Source of the DNA: Cyanodermella asteris
Lineage: Eukaryota; Ascomycota; Lecanoromycetes; Ostropales; Stictidaceae
DNA length: 64,000 nucleotides
Reading direction: 5' to 3'
Assembly: GCA_900618795.1 (NCBI GenBank)
Contig: UYJD01000004.1
Span: forward strand, 748,560 to 812,559
This document shows, in pieces, positions 1 to 64,000 of the stretch. The position numbers and the translations under genes were made by a program. Every line of letters begins with the position of its first letter. The first letter of the stretch is position 1. The notes below the pieces were generated by a model. It saw only the letters and a list, made by a program, of their open reading frames with translations, was not told where the DNA came from and made no database searches.

Positions 1-129
1 TTCGGCGCAATCGCTAGATGCAATATCTTAGCACAGATGGCTCCACGTCAGAGGGCGATCAGGTTCAACACCATGTAATTTTTGCAGTGCTTCCAAACAG
101 TATGCCATTTCCACGTCTTATGAAAACGC

Positions 130-1311
130 TCACAAAGTCTTAGGCAGCATTCTGTCCTGATTCTCTCTCCACCAAACCACATCATGGGCCACGACCGGCT
201 CGACAGTATACTCCTGCCCTTCCGCGACGCGTACCAACTCCGCAACGCGATTCAGACTCTTTTGCGCCACCTCCTTGTCGATGTGTATGCAGCATGTGCG
301 TCCACTTCCGCTTTCATCTGGGTAGGTGGTGATCCACTTCTCGCCCGTCAGCATGCGGCGGTCGTGGAAAGTGTCGCCGCCGAGATAGATCCACCTTGTA
401 GGTGAGATGCGGCAAAGCATATTGATGTGGCCTGGCAAGTGACCGGGTGCGCTGATTACGTAGGCGGAGCCGTCTTTGAAGAGGTCGAGGGCGTGAGGGA
501 AAGGACCGAGGGGCTGCCATTGGGATTCCGTTCGCGTGGATGCGTGGTCGTCGGTGCCGTTGGCGTGGCCGTTTACACCGTTTGTTTCTTCGGCTTTGGG
601 CTGGCAACATCCGTCATGGGCCTGTGCGTTGGTTTTGGCTCCAGGAAAAGCTTCGAACTCGACGACTTTCTTGTCTTTGTAAAGGTTCGGATCGAAAACG
701 CTGTGGTTTCCCGTCCCAGGGAGGCCGTCTTTCAGCACGCTCTTCGCCCCCGGGCCAAGCAAGAAAGTGCTGTTGGGGAAGTCCTCTGGATCTCCATGAT
801 GATCCCAGTGAACATGGCTAATCGCAATCGCATCGATATCGTCCGCTTGGTATCCATTTGCCTGGAGCGTGTCGAGAGCACTCGGTCTGTGCTGGATCGG
901 CGACCTGGTCTTGATGTGCTTCTGCAGCACAGGCACGTATCGAGAAGGCTCCGCGCGCACGCCGAGATCAAACAGCATGCGGAAGTCCTTGCCCTCGCCT
1001 GCCCCAAATAGAGATGCTTTCGGATGATGGATCAGGAAGGACATGGACGGTACCAGGACTTTTGATTCTGCATCGGATGGCGCGTAGAAAATGTACTCTG
1101 GCAGTGTGATGTGACCGGCTGCGAAGGGAGAGATTGTCACGTAGTTCTGACCATCTCGCGGTGGTGGGAGTGCGGTGAACGACATCTCTTCTGTGCTTTG
1201 ATTTGCGTGACTTGCTTCTGTGCTGCTCTGGTCGAGCTTTTCTGCTTTGCTTGGTTTATTCTTGGGAGTGAAACAAAACAATCGAAGACTGTCCAATACT
1301 TTGAAAGGCAT
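130..1311 (-). CDS. Metallo-beta-lactamase-fold hydrolase (lactonase-like)
   Basis: This intronless frame encodes 393 residues from the ATG at 1311; a second ATG at 1185 (351 residues) would remove a low-complexity N-terminus and may be the true start. The metallo-beta-lactamase metal site is clear: HVHWDHH at about residues 166-172, a GHLPGH stretch at about 290-295, the GGD of the bridging aspartate at about 311-313, and AHD at about 375-377. Family members include N-acyl-homoserine lactonases and other dinuclear-zinc hydrolases, so hydrolysis of a lactone or ester is the likely reaction; the substrate is unknown. A polar insert at about residues 225-265, rich in Asn, Thr, His and Gly, is probably a surface loop. 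There is no signal peptide, so it is probably cytosolic. It is divergent from the MmgE/PrpD gene at 2133 and shares that promoter. The left window edge is close, so the neighbourhood may continue beyond it. Confidence 0.85.
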   Translation of the reverse strand: MPFKVLDSLRLFCFTPKNKPSKAEKLDQSSTEASHANQSTEEMSFTALPPPRDGQNYVTISPFAAGHITLPEYIFYAPSDAESKVLVPSMSFLIHHPKASLFGAGEGKDFRMLFDLGVRAEPSRYVPVLQKHIKTRSPIQHRPSALDTLQANGYQADDIDAIAISHVHWDHHGDPEDFPNSTFLLGPGAKSVLKDGLPGTGNHSVFDPNLYKDKKVVEFEAFPGAKTNAQAHDGCCQPKAEETNGVNGHANGTDDHASTRTESQWQPLGPFPHALDLFKDGSAYVISAPGHLPGHINMLCRISPTRWIYLGGDTFHDRRMLTGEKWITTYPDESGSGRTCCIHIDKEVAQKSLNRVAELVRVAEGQEYTVEPVVAHDVVWWRENQDRMLPKTL

Positions 1312-1736
1312 ATTCGGTTCAGCTTGAACGAAGGCGCGTGTGTAAAGGTAGTCCAGCAACAGATAAAATCAGGTTTGCGGGCTTCTGAAACGTGATGGGG
1401 CGTATGATCGCTCCGCAGACAAATACCATGACAATCCTTCACGAACACACGAAAAGCTCAATGGGGTATGGATTTTCCAAACTTGGGGACAGCATCGTTC
1501 CCGCAGACTCCGAGATGGTCACAGATGTGCTGTGGTTCTCGGGCGAGAAGGCCAACGGGCTTGCTCATTCATCGTGCTCGGCGCTCGATACCGTGAAGGA
1601 CGGGAGTCAAACTTACTTCGACCCCATTGGTTCGGAACAAGCTCACGAGCGGACGAGGGTAGAAATGTCGATCATATACAGGATCATGAGTGTTGTGACC
1701 CGTCTTTAGTAACACTGGTCGGAACCTGTCGCTGCT

Positions 1737-1752
1737 CGGTCGTTGGTGACCG
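1737..1752. promoter_or_regulatory. CGG-N10-CCG candidate Zn2Cys6 binding site
   Basis: A perfect 6-bp inverted repeat, TCGGTC and GACCGA with a 6-bp spacer, contains CGG and CCG triplets 10 bp apart. Zn2Cys6 homodimers bind such triplet pairs (yeast Put3 uses N10). The right half GACCGAA recurs in the site at 5850. Motifs this short arise often by chance, so function is inference. Confidence 0.3.
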
Positions 1753-2017
1753 AAAATGCCGAGCGAGCTTCAGCCTCGAGGGATTCTTCGCGCGTTGCAT
1801 CGCGTCTCACCTACAGGTCTTCCTCATCAACCGACCCCACAAACTGGGTCCATACATGTCATCCTGTCATTGTCGGTATGCGGGTCTCTCACAGATCTTC
1901 CAATCTTGCTAGCAAAAGCCGTCCGTCATTCGGCTTGTGTGGTGAAGCCAGCAGGACCTGATCATGGGTCCCACCTTTCCTCCAGAGGCGATTGCTTGGG
2001 CAACTTTTTGGCCAAGA

Positions 2018-2029
2018 TGATTATAATAG
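2018..2029 (+). promoter_or_regulatory. TATA-like element upstream of MmgE/PrpD gene
   Basis: The stretch TGATTATAATAG lies about 105 bp before the ATG at 2133 in otherwise GC-balanced sequence. Many fungal promoters have no functional TATA box, so this is only a candidate. Confidence 0.25.
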
Positions 2030-2132
2030 ATCTCCGTGATCACGATACTTGCAGTCATCGCCTTTGAGACTCTCTCTGCCTCTTCCTTTGCTTTTTGAAA
2101 ACCACGTCTTCATCTGACACTTGATCGCAAAC

Positions 2133-3593
2133 ATGGCTCCGGCAGCAGATGACAACTCGGCAAAGGTCTTCGACCAAGTCATCACCGACATCGTCGACTA
2201 CGTCTACGACTTCAAGCCCACCAGCGAGAAAGCATGGACAAACGCCAAAGCTACCCTGCTCGACGCCCTGGGCTGCACCTTCGAGTGCCTCACCCTCAGC
2301 GAAGCATGCCGCAAACTAGTCGGGCCCGTCTTCCCCGGCAACACGACCGTCAAGAACGGCTTCAAGCTGCCCGGAACCCACTACGAGCTCGACATCCTCA
2401 AAGGTGCCTTCGACATGGGCGTGCTGGTTCGCTACCTCGACCACAACGACGCCTTCCTAGGGGCAGAATGGGGCCATCCATCGGATAACCTAGGCGCCAT
2501 CCTCGCGGTGTCCGACACGTTGAACCGCTCCGGGCACAAGAAGATCGATATCGATACCGTCTTGCAGGCGCTCATTAAAGCATATGAGATCCAAGGCGTC
2601 TTCCAGATTCGCAACTCGTACAACAAGGTCGGGCTCGATCACGTCATCAACGTCAAGGTCGCATCCACCGCCGTTGTCTCCTGGCTCATGGACCTCAGTA
2701 AGGAAGAGGCCAAAGCTGCCGTCTCGCACGCCTGGATCGACGGACACCCGCTGCGCACGTACCGACACGCTCCGAACGCGGGGCCCCGGAAAGGTTGGGC
2801 GGGCGGCGACGCGTGCATGCGCGCCGTGCACAATGTGCTGCAGGTCAAGAACGGGCAGCCGGGCCTCGCGACCGCGCTCAGCGCGCCGCGATGGGGGTTC
2901 TATGACGTGCTGTTCAAGGGCAAAGAGTTTGAGTTCCCCAAGAAGTTCGGCACCTGGTGTGTCGAGAATATCCTCTTCAAGGTCAATTGCGCCGAGGGAC
3001 ACGCGCTCACGGCGGTGGAGGCGGCGCTCAGCGTAGCGGAAGAACTCAAGAAGCGGGGCAAGACGGTGGACGATATCGCAAAGGTCTCGATCCGGACGCA
3101 AGAGGCGGCGATGGATATCATCAACAAGCAAGGTCCGCTGCATAACCCCGCTGACAGAGATCACTGCATGCAATACATGGTCGGCGTGGTGCTGTGCAAG
3201 GGCGCCATGGTCGACACGGCAGACTACCAGGACGACTCACCGTACGCGACATCGAAGCAGCTGGCTGACTTGCGGGCGAAGATGGAGTTGTGGGAGGACA
3301 AGCAGATCACAAAGGACTACCACGATTTGGACATTCGCAGTGCGACGAACGGTCTCACTGTCACGCTCAATGACGGCACGGTACTCGACGAGGTTGCGGT
3401 TGAGTTCCCGCTCGGAAGCCCGAAGAGGACTGAAACGCTGCCGCTGGTGGCTGAGAAGGCCAAAGCGAACCTGTCTTTGATGGTCGATGACGCTCGTGTG
3501 GAGGAGATTTTGGGTGCCTGGGAGTCCAAAGACTTTTTGCAGAGAGACGTCAGTTCGATACTCGATCTGTTCACTCCACGACTTCCGAATTAG
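2133..3593 (+). CDS. MmgE/PrpD family, 2-methylcitrate dehydratase-like
   Basis: This single-exon gene encodes 486 residues, close to the roughly 480-500 usual for PrpD. The ATG at 2133 has a good context (GCAAACATGG). Stretches typical of the PrpD branch are visible: HPSDNLGAILAVSD, KGWAGGDA near the middle, and NPADRDHCMQYMV. PrpD enzymes dehydrate 2-methylcitrate to 2-methyl-cis-aconitate in propionate breakdown. Alkylcitrate dehydratases of fungal maleidride pathways belong to the same family. I see no mitochondrial presequence, unlike what is expected for a housekeeping methylcitrate-cycle enzyme, so it could be a cytosolic paralogue with a specialised substrate. It is divergent from the metallo-beta-lactamase-fold gene and convergent with the SMP-30-like gene. 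A second, only distantly similar, family member sits at 17841. Family is certain; substrate is inferred. Confidence 0.9.
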   Translation: MAPAADDNSAKVFDQVITDIVDYVYDFKPTSEKAWTNAKATLLDALGCTFECLTLSEACRKLVGPVFPGNTTVKNGFKLPGTHYELDILKGAFDMGVLVRYLDHNDAFLGAEWGHPSDNLGAILAVSDTLNRSGHKKIDIDTVLQALIKAYEIQGVFQIRNSYNKVGLDHVINVKVASTAVVSWLMDLSKEEAKAAVSHAWIDGHPLRTYRHAPNAGPRKGWAGGDACMRAVHNVLQVKNGQPGLATALSAPRWGFYDVLFKGKEFEFPKKFGTWCVENILFKVNCAEGHALTAVEAALSVAEELKKRGKTVDDIAKVSIRTQEAAMDIINKQGPLHNPADRDHCMQYMVGVVLCKGAMVDTADYQDDSPYATSKQLADLRAKMELWEDKQITKDYHDLDIRSATNGLTVTLNDGTVLDEVAVEFPLGSPKRTETLPLVAEKAKANLSLMVDDARVEEILGAWESKDFLQRDVSSILDLFTPRLPN

Positions 3594-4126
3594 ATAGATT
3601 AGGTCCGAAATTTGATCTCTGTTTGTGAACCCAAAGAACTCTGCTCAGTAGGATTGATGAAGACCGTCAGCAGTAAGAGGAGCAAAAAAGGAAAAGCAGA
3701 AGCAAAAGCAGCAAAAGGAAACAGGCGGAACTAAACCCAGGGCAAAACTGTGATTCACAGAAACCCGCCGTGAAGGGGATTTTTTTTAATGCCAATTCAC
3801 TAGGTGGTTCCAATATGTCGGTCAGGTTAAGTGAGGCTTGCTAGCCAACTAAGCCGGGCCCAGCGAAGTTTGGTAGCCTGCTATCATTCACACCTGATTA
3901 TGCCATGGTGGTGATTTGCAGATGTTGATACTTGTTCCAGTATGAAAATGTATACCTCACATCTGCAATTACGGATCTCGGTCGAGGGGCACACCTGGTA
4001 AATCGTTAGGCGACTGATGAACAGTTTCTGGGACGATTGAAAGAGCATGCTGCAAAGTCTCAATAAACAGCCTGTGAGCTAGCTATCGAATTGTACATTC
4101 TGATACTCAGGCCAAATCAACTCGCC
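3594..4126. other. Convergent intergenic region
   Basis: This is the 3' space between two convergent genes. It has A-rich stretches near 3690-3720 and a short T run near 3780 that could serve 3' end formation. No gene is supported. Confidence 0.5.
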
Positions 4127-5285
4127 CTACTCGAAGCGATCGCTTTTCCTCGGCCGCGCACCACACTGGATATGCCACAGTTTGTCAAAGCCCAGTAACA
4201 GAAGCCCATCCGGCACTAACATGAAGTTATTAACACCCGTCGAAACCCTCACCTCTCCCAACATAGCCCCGCTGCTGTCCCAAGCCGTGACTCCATTCCC
4301 GCTCGACGATCAAATGTACCCCTTCTCATCCACATGCATGCCGTCCACAAACGGGTTGGCACCGTAAGCAAGCACACGACGATTCGCCAACCCGGACCCT
4401 GTCTTCGTGACATCGTACGCGTAGATCGTGTTGGGGCGCGACCCGTTGAAGTGGCCTCCCTCATGCACATATCCCGAGTCATTGATGTACAACGTGTCGT
4501 AATCAGGCGAGAACTCGAGGCCGTTTGGTTGGTCGAAGCCATCCGCTACGACGCGCACGACGCCCGTCTTCGGATCGAAGCGGTAGACTTGGCTGGGCAT
4601 GATGGGTTCTGGTTTGAAGCCCTCAAATAAGCCGTAGCTGTTGTCTGTGAACCAGATCGAGCCATCGCGGTTGATGCGTACGTCGTTGACGGCGGAGAAG
4701 TTGCGGCCGTAGAACGAGGTCAGGAGGGGCGTGGCGCGCTTGCTTTTCGGCTCGAAGAGCACGAGGGCGCTGGGCTGGTCGGCGCCAAAGGAGCAGAAGA
4801 GGAGATGGGTGGAGTTGTATTTCGTGGCACCGTTGGGAAAGGCCATGCCGGGCACGCGGTAGGAGGCGGTCATTTTGTAGGTGGAGGCATCGATGACGGT
4901 GACATTGATGGGATCAGAGAGACTGGATGACTGGGAGGCCGCATAGATTGAGTCCGTTGATGGTAGGTAGACTCCGGCTTCGTGGCTGCATGTTTAATAT
5001 AATATGTCAGTCAATGCTCATGTTTCTGCTTGCGGGCACATTCTGAATACATCATCTGCAGGCTGGCCATGGGGGATTCGAATAGGGAGCTGCATACACA
5101 AACTGCCATGCTTTTTGATCTGGAATCGATGCAGAAACATTGTTGCCCATCATCTTGAGGAAACGATCATCGTAAGACACGAGCTTTACGGAGGAGTTTG
5201 TGGCCTGGAAGGCGTCCACGTAGCCGCTGTAGCTGTAGTTGGCTGCCAGCTGCAGCAGGTCGACAACCAACGTCGTGACCTGCAT
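4127..5285 (-). pseudogene. SMP-30/gluconolactonase-like protein with in-frame stop
   Basis: Two exons can be placed: 5285-5098 and 4985-4127, with a 112-bp intron (donor GTATGC, acceptor ATGCAG) joining AWQFV to HEAGVYLP. The product has the SMP-30/gluconolactonase/LRE beta-propeller look: HEAGVYLPSTDSIYAAS, then NDVRINRDGSIWFTDNSYG, DQPNGLEFSPD and NTIYAYDV. Such enzymes hydrolyse sugar lactones and related lactones with a bound divalent metal. The frame is interrupted by TGA at 4312-4310, exactly where a tryptophan is expected (GYI-stop-SSSGNGV). It then stays open and family-like for about 60 more residues to a TAG at 4127. This could be a nonsense mutation, stop readthrough or a base error. 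The start is uncertain: 5285 gives no signal peptide, and an unseen first exon is possible. Divergent from the SDR gene at 6267. Confidence 0.7.
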
Positions 5286-6266
5286 ACTGAAAAGCTTCGA
5301 ATGCTGAAAGATGCAAGGGGCCAAAAAGGTTTGACACGACCGATAATGACAGGGCCCTCACGTCTACCAGCAAAAAAGCACATGCTGCCAGTCTTTATAC
5401 TCATCCTCGATCAACAGTTGGAACGACTTCCAGAATCACCTGAGGCACGGCCAACTTCAAGAAGGCAGGACAAGAGCTGAATGTAACGTCCATCTTACGA
5501 AGTTGCGTGTCTGGCACATCTCACGGCGAGAAGGAGTACAAGACAGGAATGGAAGGAAGGCAGACACAGATAGCTCCAGCCTATCAGCAGCCCAAGCTCT
5601 CGAGCTTCAAGCCGCGCGCGACCGGGACAAAGCTGGTCTTACTGACGCCAGAGGCGGGCGGATCGCCGACCCTCGATAAGAAGCCGCCGTTCTGTTATGT
5701 GGGAAGGAGAAGAAGCGCGTTGTTCCACGAGCGGGAATGTTGACAGAGAGTTCGAATGTGGCTGAGGACCCGGCTGGTGGCTGGTGTGGCGTCCAGTGGA
5801 AGTTTCGAACGCTGTGGAGCTGGACGATCTTCCTCCCACGTTTCGACGCCGGGATTGTGAGACCGAACGTCGGTAGGTGCTTCTTTGTGCTCCACTTGCT
5901 GCTTTCAACCGTGGGCGTTGGAGGCCCGTGTTGCTCATCTGCCGCACGCTATCATGCATGTGAAAGGAGAGCTGCAGCTCGTCCCTGACTTGACGCTCGC
6001 CATGCCTGCCGGTGACGTGTGACGGCCAACTGGGACACAGCAGAGCCCCTCAGTTCACCATGCGACAGCGGTTGGTGGGCAGCTGCGTCCTGAGCAGCTG
6101 AGAAATCAAGCTCCAACAGCACGACGTTCATATTCTGCTCGAGTTCCAGATCTCGGAGACGTAGCTCGTTCATTGACTCTTGCCAAAGACTCCGACTGCG
6201 CATCATAATTCCTAGAAACGCACCCTCAGGAGCTGACATTTTATCCGTCCCTAAAACTCTATCAGT
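5286..6266. other. Divergent intergenic region, shared promoter
   Basis: This stretch lies between the SMP-30-like gene and the SDR and should hold both promoters. It includes a CGG-N10-CCG element. A 190-codon frame antisense to the SDR start (6524-5952) is not supported. Confidence 0.55.
5850..5865. promoter_or_regulatory. CGG-N10-CCG candidate Zn2Cys6 binding site
   Basis: CGG and CCG triplets are spaced by 10 bp and the right half-site reads GACCGAAC, matching the right half of the element at 1737. It sits in the middle of the second divergent promoter of this neighbourhood. Binding is inferred. Confidence 0.25.
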
Positions 6267-7207
6267 ATGTCGAGCAAAGTCCTTCTCCTCTACGGCTCTG
6301 GCCCAAATGTTGGCGTTACCATCCTGAAGAAGTTCGCCTCCGAGGGTTGGAAGACGGCAGCCGTGGTCAGGACCATGAAGGACGAGTACAAGGGCACGGC
6401 CGACGTGGTGATTCAGGGCGACTTTGCCGATGCGAAGGCGGTTCAGGCCATATACAAGGAAGTTGAGAGCAAGCTGGGCACACCCAATTGCGTTGCCTGG
6501 AATGGTACGTCGAAAGTCTCGCAATGTTTGTGGCTCTGGCTAGACCAGTCAGCCCAGTTTTTCTTGTTTCTTCTTATTCTTGGTTCGCGGAAGGCTTACT
6601 CGGAATGCTCTTTCGCTCAAGACAGCGACCGTGTTGTTGTGGCCCGAATATCCTCTGCTGACTTGCTTTGCAACATGTAGCTTACTCCTTTGAGACGTTC
6701 AACCCAGACATGAAGACACCATTCGCCGCGTCTCCCGAGGTCTACGCGAAAGATCTGGCAGTGAACACAGTCAGCGTCTACGCCGCAGCTCAAGTCGCCA
6801 CGGACGGCTTCACTAAATTGGGCGACGGCCCAAAATCGTTCATCTACACCGGCAACCCGTTTGCAACATCGATTGTACCCGAGCAGACAGGCTTGGCCAG
6901 CGGCAAGGCGGCGGCTGGCTACCTCATCGAACTAGCCTCCATTGCACTGAAGGACTCGCAGTGGTACTACGCAGACGAGAGACTGGCCAATGGCCGTTCT
7001 GTCATGATGCGTATTGATGCCAAGGAGCACGGAGAGGTCTTTTACACTTTGGCCACCAGTGGAAAGCAGGAGCCGTGGAACTACACCTTCGTCAAGGGCA
7101 AGGGGTATGTCAAGTTCCCAGACATTCACGATCGTGACTATACACCGATCGGGGACTTGCTTGCGGGCGTGCAGGGAGAGGGGGAGAACTATCTTGTGAA
7201 GAGCTGA
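6267..7207 (+). CDS. Atypical short-chain dehydrogenase/reductase-like protein
   Basis: Exons 6267-6504 and 6681-7207 are joined over a 176-bp intron (donor GTACGT, acceptor TGTAG, with a CTGAC branch-like site), giving 254 residues. The N-terminus has a Rossmann nucleotide-binding start: VLLLYGSGPNVGVTILKKFA, then a second strand KTAAVVRT. The DLAVNTVSVYAAAQ stretch matches the SDR helix after the N-terminal fold. The usual YxxxK pair is not intact: the lysine is present in GLASGKAA but the position four before it is Leu. It may therefore bind NAD(P) without classical SDR chemistry, or use another residue. No signal peptide. It is divergent from the SMP-30-like gene, which suggests joint regulation. 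Family call is good; activity is unknown. Confidence 0.8.
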
Positions 7208-7799
7208 GAGGAGCGGGGCGGTGTCAATTTTGATCTTGATATGTCCATGAGAACGCCCGCGGAAGAGTCCTTCAGCAGGGACATGCAGGCGGAGGGTTGA
7301 CTGTGGACAGGCAATTTATACATCCGGTATCACTCGATCTGAATCCCATAGCTCCTGTCGCCGGTTTTCCGCAAATACTGTTGCTGTGACAGGTTTGATT
7401 GCATTGAGAACCATTCTGGTTGGTCGCGCTCGCATCCCCGCTCATAAGTCATGCGCTGGATTGGTAGATTGGCGGTTCTCTCGTAGACACCCCGCTTACC
7501 TTCAACAGATCTCAGTATCATGATAAACCGGGCTGTGTTCATGTGGCCACGGCCCGGAAGAGGTAGAACGTGTGCTGGCCTAATGCTCCCCAGAGCTTCC
7601 ATACAGGACTCATCTCTAGCACGATTTGTCACCTCAAACATCTTGAAATAGTTTGAAAGTGTTGACTTGGTTTTCGGAAAAGGAAGCCCCTGTGGTTTGT
7701 TCCAAAGTCACCGAAGAAACCGCCTTCGTCCGGTTGCCACTCCGCCCCTATAGGCGACAGATCGCTCACAATAATGACACTGCAGCAAAGAAATAGGTG
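7208..7799. other. Intergenic region
   Basis: Downstream of the SDR. I see no supported gene; the left end of the HET fossil may fade into it. Confidence 0.4.
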
Positions 7800-8593
7800 T
7801 CCTCACTTCATGGATCCGATGCCGCCTGTATCTCCAGCCGAACGACAATGTCCATCTCCTTGGTCTTTCCGATTTCGAGCAAACGCCTTGGCGAGTCCTT
7901 TGGGAGGTGTCTGCGGCGGGTACAGTCGTGAGTCTTGATACAAAAGCTAAGCCACTCAAAGATCTTACTCAAGGTCTTAGCTCTGATCGGTCCTGGACAT
8001 TTGTCCTGTTCATCAAGTTCGTAGAGCCAATGAGCTTTTTGCAATCACAAAAGTACAGGATGCCTGGGTGGCTCTCCGTATAAAGAGGGGTGGGCATCTC
8101 CTCCAATCAGCCGCTCGGACTCTGCAATTTCAGGGAACAGCACAAGGGCCATATCAAGCGTTTGCGAGATTGGAAGCATCTCGGACGAATTGAGCGCTTG
8201 CGCACGACGAAATGCGGGGAACCCATAGATTCGGCTTGTTGTCTCATTATTCCAATCAACACCAAATTGTCAGTAGCGATAAACGAGACGGCAGAGTTTG
8301 CATCCATGCTCGATGGCGATAACTTTTGCATCTTCCCACGAGTTGCGAAGGAGAGGAGTTGACGGGTCATTTTCAACCTTCGCCGCGGGTATCTGGGAAC
8401 TAGATCGTATGCATACTTCAGCATCAAACAAGGCAAACTCATCCGCAGGGTCAAGAAGTGAGACAAAATACAAGGTAGTGAGCCTGTCTACTTTGTGTTG
8501 ATACTGCCACCGGAAAAGTTTTGTACTTGAAAGTGCGACCCACTTTGGACACAACCGGTTCGGCAAAAGACTCATGCTGAGTGCTGCACCCAA
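7800..8593 (-). pseudogene. HET-domain (heterokaryon incompatibility) gene fossil
   Basis: Several minus-strand pieces in different frames resemble the N-terminal half of fungal HET-domain proteins. One is a cysteine-containing stretch (IEHGCKLCRLVY). Another is a DPADEFALFD segment. A third is the typical stretch just before the HET core (CIKTHDCTRRR followed by SPRRLLEIG). The copy is broken, with several breaks, and the core and C-terminal half are not recognisable. HET proteins take part in non-self recognition in fungi, and decayed copies are common. Age looks moderate, since the protein similarity is still readable by eye. Confidence 0.5.
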
Positions 8594-9466
8594 GGATATT
8601 TACGTGCTGGTAGATAATGCATCTATCATCCTACAGGAGACGGGAAGCACTTGATAATAGAAGTTCCAAGCGCATGTGCTGGTAGCATAAGTGAAGAACT
8701 GTGCACCAGCTTGAAAGCATTGCAGATGCTCACTTTCGCGCCACAATCTGTTGCGTCACGTGCCGGGGCTGATAATCCGACATGGCACCTCCCAAGCAGG
8801 CCGACAGGGGTCTTCATGGCGACACTTGATGACCAACCTCGCAAGTGGGTCCATCAGCACTATCTTACGCACCTAAAGCACTCTTAATTAAGTAGCTGAA
8901 GGCATGCTTATACTACTCACTGAACGTACTTGTGCAAGGACCTTTGAAAGTGGCAATCAAAGGAGGTAGCGAAGTACCTACTTACGCAACGAGTTGCGTC
9001 AGCCCGCCTTGCTCCCAAGGCGACATTTCTGCTCTCTTTGAGCCAATCGTCCTGCTCGACACTCGAGAGCAGTGATTGACATTTTGTGCCGTCTCACTCA
9101 GAGCTCTGCTTGGCATTCCCAGGCTCGATCCGGTCTTTCGGACGACTCGACCGAGCAGCTGGGTTGTGAAATTCAACCAGGGTCTCGAAGGATTCAGCCG
9201 TTGGTGGCTCTACCTGGGATGTACCGCCGGTTTGACCAGGACCACCTCTCACTCCTTCCTCATCCTTCGCTTATCGTCGACGAACATTGGCAGAATATTG
9301 GCGAAACATGAATCGGGCAAGCAAGAAGATGGCTGTCGGATACCTCGCGGCGGGCGTACGTTCTCTGGAGTATATGGGTGGTTGAGGACGGCGACGTTTC
9401 CCGCAGAATGACACGAAAGACGTCTACCAGGGACTTTGGAAGGTTGCAATTGCGAGAATAGTCAAG
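8594..9466. other. Upstream region of the epoxide hydrolase gene
   Basis: No gene is supported. The right part should hold the promoter of the gene at 9467; a TATA-like GTATAT lies about 95 bp before its ATG. Confidence 0.4.
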
Positions 9467-10988
9467 ATGCGCCTTTCACAGCTATCCGCCCTCCAGAATG
9501 GCTTGGCTGCTATTGCTCTTCTCGGCCTTGGACCCGTTGCTCAAGCGAAGGGGACTCCCCCGGATCTGAGCCGATACCTCAGGTCCCTTCAGCTGGACAA
9601 TGCGAGCATCCAGTCTTTCGCAGACTCGGTCAGTACGATGCCTTTCGATCAAGACTTTCCAGACACGCCTCAGCCCTGGAACATCAGCATCGACCGCCAA
9701 TTCATCAACGTCACGAATCTGAAAGTCGCCCTGACACGCTACCACATCGACATCGACGAGCCCGTCTGGACTGAAGGGCCCCCACGCCAAAACATCTCCC
9801 AGCTACGTGACCACTGGTTGAACGAGTACAGCTGGGACGACGTCGAAGCCAAGCTGAACACGCAGTACAACCACTTCGTCACGACAGTCCGGCTGCCCGA
9901 GACGGATTACAACGACTCCAACTTCAGCGAGCCCGTGAAGCTGCATTTCGTGCACCACAAGTCGAAGCGCCGCGATGCGATACCGCTGCTGTTCATGCAC
10001 GGCACGCCAGGCAGTTTCATGGAAGTCGGCAATATTCTGGAAGCGTTGACGAACCCGCCGGACGATGAGCCCGCCTTCCACGTCGTAGCGCCCAGCATGC
10101 CTGGATACGCCTTTTCGCCGGCGCCTACGATGCCGGGCATGGATCCCACCGTCGTGGCGGGCGCGCTGAATGAGCTCATGAAACAGCTCGGCTATACCCG
10201 GTACGTCGTGCAAGCAGGCGACTACGGCGGCATAGTCCTCCGCTACATCGCGGGTCTGTACCCTCAGAATGTCGTCTCCGCGCTCGCAAACTTCTTCATC
10301 GTGCAGCCCAACGCCACGGACGAGGCGCGGTATGCCGCGAACCAAACCACGCCGGACGAGACCATGTACATTAAATCCGTGCAGTTTTACGGTGAGTGGG
10401 GCTCAGGATATCGTCTCCTCATGGCGAACACGCCTCTTCAGGCTGTCATTGCGTTGACAGACAGTCCATTGGGAAACCTAGCATGGGACTGGGATACCAT
10501 GCACTACTTAAGCGATCCGACGTACGAGTGGGGACTCGAAGAGATTATCACGTGGAGCATGATGTACTGGATCCCGGGGCCCTTTGCATCGCTACGGCAC
10601 TACAGGGAGATGAGCCTGCATGGGGTCTTTGCGGGGCCGGACTTGGGAAATGCGTACCCTTTCGTGCATCAGCCGATGGGTATTGCGGAGTTCCCAGGCG
10701 ACTTTTGGTATGGACTGGTGAGTTTTGTCTTTTCCATTGGATCGCTTGCTCGCCAATATACGAGGGATACTGACAAGGGCTTTTCATGTGTAGCCGATGG
10801 ACTGGGCACAACGATACTCGAACACCAACTGGCGCACCAAGCATACCACGGGCGCACACTTCCCCTCGACTCAAAATGCGGCCGCTCTCACCGAGGACAT
10901 TCGCTACTACTTCGGTAACGCAAGTCTGTCCGGCACCCACGAATGGCGGAACGCAAGCCAGGCGAAGGCATACACGTTCATTCCATAA
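9467..10988 (+). CDS. Secreted epoxide hydrolase, alpha/beta-hydrolase fold
   Basis: Exons 9467-10717 and 10794-10988 are joined over a 76-bp intron (donor GTGAGT, acceptor GTGTAG), giving 481 residues. The first 27 residues are a hydrophobic signal peptide ending in AQA. The epoxide-hydrolase N-terminal (EHN) region follows, with a WT-EGPPRQNISQLRDHWL type lead-in. The oxyanion motif HGTPGS is at 178-183, the nucleophile Asp is D252 in QAGDYGG, and the C-terminal His is H439 in TGAHFP. Such enzymes open epoxides to diols via an alkyl-enzyme ester on the Asp. A signal peptide suggests the substrate is met outside the cell or in the secretory route. It is convergent with the Zn2Cys6 regulator 387 bp downstream. 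Family is firm; the natural substrate is unknown. Confidence 0.9.
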
Positions 10989-11375
10989 ATCACAAGCCAA
11001 GCTTTGATGCAGGCCCAACGAGATGATGCAGAAAGACTGAGCTTCATAAAATTGGATACCAAGGAAGTGGACAAAGAGATCATGACAGTGCATACAAAAT
11101 TATGCTGGCTGGCCGGCCAGCGGTTCTTGTTCGACACGAATTTTTTTCGAATTTTTTTCTGTATCTAACGGTACTGGAATTTTGGTTCGCACGACAGAGT
11201 GGTACCAAGTTCAGCTGTCTGGTGATACACCACCTTCGTTCTAGCGCCATCAAATGCCCGGGGTGATTGTTCTCCAGCTGAGAGCGGTCATGTCCAATCA
11301 AACATCACATCGCCAGACGTAACACTTGCTGCACTAGTCCCTGTGCCCATGTCACTCGTCGGCGCATCCACTTTC
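10989..11375. other. Convergent intergenic region
   Basis: Space between two convergent 3' ends, with T-rich runs near 11140-11160. No gene is seen. Confidence 0.5.
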
Positions 11376-14134
11376 TTAGCTGTTCGGTCTCGTCATGTTT
11401 CGATTATACGGCAGCATTCCAGGAACTTGCTCGCCCATAGTCTGCGGGAAGGTCCCATCGAAGTGGCCGCTGCCATCGACGCTCAAGATGTATTTCAGAG
11501 CTTCTTGGAACCGCGCCGAGTTCTCAATCGGCGTCGACAAACCACTGGGTTCAGGTGCAAACTGATTAGGCATCATGCCCCCACCAAGATCAAATTCGTC
11601 GGTCCCTCCGGCGAACATGTAGTCTTGCGGGTGAAGGGCACTTTCGAGGGTTGCAAAGTCAGCCGCTGTCAATGATGCGTCTCCCATATCCAGGGGAGAA
11701 GCTGTTGTAGTATTGGCGATGGCGGCGCCGGTCGTGTTGGTAATCATGCTGGTGGCACCATATAGGTCGTCTTGCATTACAATGTCGCCTCCTAGGTCCT
11801 GTGGGGGAGTAGCTCTGTTTGAAGAGAACTGCGACGACGGTTGACTGGGTCTTTGCTGCAGCGATGTGGAATAGCGATGCGAGATGGGATTTCGCCCATT
11901 GACTGATGAGGAGGTAGACTGCCGTCGATCCGGTGGTGATGCTGGAGATGATCGTCTCGACTCGTATACCAGTGTTGCAATTTCGGTGCACCAGACAAAG
12001 TTCTTGTGCAGCCTTGTGCAGTACGAGTAGGGTCGATCTGACTGAGCGATCATCTTGAGGGTGCGGGTAGTGCTTTTCATTAGCTCAAGATCGCCAGTAG
12101 TGTTGCTTGATGGTCCTTCTGTCATCAGGCTTTCGAAAATTTCATGAAATGCAATCACGGAATGGTCGCAGAAAATTCTATGAGCTGGTCAGTCCATCAA
12201 ATCCGCGCAGTGGTGCTGGGAGATTTCTTGACAAACCTCTCAAGGACGACCATACCGCCATCGAGCCCAAACCCGCCCTCGGACAGACCTTGAATGGTCT
12301 GCAGTGCCTTTCGAGCCGTGTTTCGCCTGGTCTGCTTACTCTTGCCGGCATCGCTATGGCTTAGGATGAGCAGGTGAGTGACGTGAAATGCATATCTGAG
12401 ATGTGAAATCATCAAGTTCTCGACGAACCCCTTGTCAGCAGAGCTCGCCAAGCTATCAACACGGCTGGACAGATCCTCCAGCCGCCCTTCGAGCCGGTCA
12501 ACGCGTCGCTGCCGGGCCGCAGCGCCAAGCTTTACCGCCTTTGGCGAGTACAAGTGTCTGTACGCTTCTTCGATCAAGCAGCTGAGCCGAAGGTTGGTCG
12601 ACACGAACTGTTGGCTAACAGTATTCTCCGATGGCAACTGCATATTACACTCGAACTCGTAGATACGACATGGAGGACCTCTGACAAAGATGCTTTGCTT
12701 GTCCACCAAGTACAGGATCCAGAGGACGTTTTGCGCTTCCTTCTCCTCCGGCGAAGTATCATCGCCGAGGCTCTGCCTCTCGTGCAAGCCCATCTGCTTT
12801 GCAAGCTGACACACCCGGTCGAAGATGCGTGCAAAGACGTTGTAGTGGATGAGGTCACGACCGACAAATGCCTGCAGTAGTTAGTAAAGATGCATTGGTA
12901 GGAAAATGACATGAGCAATCGGGCCGAGTAGGCAGGACTGACCAGAAGAAGCAAAGCTTGAATGCTGACGAGTCTTAATGTGCAGAATTTCTCCAGTTGT
13001 CTCAAAGCACGGTTGGCGTTAGCCAATAATAGGTGCAATACTTTCGTGTCGACACGATTTGGAGCGAAAGAATTGAAGCGAAAGGCGCGCGACTTCCATC
13101 CAGCAGATCTGAGTATGATATTGTTGAAGCAGAGCACCCAAGAATCATCCAGCTCGGAAGGGTCGGCTGAATATTGTTCGGCAACGGCCCTTGCCAGGGT
13201 CTGCTTGTCGAATAAAGGCGGCTCCAGGCTGTACTCGGACATGTAATCCTCGATGGACTCCTCGAGCACCTGCCGAGGCGGAAGCTCCAAAGGCTTCTCG
13301 TCACCAGTCTCGAAATTTTCCTGGAAACCCGCCGGACCTGAAAAAGACTCGTATCTGCGTCGGACTTCGCTAAAAGCGGTCGTGCCTTTGGCGACTCCAA
13401 CATCCGTCAGGCTCGAATGTTGAGACGTTGAAGCGGAGCTGGGGCGCTCTCCAGCATTGAGTAGCCTCTCGACAAGACCTTTCGAGTGGACCATATGGGC
13501 ATATGTCGAACAGGGGCCGTAGAATCGTTCTCCTGGACCGTCGGGAGCGATGACGCTGGAGGGTCTATTGCTAGCGCCAGAAGCCTGCGAGAAATGAGGG
13601 CTATCGAGCGCATCTGCGGGATCATCTTCTTCAGAGTCCGAATCATCCATCTTCGAAGTGGACTGTGGAGAGCATCCATTCAATGAGCCTCTTGCAGTCC
13701 TGTTGGAAGAGTCTTGCACGGACTGAGTGACGAGCTCTATCAATTCTTGCATGCGGCCCGCGAGGCTCATTTCTATCGTGCTCAGTCTGTCGTTGAATTG
13801 AGCGACGTCTTCGGTCCTGGCAGCATGTCAGCATGCGGTGGCCAGAAGATCAGCAGCGACTGGAACGAAACGCCGAAAGAAGACACAAGCAGTTGGATAT
13901 TGAGACGTACAGCTGCTTCATTTGACTCGCCTTCTTCTCTGGATTCGGAAAGCGGCACGGTACACCAGATCTTTTGCAATTGGAGCATTCAGGGAGCTGC
14001 CTGTTACATTTGACCTTGCGGCTCCGGCAATCGAGGCAAGCAGCAGGGCCATGAGTGGCCGACTCATCGTTGCTTGGTGGAGCAGCTCTCTTCTTTGGAA
14101 CAGTGCTACTCGTTGAGCTCGACGCTTTGCTCAT
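11376..14134 (-). CDS. Zn2Cys6 transcription factor with fungal-specific domain
   Basis: Four exons, 14134-13911, 13816-12943, 12871-12237 and 12177-11376, keep frame across introns of 94, 71 and 59 bp and give 844 residues. The zinc cluster is complete, with six cysteines at 33, 36, 43, 50, 53 and 60 (CLDC, VKC, PEC, NC, PC). It is followed by a coiled segment and a fungal-specific transcription factor domain in the middle ([17 protein letters not shown], then [17 protein letters not shown]). The C-terminal part is rich in Ser, Thr, Asn and Gln. The protein should bind paired CGG triplets as a dimer in the nucleus. It lies between the epoxide hydrolase and the decarboxylase-like gene, divergent from the latter, so a role as pathway regulator is plausible but inferred. 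Confidence 0.92.
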
Positions 14135-17100
14135 CTTCGCGCCACAGCAGGTTTCGAAGACGCGTTAGGGGAGGCTCGTTTACGTTGTCCGACTTGTCGC
14201 AGCAGAGACGGGAAACAGAGTTCTGCTCATTAGGCGGAGGAGCAGCACGACGGGTAGACAGGGGCATTGAGTGGCAAGCGGTCATGCCTCCCGCGCTGAC
14301 TTTGAAGGTCATGAATGGCATATATCGAGAGGGCGAAGGTTTGCACGGAAGCGAGACGTCGGCGGCGTTGCCGTGTTCGATAAGATCCTGATAACGTATG
14401 TTGCAGAAAGTCTGCCTAGACGCGTCGAGCGGACGTAGAACGCAAATCATGGTCTAATTCTCCAACCTGGGTTAGGCAGGCAGGGCATGGATGGGAGGGA
14501 AAAGGTGCCATGGCTGATGGTGTGAGCAGGGTTCTTCAGGCGAAGAGCGGGATGGCTCTGCTCTGCAGTTCTGATCAGCAGACTGGCGGGGCATCGCAGG
14601 GCATCGCAGGGCAACTGAGCGGGATGGCAGGACTCAGGCCCATACTCCAGGGCTGCAGGTTGATGGACGTAAAGGGCGTAGATGGGCAGAGGGTGTGGGA
14701 GAAAGTTAGAAGCCTGCACACGGCAACGAGCGTCGTGCGGAAACTCTGCGAGCTCGGGCCAGCAAGACGTCGGTGGGCGACCGGTGGCGCATCATCTCCA
14801 ACTACCTTACTGTGCAGCCACCGCGGGGCGAAGCACCATCCGTGGTTGACGCTCCCTTGGCCTTCATCCTTATATCTCTGCTTATCATGTCCAGACGATC
14901 GTGGATGTGCACAATGCTGGCTCCGCCCATTTTCTCAGCGTCTCAGCCGGTCTCACACCGAGAACGCAACCTTCCAGCATTCTGGAAACTCGACAGGCGG
15001 CGTGAGATGCAATCAGCGCAGCTGACTGCTATATTTGATTGGCTCAAAACAGGTCTGTCGAGAAGACCATGATCCGGCATTGCTCATGAACATGTCTGGG
15101 GCGTGCATGCGCGGCCCGTCTGTGGCTCCATGCAGATGGGTGTGGATCCTGCACGACAATCGCCATTCAACAAGGCTGATTACCGTGCCAGCCATCGCTG
15201 TTTCGTGCGATGCGTTGAAATCGAGCGGCATGTGCCAGACTACCTTGAGCTTTTCCTCCTCCACCATGCAAGGCAACCAAAGGATTCGCCCATTCCGCCA
15301 GCTACAGGCGGGCCGTAGCCACTCGGCCGTCACCGCGCACGCTCCTGCCGTATCGGAGTGGTGTGGTCGTCTGACAAAGTATCCTTCTGCCGCTTCGAAG
15401 CGTATCGACATGGCCACGAGCAATATTCATCGAGGCAAAGTGCAACCTTGTGCTATGATAAGGCATCGCAGGAAAGATAGGGCGCCACGGATGTCAGCCT
15501 ATAAGTTACCAACCTCGGTAACGGTTGAGCTACACTGAAGCTTTCGCCATTGCAGGCCAATAGGAAGGTAGCAATAACGAGAAAGACACGAAACGCGCCC
15601 ATGCTGCCGATCCGAAATACTTCTCAACCGACGCTAATGACAGTAGCACCAACGATCATAGCGTGGCGTGAGTTCTGATCACGCAACAAGGACGATCAGA
15701 AATCACTGGCGCCGAATCTGGGCATAACATCCACCTTTAGTCCATAGTATGCTAGCATTCAGGCCCCTGCTCTGTGGTTGCGGGGCCCTTGTATCTTCGT
15801 ACGTTAGTTGCGAACGCCGTCGCAGAAAGGCTTCCACTTTCACAAAAACAAGAGCTCGACCACCAGCGACGCTTTTCACCGAGCGCGAACTTGTCCCACG
15901 TGGCACTGACGAACGCCCAGAACACATCCAATCTTCTGGGATCGCTCAGTCCATGCAACTTGACAGTTCCAGGGGCACTGTCAACACCTCCACGGGAGGC
16001 AGAAATGGAGGTCGACGCTTTGAGCACCCCAAATTGGCATTCATAGCTCGCTTTCGTCTCGTCATGAGTCCTACCGCCGTTGGGACCATGAGATATCAAG
16101 GTCACTCCCTTCTTCCATGGCCATGTCGTAAGTTGGAAACAATAGAGTTGTCAGGTAGATGTTATGGCTCATCGAGCGTTCGTGAGGTTCTTGCGGACTG
16201 TAATGTGGAACCCGCTCGCTTCTCACGCCAAACTCTCCACAGCTGCTCCCTCGTGGTCCTAGCTCTTGCATGACAAGCGGCCATTCATCCGCGACTCCTT
16301 TGACACTCAGCCTCCTTCGCCGCCATGATGCGTGGTCCCCACCATATCACCAGAGAACACGCAACCTGGCCGCAGTGCCCTTCCTGACACCACGGCAGTC
16401 ATTGCTGCAGTTTAGCTTTAGTGTTCGGGTCGGAACTTTGCGCCAGCTGTCAGCACGGTTCGAGCCGGTAACTAATGGTCAGGTAGCCCCGTGAACAAGC
16501 CTTTGGTCGATCAGCAGGCTTCCGAATGCTGCGTCAGCAGTCATCGATGACGTCCGGCAAGCATGTACGCAAAGGGCAATGAGGCTGAACGCGCATGTGC
16601 AGAGGCTGAAGATGAGATGCTGGCATTGCTCGAGACGGACCTACACAGGTAGTTGACGAGATATAGAGTCACGAACGGCAGTTCGAGATTTGACTGTAAA
16701 GCTCCGGGTCAGTTAAGTTGGTCGCGACTGCCTCAACATCTAAGATCCCTCGCGCCTGCTTTCCATCGCCCACAACACCTCATGATGACGTGATTTGTGC
16801 TCCGGAACTTACCTACTAGGTAGTACTCATCCATGAGAGTCGTGAAATGCATTTCCAGCATCTCACAGCTGCGTAGCCTCCCAATTGCCGACTCAGGCGT
16901 ATGTGCCGGAATTCACACCTGGTGCTGCAGAGCAACCACGTTGAACCAACGCCGTCGGAGCGGTCGCATCGACCTGCCAGACATTTGCAAGCGGCCCGCA
17001 CGCGCTTGTCCTACAAACAACAGCTGTCAGCACGCTAGATGTCTCCCGATGGCGAGAAGGAGTCCAACAGGCAGGCTAAGATCAAATGGACAGAGGAATG

Positions 17101-17840
17101 ATGAGCCGTTACTCCGGATCAAGAGAAGGCGGAACACACGTTAACTCTCTGGAGACCAAGTCAAGTCGCAACGTAGACGCGTCCGGCTCTTGCGTCCCGC
17201 TGCCGTCCCGTCCATCGGTCTCGAATTCCCGAGCACCTGCCAGACTCTCACTCGCTGCACCGATCACACCTTCTATTCTGTCTGGCTGCCAGGCTTGCTG
17301 GACGTTCCAAAGCACGTGGGACAACGTTGTTCCATTCTCCGAGTCCACAGCTGCGTGTCAAGAGACAAGTCCACAGAACCGGTCGAATGAGAGGGTCTTG
17401 ATTCCTTGATGTGCCCTGCCCGACTGATCTGTGAACCGAACGACCTCGGAGTGCCGTCGCTGCGGTCACGTATCCCAGCTCTGCTTTAGCTGATCTATGC
17501 CATCGGACACGGTGGGCGAGGATGGGTCTCTTCCTACCTCATGCCTCACCGAGACAGGGAACCAGCGGCCATATGCCTCCGTTAAAGCTGCGTGATGAGC
17601 AACACAGCTTTGTACAGCCGTGGAAGGTTCTGCTACTCACTTTCTAACCAGCACTTGCCGTCAAGGGTCTACATTCTTCGTCTTTCACCGTGCAATACCT
17701 CATGTCTCTTTCTTCCTGGGTCTCTGAAGCGCCTTTCTTCTTCTCCTCGCGCTACTACCACCACTGGCAGCATCGCCGCCAGCAAGACTCCTGCTCTCGC
17801 TCCCCTTCCAGCGTCGGCTCAGCCGCATCTTCCTCTGACG
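14135..17840. other. Long divergent intergenic region (3.7 kb)
   Basis: This lies between the regulator and the decarboxylase-like gene and must hold both promoters. Many short frames occur on both strands but none has family similarity or a sensible exon structure. It contains an in-frame extension of the downstream gene from 17595, a CGG-N10-CCG element at 17184, and a short tandem GGGCATCGCA near 14589. Confidence 0.5.
17184..17199. promoter_or_regulatory. CGG-N10-CCG candidate Zn2Cys6 binding site
   Basis: CGG and CCG triplets 10 bp apart lie about 650 bp before the decarboxylase-like gene. With 3.7 kb of sequence, about one such hit is expected by chance, so this one alone is weak. Confidence 0.2.
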
Positions 17841-19428
17841 ATGGGTGTAACAAAGATGACGAATGGAGAGACGGAGGTCAGACCAGTGACCGCAGAGTTG
17901 AGCAAATGGCTAGCGAACTTGAGTCTCGCAGACATTCCCCCGGAGGTCGTTGAAAGGGCAAAGTATCAGCTTCTCGACGGCATTGCTTGCGCATTGGTAG
18001 GGGCTCATGTACCGTGGAGCGAGCGATATGTCGAAGCAACAGCAGAGTATGAGCCGGCAGGAGAGTACAGCGTGATCGGGTGGAACAAGGTGTGTGCAAC
18101 AAATTCGTGGCGCTTGTCGACTTGACTGCGAATCATTCCCACATCTGATGGCCGACATCAGGATTTACGGCCTTTGTTCTGACAACCATCTGCAGAAGTT
18201 CGGCCCCCTAGCGGCATCCATGATGAACGCGGCTTTCATCCAAGGCACCGAGCTCGATGACTACCACGCATCGGCACCGGTGCACAACTCAGCAATTATG
18301 TTGCCAACAGTCATGGCAGCCGTTGAGTCGCTGTCGCGGTGGAAAGGCCACGAGCACGAGAAGGTTTCTGGAAAGCACTTCTTGCTGTCTGTCATCGCGG
18401 GCTACGAGACAAGCATTCGGGCTGGCAATGGTCTGTACGGGAATGACATGCTGGCACGTGGCTGGCATTGTGGTGCCGTATACGGAGCTCCCGGTGCAGC
18501 TGCAGCAGCCTCGAAACTGTTCCGTTTGAACCCCGAGCAGGCTGAGGAGGCGATTGGCATAGCTTGTACGCAGGCCTGTGGTCTCATGGCAGCGCAATTT
18601 GGCGGCATGATCAAACGTGCCCAACACGGCTTCGCGGTACGCAATGGGCTGATGGGTGCATTCTTGACAAGAGGGCACTATCAAGGCATCACAAAAGTCT
18701 TCGAACAGCCCTTTGGCGGTTTCCTCGCCATGTTCAGCAGTGGCAACGGCCGCTCTCCCGCCTACAAGACCGACGCAGTCGTCGACCGACTAGGGGAGCA
18801 TTGGGAGACGATGCACATCCGCAATAAGCTCTACGCCGCCGTCGGTACCGCCCACGGCATGATCGAAATTATCGAAGACATGCAAGCAGCGCATCCAGAG
18901 CGGTTTGCCCGCGACCAACTTCACCGAATCACAAGCATCCATGCCGCTCAAAGTCCCGCCGGTTTCCACCACGATGGCTGGCAGCCAAAGGAGCGTCCCC
19001 TCGAGGTGACAGGCGCACAGATGTGTGCGGCCTACGTGATAGCGACACAGCTCGTCGACGGCCAAGTTCTGCTGGCCCAATTCGGTCGCGACAAGCTGGA
19101 CCGCGACGAGGTCTGGGATATCGTCCCCAGAGTCACCTGCTCGCACGACCCTTATTTTGATCCTGCTCCGAGGCTTGCTGGTGCTCGACTGACGGTCGTT
19201 TTTGATGATGGCTTCAAGCTGGAGCGGACTCTTGATGCTCCGCGAGGCTATGACCCGTGGGTTACCAATGAACAACTGGTAGAGAAGTATCGGAGACTTG
19301 TTTCGACTGTGCTTGAGCCGGAGCAGATGGCTGCTATCGAGACTGCGGTTCTGTCGCTTGATAGCATGGATGACTCAACGGAGCTGATCGCTTTGCTGGC
19401 GCAGCCTTGTGGCAAGGGCCTGGAGTGA
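17841..19428 (+). CDS. MmgE/PrpD family, cis-aconitate decarboxylase-like
   Basis: Exons 17841-18089 and 18196-19428, joined over a 106-bp intron, give 493 residues; A. terreus CadA has about 490. As I recall the CadA sequence, the match is close from the start (VERAKYQLLDGIACALVGAH, then VPWSERYV). It runs on through GTELDDYH, WHCGAVYGAP, GIACTQACGLM, GGMIKRAQHGFA, GNGR and LLAQF. Residues H107, H113, H174, K223 and H303 seem to correspond to the His/Lys active-site set described for IRG1/CAD enzymes. CAD converts cis-aconitate to itaconate and CO2. Many fungal paralogues of unknown substrate exist, so itaconate formation is inference. The frame also stays open upstream to an ATG at 17595, adding 82 residues with no Asp or Glu and many Arg, Ser and Leu, like a mitochondrial presequence; whether it is translated is unknown. 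The gene is divergent from the Zn2Cys6 regulator and convergent with the MFS gene. Confidence 0.88.
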
Positions 19429-20103
19429 AGATGGAGCGCATCAGGAAGTGAGAGAGCCCAGTGAAGTGCGGAGGCGCCGTGAAGCTTGCTGGATCCGTCA
19501 AGATCATGAAGCTGATCCATTCACTACCTGCACCTTCTGCCTTGCCGGAGCTCAAACCCAATTCGCAGCGATAGCAGCAACCACAAAGCAGCAAAAACAG
19601 CATGTCCTCGCTCCTTAGCCTGGAATTGAACCCCGTGCTGCTAAAGACTGGGTTTGAACAAATGGAAACCGTAGCTTGTTGGGTTATTGCTGCAATCGAC
19701 TTTTCGTCTGTCATCGTAACAGCTGAGCCATACTAGTTTTTTGCTTTCTTTAACACCTATCCTTCGCACATTCGCACATTCGGACATGTTTATGCTGCTG
19801 TGGTGATTTGGCTTGCTGATAACGCTCTCAAAAATAGTACTTATACTTACATTTGAGTGTTCAAGGTGGTGGGCGTCCTGACTCTGGATCGACGACAGCG
19901 TAGAAGAAGTCGAGAACAAGACAGCAAATAATTGGGCTTTCGGAAGATCCCAGATACCATTGAACGTGCAAGTGACAAAATTTCATCGATCTATACGCTT
20001 CGGGCTCTAGCTGGAAGAATTCCCCCTTCGAGCGCATTTTGCTAGATATAGTCACATGCGTAGATCTTTTTCAATCCATCATCGAAAAAGAGCCAGCACG
20101 TAC
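19429..20103. other. Convergent intergenic region
   Basis: Space between the decarboxylase-like gene and the MFS gene. I see no gene. Pol III A-box- and B-box-like words occur on the minus strand (19730 and 19632) but do not form a tRNA. Confidence 0.5.
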
Positions 20104-21934
20104 TCAAGCACGCTCCGAGACGACGGCGTTCTTCGACCAGCCCCTGATCCTCGCCCCAAAAACATAAAACAGCACCGGAATCGGCAGCATCGCCACCGCC
20201 ACGAACCCGAGCACGCTCGTCGCCCACCCGACCCCCAACCTCTGATACATGATCGGCGCGAAAAGCGGAAATCCCGCCCCGAACAAGCTCCTCACCAAGC
20301 CGTTACTCGCCATGGCGCTGTTCGCCACCGGCAGATAAACCTCGATCAGGTACGCAATGCACTGGATGAACACGCTGAACATGCCGCAGCCGATCACTAT
20401 CCCCGCGAGGACGGGGACGATCCAGTGGACGGAGTCGGAGGCGGCCGTCCACGCAAACCAGAAGAGTCCGAGGGGGAAGAGTACTGCGCCGAAGATCATG
20501 AGCGGGAGGCGGTCTTCGGGGGTTACGCGCCCGGAGGCGGCGGCGACGCGGCGTGCGAAGTAGTGTCGGACGAAGGTTACGGTGATCAGGACGGCGAGGA
20601 GGATCCCGAGGTGGAGGGAGAGAATGGGGAGGGAGGAGAGGCCGGGGGCCCAGTGGCGGGAGGAGGTGAAGGCGAACGGATACGCCGAGGTGAAGAGGTA
20701 GACTATGCCGTAGATGAAGGCTTGATAGATTGTGACGAGGACGAGTATGGGTTCGGTGGAGAAGAGACCTGTTCAAGAGACCTGTTAGTGAGGTGGAATT
20801 TTCGAATAGAGGCATTGAGGACGGGATGGAGGCGGGGAACGCTACGTACGCCATGGTCGGATTAGGTAGATGTTCTTGATGACGGATAGATCTGTTTTCT
20901 CTTCGTCCAGGGCTGACCTGATGCTTTGGTCGCCGGTGCTCTTTCTGAGACGTGCTGCTCGCTGCTGAAGGAGGGTTGCTGGGTATGTTTCTGGTAGAAG
21001 AAGGATGCTGAAGGCTGTGATTGTCCCACCGAGGATGACCATCACGTACATTGTCCAACGCCAGGAGGCGTGAGCAACAATAAAACCGCCGACAATCGGA
21101 GCGAGAAGTGGACCGGCGAAGATGGTGCCGACGGCGACTGTCAAGTTGATGCCACGGCCGACCGGCCCCCAGTTGTCCGTCGCCGCGCCAGAGACGATGG
21201 TAGCTGGTGATGCTCCAAAGCAGCCGGCAATGAAGCGTCCTATTAGTATGGTAGCTGTATTCTTGCCGAAGGCGGGCATCAATGTGAAGAGAGCAGCACC
21301 TCCGCTCCCGATCAGTAGAGGTCTCTTGCGGCCGAACTTTTCTGAAATCGGTCCCCAGAACGGTGGGCCAAAGCCGAACCCCTAATCAGATACCATAGTC
21401 AGAGAGGCATATAGGAGCACCATCTGTGGAAAGGAGACGAAGAAACGGGCTGCAGGCGTGGTCTAATAGAAGTTGACTTACCAGCAAGTACAGACTGGTT
21501 CCAAGGATAGCCACTTCGCTCGAAACGTTCAACTCCTCCGCAACATAAGGCACAGCCGGGGCGAACATGGCACTGTTGATGCTAATACTGAAGGTCACAA
21601 GCGCCAGCATGACAGTTGTACCTAGCTTCTGCCAGAGAGGCCAGTTCTTGGGATGCTCTGGATCATCTTCACCGTACCAGGTGTGAAGCTTGGCCTCCTT
21701 GCCCTCGCTCCCATCACGAACTCCACCCTTTTCGAGGGCGGCATTATCTGTGCCTGTCTGTTTGGTGGTCGACTGCTTGACCGGCTTGTGTGTATCTTCT
21801 TCTCGGTCGTTAGAAGCATGTTGCGGATCTGCAGACTGCCCAGATACTGTTGTGGCATTTGAGTGTCGTTTCTCGTCAGCAGCCACAGACCGGGTCGGAG
21901 ATGACCTGCGGTCTGTTCGTGATGTTGTCGACAT
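20104..21934 (-). CDS. MFS transporter, DHA1-type
   Basis: Exons 21934-21482, 21381-20850 and 20768-20104, with introns of 100 and 81 bp, give 549 residues. A hydrophilic N-terminus of about 90 residues precedes HPKNWPLWQK, the usual lead-in to the first membrane helix of fungal DHA1 transporters. Motif A is visible as GPISEKFGRKRPLL. Other family stretches are RFIAGCFGASPATIVSGAA, WGPVGRG, the LIRPWR joint after the central loop, and EPILVLVTIYQAF before helix 7. About 12 helices are expected. Such proton antiporters export drugs, polyamines or metabolites across the plasma membrane. The second intron ends in a duplicated acceptor, where only the downstream AG keeps frame. Its place next to the decarboxylase-like gene and regulator suggests export of the pathway product, by analogy with MfsA of A. 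terreus; this is inference. Confidence 0.92.
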
Positions 21935-23340
21935 AATGCAGCCTCAAGATCGAGATAGTATAGCGCGGCTTTCGACGTTCTTTGCAATCAACAACGGACA
22001 ACTTTGAGGTCAGTAGGGTCTGATTCTGTCTTTACAAGCGAAGCTGTACCAGCGAGACTTTGGGGTGCCAAGCTGATTTCCAAACGACAAGAACTTTTCG
22101 AATACAACGCAGACTCATGGGGCAGCTGAACACTATGCCAACGGAACAGAGCAAAGCGGGAATAGCCAGAGCGGCCGAAGCACAAGATACTGAGAGTGAA
22201 TGCATGGCAACCACCCGGGCCGCACATGCACGACAAAGGCGTGCTGGTCTTTCCCGCGCGGCAACGCCGGAGTTGAAGATGCAGAGGAGCGCAATTTTGG
22301 CAATGATTGTCTATCAGACGTGGGATTGTGGTCTGATGGTCGGGACCATGGTCTGGTTACTTTCGCTTCAGTGAAGATCATGAGATTCGGTCTGGCAGAG
22401 CCGACCCCTGTGCATTGGCTGCTGCCGTGTCTGACGTCACTTGTCCCAGCTGGCTGTCCCTGGCGCCAACGAGATCATGCGAAGGTGTAACCCTAAATGA
22501 CACAGGACGCAGGGCATCATTCGAAGCTGTCTTTTGTATGACAGAGGCGAAAGATAAGCGCAGCAGAAAGCTGGTGCTTGACTCAGTGTCGCAGATGGGT
22601 GTTGGTACTGACGCAGTTGAGACAAGAATTCTGAATACAACGCTGTGGAGAAGCAATTACTCCTTCCTCCATCGCGTTGACTTGGATGTCAAGTGCCGAT
22701 AGCCGAGATGGTCATGAAACATGGCTGTAAGGCTTCTACAATAAAAAGGTGGCTGAATTCGTCGAGTGCTTGCCTGGGTATCTGCCAAGATCCGGAGACA
22801 GGAAATTGCTTTGTACTGCTGTCGGAGAACTCGGAAGTCCCAGCAGGGTCAACCTTGATCATGAAGGCATTGATTCAAGTCCTCCAGACTGGGTCTGACA
22901 TGTCCAGTAATCGGACTGAGCATTGTGGTCTTTTATCAGTCCGATGATCGCGGTCGTTCTCGGGTATTGCTTGGAGCCTGGGCGCATCGAAGTTGGTCCG
23001 CGCCCGAGAAATGTGCAAAACTCGGAACTGGCAAGATCTAAAAGTCTCAGCTTGGTAGGGACATGATCGCAGTGAAGTTTTGCAGGGCGAGACGACAGAG
23101 CAGTCCAGATTATTTATGCCATGAGATGTGCACGAGGCTGAGTTCCGGTCATGGCTGCATTTCTGATGTGTAAGCTGCAAAAGTCTCGACAATTAGCGGC
23201 GGTTTCGACCCGCGCCCACTGAAGGCCAACTGAGACGCAAAGGCACTGACTAGTATGTCAGCATCAGCAGTTTCACGCAATGCTTATGATATGGGCTCAA
23301 CGACGAGTTTTCCTCCGATGCAAGTCCTCACGCATCAATC
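21935..23340. other. Intergenic region
   Basis: Holds the MFS promoter at its left and the promoter of the F-box gene at its right. The many short frames on both strands are unsupported. Confidence 0.45.
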
Positions 23341-24702
23341 ATGTACATCCCAAGTGAGGTTTGGGATCTGATTATTTCTTTTCTGCCTGATGACGACCTG
23401 CTACGGTGTGCCCGCGTGAACAGGGAGTTTTACACCACCGCCGTTGGGCTTCTGTATCGGGATGTGTGTCTGGATACGGCATGGCGCGTGGGACTGGGCA
23501 GACAAGCAGCATTGACTCCGATAATGAATCGGTCACCTACACGGGTACGATCAGTGGGGAACTTCTTGACAACGATCAAAGGCAATGAATTTCTTCGACG
23601 GCGGGTCAAGAGTGCTACCTTTCTCATGCTTGGAGAAGCTAGTCGCGCGGCGGTCATGGGACCTGTCAAAGAGATCTTCGAACAGTTCTCCAAATTGGAA
23701 AATCCGCCGTTCATCCATCTCAGCTGCCCACTGAGACAATACTGGTCGTTCCTGGCTCCATACGCTCAAATCAAGTCGCTACGACTCAAGGTGTCGGTGC
23801 ATTTCGAGTGCCCTCCCGTTCACTATCAGACGTTTCGGGAAGTGATGCAGTTGAAAGGGCTGCAGCATTTGACCATTGCCGATCTCAAGTGGTTGCGGCA
23901 GGGCATTGGTGAGCAGGAAGGCATGGCCCACATAGCACTGAACTGCAAAGCGCCGTTCTCAGACCTGGAGACGTTGGCGATATTGCAGTCTTCTTTCCCG
24001 AGCACCGACCTCGAGAAGATCATTGCGTGGCCGAAAGGGCTGAAGTCGTTCGCGTTTGAGGTCGATAATCGGCGCGAAGGCATTCATCCTCATCCGTATG
24101 ATGCGCAGCTGTTCGAGCGGGGTTTGGGGTTTCAAGCAGCCACGCTGGAACAAGTCCACATCGAAAAGGTGCAGTGGGACTTTGAAACCGAATCTGTATG
24201 CTCTCTAGCTCACTTGACCAACCTCAAACGGATCGGCCTCCCTCTCTCATTTTTGACAGAATTCAGGTGGCTTCCCGCCAATGACGAGACCTCTCCTCCC
24301 ACGGGCAGAATGGTCCCCGATTTGCATTTGACCTTGCCCCCGTCGATCGAGGCGTTGCAGATACAGACTCCTCCTCTTGTGGAAGGAGACGTGCATGTCT
24401 CGTACGGATTCTCACTCGAACACCGGACAATGTACAGCCAAGCTCTTTACCAGTATTTGCACAACTTCATATCAGAAAGACACCGGACTTGTCCTCGGCT
24501 GGAGCGAGCGGCGCTGTTCTGGCAACCAGAAGCTGATAACAAGAAGTCAATACACACCGAAGATGTCAGGATATTGGAGGAAGCGTTTCATCGAGCTGGA
24601 ATATCACTCACAGTTGGTCCTGCAAAGACCGGGCCGCTTTTCGGCTTTGGCAAGAATTTCACACCAGCGCCCGGTCCGGCTGCACGAGATTTGATGTTCT
24701 AG
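23341..24702 (+). CDS. F-box protein
   Basis: A single exon encodes 453 residues. Residues 1-45 form an F-box: IPSEVWDLIISFLPDDDLLR, then CARVNREFYTTAVGLLYRDV. This motif binds Skp1 in SCF ubiquitin ligases. The rest looks like a poorly conserved leucine-containing repeat region (phrases such as LRLKVSV, LQHLTIADLKWL, LETLAIL, LTNLKRIGLP), as is common in the expanded F-box families of filamentous fungi. Neither a target nor a pathway can be read from the sequence. Neighbours (MFS gene to the left, TAN1 to the right) give no functional hint. Confidence 0.85.
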   Translation: MYIPSEVWDLIISFLPDDDLLRCARVNREFYTTAVGLLYRDVCLDTAWRVGLGRQAALTPIMNRSPTRVRSVGNFLTTIKGNEFLRRRVKSATFLMLGEASRAAVMGPVKEIFEQFSKLENPPFIHLSCPLRQYWSFLAPYAQIKSLRLKVSVHFECPPVHYQTFREVMQLKGLQHLTIADLKWLRQGIGEQEGMAHIALNCKAPFSDLETLAILQSSFPSTDLEKIIAWPKGLKSFAFEVDNRREGIHPHPYDAQLFERGLGFQAATLEQVHIEKVQWDFETESVCSLAHLTNLKRIGLPLSFLTEFRWLPANDETSPPTGRMVPDLHLTLPPSIEALQIQTPPLVEGDVHVSYGFSLEHRTMYSQALYQYLHNFISERHRTCPRLERAALFWQPEADNKKSIHTEDVRILEEAFHRAGISLTVGPAKTGPLFGFGKNFTPAPGPAARDLMF

Positions 24703-25658
24703 GCGCCCATCGCATGTTGCGAATCGCTTGCGAGCTGGCAGACATCTTTTGGCGAAGGCCTAAGGCAGGATGGCCTGAATCTTCACGGGCTCTCAACGGT
24801 TTCGGGCTCCCTGGTCGTGCAAAGCCATTTTGACAGCAGTCCAATTGGCTGAAGTAGATGCATCCAAGAACCCCCAGAAGAACGGTAATTTTCCGAAAAC
24901 AACTCACAGATGGCAACTACCCAGACTGGCCAGTGCTCTGCAAGCGACTTCATCGCCAATGGTTTTGCGATCAGTGCGCAGAATTGCCAGCCTAAGACTT
25001 GTCATGATGCCCGGTAGACATCCGGAGACAAAATACAAGTTAGCATTCGTAATTGGCCGAATGGAAAGTTTTCTCCAGGGTAGAGCAGTGTCGTGTTGCA
25101 GTCTCGGCACACAACCGTAAACTGTAGCTGTGATCACAATTCACGAATCCGTAGCCTTCGTGGTAGCCGCGGAAATCATCATGCGACGGGCAAATTTCGA
25201 CTGAGATGATCGGTACACACGGTGGTAGTAAGTTGCTGCTGATTTCATCCTACCTTGAAGGCTGTCATATACCGGTGGCTGGATAACGTTGAGGTCGACT
25301 CGACCAGGCGGTGTATTTTGGCGCAGAAAAAAATGTTACATCATTTGCTCCGGACGGCGATCGCCGTCTTGGTTGTCTTCTACAAACTACAATGGCAGCA
25401 CCGCATTCGTGAATTTCCTGTAAATGACGGTGCTGCTTTACGTGCAGTTGTCCGATACATTCGAAAATACTCGGCACCGACCTTCAAGGGTAACCCCAAC
25501 GTCGACGCTACACCGAACCAGAGGTTGTTGTCACGCTCGCAACAGCCCCTACTCAGGCCCTTCAACACGCGCCCTGAGTCCTCCGACCCTAGATAGCTTT
25601 CTATTGCGAAATTCACCGAAGCCTAGCCTTTGGGTTGCAGTCATCCGAGGCCCACGCC
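24703..25658. other. Intergenic region
   Basis: Between the F-box gene and TAN1. No gene is supported; the right end should hold the TAN1 promoter. Confidence 0.45.
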
Positions 25659-27263
25659 ATGGCCGAGAACGGAAAGCGAAAAGCAGAGAGCAAGGAGGGG
25701 CAAGCGAAGAGAGTCAAGGTAACCTTCACTTCTTTGATCGCAATCTAATTCACCGGCTGATCATTGTTACGTCTCAGTACTCCAAATTCAAGGCTACGAA
25801 TCGTGGAAATGACAACACACTGGCAGCTCTGAAGGCAATCGAACCCGGTCACGCCGGTATATTTGCGACATGCGTCCGCGGGTTAGAAGGCAAGGCCACA
25901 GCACAGCTACGAGGACTCCTAGACGAGGTGAGCTACTCTGATGTGCACGTTAATGTGGCATTCCGAGATCCACTTTCGGGCAGCTCATGCCACCATCTTC
26001 ACTCCGAAACGTTGCTGATCACTTTTCGGACAGTATGCCTGCAAGTTGTATCCCGATCTTCACCCGGGAGGAGACGATGCAGGTGTCAACATCAAACTTG
26101 ATGATGACGATGATGGAGAAGACGAAGACGAAGAAGAGGGTGTCGACATCGAGGCTGCTATCAAATCAGAGCTCAAAGAGGCAAAGACGGCATCCCAGAA
26201 GCACATTTTCAAGACGGTTCGCATCGATATTGCGTGCGGTATGTACCGGCATCCTTACTCGTTTGAGACACCTCGATGGTAGATCCGATTGCCACTAATG
26301 CAGAACAGTTCTGTTCTTCAAAGTTGATGCTCCAATGGACCCCATTGCTCTCGTACAGCGGCTGTGCGAAGATGCGGCCGAGGGGCAAACGTCGACACGT
26401 ACCCGCCACGTTAATCGCCTCACTCCGGTGACACTCTTTGGTAAGGCTTCGCTGGAAGGTCTCAAGAAAGTTTGCGAGCAGGTGTTAACACCATATTTTC
26501 ATGGTGACGGGGTCCAAACCAGATCGGTGAGGCATTTGTTCGTCATTTGTTCGTCATGAGGTAATTCACACAAGGCTGACGTGTACAGTTTGCCATCCGT
26601 CCAACGATCCGCAATCATAGCGTTATGACAAGGAAAGAAGTGATTGATCAGGTGGCCGACTTTGTTGGAAAGAATCACACGGTCAATCTGTCGAACCCGG
26701 ATCTTGTTATTTTGGTCGACGTTTACACGGTACGTCGCCCCCCCTTCACGGTCTGCTCTTGCATGTGTGCCCGCCCGTGGAATAAATTTCGATATCGTTT
26801 CCTCCACCACACCTCCACTTGATTTGGCCGAAGGAGGTCGGACCCACTCTATCGATGCTTCACTGGTATGCAACACGCCTGCTACGCAGAGTCAAGTGAA
26901 GCATTTAGCAAGATGACGTGCGGTGTACAACGCCAAGACCACCATTGTGGCGCACAACAGCCAAATTGTGGCCACATCGTTCGAGTGTCAGACTGTCAGC
27001 TTGTGTCAGCATGGGCCACGACGCACTACTGGGCTCGAGCGGTGTCATTAAGCGAGCCAAGGGCTGACTTGACCGCCTTCTAGAACGTCTGTGGCATGAG
27101 CGTGGTTGACGGCAGCTACGAGAAGAACCTGAAGCGCTTCAATTTGAACGAAATCTTTGGTAGCCTAAAGGGCACGAAGGACGGGAAGGAAATCAGGAAT
27201 CCTGATTCGCAGGCCGAGACGGAACAGTCAGCCAAGGACGCGCCTCTTAAAGCAAAAGGCTAG
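25659..27263 (+). CDS. TAN1: THUMP-domain tRNA acetylation adaptor Tan1
   Basis: Six exons, 25659-25718, 25778-25927, 26034-26238, 26309-26526, 26589-26729 and 27084-27263, give 317 residues with frame kept throughout. The N-terminus is basic (NGKRKAESKEGQAKRVK). An acidic linker (about residues 85-105) and a THUMP domain with FFKVDAPMDPIALVQRLCED, FAIRPTIRNHS, VADFVGKNHTVNLSNPDLV and VCGMSVVDG match yeast Tan1 and human THUMPD1. Tan1 binds tRNA and is needed, together with the acetyltransferase Kre33/NAT10, for N4-acetylcytidine at position 12 of tRNA-Ser and tRNA-Leu. Intron 5 is 354 bp, several times longer than the other introns of the gene (about 59-106 bp). This is a housekeeping gene with no link to the metabolic genes on its left. 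Confidence 0.93.
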
Positions 27264-29046
27264 GTGAGATTATTGTACCGTATTATGTATATGATTGAGA
27301 CGGCGACGCCCACCGCGTTGGTCTTACAGTGGCAACGAGGCCGCTCGTCGATGATGTCCGCAACAATCGACTGCGTTTGATTGAATGACTTCGTATATGC
27401 TCGCAGACTCGGAGTCGGGCGTCCACCTTGCCAGCGCTCAACTATGTTGTCGAGCGGGCTCTGGAGCTGCCTTCGGACAATGTCCGATCGCACTGGTGGG
27501 TGTCTAGCTGGAGACGACATGTTTTCCCTGCATGGACTTGTACCGAGATACGCGTTCAAACGTGCTGCGACCATCCTCTTTTTTCACGTCTCGTTCGTGT
27601 TGTTCTCCGTATCGCAAGATTGACGAGGGGCACGATGACAGGGCCTCGGGAGAACTTGAACAGCCACGGTGGGACTCGCTAGATCGACCTCTCGGGTCGC
27701 CTGATAGACGAAAATCCAAGATTACCTATGCACGATTGCCGAATAATGGCTGGCGAGCAATGCTGGCTCCGGCAGCAAGCGACGGACCTTGTTTGCAAAG
27801 CTTCGGTGCTTGTCAGATCCTCTCGCTAGAATGTTGGCTGTCGACGGCGTACGGCGCAAACGCACCAATCGCACGGCCGTCTAAGCGAATCGCTGCCCCA
27901 GTTGGACCACTCTCGACCTGCGCTCCTGCTTGCGAACTTCATCACCCGCAGTACCCATTGTCCTCGAGTCAAGCAGAAATGCGGATCTTGTACCCACACA
28001 ACTCGGCCCAGCGCTCGATTAGGCGGTCCTCGCGACGCGAAATGTCCGCGTTCAAAACAGCCTTTGCTCAAACGAGAATGCTGGCGGTCTTGTCGAGGAC
28101 CACCAGGCAGGCGAGATATGGCATGTCAATCTTAGAAGATCACTGGTACCCATACACGAGACCTGTCATCGAACACAGACACCCTCAACTTGAGGCTCAC
28201 TGACTATGAGCGGCCACAATGATCAGTTCGGCCACCCCACCCGTCGGTGAGTTCCTTCGTCGTTCACAAATCCACAATCCGCAACTTGCGGAGAAATCAT
28301 GACAACAGGACCGGCCACAGGTCCGACGATACTGGGACTAGCGGTAAGATTTTACCATCCTACAATGATCGACGCAGCCCTAGCATAATCCTCGCTCCAT
28401 AGGCAGGTCAAAACCAACAACCAATGACCCTGCCGCTTGTGGCCAAGAGCCAACGACGCTGACGTTTCGTCTGCTGGACCTCGCTTCTTGGAACTGGAGT
28501 ATCTTAACACCTGAGAAGGCCCAACGGTAAGATGGCTCCTTACCCGGAGCTACCCTCATGATACGCTGTGAGTTCCAGTACATGATTACGAACAGAGCAG
28601 GGAGCCCCACCTTCTATGCCATCCATCGAGGTATATGCCCGACACCGAGTTTGCCATGCACATGGGGTACTGCCTTTCTTGGACAAGACCAACTAGCTGC
28701 GCCTTTCTCGCCAGTAAACTCGCTTGTCCTTGCTAGTGCCTCCGCTGTCCAGCTGTCAATCTAGAAAGTGGGTCTGGAGGCGTCAGAGTGCGTTCAGATG
28801 CCGTCCATGATTACGGCTGCAACCACTAGCGGATTCAGCAATGCTTCTCTTCATGCAAAATTCGGCACATCTTGTCTGTTAATCTCACAAATTCCAATGA
28901 TCGAAACTCCAGCACTTTGGTGGCCTCGCTGATATTGATCACGCGTGGCATTCGTATTGCCGCTCTCGCCGCCAGCTCACGTTGGTACTTTATTGTTCCA
29001 CATTCCTGCTCTCGGCGCCGAGCACTCTTCTCGAAAGCAACCAAAA
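27264..29046. other. Intergenic region (1.8 kb)
   Basis: No gene is supported. A 223-codon plus-strand frame (27532-28203) starts from a non-ATG-like context, has uneven composition and no recognisable family, and I do not call it. Confidence 0.45.
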
Positions 29047-30225
29047 ATGTCAGTCAGCTATATGCAGCCTGCTCGCTCGAGCAATCCCAGCAAGAGACAG
29101 AAAACGGACAACATGGCTACGCCTGTTTTCCTTAAACTCGATCCTCATCACTTCTCATACCCCATGGATGACCGACCACAGGCGAGCATTGAGCCCGAGA
29201 CGCTCTCATCACGTTTCCTGGAATCCCAGCGCCCCAAAAAGGACCGACGGAAAGCCATGCCCAAAGAGATAAACACATCCGGCATCACAATCAGTCCTTT
29301 CCTCTCACCTCAGCTTTCTCTTCCCGACGACGACCTCCACCACCGCTATACAAGACAACCCTCAGAAACACCCTCCATCGCTTCCATCACCTCATTCACG
29401 TCTACCTTCAGCACTAGCGTTCCATCTCTACCAACCCTGATCCGCCTCCGCCAGCCGACCACTCTCCTCCCACGCACCGAATCGCACGCAATAGAAAACG
29501 AAGTCCTCACAATCCGCCACCTAAACACGCACTCCATTCCCGTCCCCTCCACGGTTCGCCTACTACGAGATCGTCTCAGCCGCAAGCTGACCGCCGCCAT
29601 TCTGCAGAAACCCGAGGGCATTCCCTACCACACGGTCTCGTGGCCCCCAGACGACCCCCGCCACGCAAGAGCCCAAGCCCAAATCGCACAGTACTACGCA
29701 CGCGTCCAGAAATTACGCACTGCGGCCTTCGGCTCAGTCGCCGCCGTCTCCGCCGGCTTCGGCCGCACCTCCTGGCGCGAAGCCTTCCTCAACATGTTCG
29801 ACGCCCTCCTTCTCGACGCCGAAGACGCATGGGTCAACCTTCCCTTTGCACAGGTCCGCGTGGCGCTACGGAAACCCTGGATGGGACCCGAGCACACCAA
29901 GGACCCTGCGCTAGTCATACCTGGATTTGGCGACAGGAAGAGGGTCCTTGTCGATGAAGATACGGGCGATGTGGTGGCGTTCTGCGGGTTTCGAGATGCG
30001 TTTTGGGGAGATCCGGATGCGGTTTGTCCGGAGACGGAAAAACCGCTGTATGTCATGTTTCAAGCGCTAAAGGTGGTGGTGCTGGGGAGCGTGAGGCCGG
30101 AAAAGGGGCTGGCGGACGGGGGTGGGAGCGGGATTCTGGAAGCGAGGATACGGATCATGGACGCACTGGAGGAATTGGGAGTTGGTGGGGAGGCGAGTGG
30201 CGAGCCTGAGGCGAAACCAGCATGA
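29047..30225 (+). CDS. Conserved-looking hypothetical protein
   Basis: A single exon encodes 392 residues from the ATG at 29047, which has a good context (CCAAAAATGTC). I do not recognise a family. The first 150 residues are low in complexity and rich in Ser, Pro and Thr, with a basic PSKRQKTD stretch that could be a nuclear signal. The second half looks folded: SWREAFLNMFDALLLDAE, then DAWVNLPFAQVRVALRKPW, and a VVAFCGFRDAFWG segment. Codon use is orderly, with strong C preference at third positions in the middle, which supports a real gene. Neighbours (TAN1 to the left, a decayed oxidase to the right) give no hint of function. Confidence 0.75.
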   Translation: MSVSYMQPARSSNPSKRQKTDNMATPVFLKLDPHHFSYPMDDRPQASIEPETLSSRFLESQRPKKDRRKAMPKEINTSGITISPFLSPQLSLPDDDLHHRYTRQPSETPSIASITSFTSTFSTSVPSLPTLIRLRQPTTLLPRTESHAIENEVLTIRHLNTHSIPVPSTVRLLRDRLSRKLTAAILQKPEGIPYHTVSWPPDDPRHARAQAQIAQYYARVQKLRTAAFGSVAAVSAGFGRTSWREAFLNMFDALLLDAEDAWVNLPFAQVRVALRKPWMGPEHTKDPALVIPGFGDRKRVLVDEDTGDVVAFCGFRDAFWGDPDAVCPETEKPLYVMFQALKVVVLGSVRPEKGLADGGGSGILEARIRIMDALEELGVGGEASGEPEAKPA

Positions 30226-31239
30226 TTGCGCAAGCCAGCTTTCATGAAACGTTTTTGTGAGGCTATTCACGATGACGATACGGCCGCGCGATTGCATCAC
30301 CAGACTTGTATTTGCCATTCCAAGAGCGGCCTGTTTTCCCGCTTCCAGAAGCCTACAGAACATTGACACATCGTCGTTTCCAACCACCAGAATGAATTCT
30401 TGAATTGATTGGCTTTGTCGGCTCGCACAACCACATTCGGTCAATTTTCTGCATCCGGCATGAAGCAGAACCAGAGAACAGATGAGCATATCAGCAAATG
30501 TATTATAAATGCAATGTAGCAACCCGGTCCCCGTCCAGCGAAATATTTTGTCAGTGAATGTAACGCGGCGGTCGGTCCCCGGGCCGAAGTCTCGAGGAGG
30601 GATCATGAGATGATCGCCGCCGTTGTGTAGATCACCTTAGCGGTCATATCCGCCAGGAATGCCACCTCGTTCCGAGCAAGGCGGGCCAGCAGAAGTCGTG
30701 ACGCACGTACTTAGCTGGGCACGTTGATAGCTACTTTTATGCGTCCTTCTAGAGACTTATAACGGAGCAGTAGTAAGCTTATGCCTTCAGCTACTTCTAT
30801 CGATCGTTTTCTGAGTATATTTGAGAGTGTGGACGGACGTACTTAGGAAGCTCGGCCATCAACTGTCTCCATCCGGTCCCACGTCAGCCCGCCTTGCAAG
30901 TAGAAATATCCATGATCTGCATGTTGATATGGAACTTTCAAATCCACGAACATACTGCCGAAGCTTCAACGCTGCTCCCGAGGCCTTTGTCCCAAGGCGG
31001 CCATGGGATATGTTGCGAAACACAAGTCTTACATAAGTGTATCGTGAGTTCATTCGTATTTTGGATGGGATGGCTGAGAGGGTGCTGAAAGCCGGCTGAG
31101 ATATGCCAGCCGAGGCTCGGGACGTGTTCTCAAGCTGTTTGTGGGCCGGAACCGATGGCTTGGGAGGAAATGCAGCACGCCATCCAAGGCCCGTCGAAGT
31201 TGAGACGGCGGTCGCTCTCACATAAGATGGACTTGTTTG
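30226..31239. other. Intergenic region
   Basis: No gene is supported. The right end may contain further decayed C-terminal sequence of the FAD-linked oxidase, but I cannot align it with confidence. Confidence 0.4.
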
Positions 31240-32560
31240 TCTAGATGCCTGCCGAGTAGTTCATCGACATCCTCTGATCTGAAATGTCCACAGCCAAAGG
31301 CGCTGAGCTCGGAAGCGATGGAGTCAGAGACGGCCACGCCTTTGTCCAGTGTTCGAATCGTCTTTGCCCGCTCTTCGGGCGTGGGATCCTGTAGCTGTCT
31401 TTCCAGAAGCTTGGCGAGTCTGTGGCAGGTTTTGCGTCCGTCAGTGAAGCGTTTTGCATTCCAACTGTGAGGAATCCAACCTCAGCTGGCGGGACAAGCC
31501 TGCTGGAAGGAGTGAGTCCGACGTTGTCAAGAACATTGAGCAGCTTCACGAACTGCGAATTGAGAAAGTTGTTGTTACATGTGTTGGAGCATCGTGATGT
31601 TGCTGGCCGCGTTGATCAAAGGTTCTCCAGGCTTGTGGCGAGGTTGGTCAGGAGCTTGATGGAGGCTCTAGCTTCGTCCGGTGTCAGCTGCGCGAGACGA
31701 ACGAGACGAGCAAGACTGCAGTGCATGACCGCTGACGAAGTCTGGTCCCACGTAGCGGGCCCAGCCATAGTCGGCCCAGCGAACTGCCCGCTCGATCAGG
31801 ACTTGGACGACGTCGGAGATGGCGTTGGGGCTCAAAGACACGGATGTCAGCGACGCCGTCTGCATTTGGACAGCCGGATACATCTTTGTTGTCGTCTCAA
31901 TCACGACGCCAAAGGTGCCGCCATCTCCGCACCTGAGAGCGAAGATGCCTTGGTTCCGACATCGGGTCGCAGTCACGTACGTCTCATCCGATAGGACTGC
32001 ACGTAGCTGAACGACATTGTCAACGACCAGGACATAATTGACAGAAGCGAAGCTTTGCCCTCTTCCAGCAAGTTAACCTCCCAATGTGCCGACGCTGGGA
32101 ACTCCGCCGCCGATGATCATGTAGCCATTGGCAAGAGCTTTGTCGTGCAGGGCCTGGAATTGTCGTCCAGCACCGCATGTGAGCGTGTCGTAATTCGTTT
32201 GGGAACATCCATCTGGCTTGAAGCCACTGTCAAGCGTGATCGGAGGCAAGAAACGATGGGTCCTACACCCGCCGTCAGCAATCAAGAACGACATCAAATC
32301 AAGTGGAAACTTCGTGCTAAGCAGACAGCAAAGGAGTGTAAAACATTACGGCGCCCACGATAATCATGTCCAATATCCTCAATGATTAAGGATAAATTCC
32401 AGTTTCTCACAACATTCCAAACTCTCCTGAACGTCTTTCCACACTCCGCGCATCAATATAGCAATTCGGTACACATGCCTGACACAACGTCGACGTCAGG
32501 TCCACCGGCACAAAACGAATTCAACGCACAACCCTTTCCCGACGTCACGCAAGGCGCAAA
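31240..32560 (-). pseudogene. Decayed FAD-linked oxidase (BBE-like, PCMH fold)
   Basis: Pieces of a berberine-bridge-type oxidase run along the minus strand in changing frames. They include IIEDIGHDYRGR, which holds the flavin-linking His region of the family. Next come PITLDSGFKPDGCSQTNYD, ALANGYMIIGGGVPSVGTLG, a degenerate glycine-rich stretch, YVTATRCRNQGIFAL and GGTFGVVIETTTKMYP. Intact relatives are roughly 550-600 residues, oxidise alcohols, amines or ring systems with covalently bound FAD, and are usually secreted. Here the frame changes several times and a stop replaces the Trp expected after GTLGG; several other differences are G-to-A on the coding strand. The 5' limit is vague, and a signal peptide was not found. 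The gene is dead or, less likely, badly misread. Confidence 0.7.
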
Positions 32561-33469
32561 ATTGTACGTGACATACCCGCCAAAGTTCTCGCATGATGAA
32601 GAACACGATCCGATTTGTTCTGCTGCACTACTACGCAACAAGAGAGATTAGGAACGTGAGGCGCCGTCCCGTGTCCGCCGTCATGGCTGAGGTAGCAGGG
32701 CAAGGCCAGGAGCTGATCGAGACTGCAGACGGCCGTTCACGCCAGTGTTCAGAGACCGCCGTGCTGAACATGGCACGTTGCTCGGTGGTGGGCTTCATAC
32801 GGTGAAGATGGGTGCCGCGAATGCTGTGGAATGTCTGGTCATGGTCCTCTGGTCGAAGTGTTCCTGCCAGAAACCCTACACTTCACGGTTCGGGACATTC
32901 GACGCTTTTATTCCGTGCCATGCCAGATCTCAATCAAGCGAAGAGGCCGAGGTGTGATTTGCTCGTGGTTAAGAGATCTTTACGAGGAACGGTGTTCAGG
33001 GACCAAACTGGCGATCATTCTGCCGATCGTTTTCCGAGGCTCTCCGAATTCCAAGATCGAGACTTCCTCACACAATGGATATTTCCTTCCTTGAGCATCA
33101 CTTGAATTGCTTTCAGGCGAACAATATCTTGCAGAGCCTCTCAATTCACCACGCTTACTTTGCGCAGGCTTTGCTCAGACGCCATAGACATACAACCATT
33201 TGTGTGGTTGTGCACCGATTTTTCGCCCTTGTATACGTGTTCGCCCACACAAGACACGGCCTACCCAGCGAGACTTCTGTATGAACAAGTGGCTATGTGC
33301 CCAGCTTAGTCTTCACTGAAGTACCTTCTAACACACCAAGTCATGTACTCAGCCGAATGTCCGGCTGGCTGCCTGGCTGCCTACCTGCCTGGCCAGTCCT
33401 CACTCACATCCGTGCCTTCGTACTACGCCAGGTACGGCTCGATACCCGATCAGCGATCTGAGCCAACCC
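32561..33469. other. Intergenic region
   Basis: No gene is supported. It has a short imperfect GGCTGCCT repeat near 33361-33395. Confidence 0.4.
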
Positions 33470-34081
33470 TCATTCTAGTAAACCATCCAAGTACCTAGCC
33501 GGAAGAGGCCCGCATTCGAAGCAAGTCAGCGCATGATCCTCTTGGTCGCGCTGTACCTCGTTGCAACTCGTTGCGCAAATGCGCCTCGATCGAGTCTCCG
33601 TTGGGCAATCGTACATGAAACTTTGCTCCGCGACGCAAAATTTACAAGGCTCCTCCATACCGCGTTTCAGGTCATGCTCAGACATAGCGAAAGGTTTCTT
33701 CGCCATGTACAGATGGCGTGCCGCCCGTATGGCAGTGTGTTCGATCCGGTCTCCTATGGCTTCTATGTGAACCCTGTTTGTCCACTTGGCCATTGCTTTC
33801 TCCATAACCTTTTGCTTAAGCAGAAACGTCCAATACCTCTCTTCTTTATCAATTGACATGTATCCCTCAGGGGACGGGCAGCGTATGCATTCCATTTCCT
33901 GCCTGAGCTCGGGTGCGGTCTCGTACGCTCCTTGTGGTCTCTCAAAAAAGCGTATAGCGTCGTGGCGTGTACCCGGTTTGTGTGACCCTCTGACGAGAAT
34001 TTTATCGGCCCTCAAGTCCTGGTGACTGATGGCAAAAGGCTCGCGATAGGCTTCGACATCCTCGTTGGCGCCCCAGTTCAT
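33470..34081 (-). CDS. Hypothetical protein with C-terminal cysteine motif
   Basis: The frame is open from 34261, but the first ATG is at 34081, giving 203 residues; an upstream exon is possible. I do not recognise a family. The C-terminal third carries paired cysteines (EPCKFCVAEQSFMYDC, then ICATSC and CFECG) that could bind zinc. Similar cysteine tails occur in lineage-specific Dothideomycete proteins. The middle is rich in charged residues and could be helical (LLKQKVMEKAMAKW). The evidence for translation is only the open frame and the ordered cysteines. Confidence 0.35.
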   Translation of the reverse strand: MNWGANEDVEAYREPFAISHQDLRADKILVRGSHKPGTRHDAIRFFERPQGAYETAPELRQEMECIRCPSPEGYMSIDKEERYWTFLLKQKVMEKAMAKWTNRVHIEAIGDRIEHTAIRAARHLYMAKKPFAMSEHDLKRGMEEPCKFCVAEQSFMYDCPTETRSRRICATSCNEVQRDQEDHALTCFECGPLPARYLDGLLE

Positions 34082-35283
34082 GCTGCGGAAATGATGGTTC
34101 AGAGCGTGTGCTTTCTGACCGATGCCGTCGGACTCGGTCTGACCAAGCTTCCAAACAATACCGACGAGTCGTTCGATCACGCTTCTCTTCTCCGCAACCG
34201 AGTACGAATACCCCACGCGTGGCTCAATCTCTGTCCCTCGACGTATTGCTCCGCGATCCAATTATCTATCGGCATAACCCCCCACCTCGTAATCGAGAAA
34301 ATGCGGTACCGGTACCTGTGGGTTTTCTTCTCGGCAACAATCCAGCGACGGTCTCCCGACATCGTTGCGGATCGAGTCCGGGGAGCTTGGCAAGCCGATA
34401 CCGCGCGTTTGCCGGGCGAGTGCGGACGACGAATCGATCCGGGATCCCCCCCTTTTTTGTGCAACCTAGGTGGATAAGGGGGGGGGGGGCGTGACGAGTC
34501 AAGCAATGCTGGATTTGGATTCTTCCGTGGCCGAGAAAGATCGATCGTGTGGCAGCTAACTGGCGACGGAGCATTGAGAGCGCCGGCGAAGGAAAGCGCT
34601 TCAGAGCGGTTTTCGCGTAAGATTTCCCGATTTTCCATGTTTCGATGGCTGCTGGGTTGGATGTGATGCGATACGGTCAAAGGGTTGATATTGTAGGTAC
34701 CTATGCCAGAGCAGGGAAACGTCAGCGGTAAACTAAGCCCTCACTTAATGTTCGTATTCACTTGTCGGCAGGTGTGATGATACGGTCACATCCTTCCTGG
34801 ACCTTCCACTCCCTCCGTTCGCTGGTTGAAGTTGTCGGTCCTACCTTGAACGGTCTAATACTTCACGCATGGAATGCTCAATTGTTATGTGATGATTTTA
34901 TGAATTGTGATATCAACCGTCTGCGAATTATCTTTGTGCGTTCAACGAGTTCTTGTACAAAGATGCGTCGGCTGCGGTGACTTCACCTCAACAAGCTTCC
35001 ACGCATCATGCCTTCCACCCAGGATGACCGAATCTCCGTCCGCACCCCGCAAGGACGGTCAAAACTTGTTGTTGTACGACCACTATTATCGGATTGCTCA
35101 TGCCGAGGCACTTGCTTGAGAAGAGGAAACTAAAATACAGCCAGAGAACCGTGTTAATACAGGGCAGGCTCACCGAGGAGAGTCTGCAAGAATCGAAGAA
35201 AGAGGCCGTCGAGATTCATACACCGTCATACTGCATCAAATCGGAGTCGAGATGGAAGGACGTTTCGTCTGTCGTAGGTACAC
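34082..35283. other. Intergenic region with a C-run/G-run pair
   Basis: Lies upstream of the hypothetical gene and downstream of the APH-like gene. No gene is supported. It holds the hairpin-capable C/G runs at 34446-34489. Confidence 0.4.
34446..34489. repeat. Inverted C-run/G-run pair
   Basis: Seven C followed by six T (from 34446) face AA followed by twelve G (34476-34489), about 21 bp apart. The arms can pair, and the G run could slip in replication. Run lengths may also be sequencing-sensitive. Confidence 0.7.
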
Positions 35284-36648
35284 CTACCACTGTCGTGGTT
35301 TACGTGTCTGCAGCTCCTTCTCGTCATTGAAGTTGCGGCGGCAGTGACGAATCGCAGACATTTGAATGTTGCCGATCAGCCCGAGCTTCTCCTTTGCACT
35401 GGGCCAGCCCGCGTCTTCCGCCAGCTCTTCGAGCTTGCTCTTGACCCGACTGTTCCAGTACGACTCCGCCTCTTTCGGATCGCGCAGATCGAACTCCTCG
35501 ATGAAGCCGGTGATCACGACGCTCTTGATGATTGGCTCGGTGGTGGCCATGTCGATGGCCCGAGGGCGACCGAGGTCGAGCATTCGGGGAGCGTTGCTGT
35601 CGGTCTCGCCGGTCTTGGACCAGAATTCGGAGACGGGGAGGATGGCGGCCCACTCCCAGTCGAGGAGTCCGACGATGCGGTCGTTCTTGATCATGATATT
35701 GGATCCGGAAATGTCGTGGTGGCCGAGGGAGAACTTCTCTTCCCACCACTCTTGTCCCTTGTTGAGCTCTTCGCGAACGTCCCTGATGTCGGAAAGGATG
35801 TGGGGGTACTTGTTGTCTTGAGAGACCCAGAAAGCCTCCCGCTCGAACATGCTGGTAAAGTAATCCTCGACAGTGGTGTAGGGGCCGCAGTTGAATATTC
35901 TATAAGATGCAGCTCCGAATCTGTTGTACTTGTTGGCCTCAATGTGGGGGGTGTAGCTGTCTGACTTTGGCTCGAAGCCACCAATGACGGGAAAGCGTGT
36001 GGAACCCAGCTCGAACATGATCTCAGCCAGCTGGTCGACGATCGCAGCTTGTTCATTGAAAGTCAGGTCGCCGTCCTCGATCGCGCTGCACAACATCTTT
36101 CCGTCAACAAATTCCTCCGCGATGAATGGCATGACTCCCTTTGGATCAGAGCATCCCTCGTTGTAGTCGAAAACCTTGGGACAAGGGATCTTGGACAAAT
36201 TCTTGCGAACGTAACGACAGGCTCCGACCTCATTGCGAACCTTGAGCGGAACAGACGAGTCCCAGGAGAACCGAACGCGAATCACAAAGTCGTCGGGAAC
36301 GCGGTGAGTCTCTCTTTGAGACGGATCGAAGACGACAACATGCCAGGCATGATGAGTCTTGCCGCTGCCGAGGAACAGGCTGGTGAAGCCGCAGCCGTCG
36401 CCGTCAAAGAGTGCCTCAACGCAGATGACCATCTCACGATGAAGCTTCAGGGAGGCATCGCAGGAGCAATCACCCTTTGAAGGTTGCACGCAAAGTTTGC
36501 AGTCGAGACGACGTTGGTGAGCCTTGGCGTTCTGGTTGAGTTGCTTTTTGGGAGCTGGGGAAGCTGAAGGAGTGGATGGGTACTGGCCGTCGCTGACCTG
36601 CAGAGATTTGTCACGATTGTGCGCGATCTTCTTGATTTTCTGCCACAT
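35284..36648 (-). CDS. APH-family phosphotransferase-like protein
   Basis: A single exon encodes 454 residues from the ATG at 36648; the frame upstream has no ATG. The APH/choline-kinase fold is shown by the catalytic loop LGHHDISGSNIMI (H310, D312, N317) and the metal-binding aspartate in GLLDWEWA (D330). The N-lobe strand reads FVIRVRFSW, with Arg where a catalytic Lys might stand, as seen in many fungal members. A cysteine-rich N-terminal stretch (CKLC, CSCD) precedes the fold. Fungi have many such proteins; most have no known substrate and they should not be read as antibiotic-resistance genes. No signal peptide. Neighbours give no clue to its role. Confidence 0.85.
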   Translation of the reverse strand: MWQKIKKIAHNRDKSLQVSDGQYPSTPSASPAPKKQLNQNAKAHQRRLDCKLCVQPSKGDCSCDASLKLHREMVICVEALFDGDGCGFTSLFLGSGKTHHAWHVVVFDPSQRETHRVPDDFVIRVRFSWDSSVPLKVRNEVGACRYVRKNLSKIPCPKVFDYNEGCSDPKGVMPFIAEEFVDGKMLCSAIEDGDLTFNEQAAIVDQLAEIMFELGSTRFPVIGGFEPKSDSYTPHIEANKYNRFGAASYRIFNCGPYTTVEDYFTSMFEREAFWVSQDNKYPHILSDIRDVREELNKGQEWWEEKFSLGHHDISGSNIMIKNDRIVGLLDWEWAAILPVSEFWSKTGETDSNAPRMLDLGRPRAIDMATTEPIIKSVVITGFIEEFDLRDPKEAESYWNSRVKSKLEELAEDAGWPSAKEKLGLIGNIQMSAIRHCRRNFNDEKELQTRKPRQW

Positions 36649-39215
36649 TCTGATGGTGTGGCGCCTTTGGCTGTGGATAAGTGTGATCCTGTAACGAACG
36701 TGCTTTAAGGAACGTGGGAGAACTGAAGCTTGAGCTCGAGCTTGAGCTTTTTGAGATATGAAGAAGCTGAAGAGCAAAGAGTTTCGAGCGCAAAAGGTTG
36801 TGTGAAAGATCGTGGGTCTCGTAACCGGCTATTGAAGGTGTTTGGCAAGGGAAATTGGCCCAATTCACTCACTGGCGGCGTCAAGGCAGGAGACTAGCGT
36901 CACTGTCTGATGCCTTCCTATTGTCAGGCTTGCGCAAATTTGGGTCTTGACAAATTGTAGCGATGTCTGGTCGGGGATGTTTCATTTCCCATCCTGAAGT
37001 TCGAGATGTTGCGCTGCACTGCCATCTTCGCGCTCCGGAAAGTTGATTGTTGGAACAGCAAGTGAGTCAGTCAAATTCGCGAAACCCCCGCAGCTGGGCG
37101 TAGCAACAACAATGCCGAAACCATGATTCATCTGGAAACAAAATAACATCGTATGTACGAGACTTCTTTGTTGCGCGCGCCGGGCCTTTTTGAAAGACGC
37201 TGGCTGGTACCGTACAGGTCTCTCTTCACCATCATATGTCCCGATTAGGCAACCGCCCTGCCTCAATGAATTATGTGGCCGCAGCATGCGACGCCACCAT
37301 GCACAGTTGATCGAAGCTTCACAGGGCGAAGGTAGGAGTCACAAGTTAGCGTCCGTTCAGTCAGACTTATTCGAACTTGCAAAAGTGGCAAGCGTGGTGT
37401 TCTCTGGGAAGATTGAGAAAAGCTTGGATGGCAAGAAAAGGGTGCACGCAGACCGCTGGTTTGACTGACATTCGAGTCCAAAGGAACGACTATTTGCTGA
37501 GGAGCATGCCGCACTCTGTCGCTTCCAGCTAGAAATGGGTTTCGCCGCGCGAGATATTCACTACGTAAGGTACAACGTGGACTGTTGAGCAAGAGCGAAG
37601 CGAGATGCTTGTATTCAATCCAAGTCGTCCCGAGCAGTCCACGTATGCGCATGCACGTCTAGCAAGCGTGGGACCATGCTGCCTCGATCCCGTTGCGTTG
37701 GTTTTGAGCATGCAAAGATGGTCCATTCTAGAAACGTTGACAACAGGGCGACGTTCGCGACATGCTCGAAATGTCTCGGCTCCAGTCTCAGATGCGGCTG
37801 AAAAAAGAACAACGACACGTCGGCAAGGCTCAAATGGCAGGACACGAATGTTGACCACTGTTTGCCGCTACATCCATGATCCGTGGGACGGCAGAGACAA
37901 TTTTCAGCGCTTGCTTACCGCCTATTGAACTGCATGCACAGACATCGAACGGGATAGGAGGGGAATTTGTGCGAAGTAAGGTACTGGTATAGTCACCTGA
38001 TGACGTTGAAGCACGCTGTCACGAGGTCGTGATCCAGGAACAGGAAAATCGCTCGCTCTTCCAGTTGGACCAACGCATCCAGGCAACGCGTTACCAACGG
38101 TGCTCACAAGTTGATCTGAGCCGTTCGAGCTTGCAAGATCATGTACTCGTACCTCGCGGCGGCTAGCTCAGGGACAAAGTTGGGATTGCTTGGCTCGACT
38201 CCGCGCAACTGGCGAGATATGCACCAGCTGCGAGTCAGTGGGGCTTTCGATTGGTGACCGAGGGAGAAGCATGCACGTACAAGGTACCTGGCTCGCGGTC
38301 GTGGGATTGATAGGAGCGTGTGCATTGACGAACTTTGACGCCGCCGTCTTGCGTGGCCCTGTTGGGCGCGAGGAGCGTTTGTTAGCGGGCCAGGTCGGAG
38401 GGAGCAGTGCTGGGTGCTCCCTGACCTGCTTGAAATGTTCGAGTTTTGCGTGCATGCTTGCTGGGCGTGAGGAGATGACTTTTGCGAGACGCCAACGCCG
38501 CCGAGGGCAGCCGAGACGCGAGACCGTGCCGCTGACCGCAAAGCGACAAAACAGGGCGGGGGCACTGTGCGGCGACGAGACGAAAGTGTGACTCTCGACA
38601 AGGATGAGGTGACGAGATTAAGTTATGCTCAGGCAACCGGGGGCACATAGGCATCGTCTATGCTCACACGTGCGAACTCATAATCTGCGTAATCGTGTCC
38701 GTTTAGGAGACGATGGATGTAGGGCGGGGAGTCCCAAAGTATATCTTTGCCTTCCCTCGAATTGGAGACTCTGGATTTGGCCGCGCCGGCTAGCAATCGA
38801 TAGAGCTAATCGATATGCATTGGTGGGCCCGAGGCGGGTACAGTAATCGAGAATCGTGGCGCACGTACGATCGAGAACACCTCTCAATATACTGCGTGCA
38901 CTGCTTGAATACCAACTCTCAGTAGTGCTGCGTGAAGCACGCCAGTATCAACGTCTACAGATACCTATAAAGGCGGTTATCGAGATAGATACGGAGGTAG
39001 GAGCGTAAGCAGATATTCAGGACTTGCGTAACGAACTTGGTTACCCGCGTCGGACCGTCATCGATCATGATCTTCGTCAGTATAGAGTCGAACGGGAGCT
39101 AGCCGACGAGCTGCCGAAGCAATCACCTTTCTGGAATTTCGCAACCGGGTGGGCAGCTGGACACGGTCATCATGCAGACGGACATCTGCTGCTGCTACAG
39201 CCCTGCAGACCCGAG

Positions 39216-39259
39216 GGAGTCGAGTCGAGTCGAGTCGGTGTGTTGCGTGCGTGCGTGCT
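39216..39259. repeat. Short tandem repeats (GAGTC)n and (TGCG)n
   Basis: About four GAGTC units are followed by about four TGCG units. Simple repeats in gene-free sequence. Confidence 0.8.
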
Positions 39260-40091
39260 GACGGTTCCGTGATCCGGCCAATGCGCCAGTGATGGGTGGA
39301 GGAAGAGTCTAGTGTCTCGTTGTTCGGCGGGGCTCTGCCAGGCACACCTCTCTGCCCCCGCTGGCTGGACTCTCTCTGCCAATGAATCTCTGCGCTCAGG
39401 CACCGGTGGAGGAAAAGCGTATCAGGTACCTGGGGACTGACGCGAGCAGTGACGCCCCAGGCGGCCGATCAGCCAGGCCAGCGCTAGATAGACCCGCCTC
39501 AAAACTCAGTCGGCGTGTGGATGCTGCAGCGGCTGGCTGCGACAGAGAGTCTTGGTGTCTTGTCCAAAGATTGTCCTATGCAGCGAGACAAGCAGGTGGA
39601 AGAAGTCGTGGAGCGCGGCCAGCCGAGTGCATCAAGCTCCCAGGGGATACAGAGGCTGCATCCGGAGTAGTGGAACGTTAGGGTATAAGAAGCCCTGGCA
39701 GCCCTGCCTGTGCGAAATCGGCATAATGTCGAAGAGTGAAGGTATATCAGGAGTAAGATAGCGGAGAGTAAATATAGTACTTTCAAACACACGCAGCATG
39801 CACAAGCACCTCGAGTGGGGCACAAACACGATCGCTTATGCAAGGAGAGCGATAATCGAAGGAACAATAACGGACATGCAAAGCCTGGTTCATGAGGGCA
39901 TCTGAGACAATTTGACAGAATGAGGTAAGAGGAGGACAGGACAGGCCGGGTCAGCCAGTGGGAAGCGCGGCGTGCCTTTCGCAAGCACCATCCGCGACCC
40001 CGGTCGATCGTACGAAGCCAGAGTTTGCTTTCGAGAGTGACTAACTGGAAGTCGTGGCAGCAGTCACGGTGGTTGCGTTGGTGGACGACTC

Positions 40092-40108
40092 GACTGACTG
40101 ACTGACTG
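40092..40108. repeat. Short tandem repeat (GACT)n
   Basis: Four GACT units directly upstream of the CT-rich leader. Confidence 0.8.
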
Positions 40109-40170
40109 GATGCTGAAGTGGTCGAGCGCACTCAGCCTTCTTCTCTTCCTACGCCGTCGCCTCACCTTTC

Positions 40171-40210
40171 ATCCCATCCCATCCCATCTCATCCCATCTC
40201 ATCCCATCTC
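40171..40210. repeat. 10-bp tandem repeat, four copies
   Basis: The unit ATCCCATCTC occurs four times head to tail, the first copy differing at one base. It lies in the CT-rich leader of the C2H2 gene. Confidence 0.85.
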
Positions 40211-40892
40211 GCTGGCGGACGCACTCTTCAACTCCTCCAGTCTCGACTCCACTATCCATCTCTCACCTCTACCGTAATCTCTCGTCTGTTCATCCCGCCG
40301 TTCCTTTGTGCCACATCACAGAGCCTTCTCGCCGCTCCACCCTGCTGCTGCCCCTTGCAGTCTGACCCACGTCTGCCACCGCCCGTCAGCATCACCACCA
40401 TCGCGACGGCTCTCTTCTCACCCCTCCCTCCTCAACGACGGCATTCGTGAAACTCGCGCTCTGTCTGTTCCTCCTCGCCATCTTGCCCTCCTAGCCTCGT
40501 CGCTGCTCTTGCCTCAACATCATCTCACAACGTCCTCGGCCGCCTGCACCCGCCATAGGCACCTTGCGGCTCTTTCTCCTCCCACTTGTCGCCTTCCATC
40601 GCACAGACACCCTCTCTACCGTCTTTCACGACGTACTACCATCCTTTCCCAGCACACGAGCCGCCTTTGAGACCTCCTCTACGCGTTGAGGACCTTCCGA
40701 GCGCCCGAGCATTTGATTGTGTGGGCGTGCACGCATACGTGCGTTTGCTGAACAGAAGCAAAAGCAGAAAGAGAACAGGACCTGAAGCAGATGTCTTCCA
40801 AATGAGCGGGGGGAGTTACACGACACCATTCGACAAACATACCACCCCTTCCCTGACCGCCTCCTCCTGCGCCCATCGACGAGCTGCTTCCG

Positions 40893-40914
40893 TGCTGCTG
40901 CTGCTGCTGCTGCA
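40893..40914. repeat. CTG trinucleotide repeat
   Basis: About seven GCT/CTG units in the presumed leader of the C2H2 gene. Confidence 0.8.
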
Positions 40915-41072
40915 GCGCCGACTCCCGCAGCCGGCCACGCCTGATCCTCGCGGCTCTTATTGAATCACCCACACGCTAACTTCCCCCTCTTCTCCGCCCC
41001 GACTGTCAAAGTCAAAGCCGAGCCTCGCGTCGGATTTTGCCTGCTCCGGTAATTTCGTGAGGCTTGACAGCC

Positions 41073-43260
41073 ATGGCCAGCGTTCAGACAATACAGCCGG
41101 CCCCGCCGCCGAGTAATCCTCGCGCCGACGCGAACACACCCACAACGCCGCGGGTTCAGGCCATGAGCCCAGCCCAACACCGGGACGACGATCTTTCAAC
41201 GACCCCTACGTCTACGTCTTTTGCCGAGGCAAACGGGAAACGGTCGCTGCCAAAATCACCACCCCCGCCAGCACACGCCACAATACCGGGCAGCACTTTC
41301 GGGCACGAGGAGAACAGGAGACCAGTATCGCAGCGATCGAACAAATCGGGCGACTCGCAGGATGTGGACATGAAGATTGAAGATGAAGATGAAGACTCGG
41401 GGGACGACGTCGAGGACAGCGTGGATGGTGAGACGGGGCGGCCGACCAAAAAGAAAAAGGGCCAGCGATTCTTCTGCACGGACTATCCGCCTTGCACCTT
41501 GAGCTTCACGAGGAGCGAGCATCTGGCGCGGCATATCAGGTATTGTCTACCCATGTTGAACGCCCGTCCTTCTTCTTCTGACGAGTTTTAGGAAACATAC
41601 CGGTGAACGGCCGTTCCAGTGCCACTGCAACAGACGCTTCTCTCGACTCGATAATCTTCGACAGCATGCCCAAACTGTGCACGTCAATGAGGAAATCCCT
41701 GGTGACTCTCTTGCTGCGACTGGAACCCGCTTCCAACGCCAAATCAGAACTGATCGCGTTCGTCCAGCTGGTGCGCGGTCTCGCGCTTCGACCACGAGCA
41801 GTCAGACCTCACACGGCAGAGGACATGCACGGAACCTGTCGACCTCGAGCATTGCATCTACTGCATCGAATGTGTCTACGATCTCTTCCATCAGCCAGGA
41901 CCCTCGAAATTACCCGCAGCCGCTGATGATGGCACCCGAACACCGGCATTCTGGTGGTTTGACGATTGATACCGTGCGAGCTTCGCCTGGGTTCGGCTAC
42001 CAGTCATCTGCTGGCCCCAGTACTCCCACATCTACACACTATTCTCAGGGCCCTGCAAGTCCATACGGTTCTACGATCGGTTCGCCTGTCAATTCTCATC
42101 GATTCTCTGCTCCGCAATTCGAGACCAGGGCTGTGCGCAGATTGAGTGTCCCCAACGGTGTGAGTCCGTTCCAGAGTGGACCCGGTCCTCAGTTTGTGAG
42201 CAACGTGACTCCCGGCTCTGGCTTCACCTCAAACAACGCCAGCGCACTTGCAAGTCCCACCAGCTCGGTATTTTCTGCTCGACTGGAGCCCGGCCAGGCG
42301 GATGGAGAGCTCAAGAGACGGACATGGCATCCAAGCAGCTACAATGGCGGCTACTACCAGCGACCTGCAACGAGTGGGCTCAGCTACTCTCAGACTCCCG
42401 ACGCCCCTCGGCCTGCTTTCGCTGCTCAGCAACCGACTGTTGCAACCCAGTCGGTCCGGCTTCCGGGATTCGGGGACCTCATGCAGACTATACACCGTCC
42501 GGCGACACCGCCTGGTCAAATTTCCCAGCCTGTCACCGAATCTCCTTCTCGACCTCCACTCATGTCAACTGGATCTTCATCTGAGCGCAGCAGCGGAGTT
42601 ATCGAACGCCCCGCCCATCGATCGCTCGACATGTCCTTTTACCAAAATCTGAACAAGCTCGACATTGCCAGCGGTACCCCACCCCGGGAAAATACTGCAT
42701 GGGGCCAACAGGTCATCTCCGACGTGCACAGTGCGGCTTCGAATGTGCAGACGCCTCCAGCACATCAGCATCCGTCGGTACAAGGACAGCCAATCGCTCC
42801 TGGCCAGCAGCCGCTTGCTCCAGCCCCACCTCCTGCACAGGCCCCGGTCCACGCTCCTGCTTTGGTGTCCGTGTCCTCGCATGTCCAGCCCCACGGTCTG
42901 GGGTCTGGTGAACAAGCCACCGCAGCTTCTCGAAACCGCCGACAGGGCTGGTACCCAGGGCCTGTAGCTCCTGCGCCGCAAGTCACCACCACTGTTCAGC
43001 AGCACCGCCTGTCACCGGCATCGAGCAGCAGTGAAGGCGTTGATACCCCGAGCAACCCGACATTTGAGCACCATCCTGCCATAGTGCATTCGAATGGCTT
43101 TCCTGGAGATGGCCCACCTCCCAGCTCGGCCCCGACTGTCTACACCCCTGTAGCTCCGAAGCCAGATGTACCGGTCGAAAGGAAGCCTTTGACTGGCCTC
43201 GACGCGCTGGTTGCCGCTGCCACTAGCGAGAGCGAAAAACGTGATGCCGCCCAACGATAG
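41073..43260 (+). CDS. C2H2 zinc-finger transcription factor
   Basis: Exons 41073-41539 and 41592-43260, joined over a 52-bp intron, give 711 residues. Two adjacent zinc fingers lie at about 133-186. The first is C-x5-C-x12-H-x3-H (C135, C141, H154, H158) and the second is C-x1-C-x12-H-x4-H (C166, C168, H181, H186); both Cys spacings are unusual. The linker is a canonical HTGERPF. The intron splits the first finger between its two histidines. An acidic patch ([12 protein letters not shown]) and a basic patch (TKKKKG) precede the fingers, and the long tail is rich in Ser, Pro and Gln. [20 protein letters not shown] after the fingers looks like a conserved extension of this ascomycete subfamily, resembling the yeast Usv1/Rgm1 type of finger pair. 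Targets are unknown. Confidence 0.92.
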
Positions 43261-46200
43261 AAAGACTCCTGACTTGACATCCCAACAGATGTTACAAATC
43301 GATACCAATCATCTGCGACTTTTGTGTACGATGCGCTCTGTGCAACGTCACAAACCCCCTGCCGGCACTGTTTCGCAAGGCATTCAGACCCGCTATCGGA
43401 GGTCGAGGATCCATCAGCGGAGTACAATATGCAGCTGCGGTGTGGGCCATGCGAGAGAGCTGCATTGACTCAAGGTACATTCATCCTTCGCTCGCTCAAT
43501 CCGAGACATGGCAGGAAGTGCCGGGCAAGTATCCATTGGTGATGACTGGATGTGCGGCTCACGCATGGGCTCCACGTTAGCGTCGTTACACAAGCGTGGT
43601 TGGCGCTCGGCTCTGGTAACCTGTCCCAGACCGCAAGAGATTCCAGCGTCACTCATACACGCCTTCAACCAGCTTCAAGTGTGCCGAAACTACGCCAGAC
43701 TGAGGAAATCTTCGACCGGCCGCCTATCGGGACATGTGCAGCCTATCCACTCTCGCCTCAGCATGCGTTATGTTTATCTACAATACTGCCATCTGCTGGG
43801 CCAGCAATACCACAGTACCCACTCAATTACAGACCGACCCATCGATCCCCCCCGTGAATATGACGACGATTTTACGATTTTTACGATATTTCGACTTTTG
43901 AGATTCCGAACGCGACATGACCTGCAATGACATTAATGCGTGTGCGAATTGGGATTTGGCTTTGACATCTCCACTTCACTGGGACGACGATGATGCTGCA
44001 ATTTACATTTTGAAATGATACACTTGAATTTATGCTAGCGCTTTGCTGCTCTTCCATAGGACAATATTGATCATGACCATTTGTTGCGATACCACAAAAA
44101 AAAAAGTGGACGTTTCCGGCTTTGATGTTCCCACATGATCACCGGGGAGCGTCAAATGCGAGCGAAGACCTTGTTGTGGACGACTGGTGCGACTCGATAT
44201 CTTGTGGTTGCGCGGAAGGCCAGCACCGCTACGATTTGTTTGTGGAATACATGACCAAGATCTCGAGATGGTGGTTGTCTGATGATTGGGCGTTCTTCCA
44301 TTTGGTTAATGTGTGCTTTGGTCGGTTTGGCGGTCTATTTCAGATGAGATGCTAGATTGGATATATAACGACTGTATGAGGTTTGGCTCGTTCATCATTT
44401 TGGCCCGTATATTCTTGTGCCGTCAGATTACGCCTGTTCCTGGATTTCTCTCAAACACGTATTAGCACACCATGGCACCTAGCCGACATTGTCGTAATTA
44501 AATCAGGCTTTCGACGAAGGTGGTGAATATGAAAGTCGATGAAAGCCTTGCAAATTCAGGAGATGAAGCTAGAATTGCTACATGTGTGTACAATACCAGT
44601 GATCTGACTCTGCGTCAAACGCAGGCCCCATGCCACGGCCACCAAGTAATCACACGAGGCTGCGAGAAGACGGCCGTCCAGACTCTGCAATTGGCAACGT
44701 GCTGGCAGTATGTCCACCTCCTCGGGGGCCTCTGGAAGCGCCCAAAGTGGATCTCATGATAGCCACTTGGAGGCCTCCAAACCAGTCAAATGACTTGTCT
44801 TTCATTTTTGGGACGGGCCCCGGGCTGGTGCAGATTGCCCTCTCGTAGCCATGTCAGGGTAGGTTTTGCCAATTCTTTGAGGAGGCGTCCAGCTCAAGTT
44901 CGCCTACCTTGCGGTTGAACGTCAGAAGACTGTTTTTTGAAAGGCATAGGCTAGCTCCGACATTGTCCACTGTCCACGTCACGCACAGCAAGCACGCAAA
45001 AGCTTGTACGATAGAGCTGCTTCCGCGGGACTATTTGAGACATCAGCGCTCTGATGTGACCGAATCGCAGACTTTTGCGAAAACTCAAAAAGTTATTCTG
45101 CAAGGTCGGCATATCCCCGAGGACGAAATCGCTCACTTGTGGAAGAACCCATCGTACCCTGACCATTACTGCCTTTCCCGACTACTCAGCACTACTGCCC
45201 TGATACCGCAGTGTGTCAAGATTTCTCCCCAAATACCATTCACAATCTTGGGTAGTCGAAGCGTAGCAGACCCAAATCTTCTGTCATTCGAGCCTAGGCG
45301 TGCAAACTCGAAAAACACCCCGTCGCTCATCGATGCACCGATCCTTCTTGTTCGGTATATCAGACCGAATCATGTCCGATAAGAGTGCGCGTCTGGCAAA
45401 CTCCAGTAGGGGTCAACTTGCCGGACGGGTCCTAAAGATTTCGTAACCCCCGAGGACATCGATTCTGCTCGCGTAGAAAGCAACTCGAGTCACGCCCTTT
45501 TGTATCGAGGACACCATAGAGTTCCACTCGTGCTCGAATTGGACGAAAAGAAAAGAAAAGAAAAAGAAAATTGGGAGCCGTACGGCACTCGATTGCAAGC
45601 AGTAATCATTTGTTGTTGTTTTTTGGTCCTGCACGCAGTCGTCGGGCATCGAAAATGCAGTATCTTCATATCTGATCGTGTTTCCAAAGTCGAAAATCCG
45701 GTGTCGACGCCAGAGTTTGTTTGCTTGCCCGCCCTAGGGGAACAGTCCGTCCGGTCTTCGGACCGAGTGGCGGCGTCCCTTTAGAACACTGGGATCAAAT
45801 CCGCTTTCGCTTGCGGTAATAGAGTGAGTGCTGAAATAGTGTTGAGTAGACGGGAGCATCTCGTCAAGCCATCGTGCCGGTGCGCCGATGCTTGCAGGAA
45901 TACAGATATAATTAGACAGAATCGAAACCCGAATCTTGACGTGAGATCAATGGGAAAAAAGATCCAAGATACCTTTGAAAGAGAAGAGCAGAGACGCATG
46001 TGATGATATTTGCGTTTGCTCTTGCAGGTAAGTTTCTCAAGTGTACATGCAGAGACCGCCGTCTCGATCATAATTTATCTGGCGTGGAGGCCATCATCAC
46101 GGACTCGCCAGCCACCGCCGGCCGATTAACCACTGTGAATAACATGCATACTGCTGCATATGCGCGGTTGTGGTCATCTCCAAGGCCAAACGAGACCGCA

Positions 46201-49200
46201 CAATGATGCACCTTTCGGGATCAGCGCCACATAATCGAGCGCAAACCGGCCTGGTAAAGGGTCTCTCTCGGTACACGGGCTCGGAAGGAGGCCTCAAGCT
46301 CAGCACATGCTCTCGACCACGAGAACAGCTCTCACACATCTCAGCGGGACCGAGACCCGGCACAACCCCGGGATGCTACCACAGATGGCCGATGAGCGTA
46401 ATAGTAGACGATGTGTCAACCCCATCTCCAACGCTCGGGGGCCATTTTCACGATCCGACACCGCACATCGCAATCAAGCCACACTGCCAGTAATCAGCTG
46501 AGCCTGAGACGAGCATACTCATACCTCCAAATGAAGGGTACCGGTCATGACGGTTCAACCCATCATTACACGTCACGACGGACCTAACGGATCCAACGGC
46601 TGACAAGCCCGTAGATCGTCAGCATCTTGTAAAGTGGAGATTAGAAGCGCAATGCTCACGACCCCATGATCTCGCTAGCGCAGGGGCAAAGGCAAGCTCA
46701 CACCCCATCGACACCACCCATCCAAACCTTGCGTCCCAATACGACGTCGATCGACATGGCGACACAGGTCCGCGAGCTTACGCACCGTACTCAATTCGCA
46801 AGCTCGCCAGCCTGGGGGCGAAAGGTCAACGTAGATGACGGATCCGTGGCGATGCAGTCGAGTACGAACGTCGTGCAGAACCCACTTCTCGCAGATCACG
46901 CCCCCAGCGTCCAGCCACGCCGCGAGCCGTTGAGCAGGACCACGGATGGGGACGTGCGGCCCCGCTTTGCCGTGCACTTGCGTGATGAGTGGCCATCGAG
47001 GCTTCGCTGACAAGTCGACGTGGCTCACAGCCCCAGGATTAGATCCTTCGAGGCTGGCTCACAAGCGGGGAGGGCAGGTGGCCTGGAGGACACACCCTTG
47101 CAGGGTCAGCGACGCATCCGAGGTATCTGCTGAGCAGCTTGAACTGCTTTTTGGAATGGCTGGGCAGAGGGGAGTTGGTGCGACTGGAGGTAGTCTTTGG
47201 TCGGGCGGTGAGTCTCGGTGATTGGTGAGCGGTAGACGTATGTGATATGGCATGAACATCAGGGACAAGAACGGGCGAAGTTGGAGTCAGGGGTCATCCA
47301 GGTCGAAGAAGCTTCTTGCGGTCCGGTTGCTGCGAAACTCGCCATATCCATCGTCGATCGCCAATTCTGACGATCACGATGATCGAAAGATACACAGGAT
47401 CGCCCTCAGACCGCTGCCGCAAATAAATTTCCCGTGCGGAAGGCCAGCTGGTAAGTCATATTCCCCTTGCTTCTTGAAATTTTCCATTCATGGTTCACGA
47501 ACATTGCCAGTAATGCTCAGCTTGCTGGGACAATGAGCCAGGTCCTTTGACGAGGTGGAGGTCCAGAAGGTTCGTCAGCCACCCACGACCCCTTCTCTAG
47601 CTGCAAAATCCTCTGTGGACGGACAGCTGTCCGCCATCTTGCTTCGTGTTGGAGTCTCAGTCGTCAAGGCGGATCCGTCGTGTCATCAATGGCTTCTGAC
47701 CGGGATTCGGCAGAAAGAGTTCAAGCCTCTCAGCACGACAAGACGTGCGTGCGTTCGACCGGAGCACTAGCTTGACGTAGCTCGGCAACAGAGTTCTCGT
47801 TAACGAGGGATCTGAGCCGCGTTGCGTTTGAAGCCAGTATGCAAGGAGGATAGCCAAGACGGGAGGCGAACGGTAAGTGGATCGTGTGGGTCACAAGTGA
47901 CAGCGGAGGTGGGAAGCGTGACAGGAGTCCATGATTAACTGGTCAGCAAGGAGATATCAGGTATGCGTTGTCAGCCACCTGAACCCTCCTCGCTCAAAGT
48001 TATCCAGCCCCTGGTGTCAACGTCCTCGCGTTCAGTGTGTGCGTGGCTGTCCTGGGCGTCTTGAACAGCGTCGATGCATTGGTTGCCTGCGGCGTGCATG
48101 GGCATCAGGGGGCAGTGGCGAGTCCGTGCTGGGCTTGGGCTGGATGCGAAGGTGCATGATGATGATGCAGGACGAGCGACTAAGGCAAGCCATAAAAAAC
48201 GAAGTGAAGCACGGGTGGTCGGGACACAAAACGCGGAAAGAAAGAAATGTAGGATACCATTTCGCGTTCTACAAACCCGTATCCATCAACTTGGTGATAC
48301 ATACAAGCCGTTGAGAATCGATGACATGGTGTGCGGGTCCGTGGTTGTCAGGTTTAGCATGTCACTTCCACATGGCAGCCATATCGACCCACAACGGATG
48401 GCGTTCACAAGGTTCGCGATCCTTGCCTCCCGTCCTCAGCTGAAGAACATAATTGCAAAGGAAAATGACGTCCAAATCGCCGGACGCGCATCGATACTGG
48501 CCATCATTGTCCTCACAGCAGCCGCCGACGCGCCTCGATGACGAATAGCTTCGATGTAGTGCCGTGCCAGCATCGGATGCCGACGACCAAAGCCACCACC
48601 AACGAGCACTATGACTATACAGAAAACCGTTTGGTGAATACAAGGGACTTGTCAATATTCAACACTCAGCTCCTGTCCAGCAAGCCACAACCGCCAGTAT
48701 ACCCACATAAATAGAACTGCCACGAGGTCTGACCCGCATGCACGACATTACAGTAATCCACAACTCGGGCGTGGCGTCCGTCAATCGCCAGCTGAACAAC
48801 CGTACTACAGATACGGAAGCCAATAAGAAACATGGATATGAAAACATGAGCGAAAATGTAGGCAAAAATCAGAAATTGGCAAACGGGAACGTTGACACTT
48901 GGCGCAAGGGTCAAGAAATGGTGGAGGTGTAATTGCATGTCGACGCGTGCTGTCGCCGGCACGGTGCAGCGCTAGCGGAGCGCCACCACGTGGAGAGGCA
49001 CGAGCTAGACGGAAGGATGACCTTGTTCAGCCTAGACATGGCAAAGATGGTGGTTAGAGAAGGCTCTTTTGGCGTGTGTGGTGGGCTTGGAGCTGGCTGG
49101 CTGGCAGGGCTTTGAACGCTTCCTTTTCGCCGGGGCCTCAGCTGGGCGTTCCGTGGCGGCAGTGCAAGTTCAGCAGCAGCGACGATGGTCGAATGGGACC

Positions 49201-50807
49201 AGTAGTGGCAATGCAGAACGAAAGCGAAGATCGTCATCAGCCTACACCATCAGGTGTCTAGGTAGCTGCGAGAAAAGGAGCGATGGAGCAAGGCAGGGCA
49301 GGGTCATGGAGCGGAGATATTTTTAACAGCCGGCTGGATGAAGATGGCGTCGGTCTAAGCCCCAAATGGCAGATTGTGCTAGAACTTCCCTGAACGGCAA
49401 TGGTGCAGCGCGCTAGATCGATAGCGGATAAGCGCGCGTCTGAAACAGCGAAACGGGGTCGAGGAGATGATGTAACACTCCTGGAACCATTCCATGAAAC
49501 TTCCACAGAGCTTCCACTGCACTTGTCGCTCCACACAACAGCTGCTATCCAACCACGGCGCACGAGCTCACTGCTCTCTCTGCGATCTTGGCTGTGCCGT
49601 GCGCAAGTAATCGGCGAGGCTGAGCACTTGATTACCACCCAAGCGACTTTCCAGAAGACCGATGGAAGGACCTTACTTGCTGGTTTGGCGGTTCGACCGC
49701 TGCACATGAAACCCTGCCCGTATCTCGAGTCGTCCAGTGCCTTGGACAGCTACTTTTCTTGACTGATATGCAGCGCTCTGTGGCTTCGCCAGAGCTGTCA
49801 TTGCTACCTGATAGGCCTGCTCCTCAGCTCGTACTTCTCCCAGAGGACAGCAAAAGCACGGCCGTCGCCTGGAAAGCAACGACGTCCCAACGGCTGCGCG
49901 TGCACGAATGGGCAATCGACATTGATCGCTTTCTCTGTCCAAATTTCCCGTTCTCTGGTTTCGATGCGGAGAAACTTCATCAAGTCTCGTGGGATTCACT
50001 TGGGACATGGCATCGGAAAGATCGGAAAGGTCGCACAGACGACTCTCACTCCACCAGTTCAGACCTTGGAATCCTAGCTGAATTCCGAGCACGAGCGTCA
50101 CTTGTCTGGGTGCTTTCCGAGTGGCTACTTTAGACGTGAATGATGGATACGCAGGTCTGTCCAAACCCCTTTGGGCATCACTGTCGCATCTTTGCCACCA
50201 GCTTCACACCTCGCCTTCGGAGACCGCCTGTCTACCTTACTACCTCGAGCTATTTGTCGTGCGCCACCAGATCGACCTGATCGGTTGACTCGATGAGTCA
50301 GTGTGCCGTTGAGACGCTTTGCGTAATTGATTTTCACCGATATCTTGCACCCGGTCTGGCTCTGAAACCACTCACGTGTTGAAGGGCCTTGCGGCTGAGT
50401 AGGAAGCCAGGAGATCAGGGACCCGTCGCTCAGTTCCGAAGCGGATGGTTCCAAGCATTTGCTGCCACCTTCCGATAATGGATCGTGTCATGAGTGTGAG
50501 GAATGGAAGCAAAGTTGACAAAACCAGGTTTGTAAACGACAAGATTACATGACAAAAGACGGAAATCATACATCTGCACGGCGACGAAGCATTGATTCGA
50601 ATCTCGGCTCCTTAACGATATCCTGAGAACGCGCTGGGGCTAGGCTGGCCGCGAAGAGCTTCAGCCTAGCATACAGCCTCACCTGCCGTACACACTTCGA
50701 AATCTAGCTCCGTCAAATGTGCTCGCATAATCAGACTAAGGACGGGTCTGCTTCACCATAATCCCGGACCACCACTTCAGAGCTTCCTGTTCGGCGCTCT
50801 CGGTGCC
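43261..50807. other. Gene-poor region (7.5 kb)
   Basis: I find no frame with family similarity or sound exon structure on either strand. It holds an (AAAAG)n microsatellite at 45545 and a short A run near 44096. A 42-codon minus-strand frame (49039-48911) starts in a good context after a CT-rich stretch on its strand and has a basic, Ser-rich N-terminus, but I cannot support it as a gene. RNA genes and transposons were looked for and not seen. Confidence 0.45.
45545..45570. repeat. (AAAAG)n microsatellite
   Basis: About five AAAAG units with one longer A run. Simple sequence. Confidence 0.85.
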
Positions 50808-51455
50808 TCAGTTTTCATCCTCAAACTTGAGGGCCTGGCGCAACGCTTTGTCTTTTGCTTCCTCGGGGCTCTGCACAGGAATCCACCTCCTCATTACCGC
50901 ATCGATATACGTCGATGGCACGCCCGCTCTCAAGGCGTCCGCGATCCCATTGTTCATCCGCACCACATACTCATCCTTGGGAGCGTAGTTTCCGTCCGTG
51001 CGCTGCCGGTCGATGTAGACCAGCATCCTGCATTTCTGCGGTGGCACGTCTTTTCCATCTTCCGGACTATGTTCTGTCGGAACGGAACTCGCTCCAATGC
51101 GCGGCAATTCCGTCGTTGGCCAGAAGTCGACATCGAGGTACTCCTTTGTGTACCCTACGGGTACGGCCTCATTGACGTCCAGCCGCGCTTCATCTTCCTG
51201 CGAGAGTTGGTAAACGAGACCCCAGACTTCTTGATCTGGCACAGGCGGCGACGGAGCTTCTGCTACACCCTGTACCACATTCGCGTAGCCGCGTGAGTTG
51301 ATAATCCAGCTGTAGTAGGGAAGCCGGGCGATGCCCAGGTACGTTGAGTCTGGGCAGCGTCGACGCATCTGGTCGAGCCAGAGGTTGGAACCGTATCCAA
51401 AGTAGACCGTGGGACTGTTTCGTCCAAGAGTATCCGATTCGTTGTCAAGAGCCAT
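50808..51455 (-). CDS. Gamma-glutamylcyclotransferase-like protein
   Basis: A single exon encodes 215 residues from the ATG at 51455. The GGCT fold is marked by YFGYGSNL at 18-25, the substrate-binding loop of the family. A glutamate that could be catalytic lies in DVNEAVPVGY (E96). GLVYQLSQEDEARLD and VYIDRQRT are also family-like. Such enzymes cleave gamma-glutamyl amino acids to 5-oxoproline and a free amino acid in glutathione-related turnover. No signal peptide, so it is probably cytosolic. It stands alone between two long gene-poor stretches. Confidence 0.85.
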   Translation of the reverse strand: MALDNESDTLGRNSPTVYFGYGSNLWLDQMRRRCPDSTYLGIARLPYYSWIINSRGYANVVQGVAEAPSPPVPDQEVWGLVYQLSQEDEARLDVNEAVPVGYTKEYLDVDFWPTTELPRIGASSVPTEHSPEDGKDVPPQKCRMLVYIDRQRTDGNYAPKDEYVVRMNNGIADALRAGVPSTYIDAVMRRWIPVQSPEEAKDKALRQALKFEDEN

Positions 51456-54400
51456 GCTGGTGAGAGTGGTGTGTGGCTTACGCAGCGGTGGCCGAGCTTC
51501 CGCGAGCTTCCGGTCAATTTATATGAAAGTCAGAATTTACAATCGCGAGAATTATTGCGTGATGCAATTGGCAAGCGTTGTTTGCACGGTCAGTCACTCC
51601 AGCCTGACAAAGATACTGTTGGCTGTTGCGACAATCATCTATCCACCGTTGACAAGGAATGATGCTGCCATCTATACTGGGGTAACCGTGTCCGGTCACA
51701 ATTTCGGGCGTGGCAAGTGGACATTGTCGCGTGGCCAGCCTCGAGGTGGAGAAGAAAAGTGGCACAGCAAAATACTGGATGATCGACGCTAGGGGTGGGC
51801 TTTAGTGAGCGCACCCGCTATTAAGGGTGCTTACCAGACGGCTTCAGTTGATGCCTCCAGGGGCAATTAGCGGACTCTCCAGCTTGGCAATTTTGCTGTG
51901 CCACTTTTTTTTCCCACCTCGAGCCAGTCAGCAGTTGGAGCGTCGACACGCACGGACCCAGCACAACAACGCTCTGAAGATCAAAGTCATTTTGCAGACA
52001 TCTGTGCCCCGCAAATCAGCCACACTCTCTCGCAATGCCTTCTGATTCTGGGATGAAGGATATCGCGGACATTGGCGATGTGCGTATGTTCCCGCACCTT
52101 GCGCTGTCTCTCAGGAGCCCAGCTTGCTCCTTTGCTGTCCAAACAAGCACGCTTACCATAGAGGCACAGCACGAACTCAACTCAGCCCGAAGAAGCGGCA
52201 TCAGCCAGCTGTCGGTGTAACCTTCTGTTCAAATCCTTCGTCGCCAATCACCTGCGGCAGCTAAACGGGCCTGGATACAGCTGCCGAGAGGTCGCCAGAC
52301 GCCGCGTCTGTCGTTCGGCCACCAGAGCTGCTCGTGACGAAAACACAAAGGTCTTGAGAAGTCACAATAAGCCACACTACCGTCACTCTTCGTTTGATTA
52401 TCCTTGGTACAGATTCTTGCTCTGCAATCTCTTCTGCATGATTCAGCGAGAAGCATCCCGTTTCGGATCCATTGTTCAGCCGCTTCTCGTACTCTGTTAC
52501 GGTAGAGTGTAGTGCTGTCAGCACACCTCAGGCAACGTGGCTCGTGTTCGCAGCTGGGTGGTGCAGCTGCGACGAGGAGTGCGGTATCGTAACAGCGACC
52601 GAAGACGCTTCACGAGTCTCGCATATCTCGTGTCCGATTCGCAAACACAGTAGTTGTGTCTGGTCAAGTTGCGAAGCACTGATTTCACGGTCCGCAGCGA
52701 GACCTTGAATCTGATAGTCGCAAGCCGCGCATTATAATTGTGAAGGGCAAGCCGATCGGGCTTCTGGCTGCGGCTATGAACCTTTTGTGCACGAGCATGC
52801 TGATCCTTACCGTGATGGCTAACACCTTTTCGAACGCCTTGTGGATATCCTATGTGTATGAGCATCGCCGCCTTTTGGTTGGACTCTTCCGCGCCAATTT
52901 ATTCTGCTGGTTGAGTCTATTGAAGATGGTATGGAACTCGGGCGTTACTGCCGGTGTTGGCATTCTGACCCACTGCCTAGACCATGCTTGTCACGTCTTG
53001 AGGTGGTACGGGTGGCAGACGCAACCTTCCACCTTTGTCAGCAGCTGCAAATTGGCTCGAGAGTTTGCCGCGGTTTATGACTTTCCTAAAAGACAAAAGA
53101 CGAGCTTGGTGGAAGCCGAAATTGCTGACTGCCGTTGCGAGCTAGTGCTCGTGTGGAACTGTGTTTTTGGCGTAGGTCTGACACTTGGTCGGACCCGATC
53201 TGATGATACCCGCTGACACCGCTTTGCTGACTTCCATGGCGAACCAGTGCTCGTGTGGAAATGTGTTTTTCGCGTAGACCTGACACTTGGTTGTACTCGA
53301 TCTGCTTCCTGCCGATACCACTTTGCTGAACGGTATGTACTGTAGTCAAGCTGTCAGCACCTTCATACGCGGCGGCAAAGTCGCGCTGGTGCCGTGGTGA
53401 GCCGCGCCGACTTCCAACAGGTAAGGCGCGTCCGGAAAGTCAAATTGGGAGAGTCGTTACGTACGGTAATTTTGCTGAAATGGAGCAGAGAGGTCGCTGC
53501 CGAGTAACGAAGGCTGGTAGAATTTCCCCACGCTGCCTTTCCATGGTGAGCTTGCAGATGCTAGGCAGAAAACGCCGAAAATGACGAACAGCGGATTTGA
53601 GCTGCTCGAAGAGCTTGATTGCGGGGACACGATGGTGCGCGAAGCTCCGACTGGCTGAGCTCTGGTGAATAAGTCTAGACGACGCGACAACGGGGAGCGG
53701 AGGCGTGCAAGACGAACAGGACGAAGCTGGGTTGCTCTTGCTTGCGGGCTGTTGTCGTTTCCAGGAACGACGGACTATCGCTCTTGCCGTCGCAGCTTTC
53801 AGTCTACAATGCTGATTCGATCGCGCCTGCCTCAAGTCCAACTACGGCACCTCTCTGTCAACCTCACATTTGTGCTGAAACTAAAAATAAGTTGTCCTCA
53901 AACAGTACCTAGTCGATGTATCTCAACAATGCTTCCAGCTCTCCATCGTCGCGGTTGGCAAGTACGGCTTCATGGTTGTTTCCAGCTCGACCCCGTTCAT
54001 GCAATCGGGGCAAACACATGAAACATGTCGATAGTCGATAATAGCAGCACGTCGATCGGACGGACTCGGGGACGTTCAGAACTACTATTGAAATGTCAAA
54101 GGTGATACAGGCATGAAGCCGGGGCGGACCGCTGATATGCTATATTTGTCCTGTCACTCAAGGACTGGGGTCGTGATCACCACTCGGGTATCGGCAACGG
54201 ATCGAACAGGTGGGTAGCATGTAAAGAAGCATATTTGAAGTCTGCCCGGCGGCTGTGCGCATCTCAGTGAATGCGTCTCAGGTAAGTGTATCGGAGAATG
54301 AAGAAGGGACAATTTCGGAAGCGGCACGATACAGATGGACAGGGTGGGCGGGTTTGAGCTGGGGCTTCGGGCACGCAAGGCTGAAGGTACTTGGTTGCAC

Positions 54401-56870
54401 ATATAAACTGTGAGCAGATGGACGTACCTGCCTCCGCTGCTATTTCCAGCTTGTGTTTCAGGCCATGGCGCTACCGAGTTGGCAAGCAACTGAAGGGCAA
54501 ACTGAAGGGCATCGAGCCCGAGTGAATCGATCACCTTTCCGCGTTTAGTGTTACACCGTCTTCTCCATCCCGTCTGCTCTTTGTTCTCTGTTCTCTGTTC
54601 TCTGGTCGGCTTTCGCGTGGTCGAACGAACCCTTGTGTGGATCCTTTTGGAAGGCTTTGCGTCTTGGAGTTCCTGAGCCAACTTTTCGGCTCTCCGCCGT
54701 TGACTGGTCCGCCGTCAGCCTGGCTCTTTGCCGACCGCGTCACCAGTTTCGCTCAATGTGCAGTTTGAGGAAAGGCGCGACAGATGTCGAAGCCCATGTC
54801 TTTGGCTGCGAGACGCTCAACCGCTCTTCAGCCGTCATTACTATCGTCGAACCACGTTCGCGCAGACGACCGCCACTCGCATCTCGAACTATGACCACAT
54901 GGCTCGACAAGCTGCCTACTAGGTAAGCACAATGTGTAACTGCTTGGCCCCAGCCCAGCATGTCGGAGTGGCTCAGTGGCTGACTCGAGCAGAACTGCCT
55001 CGAAGACAATCTAGCCGTCTCAGCGAGTCCGGCATTTGCCCTACCGATCGCATCTACTGCTACAATACTCGTAAGCCGATCCTTATTGATTACTGCTGGT
55101 GGAGCCGGGGCCCATGGTCGTCTCGACTGGACTCGTCTTGCTCATGTCACCACGGGCCGTCACATGGCGCTTCTTCGCCCCCCTTACACAAGAAAGCCTA
55201 CAGTATCAGTCTTTGAGAAGATTTCGTGTTCCAGAGCGGATTGCCTGGCTCGGCCACCACAGCAGCTGCCCTGCTCCGGCCCACCCCATTCGCTGGCCAG
55301 CCCACACCGAACACATGGCATCAAGAGGTAGACTAATTGATCATCGAAAAGACTAACAACGCCGGCCGACGGCTCGCGGACGAGCTCCACACACTAGCGG
55401 TAGCAGTCGTCGGCCACGATTATTGATGCCACAACATCTCGCGAGAGTGGCTTGACTTGGACGGCGCTCGTGTTGACCAGCCACTTAGCGTGCCACCAGG
55501 ATCATCTTGGTGCACTGGCTCTGATCTCAAGCTGTCGGCTGCAGCACCAGGATGCAGGCTCAAACGTCATTTGAGACTGTCTGGTCAGCAAGAGCTTCGA
55601 CGACCTCTTCTCAAACCTTTGTTTACACCCCAAAGGCGGGCGAAGGTAATACAACGCTGCACTCAGCATTACATTACCGGCATGACAGGCGATTCAAGCA
55701 GTCAGGATGCCACCCTCACTCCTCCACGACTCCTACCTTGGCCTCTGGTACGCAGACCAATACTGTACCGTCTATACTTGCGCGCGCGGGACCATCTCAC
55801 CAGGCTAGTCCGAGGATCCTCCGTGTCTCTCGGCTGATCTCCAGATGTCTCGTCTCGTCTGTTAAGCGTATCATACGGGTCCGTTTGTGTTTTCTGGTAC
55901 ACGAGAAGTCTGCCGAACTGCTAACTTTCGCTCCAAGGCGTCCTGAAGGCTTTCCCCTGCATGCTTTCTCGGGAGCCATTGCTCTATTCAACGGTACTTC
56001 ACCCTAAGCAGAGGCTGCTCTGTTCGTTGCACATCACCGATTGCGCTGGGCTCGCAAGCTTATTCATACCTAACCATTCAATCTCCTGCCGTGTCGTGAT
56101 ACCCTCTCTCTAGGACGGCGCCCACCGATACCGTTTCATCTCCTCCATTCTTCCATTCTTCTTTCCCCACGTACTACACAAACGGATGCTCTGTTTTTAG
56201 CTTCCTAGTGCATTACTACCAATTGATAGCATTGTCCGTCTTGCCGGCCCCACGCATAGTGTCGGCGATACAGGAGGCGCTCAGTCAGCGACCCCAAGCT
56301 TCTATCTCTGGTCATCTGCAAACGTCTACCTCCGCACGACCCTCCACCTCGCGATTCCGAGACGCGGAACGTCGAGACTTGACGTTGCGGCTCACGTATT
56401 GCTCAGGCTCAGGCCACCGGCCGACCTGCAGACCCGACTCTACTGACATTGCCCTTCCGTACAGCCTCTGCGTCCTGCATCTACTCATTTCGCCGCGCCG
56501 GGAGTATCAGCTTCACTAGTCTCGTCAGCTGCTTTGCGGGTGAACCACACACGTCACCATTCCATCTGGGGGCCTTGTGCTTCATAACCTTCCTATGAGC
56601 CTCCTGGTTTGCTCGACTTGTTGTTTTGCGCCTGCAAGATCTATTACTATTTAGATTCGCGGCCATCTCCACTTGTAATCCTCACCAATATCCAACACCG
56701 TTCCTGGTATATCCTGTCGTCTTGCTTACGCCCTCAGTGGAGTCCGGGCTGAGTACCAGAACCACATCACCTCAGCTCTGCCATTCAGTGGTATCCAGTG
56801 ATATCCACCCCCAGGAGCTCGCCGACAACCTAGACCCGGGAGTATAATACCGCCGGCACCTCTATCCATC
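51456..56870. other. Gene-poor region (5.4 kb)
   Basis: No gene is supported. It includes a diverged ~102-bp tandem duplication (53124-53333) and short TTCTCTG repeats near 54580-54605. The last 900 bp before 56871 are pyrimidine-rich and may be the promoter and leader of the next gene. Confidence 0.45.
53124..53333. repeat. Diverged tandem duplication, unit about 102 bp
   Basis: Two copies, beginning GCTGACT at 53124 and 53226, share AGTGCTCGTGTGGAA, TGTGTTTTT, GCGTAG and CTGACACTTGG in the same order. They differ by scattered substitutions and one 3-bp gap near the end. On the minus strand a frame stays open through both (53349-53086), giving two similar peptides containing KHISTRALVRHGSQQ and KHSSTRALARNGSQQ. 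Whether it is expressed is unknown. Confidence 0.75.
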
Positions 56871-59800
56871 ATGGCTTCCTCCACGTTACCATCAAACAGA
56901 TTCCCATTGTCACCTCCGTACTCTTCCACGCTAGGTTCGACATCTCTTTCAAATACATCTCTTGCCGCCGCTCATACCACTTTGCCTGCGGTCACACCGA
57001 AGGGAGTCAAGAGACGTGCCTCTGACGAGCTCCTTGTCTCGGCCGCTCCGAACCTCAACGGCAAACGGGCCAAGGTCGCCCGCTCCAGCTCACAACCTCC
57101 CATCGCTCTGCGCAGCATGTCCCGCACGAGGGACTCCGCTACGCCGGAGCTTGACGAGGATGGGCTACCTATCCGCTATACACCTACGACGGGAAGGATC
57201 AGTAAGGCCAAGAAGGGTCTTCCTGTTCACTACTGTCAGTACGGATGCGGCAAGGTCTACACCAGGGCGGAGCACCGAAAGTGAGTTCCCCAAAGTCGCG
57301 GACATGCGGCGCAGCATGGCAAGAGATTTGAGACTGATAACGTGAACAGGCGGCACGAAGCGAACCATCGAAAGGACGCACTCTTCAGATGCACCATTCC
57401 TGACTGCCTGAAGGAATTCCAGCGCATCGATCTGTTTCAGCGACACCTGGAGAAGCAGTGGGTTCCGGAGCCTCAAGTTCAAGACATTCCCAAAGTCAGC
57501 ACTAATTCCCTCAGACATGACCAGGGCACAGGAACAAATGATCGCACAAGAACGTCGAGCGTCACTTCCTCCGTTGGAAGCAGTGACCGGTACAATACTG
57601 CTGAACAAATAGCCATGCCAAACATGGCAGCGCAGATGGGGCTGGGTCTGACAACTCCTCCATACTCTTCTGCATTCCCGGCGTACTCGGGAGTGGAAGG
57701 ACAAACAGGTCGAATTAATTGGAGCGGAGCGCAGCAGATGTCCGGGCTCCCGAGCTCCAGTTCAGAGGCCTTCTCGGACGCATACTCGACTTCTCTGCGG
57801 CAGTCGAATGCACAGATGCTCGAGCTTGGTCAGCGTTCCGACAGAACGATGTCTGCTCCTCCGACCGAAATGCAGGCAGAATTCGGCGCAAGCATGCCTC
57901 AGATTCCGCAAACCCCAGGAAGCGGAGCGTGGTCCTCGGATACGTATTGGCAGCAACAGCCCATGAGCGCGGCAACGAGCGGCTTCGAGGACGCCTATCG
58001 CGCAGTAGGTACATCTTCTCCCATGTCGAGAGAATCATCTCCGCATGAAAGGCGCCGTTCGTGCGTTAACGATTGCAGATGAGCATGGTCGAAGCACAAG
58101 CAGTCATGGCCTGGAGCCTGCCTCAGGAGGCGCAGGCTTTTCCTCAGCAGCCCCAGTCCTATCCACTTCTGCAGGGTTGGTAGAGCTGGACGCCGAACAT
58201 CTGCAGCACTACCACGAGTGCTATTGGGGTCACTTTGACGCTCTCTTCCCGATCGTGCACCGCAGCAGCTATTCGCCGGCGAGCGCGGACAGCGGGCTGC
58301 TTGGAGCCATGATCCTGGCAATTGGAGCGCAGTTTTCACCACGGTCTAGCGCTCCCGCGCACTCGGTCAACAGCTTCAACATCGCTCGCTCGATCATCGA
58401 AGAACAGGTACGTACAGAGTGGAGTGTGTTTTGCCTACTATGATTCGTGCCTGCGCTGCAACCTTTTACTGTGGGGCCCGAGCCGCATGCGTGACCTCCA
58501 CACGCTGCTGCTGCAGGCTGTGCACAACTGTCTAATCATGAGTTCGTGCATGATCAGATTGTTGTTCGCTGCACCCTGCCACTCAGCTGAAGGATCATCT
58601 TCATTTTGCACGCCTTGTGTGCCCCGAAGCGCAGCGCCTGGATGCCGACAGCTGACAATGCGAGCCCGAGATCAAGGAGGCGACAAGGAGACGAACAAGG
58701 CTGAGCTTCGCAACCTCTCGCGTGCAGCGCATCGCTGCCATCGCAGGAAACAGGGATTGCGGGCATGGCCAGCGTCGTGCTCGTGCTCAATTAGGCGTTG
58801 GGGGCCAAAAGACAAAAGGCTTCCGGCTCCACTCTGCCGTCCCGCAACGAAGAGTTTCCCGGAATCCTCCAATCAGCCCGCAGTCTCTTCATTATCCACC
58901 CCGTATCCACCTCTCTCGCTCGCTCATCGCCCGGATGCTCCTCGTCATGCCCTGACAGAATGCCAAATACACGCAGCAAGCACTGCCATGCCATGCCATC
59001 GATGCACAAGGGTTATGCTAATCAGTCCTGCTTTACAACTAGGTCAATCTTTCAGCCACTGCCAATCTCGACCCCAAAGGCCTCAATGCAGTCCTCGTTG
59101 CTCAGCTTCAGGGAGTCTTTCTTTGGGAATACTTCGCTGTCTATCGCAGCCAACAGTCTGGCGTCCACAAGAGCAAACACTTTGCTGCGCTTTACAACCT
59201 GGTAAGCCCCCCCGCAGCCTATGATACGGTTGCTGTCCGAACAGCGTCCTTTTCATTCACACCTCCAAATGCCCGCCCACTACACATGCATATCACTTCG
59301 TGTTTGTTTCGGGCATGTTTCTTCTTTGAGTCGAGCTGTCTGCCATGCGGTGCAGACATGCTTCATTGCTTGACATTGTCTTGCAGTCTTGCGTCTTCGC
59401 TCCATGCTACGGTACCTATCAGGACGTACCATCGGCCCGTCTTTTGTGCTACGCTGGCATGTGCCCATCCGTACCATTCCCCAAGTCCTTCTGTGCTGCC
59501 CTGATCAGACGTTGATTCTGGTTCACGGCCGCGTATGAAGAGCTTGGGAGTGACCTTTCGACCAATGCGCCGCAAAGTCAAACGCTTGTTTCAATGTTTC
59601 CACTCTTTGCGATGCTACCTGTCACCATTGGTCGCGACCTCGACGAGTGTGTTCGTCGTCGGTCGCCATCTTTTGACATGTCCCTCTTGACGCCTTCCTG
59701 TTTGAGCACCTGGCTCGTTGCGGAGCTGTCCGGATCACTCCCACGTGCTCATCGTCATCTGTCTATACGAGCTTGTCCTGACGCTTTTTCTTACAGCTCC

Positions 59801-61005
59801 TGAATGCCGATCTGGAATCGGAGGATGGAAATCTTCCCAGATCAGATGAGGATGGCAACTCAGATCCACAATCCACCTGGTTGCCCCTAGAATCGCTCCG
59901 GCGGCTCCTTCTAGCCTGCTTCATCCTCGACACTCACCGGAGTAACTTCTTCCACCAACCGGCCACGTGCCCGCTCCCACATTCGGTCACTCTGCCACGG
60001 CCTTGTACCGACCAGCTGTGGACCACGGACCTCGCATCCCCAGATGTCTGGCAGACCATTTGGACGAGCGGACGGTCGTCGCCGACACCCACGCCCTTCA
60101 AGATCAATCTCGAACACGCGCTGAGGCTGAATCTATCCGGGACCGTTTCCGTCAGCTCCGCCGCGTTCCCCACCGAATCGCCAGCCGTCAGCCTCACAGC
60201 CTGGTCTCTGCGACTCACCTCTCAAGCCCCAGTACGCGCCCTCCTGATCGTCGCGTCAGAGGGTTCGTACGCCGCCAATGCAGTCTCGGAGTCTATTTGG
60301 AATGCCGCCAAAGCCGAACTCCGACGATGGGCCGCCAGCGCAGCTGCACTGACCGATCTTCGCGCAGCAGGTCGTGTCCTGACGACCTACTTTGCCCGCA
60401 ATTCCGAGGACGAACTGCACGGCGTCGGCCTCGAGCTCGACTGGTGTCTGTACATTGCCGCTCTAGTCGTGTGGGCGTACGCCAGCGCCAGCGACTCTCC
60501 GCAAGCTCCCGGAGCGGGCATCACGCCCGCCAGCGCAGTCGTCGGGAGCCCGCTCTTCGGAAAAGGGAAACAGCCACTTTCGCCGGCGAGCATGGGAATG
60601 GGCATGGGCTTCGCGGCCGCATCAAAGGGCTCGGGCTCGGGCTCGGGCATCACGTCGTCGCCCCGCAGCGTCCCCGGCCCGACGCCCCCGGCTTCCGCGT
60701 CGGCTCGCCAGCTCGGACTCCTGCCGTCGCAGCCGCTGGGCAGCCCGACCAATTTCCCGGGCTTCCACACCATGTCTCTGCAGCAGTTGCTGCAGACGCT
60801 GATCGCCGAGGGCGATTCGGGCAATTTGGCGACTCTCAAGGGCCGCGGTGGGAGTAAGACTGTGTTGTGGGCCGTGAGGAGTGTCATTGCCGATGGGGCG
60901 ATTAATTTGATGAAGGGAATGTTGCTGGCCGAGGCGGAGGCCGTTTTGGCGGGGTTGGGTGATGTCGAGGAGGGGCGACGGGGCGGTGCGTTGCTGGGAT
61001 TCTGA
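56871..61005 (+). CDS. C2H2 / fungal-trans domain transcription factor
   Basis: Five exons, 56871-57280, 57350-58008, 58079-58407, 59043-59201 and 59797-61005, give 921 residues with frame kept. Two zinc fingers lie at 122-174. The first is complete (C122, C126, H139, H143). The second has C151, C156 and H169 but reads HLEKQW where a last His is expected. A fungal-specific transcription factor domain follows: ELDAEHLQHYHECYWGHFDA, LFPIVHR, then LVAQLQGVFLWEYFAVYRSQ and SLRRLLLACFILDTH. The tail is rich in Ser, Gly and Pro. Introns 3 and 4 are 635 and 595 bp, unlike the 69- and 70-bp first two. The acceptor at 59042 is preceded by a GCTAATC branch-like site, supporting it. Small extra exons inside the long introns cannot be excluded. 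Targets are unknown. Confidence 0.82.
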
Positions 61006-61684
61006 GATTGAACGAGATCCGAGCAATGGCTGATGGGAAGCGGACGTTTGTTTTGGAGGATGTACGATATTGACGGGGGACAGGATGCGAGTTCGAATCG
61101 GATGGGACACGGCCGCTGCAGTTTTGCTTGTGTCTATCCAGTTTTGTATGTTTTGCGATGGCTGCTTCGTTTCTTGCTTTGAATGCATTTTCCAAACCGA
61201 TTCGACGAATTTGCCTTTCTTTTTGGATTGACATGATGCAATCGTGCTACTTGTGCTTAGCGTAGGACATGTTTGTTGTCATCTATATCAGCTTATAAAG
61301 CTGTATCTCGCCACGCCCAAGTTCTTCACCCGTGGCCAAACCTCAAAGTGCGGCTTGCACGCATAGAGCTTCAAAAGACATTGGGTGATATTGATATCGC
61401 CTGTTATCATGATCAGAAATTCATTACCGAAGCGACGAGTAAATTTCGCCGCTTCGTCTAAGTTCTATGACCCCTTGAGATCGTAATATGATGCCAGCCG
61501 CACCAAGTGAGCTCTCACCTCTGCTTTCACGGCGTCTAGGTCGCAAACTCGCCCGCTCTGTATCTTCGCTTCGTGTGCACTGCCGACATGCATATGCTAT
61601 GCTCCCTATTCGTGACTCGTGTCCCTCTTCCGAATGCGTGTCATTACTGTGGCTCCAAAATCTCACTCGCTCCCACGCGTGCAA
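61006..61684. other. Convergent intergenic region
   Basis: Space between the regulator and trehalase 3' ends. No gene is seen. Confidence 0.5.
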
Positions 61685-63934
61685 TCATGGCAGTTCGATG
61701 CCAACTTCAGTCATGCGATGGAATGTCTCCCAAGGCGTCAACGTGCCCAGAGCTCGGCGCATGTGTACATTGACCAGCGTCAGACCAACGGCATAGCTGG
61801 CATTGACCCAGCCGAAGCCTTCACGAGCCACGCCTTTGAAGTCGCTGCCCTGATTGCCGTATTCAGCGTCGACCTTGTGTGGCTCAATCGGCTGTGTCAC
61901 GTTGTATTTCTCCACCACAACACCATTGAAGTCAAAGAAAGCCTTCGTGACCAGGTACAGCCACTTATATGCCAGTCTCTGAGCCTCCTCTTGATAGTTG
62001 TATCGTCGCAGACCTTCCCACGCGAGAATCTGCTGCGGTGCCCAGCCAAAGGGATAGTCCCACTGTCGATTCGGGCGGTCGATGCCGACGGGTCCGCGCG
62101 ACTCTTCGGTCCCAGACACGAGACCACCAAAGACCTCGAACTTGGGTAGAGCCTCGTCAACCAGGCGCGCTGCTTTCTGTGGCGATGCAACACCTGCCCA
62201 TAAAGCCCAGAATGTGGTGGCAGTCTCATAATTGGTAGTCTCTTGCTTGACGGTATCGTAGTCGAAGTACATTCCCTTCTCACTGTTCCAGCAGTACTTG
62301 TCGATTGCAAAGCGGCGTTTCTTGCTTCGACGGTCCCAAGCAGCTGACGTCTCGACATAACCAGGCTCAAAGCCCTCCGCACACCACTCAGCTGGCACCG
62401 CGAGCTTGTCGTCAAAATAGTTATGGATGATCCGAGCAATGTCAGATTCGTACTTGAAAAGGAGTGAATTGAGATCGATGGTTGCGAGGTTGGCGGCGAC
62501 TCTCTCCAAACGATATGACGTGTCGTGGCCAGACTCACGAACAGCACGATCATGGAGGAAGTACTCATCTAGCTCGGGCTCCGCGATCTTGCCATAATTG
62601 TAGGCCTGTACAAAGTCATCGTAACTCATGCCGTGCTTGTCAGCGTACGGCTGGAGGTAGTGCACAAAGTGGCTGGCCTCTGTCTCTGGGGGAACACCAA
62701 TGCCATCTGGGCGGTATCGAGAGAGCCCAGTCTTGCGGTCCAGCCGAGGATCAGCCATCCATACTCCATGGTACTCCTTCATTGCAGCAAGAGTGGCCGT
62801 CCTCAAGAATTCAAGAGCGCCAGGCTCCATTTGGATTCTGATGTGTACTCTCAAGGCCATGTCTGTCAGAAACGGAGGTTGGCTTCGGCCCAGATAATAC
62901 GATCGATTTGCGTTGAAGATTTTGCCATAGTGCTTGATGCAAAAACAGAAGTGCTCAACCATTGACTTGGCTAGATCAATGCGACCGTGCTCGAGCAGAC
63001 CCAGCGACTCCATGTACGAGTCCCAGCCATAGAGCTCATTGAAGCGACCACCGGGAACAACAAAAGGCTTGCCGCGCAGATCTTTCTTGCCGGTCTTCTC
63101 ATCCACGTATTCCTCCATATCCACAGCCAAGAGTCCCGGCTTCGCGTTCAGATCCCGCACGAACTCTCCGGTCACTTTACCAGCTGGAAGCCAGACCACA
63201 TCCAACCGCAAATCGGGTCTGTCTGCTGCCAATCTGCTGTAGTACTCGTGCTGCTCAGGTGCGCCACGGGGAATGTAGATACGTGGTCGCGGGTCATCCG
63301 TCCAGTCTTTTGTATCCTTGGCGACTACCTCAATTGAAGACTTGTCAATGCGACGGGTCAGATTATCCCAAAAGGAATACTGAATGTTGCGATTGAGTCT
63401 GCTGACGGGATTCTCGTTCAACCGAATTTCGTCAAGGACGATCTGCTTTCTGCCGTATCCCTTTGCCAGCGTCAACTCTTGCAGCAGATTCGAGAGCATG
63501 TAGTTTCCGCGAATGTCTGCCTTTTTGTGTCCCCGAGAAGCTAAGGTGCCCAAGGTAAAGACCTTTGCACCTTTATCGTCAATTGTGATCTGCTCATTCT
63601 GGTCGGTGTCTTCTCTTGACAACAGGTCTTTCAATGTCTCGTCGACTTCGATCAGAAACTTGCGGTTATGGACTTGTGAGGCTTCGTCGTGGCTGCCCCG
63701 CCGATTGCTTTGCCGCTGTGGAACGACAACATGATCTCTGCCCGGCTCGTAGATCTGGAATTGTGTCAGTTCATACCTTTGGAAATGGGCCGATAGATTT
63801 ACAGATGAGTAAGCCCGTGTCTTGGCTTTGATGGCCGCCTCTTGGTCCGGTGCATAATATTTGTCTGGAGGAGTGTAAGGGTCGAGTCCGCCAGAAGGTG
63901 TACGCCTGCGCGCTCCACCTCCCACGGCGGACAT
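61685..63934 (-). CDS. NTH1: Neutral trehalase (GH37)
   Basis: A single exon encodes 749 residues, matching the roughly 750 of yeast Nth1. GH37 signatures are [20 protein letters not shown] at about 305-325 and [12 protein letters not shown] in the C-terminal third. A calcium-binding EF-like loop, [14 protein letters not shown], lies at 109-122. A PKA-type site RRGS ends at S81 and RRRTPS sits near the start, fitting the known control of neutral trehalase by PKA, 14-3-3 proteins and calcium. The enzyme splits cytosolic trehalose to two glucose when stress ends or spores germinate. No signal peptide, in contrast to acid trehalases. The ATG at 63934 is 66 bp from the window edge, so most of its promoter lies outside. 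Confidence 0.96.
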
Positions 63935-64000
63935 TTTGTGTGGGTGCGACGGATAACAGACACGCGGGACCTGTTCAGGTAGGGTTCCGACGTGTGGTTA

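Follow-up and report, generated by a model that had tools for sequence, protein, structure and literature searches.

CadA is the key enzyme in making itaconic acid, an industrial product. A 64-kb window, the whole stretch of DNA analysed here, carries genes for a Zn2Cys6 regulator, an MmgE/PrpD enzyme resembling A. terreus CadA and an MFS transporter next to each other at positions 11376-21934. What does this enzyme do, and do the three genes form an itaconate cluster? The A. terreus cluster comprises a regulator, mttA, cadA and mfsA, and a 2019 review places the best CadA matches only in Aspergillus and Penicillium, CadA being seemingly absent from other fungi (PMC6447509).

Structure of the three-gene locus

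The original prediction had placed a regulator, a CAD-like enzyme and an MFS exporter side by side. All three genes are present and adjacent, they are intact and open once spliced (introns GT..AG in 6/6 cases), and their Pfam domains were found. The regulator gene model (11376..14134, minus strand) has four exons (14134-13911, 13816-12943, 12871-12237 and 12177-11376) and encodes 844 aa with Zn_clus (40.2 bits) and Fungal_trans (37.8 bits) domains. The DHA1-like MFS transporter gene model (20104..21934, minus strand) has three exons (21934-21482, 21381-20850 and 20768-20104) and encodes 549 aa with an MFS_1 domain (145 bits); its best NCBIfam match, Bcr/CflA, scored 99.6 bits, below the cut-off of 200.9.

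The enzyme gene (17841..19428, plus strand) is supported by its open spliced frame, Pfam domains, CadA similarity and phylogenetic trees. Its exons (17841-18089 and 18196-19428) are separated by a 106-nt intron (18090..18195, plus strand; GTGTGT..CTGCAG), which joins two frames across which the similarity to CadA continues. The product is 493 aa long from the ATG at 17841, or 488 aa from that at 17856, and both superfamily domains are present (MmgE_PrpD_N, 204.3 bits, and MmgE_PrpD_C, 101.5 bits, against a cut-off of 32.1 each).

The original prediction did not mention that the window also encodes a genuine PrpD, or that the starts of the regulator and enzyme genes lie 3.7 kb apart. The intergenic stretch between these starts (14135..17840, no strand assigned) was blank in a six-frame Pfam search: at E 0.01 no domain, and no gene with a known domain, was found at 14136-17842.

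Relation of the enzyme to CadA, bacterial proteins and PrpD

The enzyme and A. terreus CadA (CAD1) were identical at 234 of 484 aligned positions (48.3%) over their full length, the CadA reference being a provisional sequence of which a single residue number was compared with the literature. The strong resemblance to the A. terreus CAD that had been predicted was thus found, with about half of the residues differing in the window enzyme. Thirteen bacterial relatives were 40-44% identical to the enzyme.

In a tree of 23 rows the enzyme paired with the provisional CadA (support 100/99), and the pair belonged to a 15-member group (98/99) from which PrpD, B. subtilis IRG1 and six further bacterial members of the MmgE/PrpD family were excluded. 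A tree of 24 rows recovered the same pair (again 100/99), and topologies in which the enzyme or CadA alone joined the 16 near bacterial rows were rejected (p-AU 0.0004 and 0.0006, with groups defined after the first tree was inspected). The original prediction had named phylogeny as a check on the CAD assignment, and both trees placed the enzyme with CadA. The provisional CadA was the sole fungal CAD in either tree, neither of which contained HadA or another fungal paralogue.

The near bacterial CadA-like MmgE/PrpD proteins, among them those of Streptomyces, Kitasatospora, Novosphingobium, Caballeronia and Paraburkholderia, share the active-site residues of the enzyme but lie outside the fungal pair in the trees. 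Their genes often adjoin those of an isocitrate-lyase (ICL)-family lyase and a LeuC-type protein, with an ICL-family gene nearby in half of the 16 bacterial loci examined. A search for relatives in viral contigs gave 65 pattern matches, of which 0 were confirmed.

The fungus's own 2-methylcitrate dehydratase (PrpD) is encoded outside the trio (2133..3593, plus strand) and scored 524.8 bits with TIGR02330 prpD (cut-off 458). The CadA-like enzyme gave no match to TIGR02330 at E 0.001. On a further PrpD model (cut-off 575) it reached 23.3 bits, compared with 566.5 for the true PrpD of the window. The two proteins share family and fold, but only 19% of their aligned residues are identical. A role of the enzyme as the methylcitrate-cycle dehydratase was rejected, as that gene is the one at 2133-3593.

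Active site, fold and reaction of the enzyme

Enzyme residues H108, H169, K218, K289, D99 and H337 align with CadA H111, H168, K217, K288, D102 and H336. An AlphaFold model places His336 in the aCAD active site (PMC11814083), and the equivalents of His103, His159 and aCAD His336 are present in the enzyme as H108, H169 and H337. The active-site set is common to 13/13 near bacterial relatives, and in 4/6 farther ones His occupies the H337 column too. Since the set is shared by these 13 proteins and the coordinating and core residues are described as conserved across the whole MmgE/PrpD family (PMC12290011), it does not fix the reaction. The His/Lys residues expected by the original prediction are therefore in place, but they lack diagnostic value, and taking this set alone as proof of a decarboxylase was rejected.

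A structure predicted from the single sequence was useless (pLDDT 35) and was replaced by an AlphaFold model built from 12 sequences (mean pLDDT 85.1, pTM 0.88). In a Foldseek search of the PDB, the first eight matches by E-value were mouse and human ACOD1 and B. subtilis IRG1, and all matches at E <= 0.001 (23/23) were MmgE/PrpD enzymes, which shows the family fold in the modelled protein. Two separate searches for solved structures, with 10 and 11 sequences listed, showed none that bore the name of a fungal CAD. Mammalian ACOD1/IRG1 resembles the enzyme in fold (TM-score 0.75-0.78 on query length) and in the equivalents of His103 and His159, but identity in the structural match is only 20-21%, and its third histidine is contributed by a different region of the chain than in aCAD (PMC11814083). 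The fold does not fix the reaction, because IDS epimerase (TM-score 0.77-0.78) matches as well as ACOD1; fold alone was likewise rejected as proof of a decarboxylase.

At the level of sequence and predicted structure, the enzyme is thus a member of the MmgE/PrpD family, related to CadA over its whole length and separate from PrpD, with a complete set of active-site residues and the family fold. On this basis, it is probably a CadA-type decarboxylase that acts on an aconitate-type substrate. We infer for it both decarboxylation and an aconitate-like substrate: it would remove a carboxyl group from cis-aconitate to yield itaconate, or from an alkyl derivative to yield an alkyl-itaconate. Cis-aconitate is a plausible substrate, at slightly less than an even chance, and an identity of 48% to CadA leaves room for a different one. 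The original wording, itaconate or a related decarboxylated acid, was fair; itaconate itself is not established as the product, because a CadA-like protein of A. niger acts on hexylaconitate (PMC7338620).

That A. niger protein, HadA, illustrates an unlikely alternative, in which the enzyme would decarboxylate an alkyl-aconitate such as hexylaconitate and serve an alkylcitrate pathway encoded mostly elsewhere. The likeness to HadA is one of description: in a 2020 paper, hadA (NRRL3_00504) is cis-aconitate decarboxylase-like and unlinked to the alkylcitrate cluster, and its overexpression in A. niger gave hexylitaconic acids at the expense of hexylaconitic ones (PMC7338620). A lone CadA-like gene in the window would fit such an unlinked arrangement, and the 2-methylcitrate dehydratase 14 kb away is the kind of enzyme (akcC) that acts one step earlier. 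This dehydratase, however, passes the housekeeping prpD model, and neither a citrate synthase nor a fatty acid synthase domain was found in 20 Pfam-scanned window proteins or in six-frame scans of 14136-17842 and 24700-29502. Another MmgE/PrpD chemistry, namely that of a dehydratase or an isomerase, or an uncharacterised one towards a substituted succinate or tricarboxylate, is somewhat unlikely. Dehydratases and isomerases occur among the MmgE/PrpD proteins that have this fold and these core residues (PMC12290011), and the family also holds epimerases, which speaks against the decarboxylase reading. Near bacterial relatives recur beside ICL-family and LeuC-type genes, a methylcitrate-cycle-like enzyme set, and as half of these loci lie beside a lyase gene that would suit a methylcitrate-like pathway, decarboxylation may not be common to the whole of the wider group. 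Yet the same gene set is also compatible with a decarboxylation that leads on to hydration and cleavage, and the enzyme groups with CadA, away from PrpD.

The three genes as a candidate itaconate locus

In an itaconate unit of the A. terreus kind, the neighbouring Zn2Cys6 protein would control the enzyme gene and the MFS protein would export the enzyme's product. That the three genes form such a unit, which is a question apart from the chemistry of the enzyme, is doubtful. They are adjacent and intact, and like the A. terreus cluster they combine a regulator, here of the Zn2Cys6 type, with a CadA-like enzyme and an MFS transporter. The MFS protein, however, is just 26% identical to MfsA (a single provisional reference sequence), and the regulator start lies 3.7 kb from the enzyme start. 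The regulator and MFS of the A. terreus cluster occur across many kinds of fungi (PMC6447509), and such neighbours are therefore common. The upstream kilobases of the three genes have no 9-mer in common, and their counts of CGG pairs were not above those of shuffles at the 0.05 level, with controls that were partly non-independent (the highest control counts are inflated by overlap between the upstream stretches of the MFS and F-box genes).

The A. terreus cluster contains mttA, and the original prediction noted its absence from the window, which agrees with the scans made. A six-frame regex scan of the window gave no mitochondrial-carrier signature, a search that had no positive control and from which an intron inside the signature would hide a carrier. 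Six-frame Pfam scans yielded no carrier either, 24700-29502 containing a THUMP domain only, nor did the 20 proteins chosen elsewhere in the window from 170 stop-to-stop frames of at least 110 aa. With no carrier found, a distant MFS protein and no common promoter motif, the predicted A. terreus-type cluster is not supported, and the reading of the trio as an itaconate cluster is weak.

Fungal 5' leaders are often C+T-rich. Upstream of the ATG at 17841, a further in-frame ATG at 17595 opens an extension of 82 codons (17595..17840, plus strand) with 8 K/R and no D/E, which is more likely a 5' leader and possibly a targeting peptide. An enzyme made with this extension and imported into mitochondria would need no mttA carrier. 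Absence of D/E was found in 0/1734 overlapping open non-coding windows of equal length and in 94/2261 open shuffles of the stretch. Against import, the codon score is typical of non-coding DNA, being equally high in 69% of the 1734 non-coding windows and equally low in 4.6% of 345 coding windows; 17500-17841 is 61% C+T; an out-of-frame ATG occurs at 17702; and A. terreus CadA is cytosolic (PMC6447509). We consider import by this route very improbable. It is also quite improbable that a filamentous fungus not known as a producer makes itaconate or an alkyl-itaconate here with a CadA-like enzyme and without an mttA-type carrier (through an enzyme sent to the mitochondrion by its N-terminal extension, or through cytosolic cis-aconitate), with export by a protein other than MfsA and a unit that arose independently of the A. 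terreus one.

These data suggest that (i) the locus is a good candidate for the production of itaconate or a similar acid; and (ii) the window enzyme is, on the best reading, an additional relative of a known kind of enzyme, the CadA-type decarboxylase. Another intact sister sequence of CadA would make it easier to identify the residues that determine substrate choice, and the bacterial relatives, scattered and 40-44% identical, are relevant to the origin of the fungal gene.

Gene content of the segment 11376-21934

The segment 11376-21934 holds three complete spliced genes, with GT..AG boundaries at 6 of 6 introns: a regulator gene (minus strand, 4 exons, 844 aa; Zn2Cys6 cluster and fungal transcription factor domain), the CadA-like enzyme gene (17841-19428, plus strand, 2 exons; both MmgE/PrpD domains) and an MFS transporter gene (minus strand, 3 exons, 549 aa). 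The adjacency originally claimed for these genes is borne out, and all three are intact. The starts of the regulator and enzyme genes are 3.7 kb apart, and six-frame scans of this gap detected no Pfam domain at E 0.01. Outside the trio, an epoxide-hydrolase-like frame with EHN and alpha/beta hydrolase domains (9467-10918, plus strand) adjoins the regulator gene, and an F-box gene lies at 23341-24702 (plus strand).

Other features were observed on the minus strand of the window. A metallo-beta-lactamase-fold protein (133-1368) scored 22.5 bits with Pfam, slightly below the cut-off of 22.7, and showed weak likeness to N-acyl homoserine lactonases (42.7 bits vs. a cut-off of 390). An SMP-30/gluconolactonase-like frame (82 bits) lies at 4313-4993, and a neutral trehalase gene at 61688-63997, close to the window end.

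Upstream of the enzyme, its reading frame contains no stop back to an ATG at 17595, and a start there would add 82 residues (17595-17840, plus strand) with 8 K/R and no D/E. Mitochondrial import of the enzyme via this extension is a minor possibility. None of 1734 overlapping open non-coding windows was free of D/E, and when the stretch was mononucleotide-shuffled 20000 times, 2261 versions were open, 94 of them without D/E. The codon score was equally low in 4.6% of 345 coding windows and equally high in 69% of the same 1734 non-coding windows; codon usage speaks against the extension being coding.

Relationship of the enzyme to CadA

The A. terreus CadA sequence compared here is a presumed one (490 residues, His at 336). 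The enzyme shares 48.3% identity with it over 484 positions, in agreement with the strong resemblance first proposed. The presumed sequence is supported, not proven, by its residue 336, since PMC11814083 gives histidine at this position of aCAD.

A maximum-likelihood tree of 23 proteins joined the enzyme and the presumed CadA in one clade (100/99); this fungal pair was nested with 13 bacterial proteins in a group of 15 (98/99), outside which fell the window PrpD, B. subtilis IRG1 and 6 other bacterial MmgE/PrpD proteins. For a second tree of 24 rows, 5 rows were removed (four with long branches, namely the window PrpD, B. subtilis IRG1 and bacterial loci L018 and L019, and L010, which has a frame break), and 6 were added; the pair was again recovered at 100/99. 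The two alternatives that put one member of the pair with the 16 near bacterial rows and left the other out were rejected (p-AU 0.0004 and 0.0006, for groups chosen after the first tree had been seen). The predicted placement beside CadA was obtained twice, with the presumed sequence as the sole fungal CAD. The two were the only CadA-like fungal rows in both trees, and the pair could split once the A. niger hexylaconitate decarboxylase HadA or other fungal CadA-like proteins join them.

The fungus's true PrpD (2-methylcitrate dehydratase) is encoded by a complete gene at 2133-3593 (plus strand), 14 kb from the CadA-like gene. It passes TIGR02330 (524.8 bits, cut-off 458); with a second PrpD model (cut-off 575) it scored 566.5, slightly below, and the enzyme 23.3.

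Enzyme residues H108, H169, K218, K289, D99 and H337 align with CadA H111, H168, K217, K288, D102 and H336, and all six are common to 13 of 13 near bacterial proteins. Of the 6 farther rows of the 24-row tree, 4 also have His at the H337 column; the window PrpD and B. subtilis IRG1 do not, and PMC12290011 describes the latter as probably no decarboxylase. The same paper describes the coordinating residues as conserved across the whole MmgE/PrpD family. The predicted His and Lys residues are present, and they show an intact active site but do not indicate a decarboxylase. The structure model, built from 12 sequences (pLDDT 85.1, pTM 0.88), matched ACOD1/IRG1 first by E-value, IDS epimerase next, and PrpD and MmgE after these. 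TM-scores are alike for ACOD1 (0.75-0.78) and IDS epimerase (0.77-0.78), so the fold does not identify a decarboxylase either.

Bacterial relatives and their gene neighborhoods

Twelve bacterial loci were listed in the first search, eleven at 40-44% identity and one at 28%. Plasmid records matched in 481 cases; among the 30 matches listed, three had at least 40% identity (two Caballeronia, one Paraburkholderia), and one of each genus was taken into the analysis. Bacterial CadA-like genes are rare. At E <= 1e-60, matches were found in 4 of 396 genomes of the Streptomyces hit's phylum and 3 of 385 of the Novosphingobium hit's class, the centre included in each, and the two non-centre matches in the latter had 34-35% identity only. 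Streptomyces olivochromogenes (G004) carries two CadA-like genes, L029 and L030, on separate contigs.

An isocitrate-lyase/PEP-mutase (ICL)-family gene lies near the CadA-like gene at 8 of 16 near loci, a LeuC-type gene at 7 (three of these at 29-31% identity) and a LeuD-type gene at 4; flanks were unequal, L013, the query source, was one of the 16, and L008 was left out. None of the three types was found in two more distant loci. These neighborhoods (L001, 4-4395; L013, 4977-10881; L014, 4047-10953; also L029, L032, L033, L038 and L039) occur in both Proteobacteria and Actinomycetota, and L013 and L014 have an MFS gene as well. Across 13 whole genomes (without G008), ICL-family lyases at E <= 1e-30 occupied 29 places; in 6 of these genomes such a place lay about 10 kb or less from the CadA-like gene.

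The bacterial set could be a methylcitrate-like pathway (dehydratase, hydratase, lyase). It could also fit a catabolic route that we propose, from aconitate via itaconate and citramalate to pyruvate and acetate; among the 12 of 15 papers listed by a literature search, no title described such a pathway. No citrate synthase was detected among ten neighboring ORFs scanned.

Candidate substrates and possible cluster

PMC6447509 describes the A. terreus itaconate cluster and reports CadA best hits in Aspergillus and Penicillium only. Overexpression of the CadA-like HadA shifts hexylaconitic toward hexylitaconic acids, as stated in PMC7338620. For the enzyme, cis-aconitate is the likeliest single substrate, at slightly less than even odds; some other substrate or reaction is rather unlikely, and an alkyl-aconitate is slightly more doubtful still. 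The present data do not choose between cis-aconitate and alkyl-aconitate. In principle the window PrpD might catalyse the step preceding an alkyl-itaconate, although its score passes the ordinary prpD model.

The adjacency of the three genes is real, and other support for a cluster is missing. The MFS protein has 26% identity with MfsA of the A. terreus cluster (in a presumed sequence) and resembles general drug/H+ antiporters; its best NCBIfam match is Bcr/CflA (99.6 bits, cut-off 200.9) and its best solved-structure match E. coli EmrD. In their upstream kilobases, the three genes have three 8-mers but no 9-mer in common; over 20 triplets of six promoters the maxima were 8 (9-mers) and 34 (8-mers), partly because two of the six promoters overlap. 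Among 200 shuffles, the fraction that reached the observed CGG-pair count was 0.86 for the regulator, 0.10 for the enzyme and 0.06 for the MFS gene. A signature scan of the window and six-frame Pfam scans of 14136-17842 and 24700-29502 found no mitochondrial carrier gene, as the original prediction had noted for mttA, which could sit elsewhere in the genome.

The original observation is sound and its interpretation partly right: the enzyme is an intact CadA-type decarboxylase candidate with a regulator and a transporter alongside in a putative cluster, and would be a further member of an already known kind.
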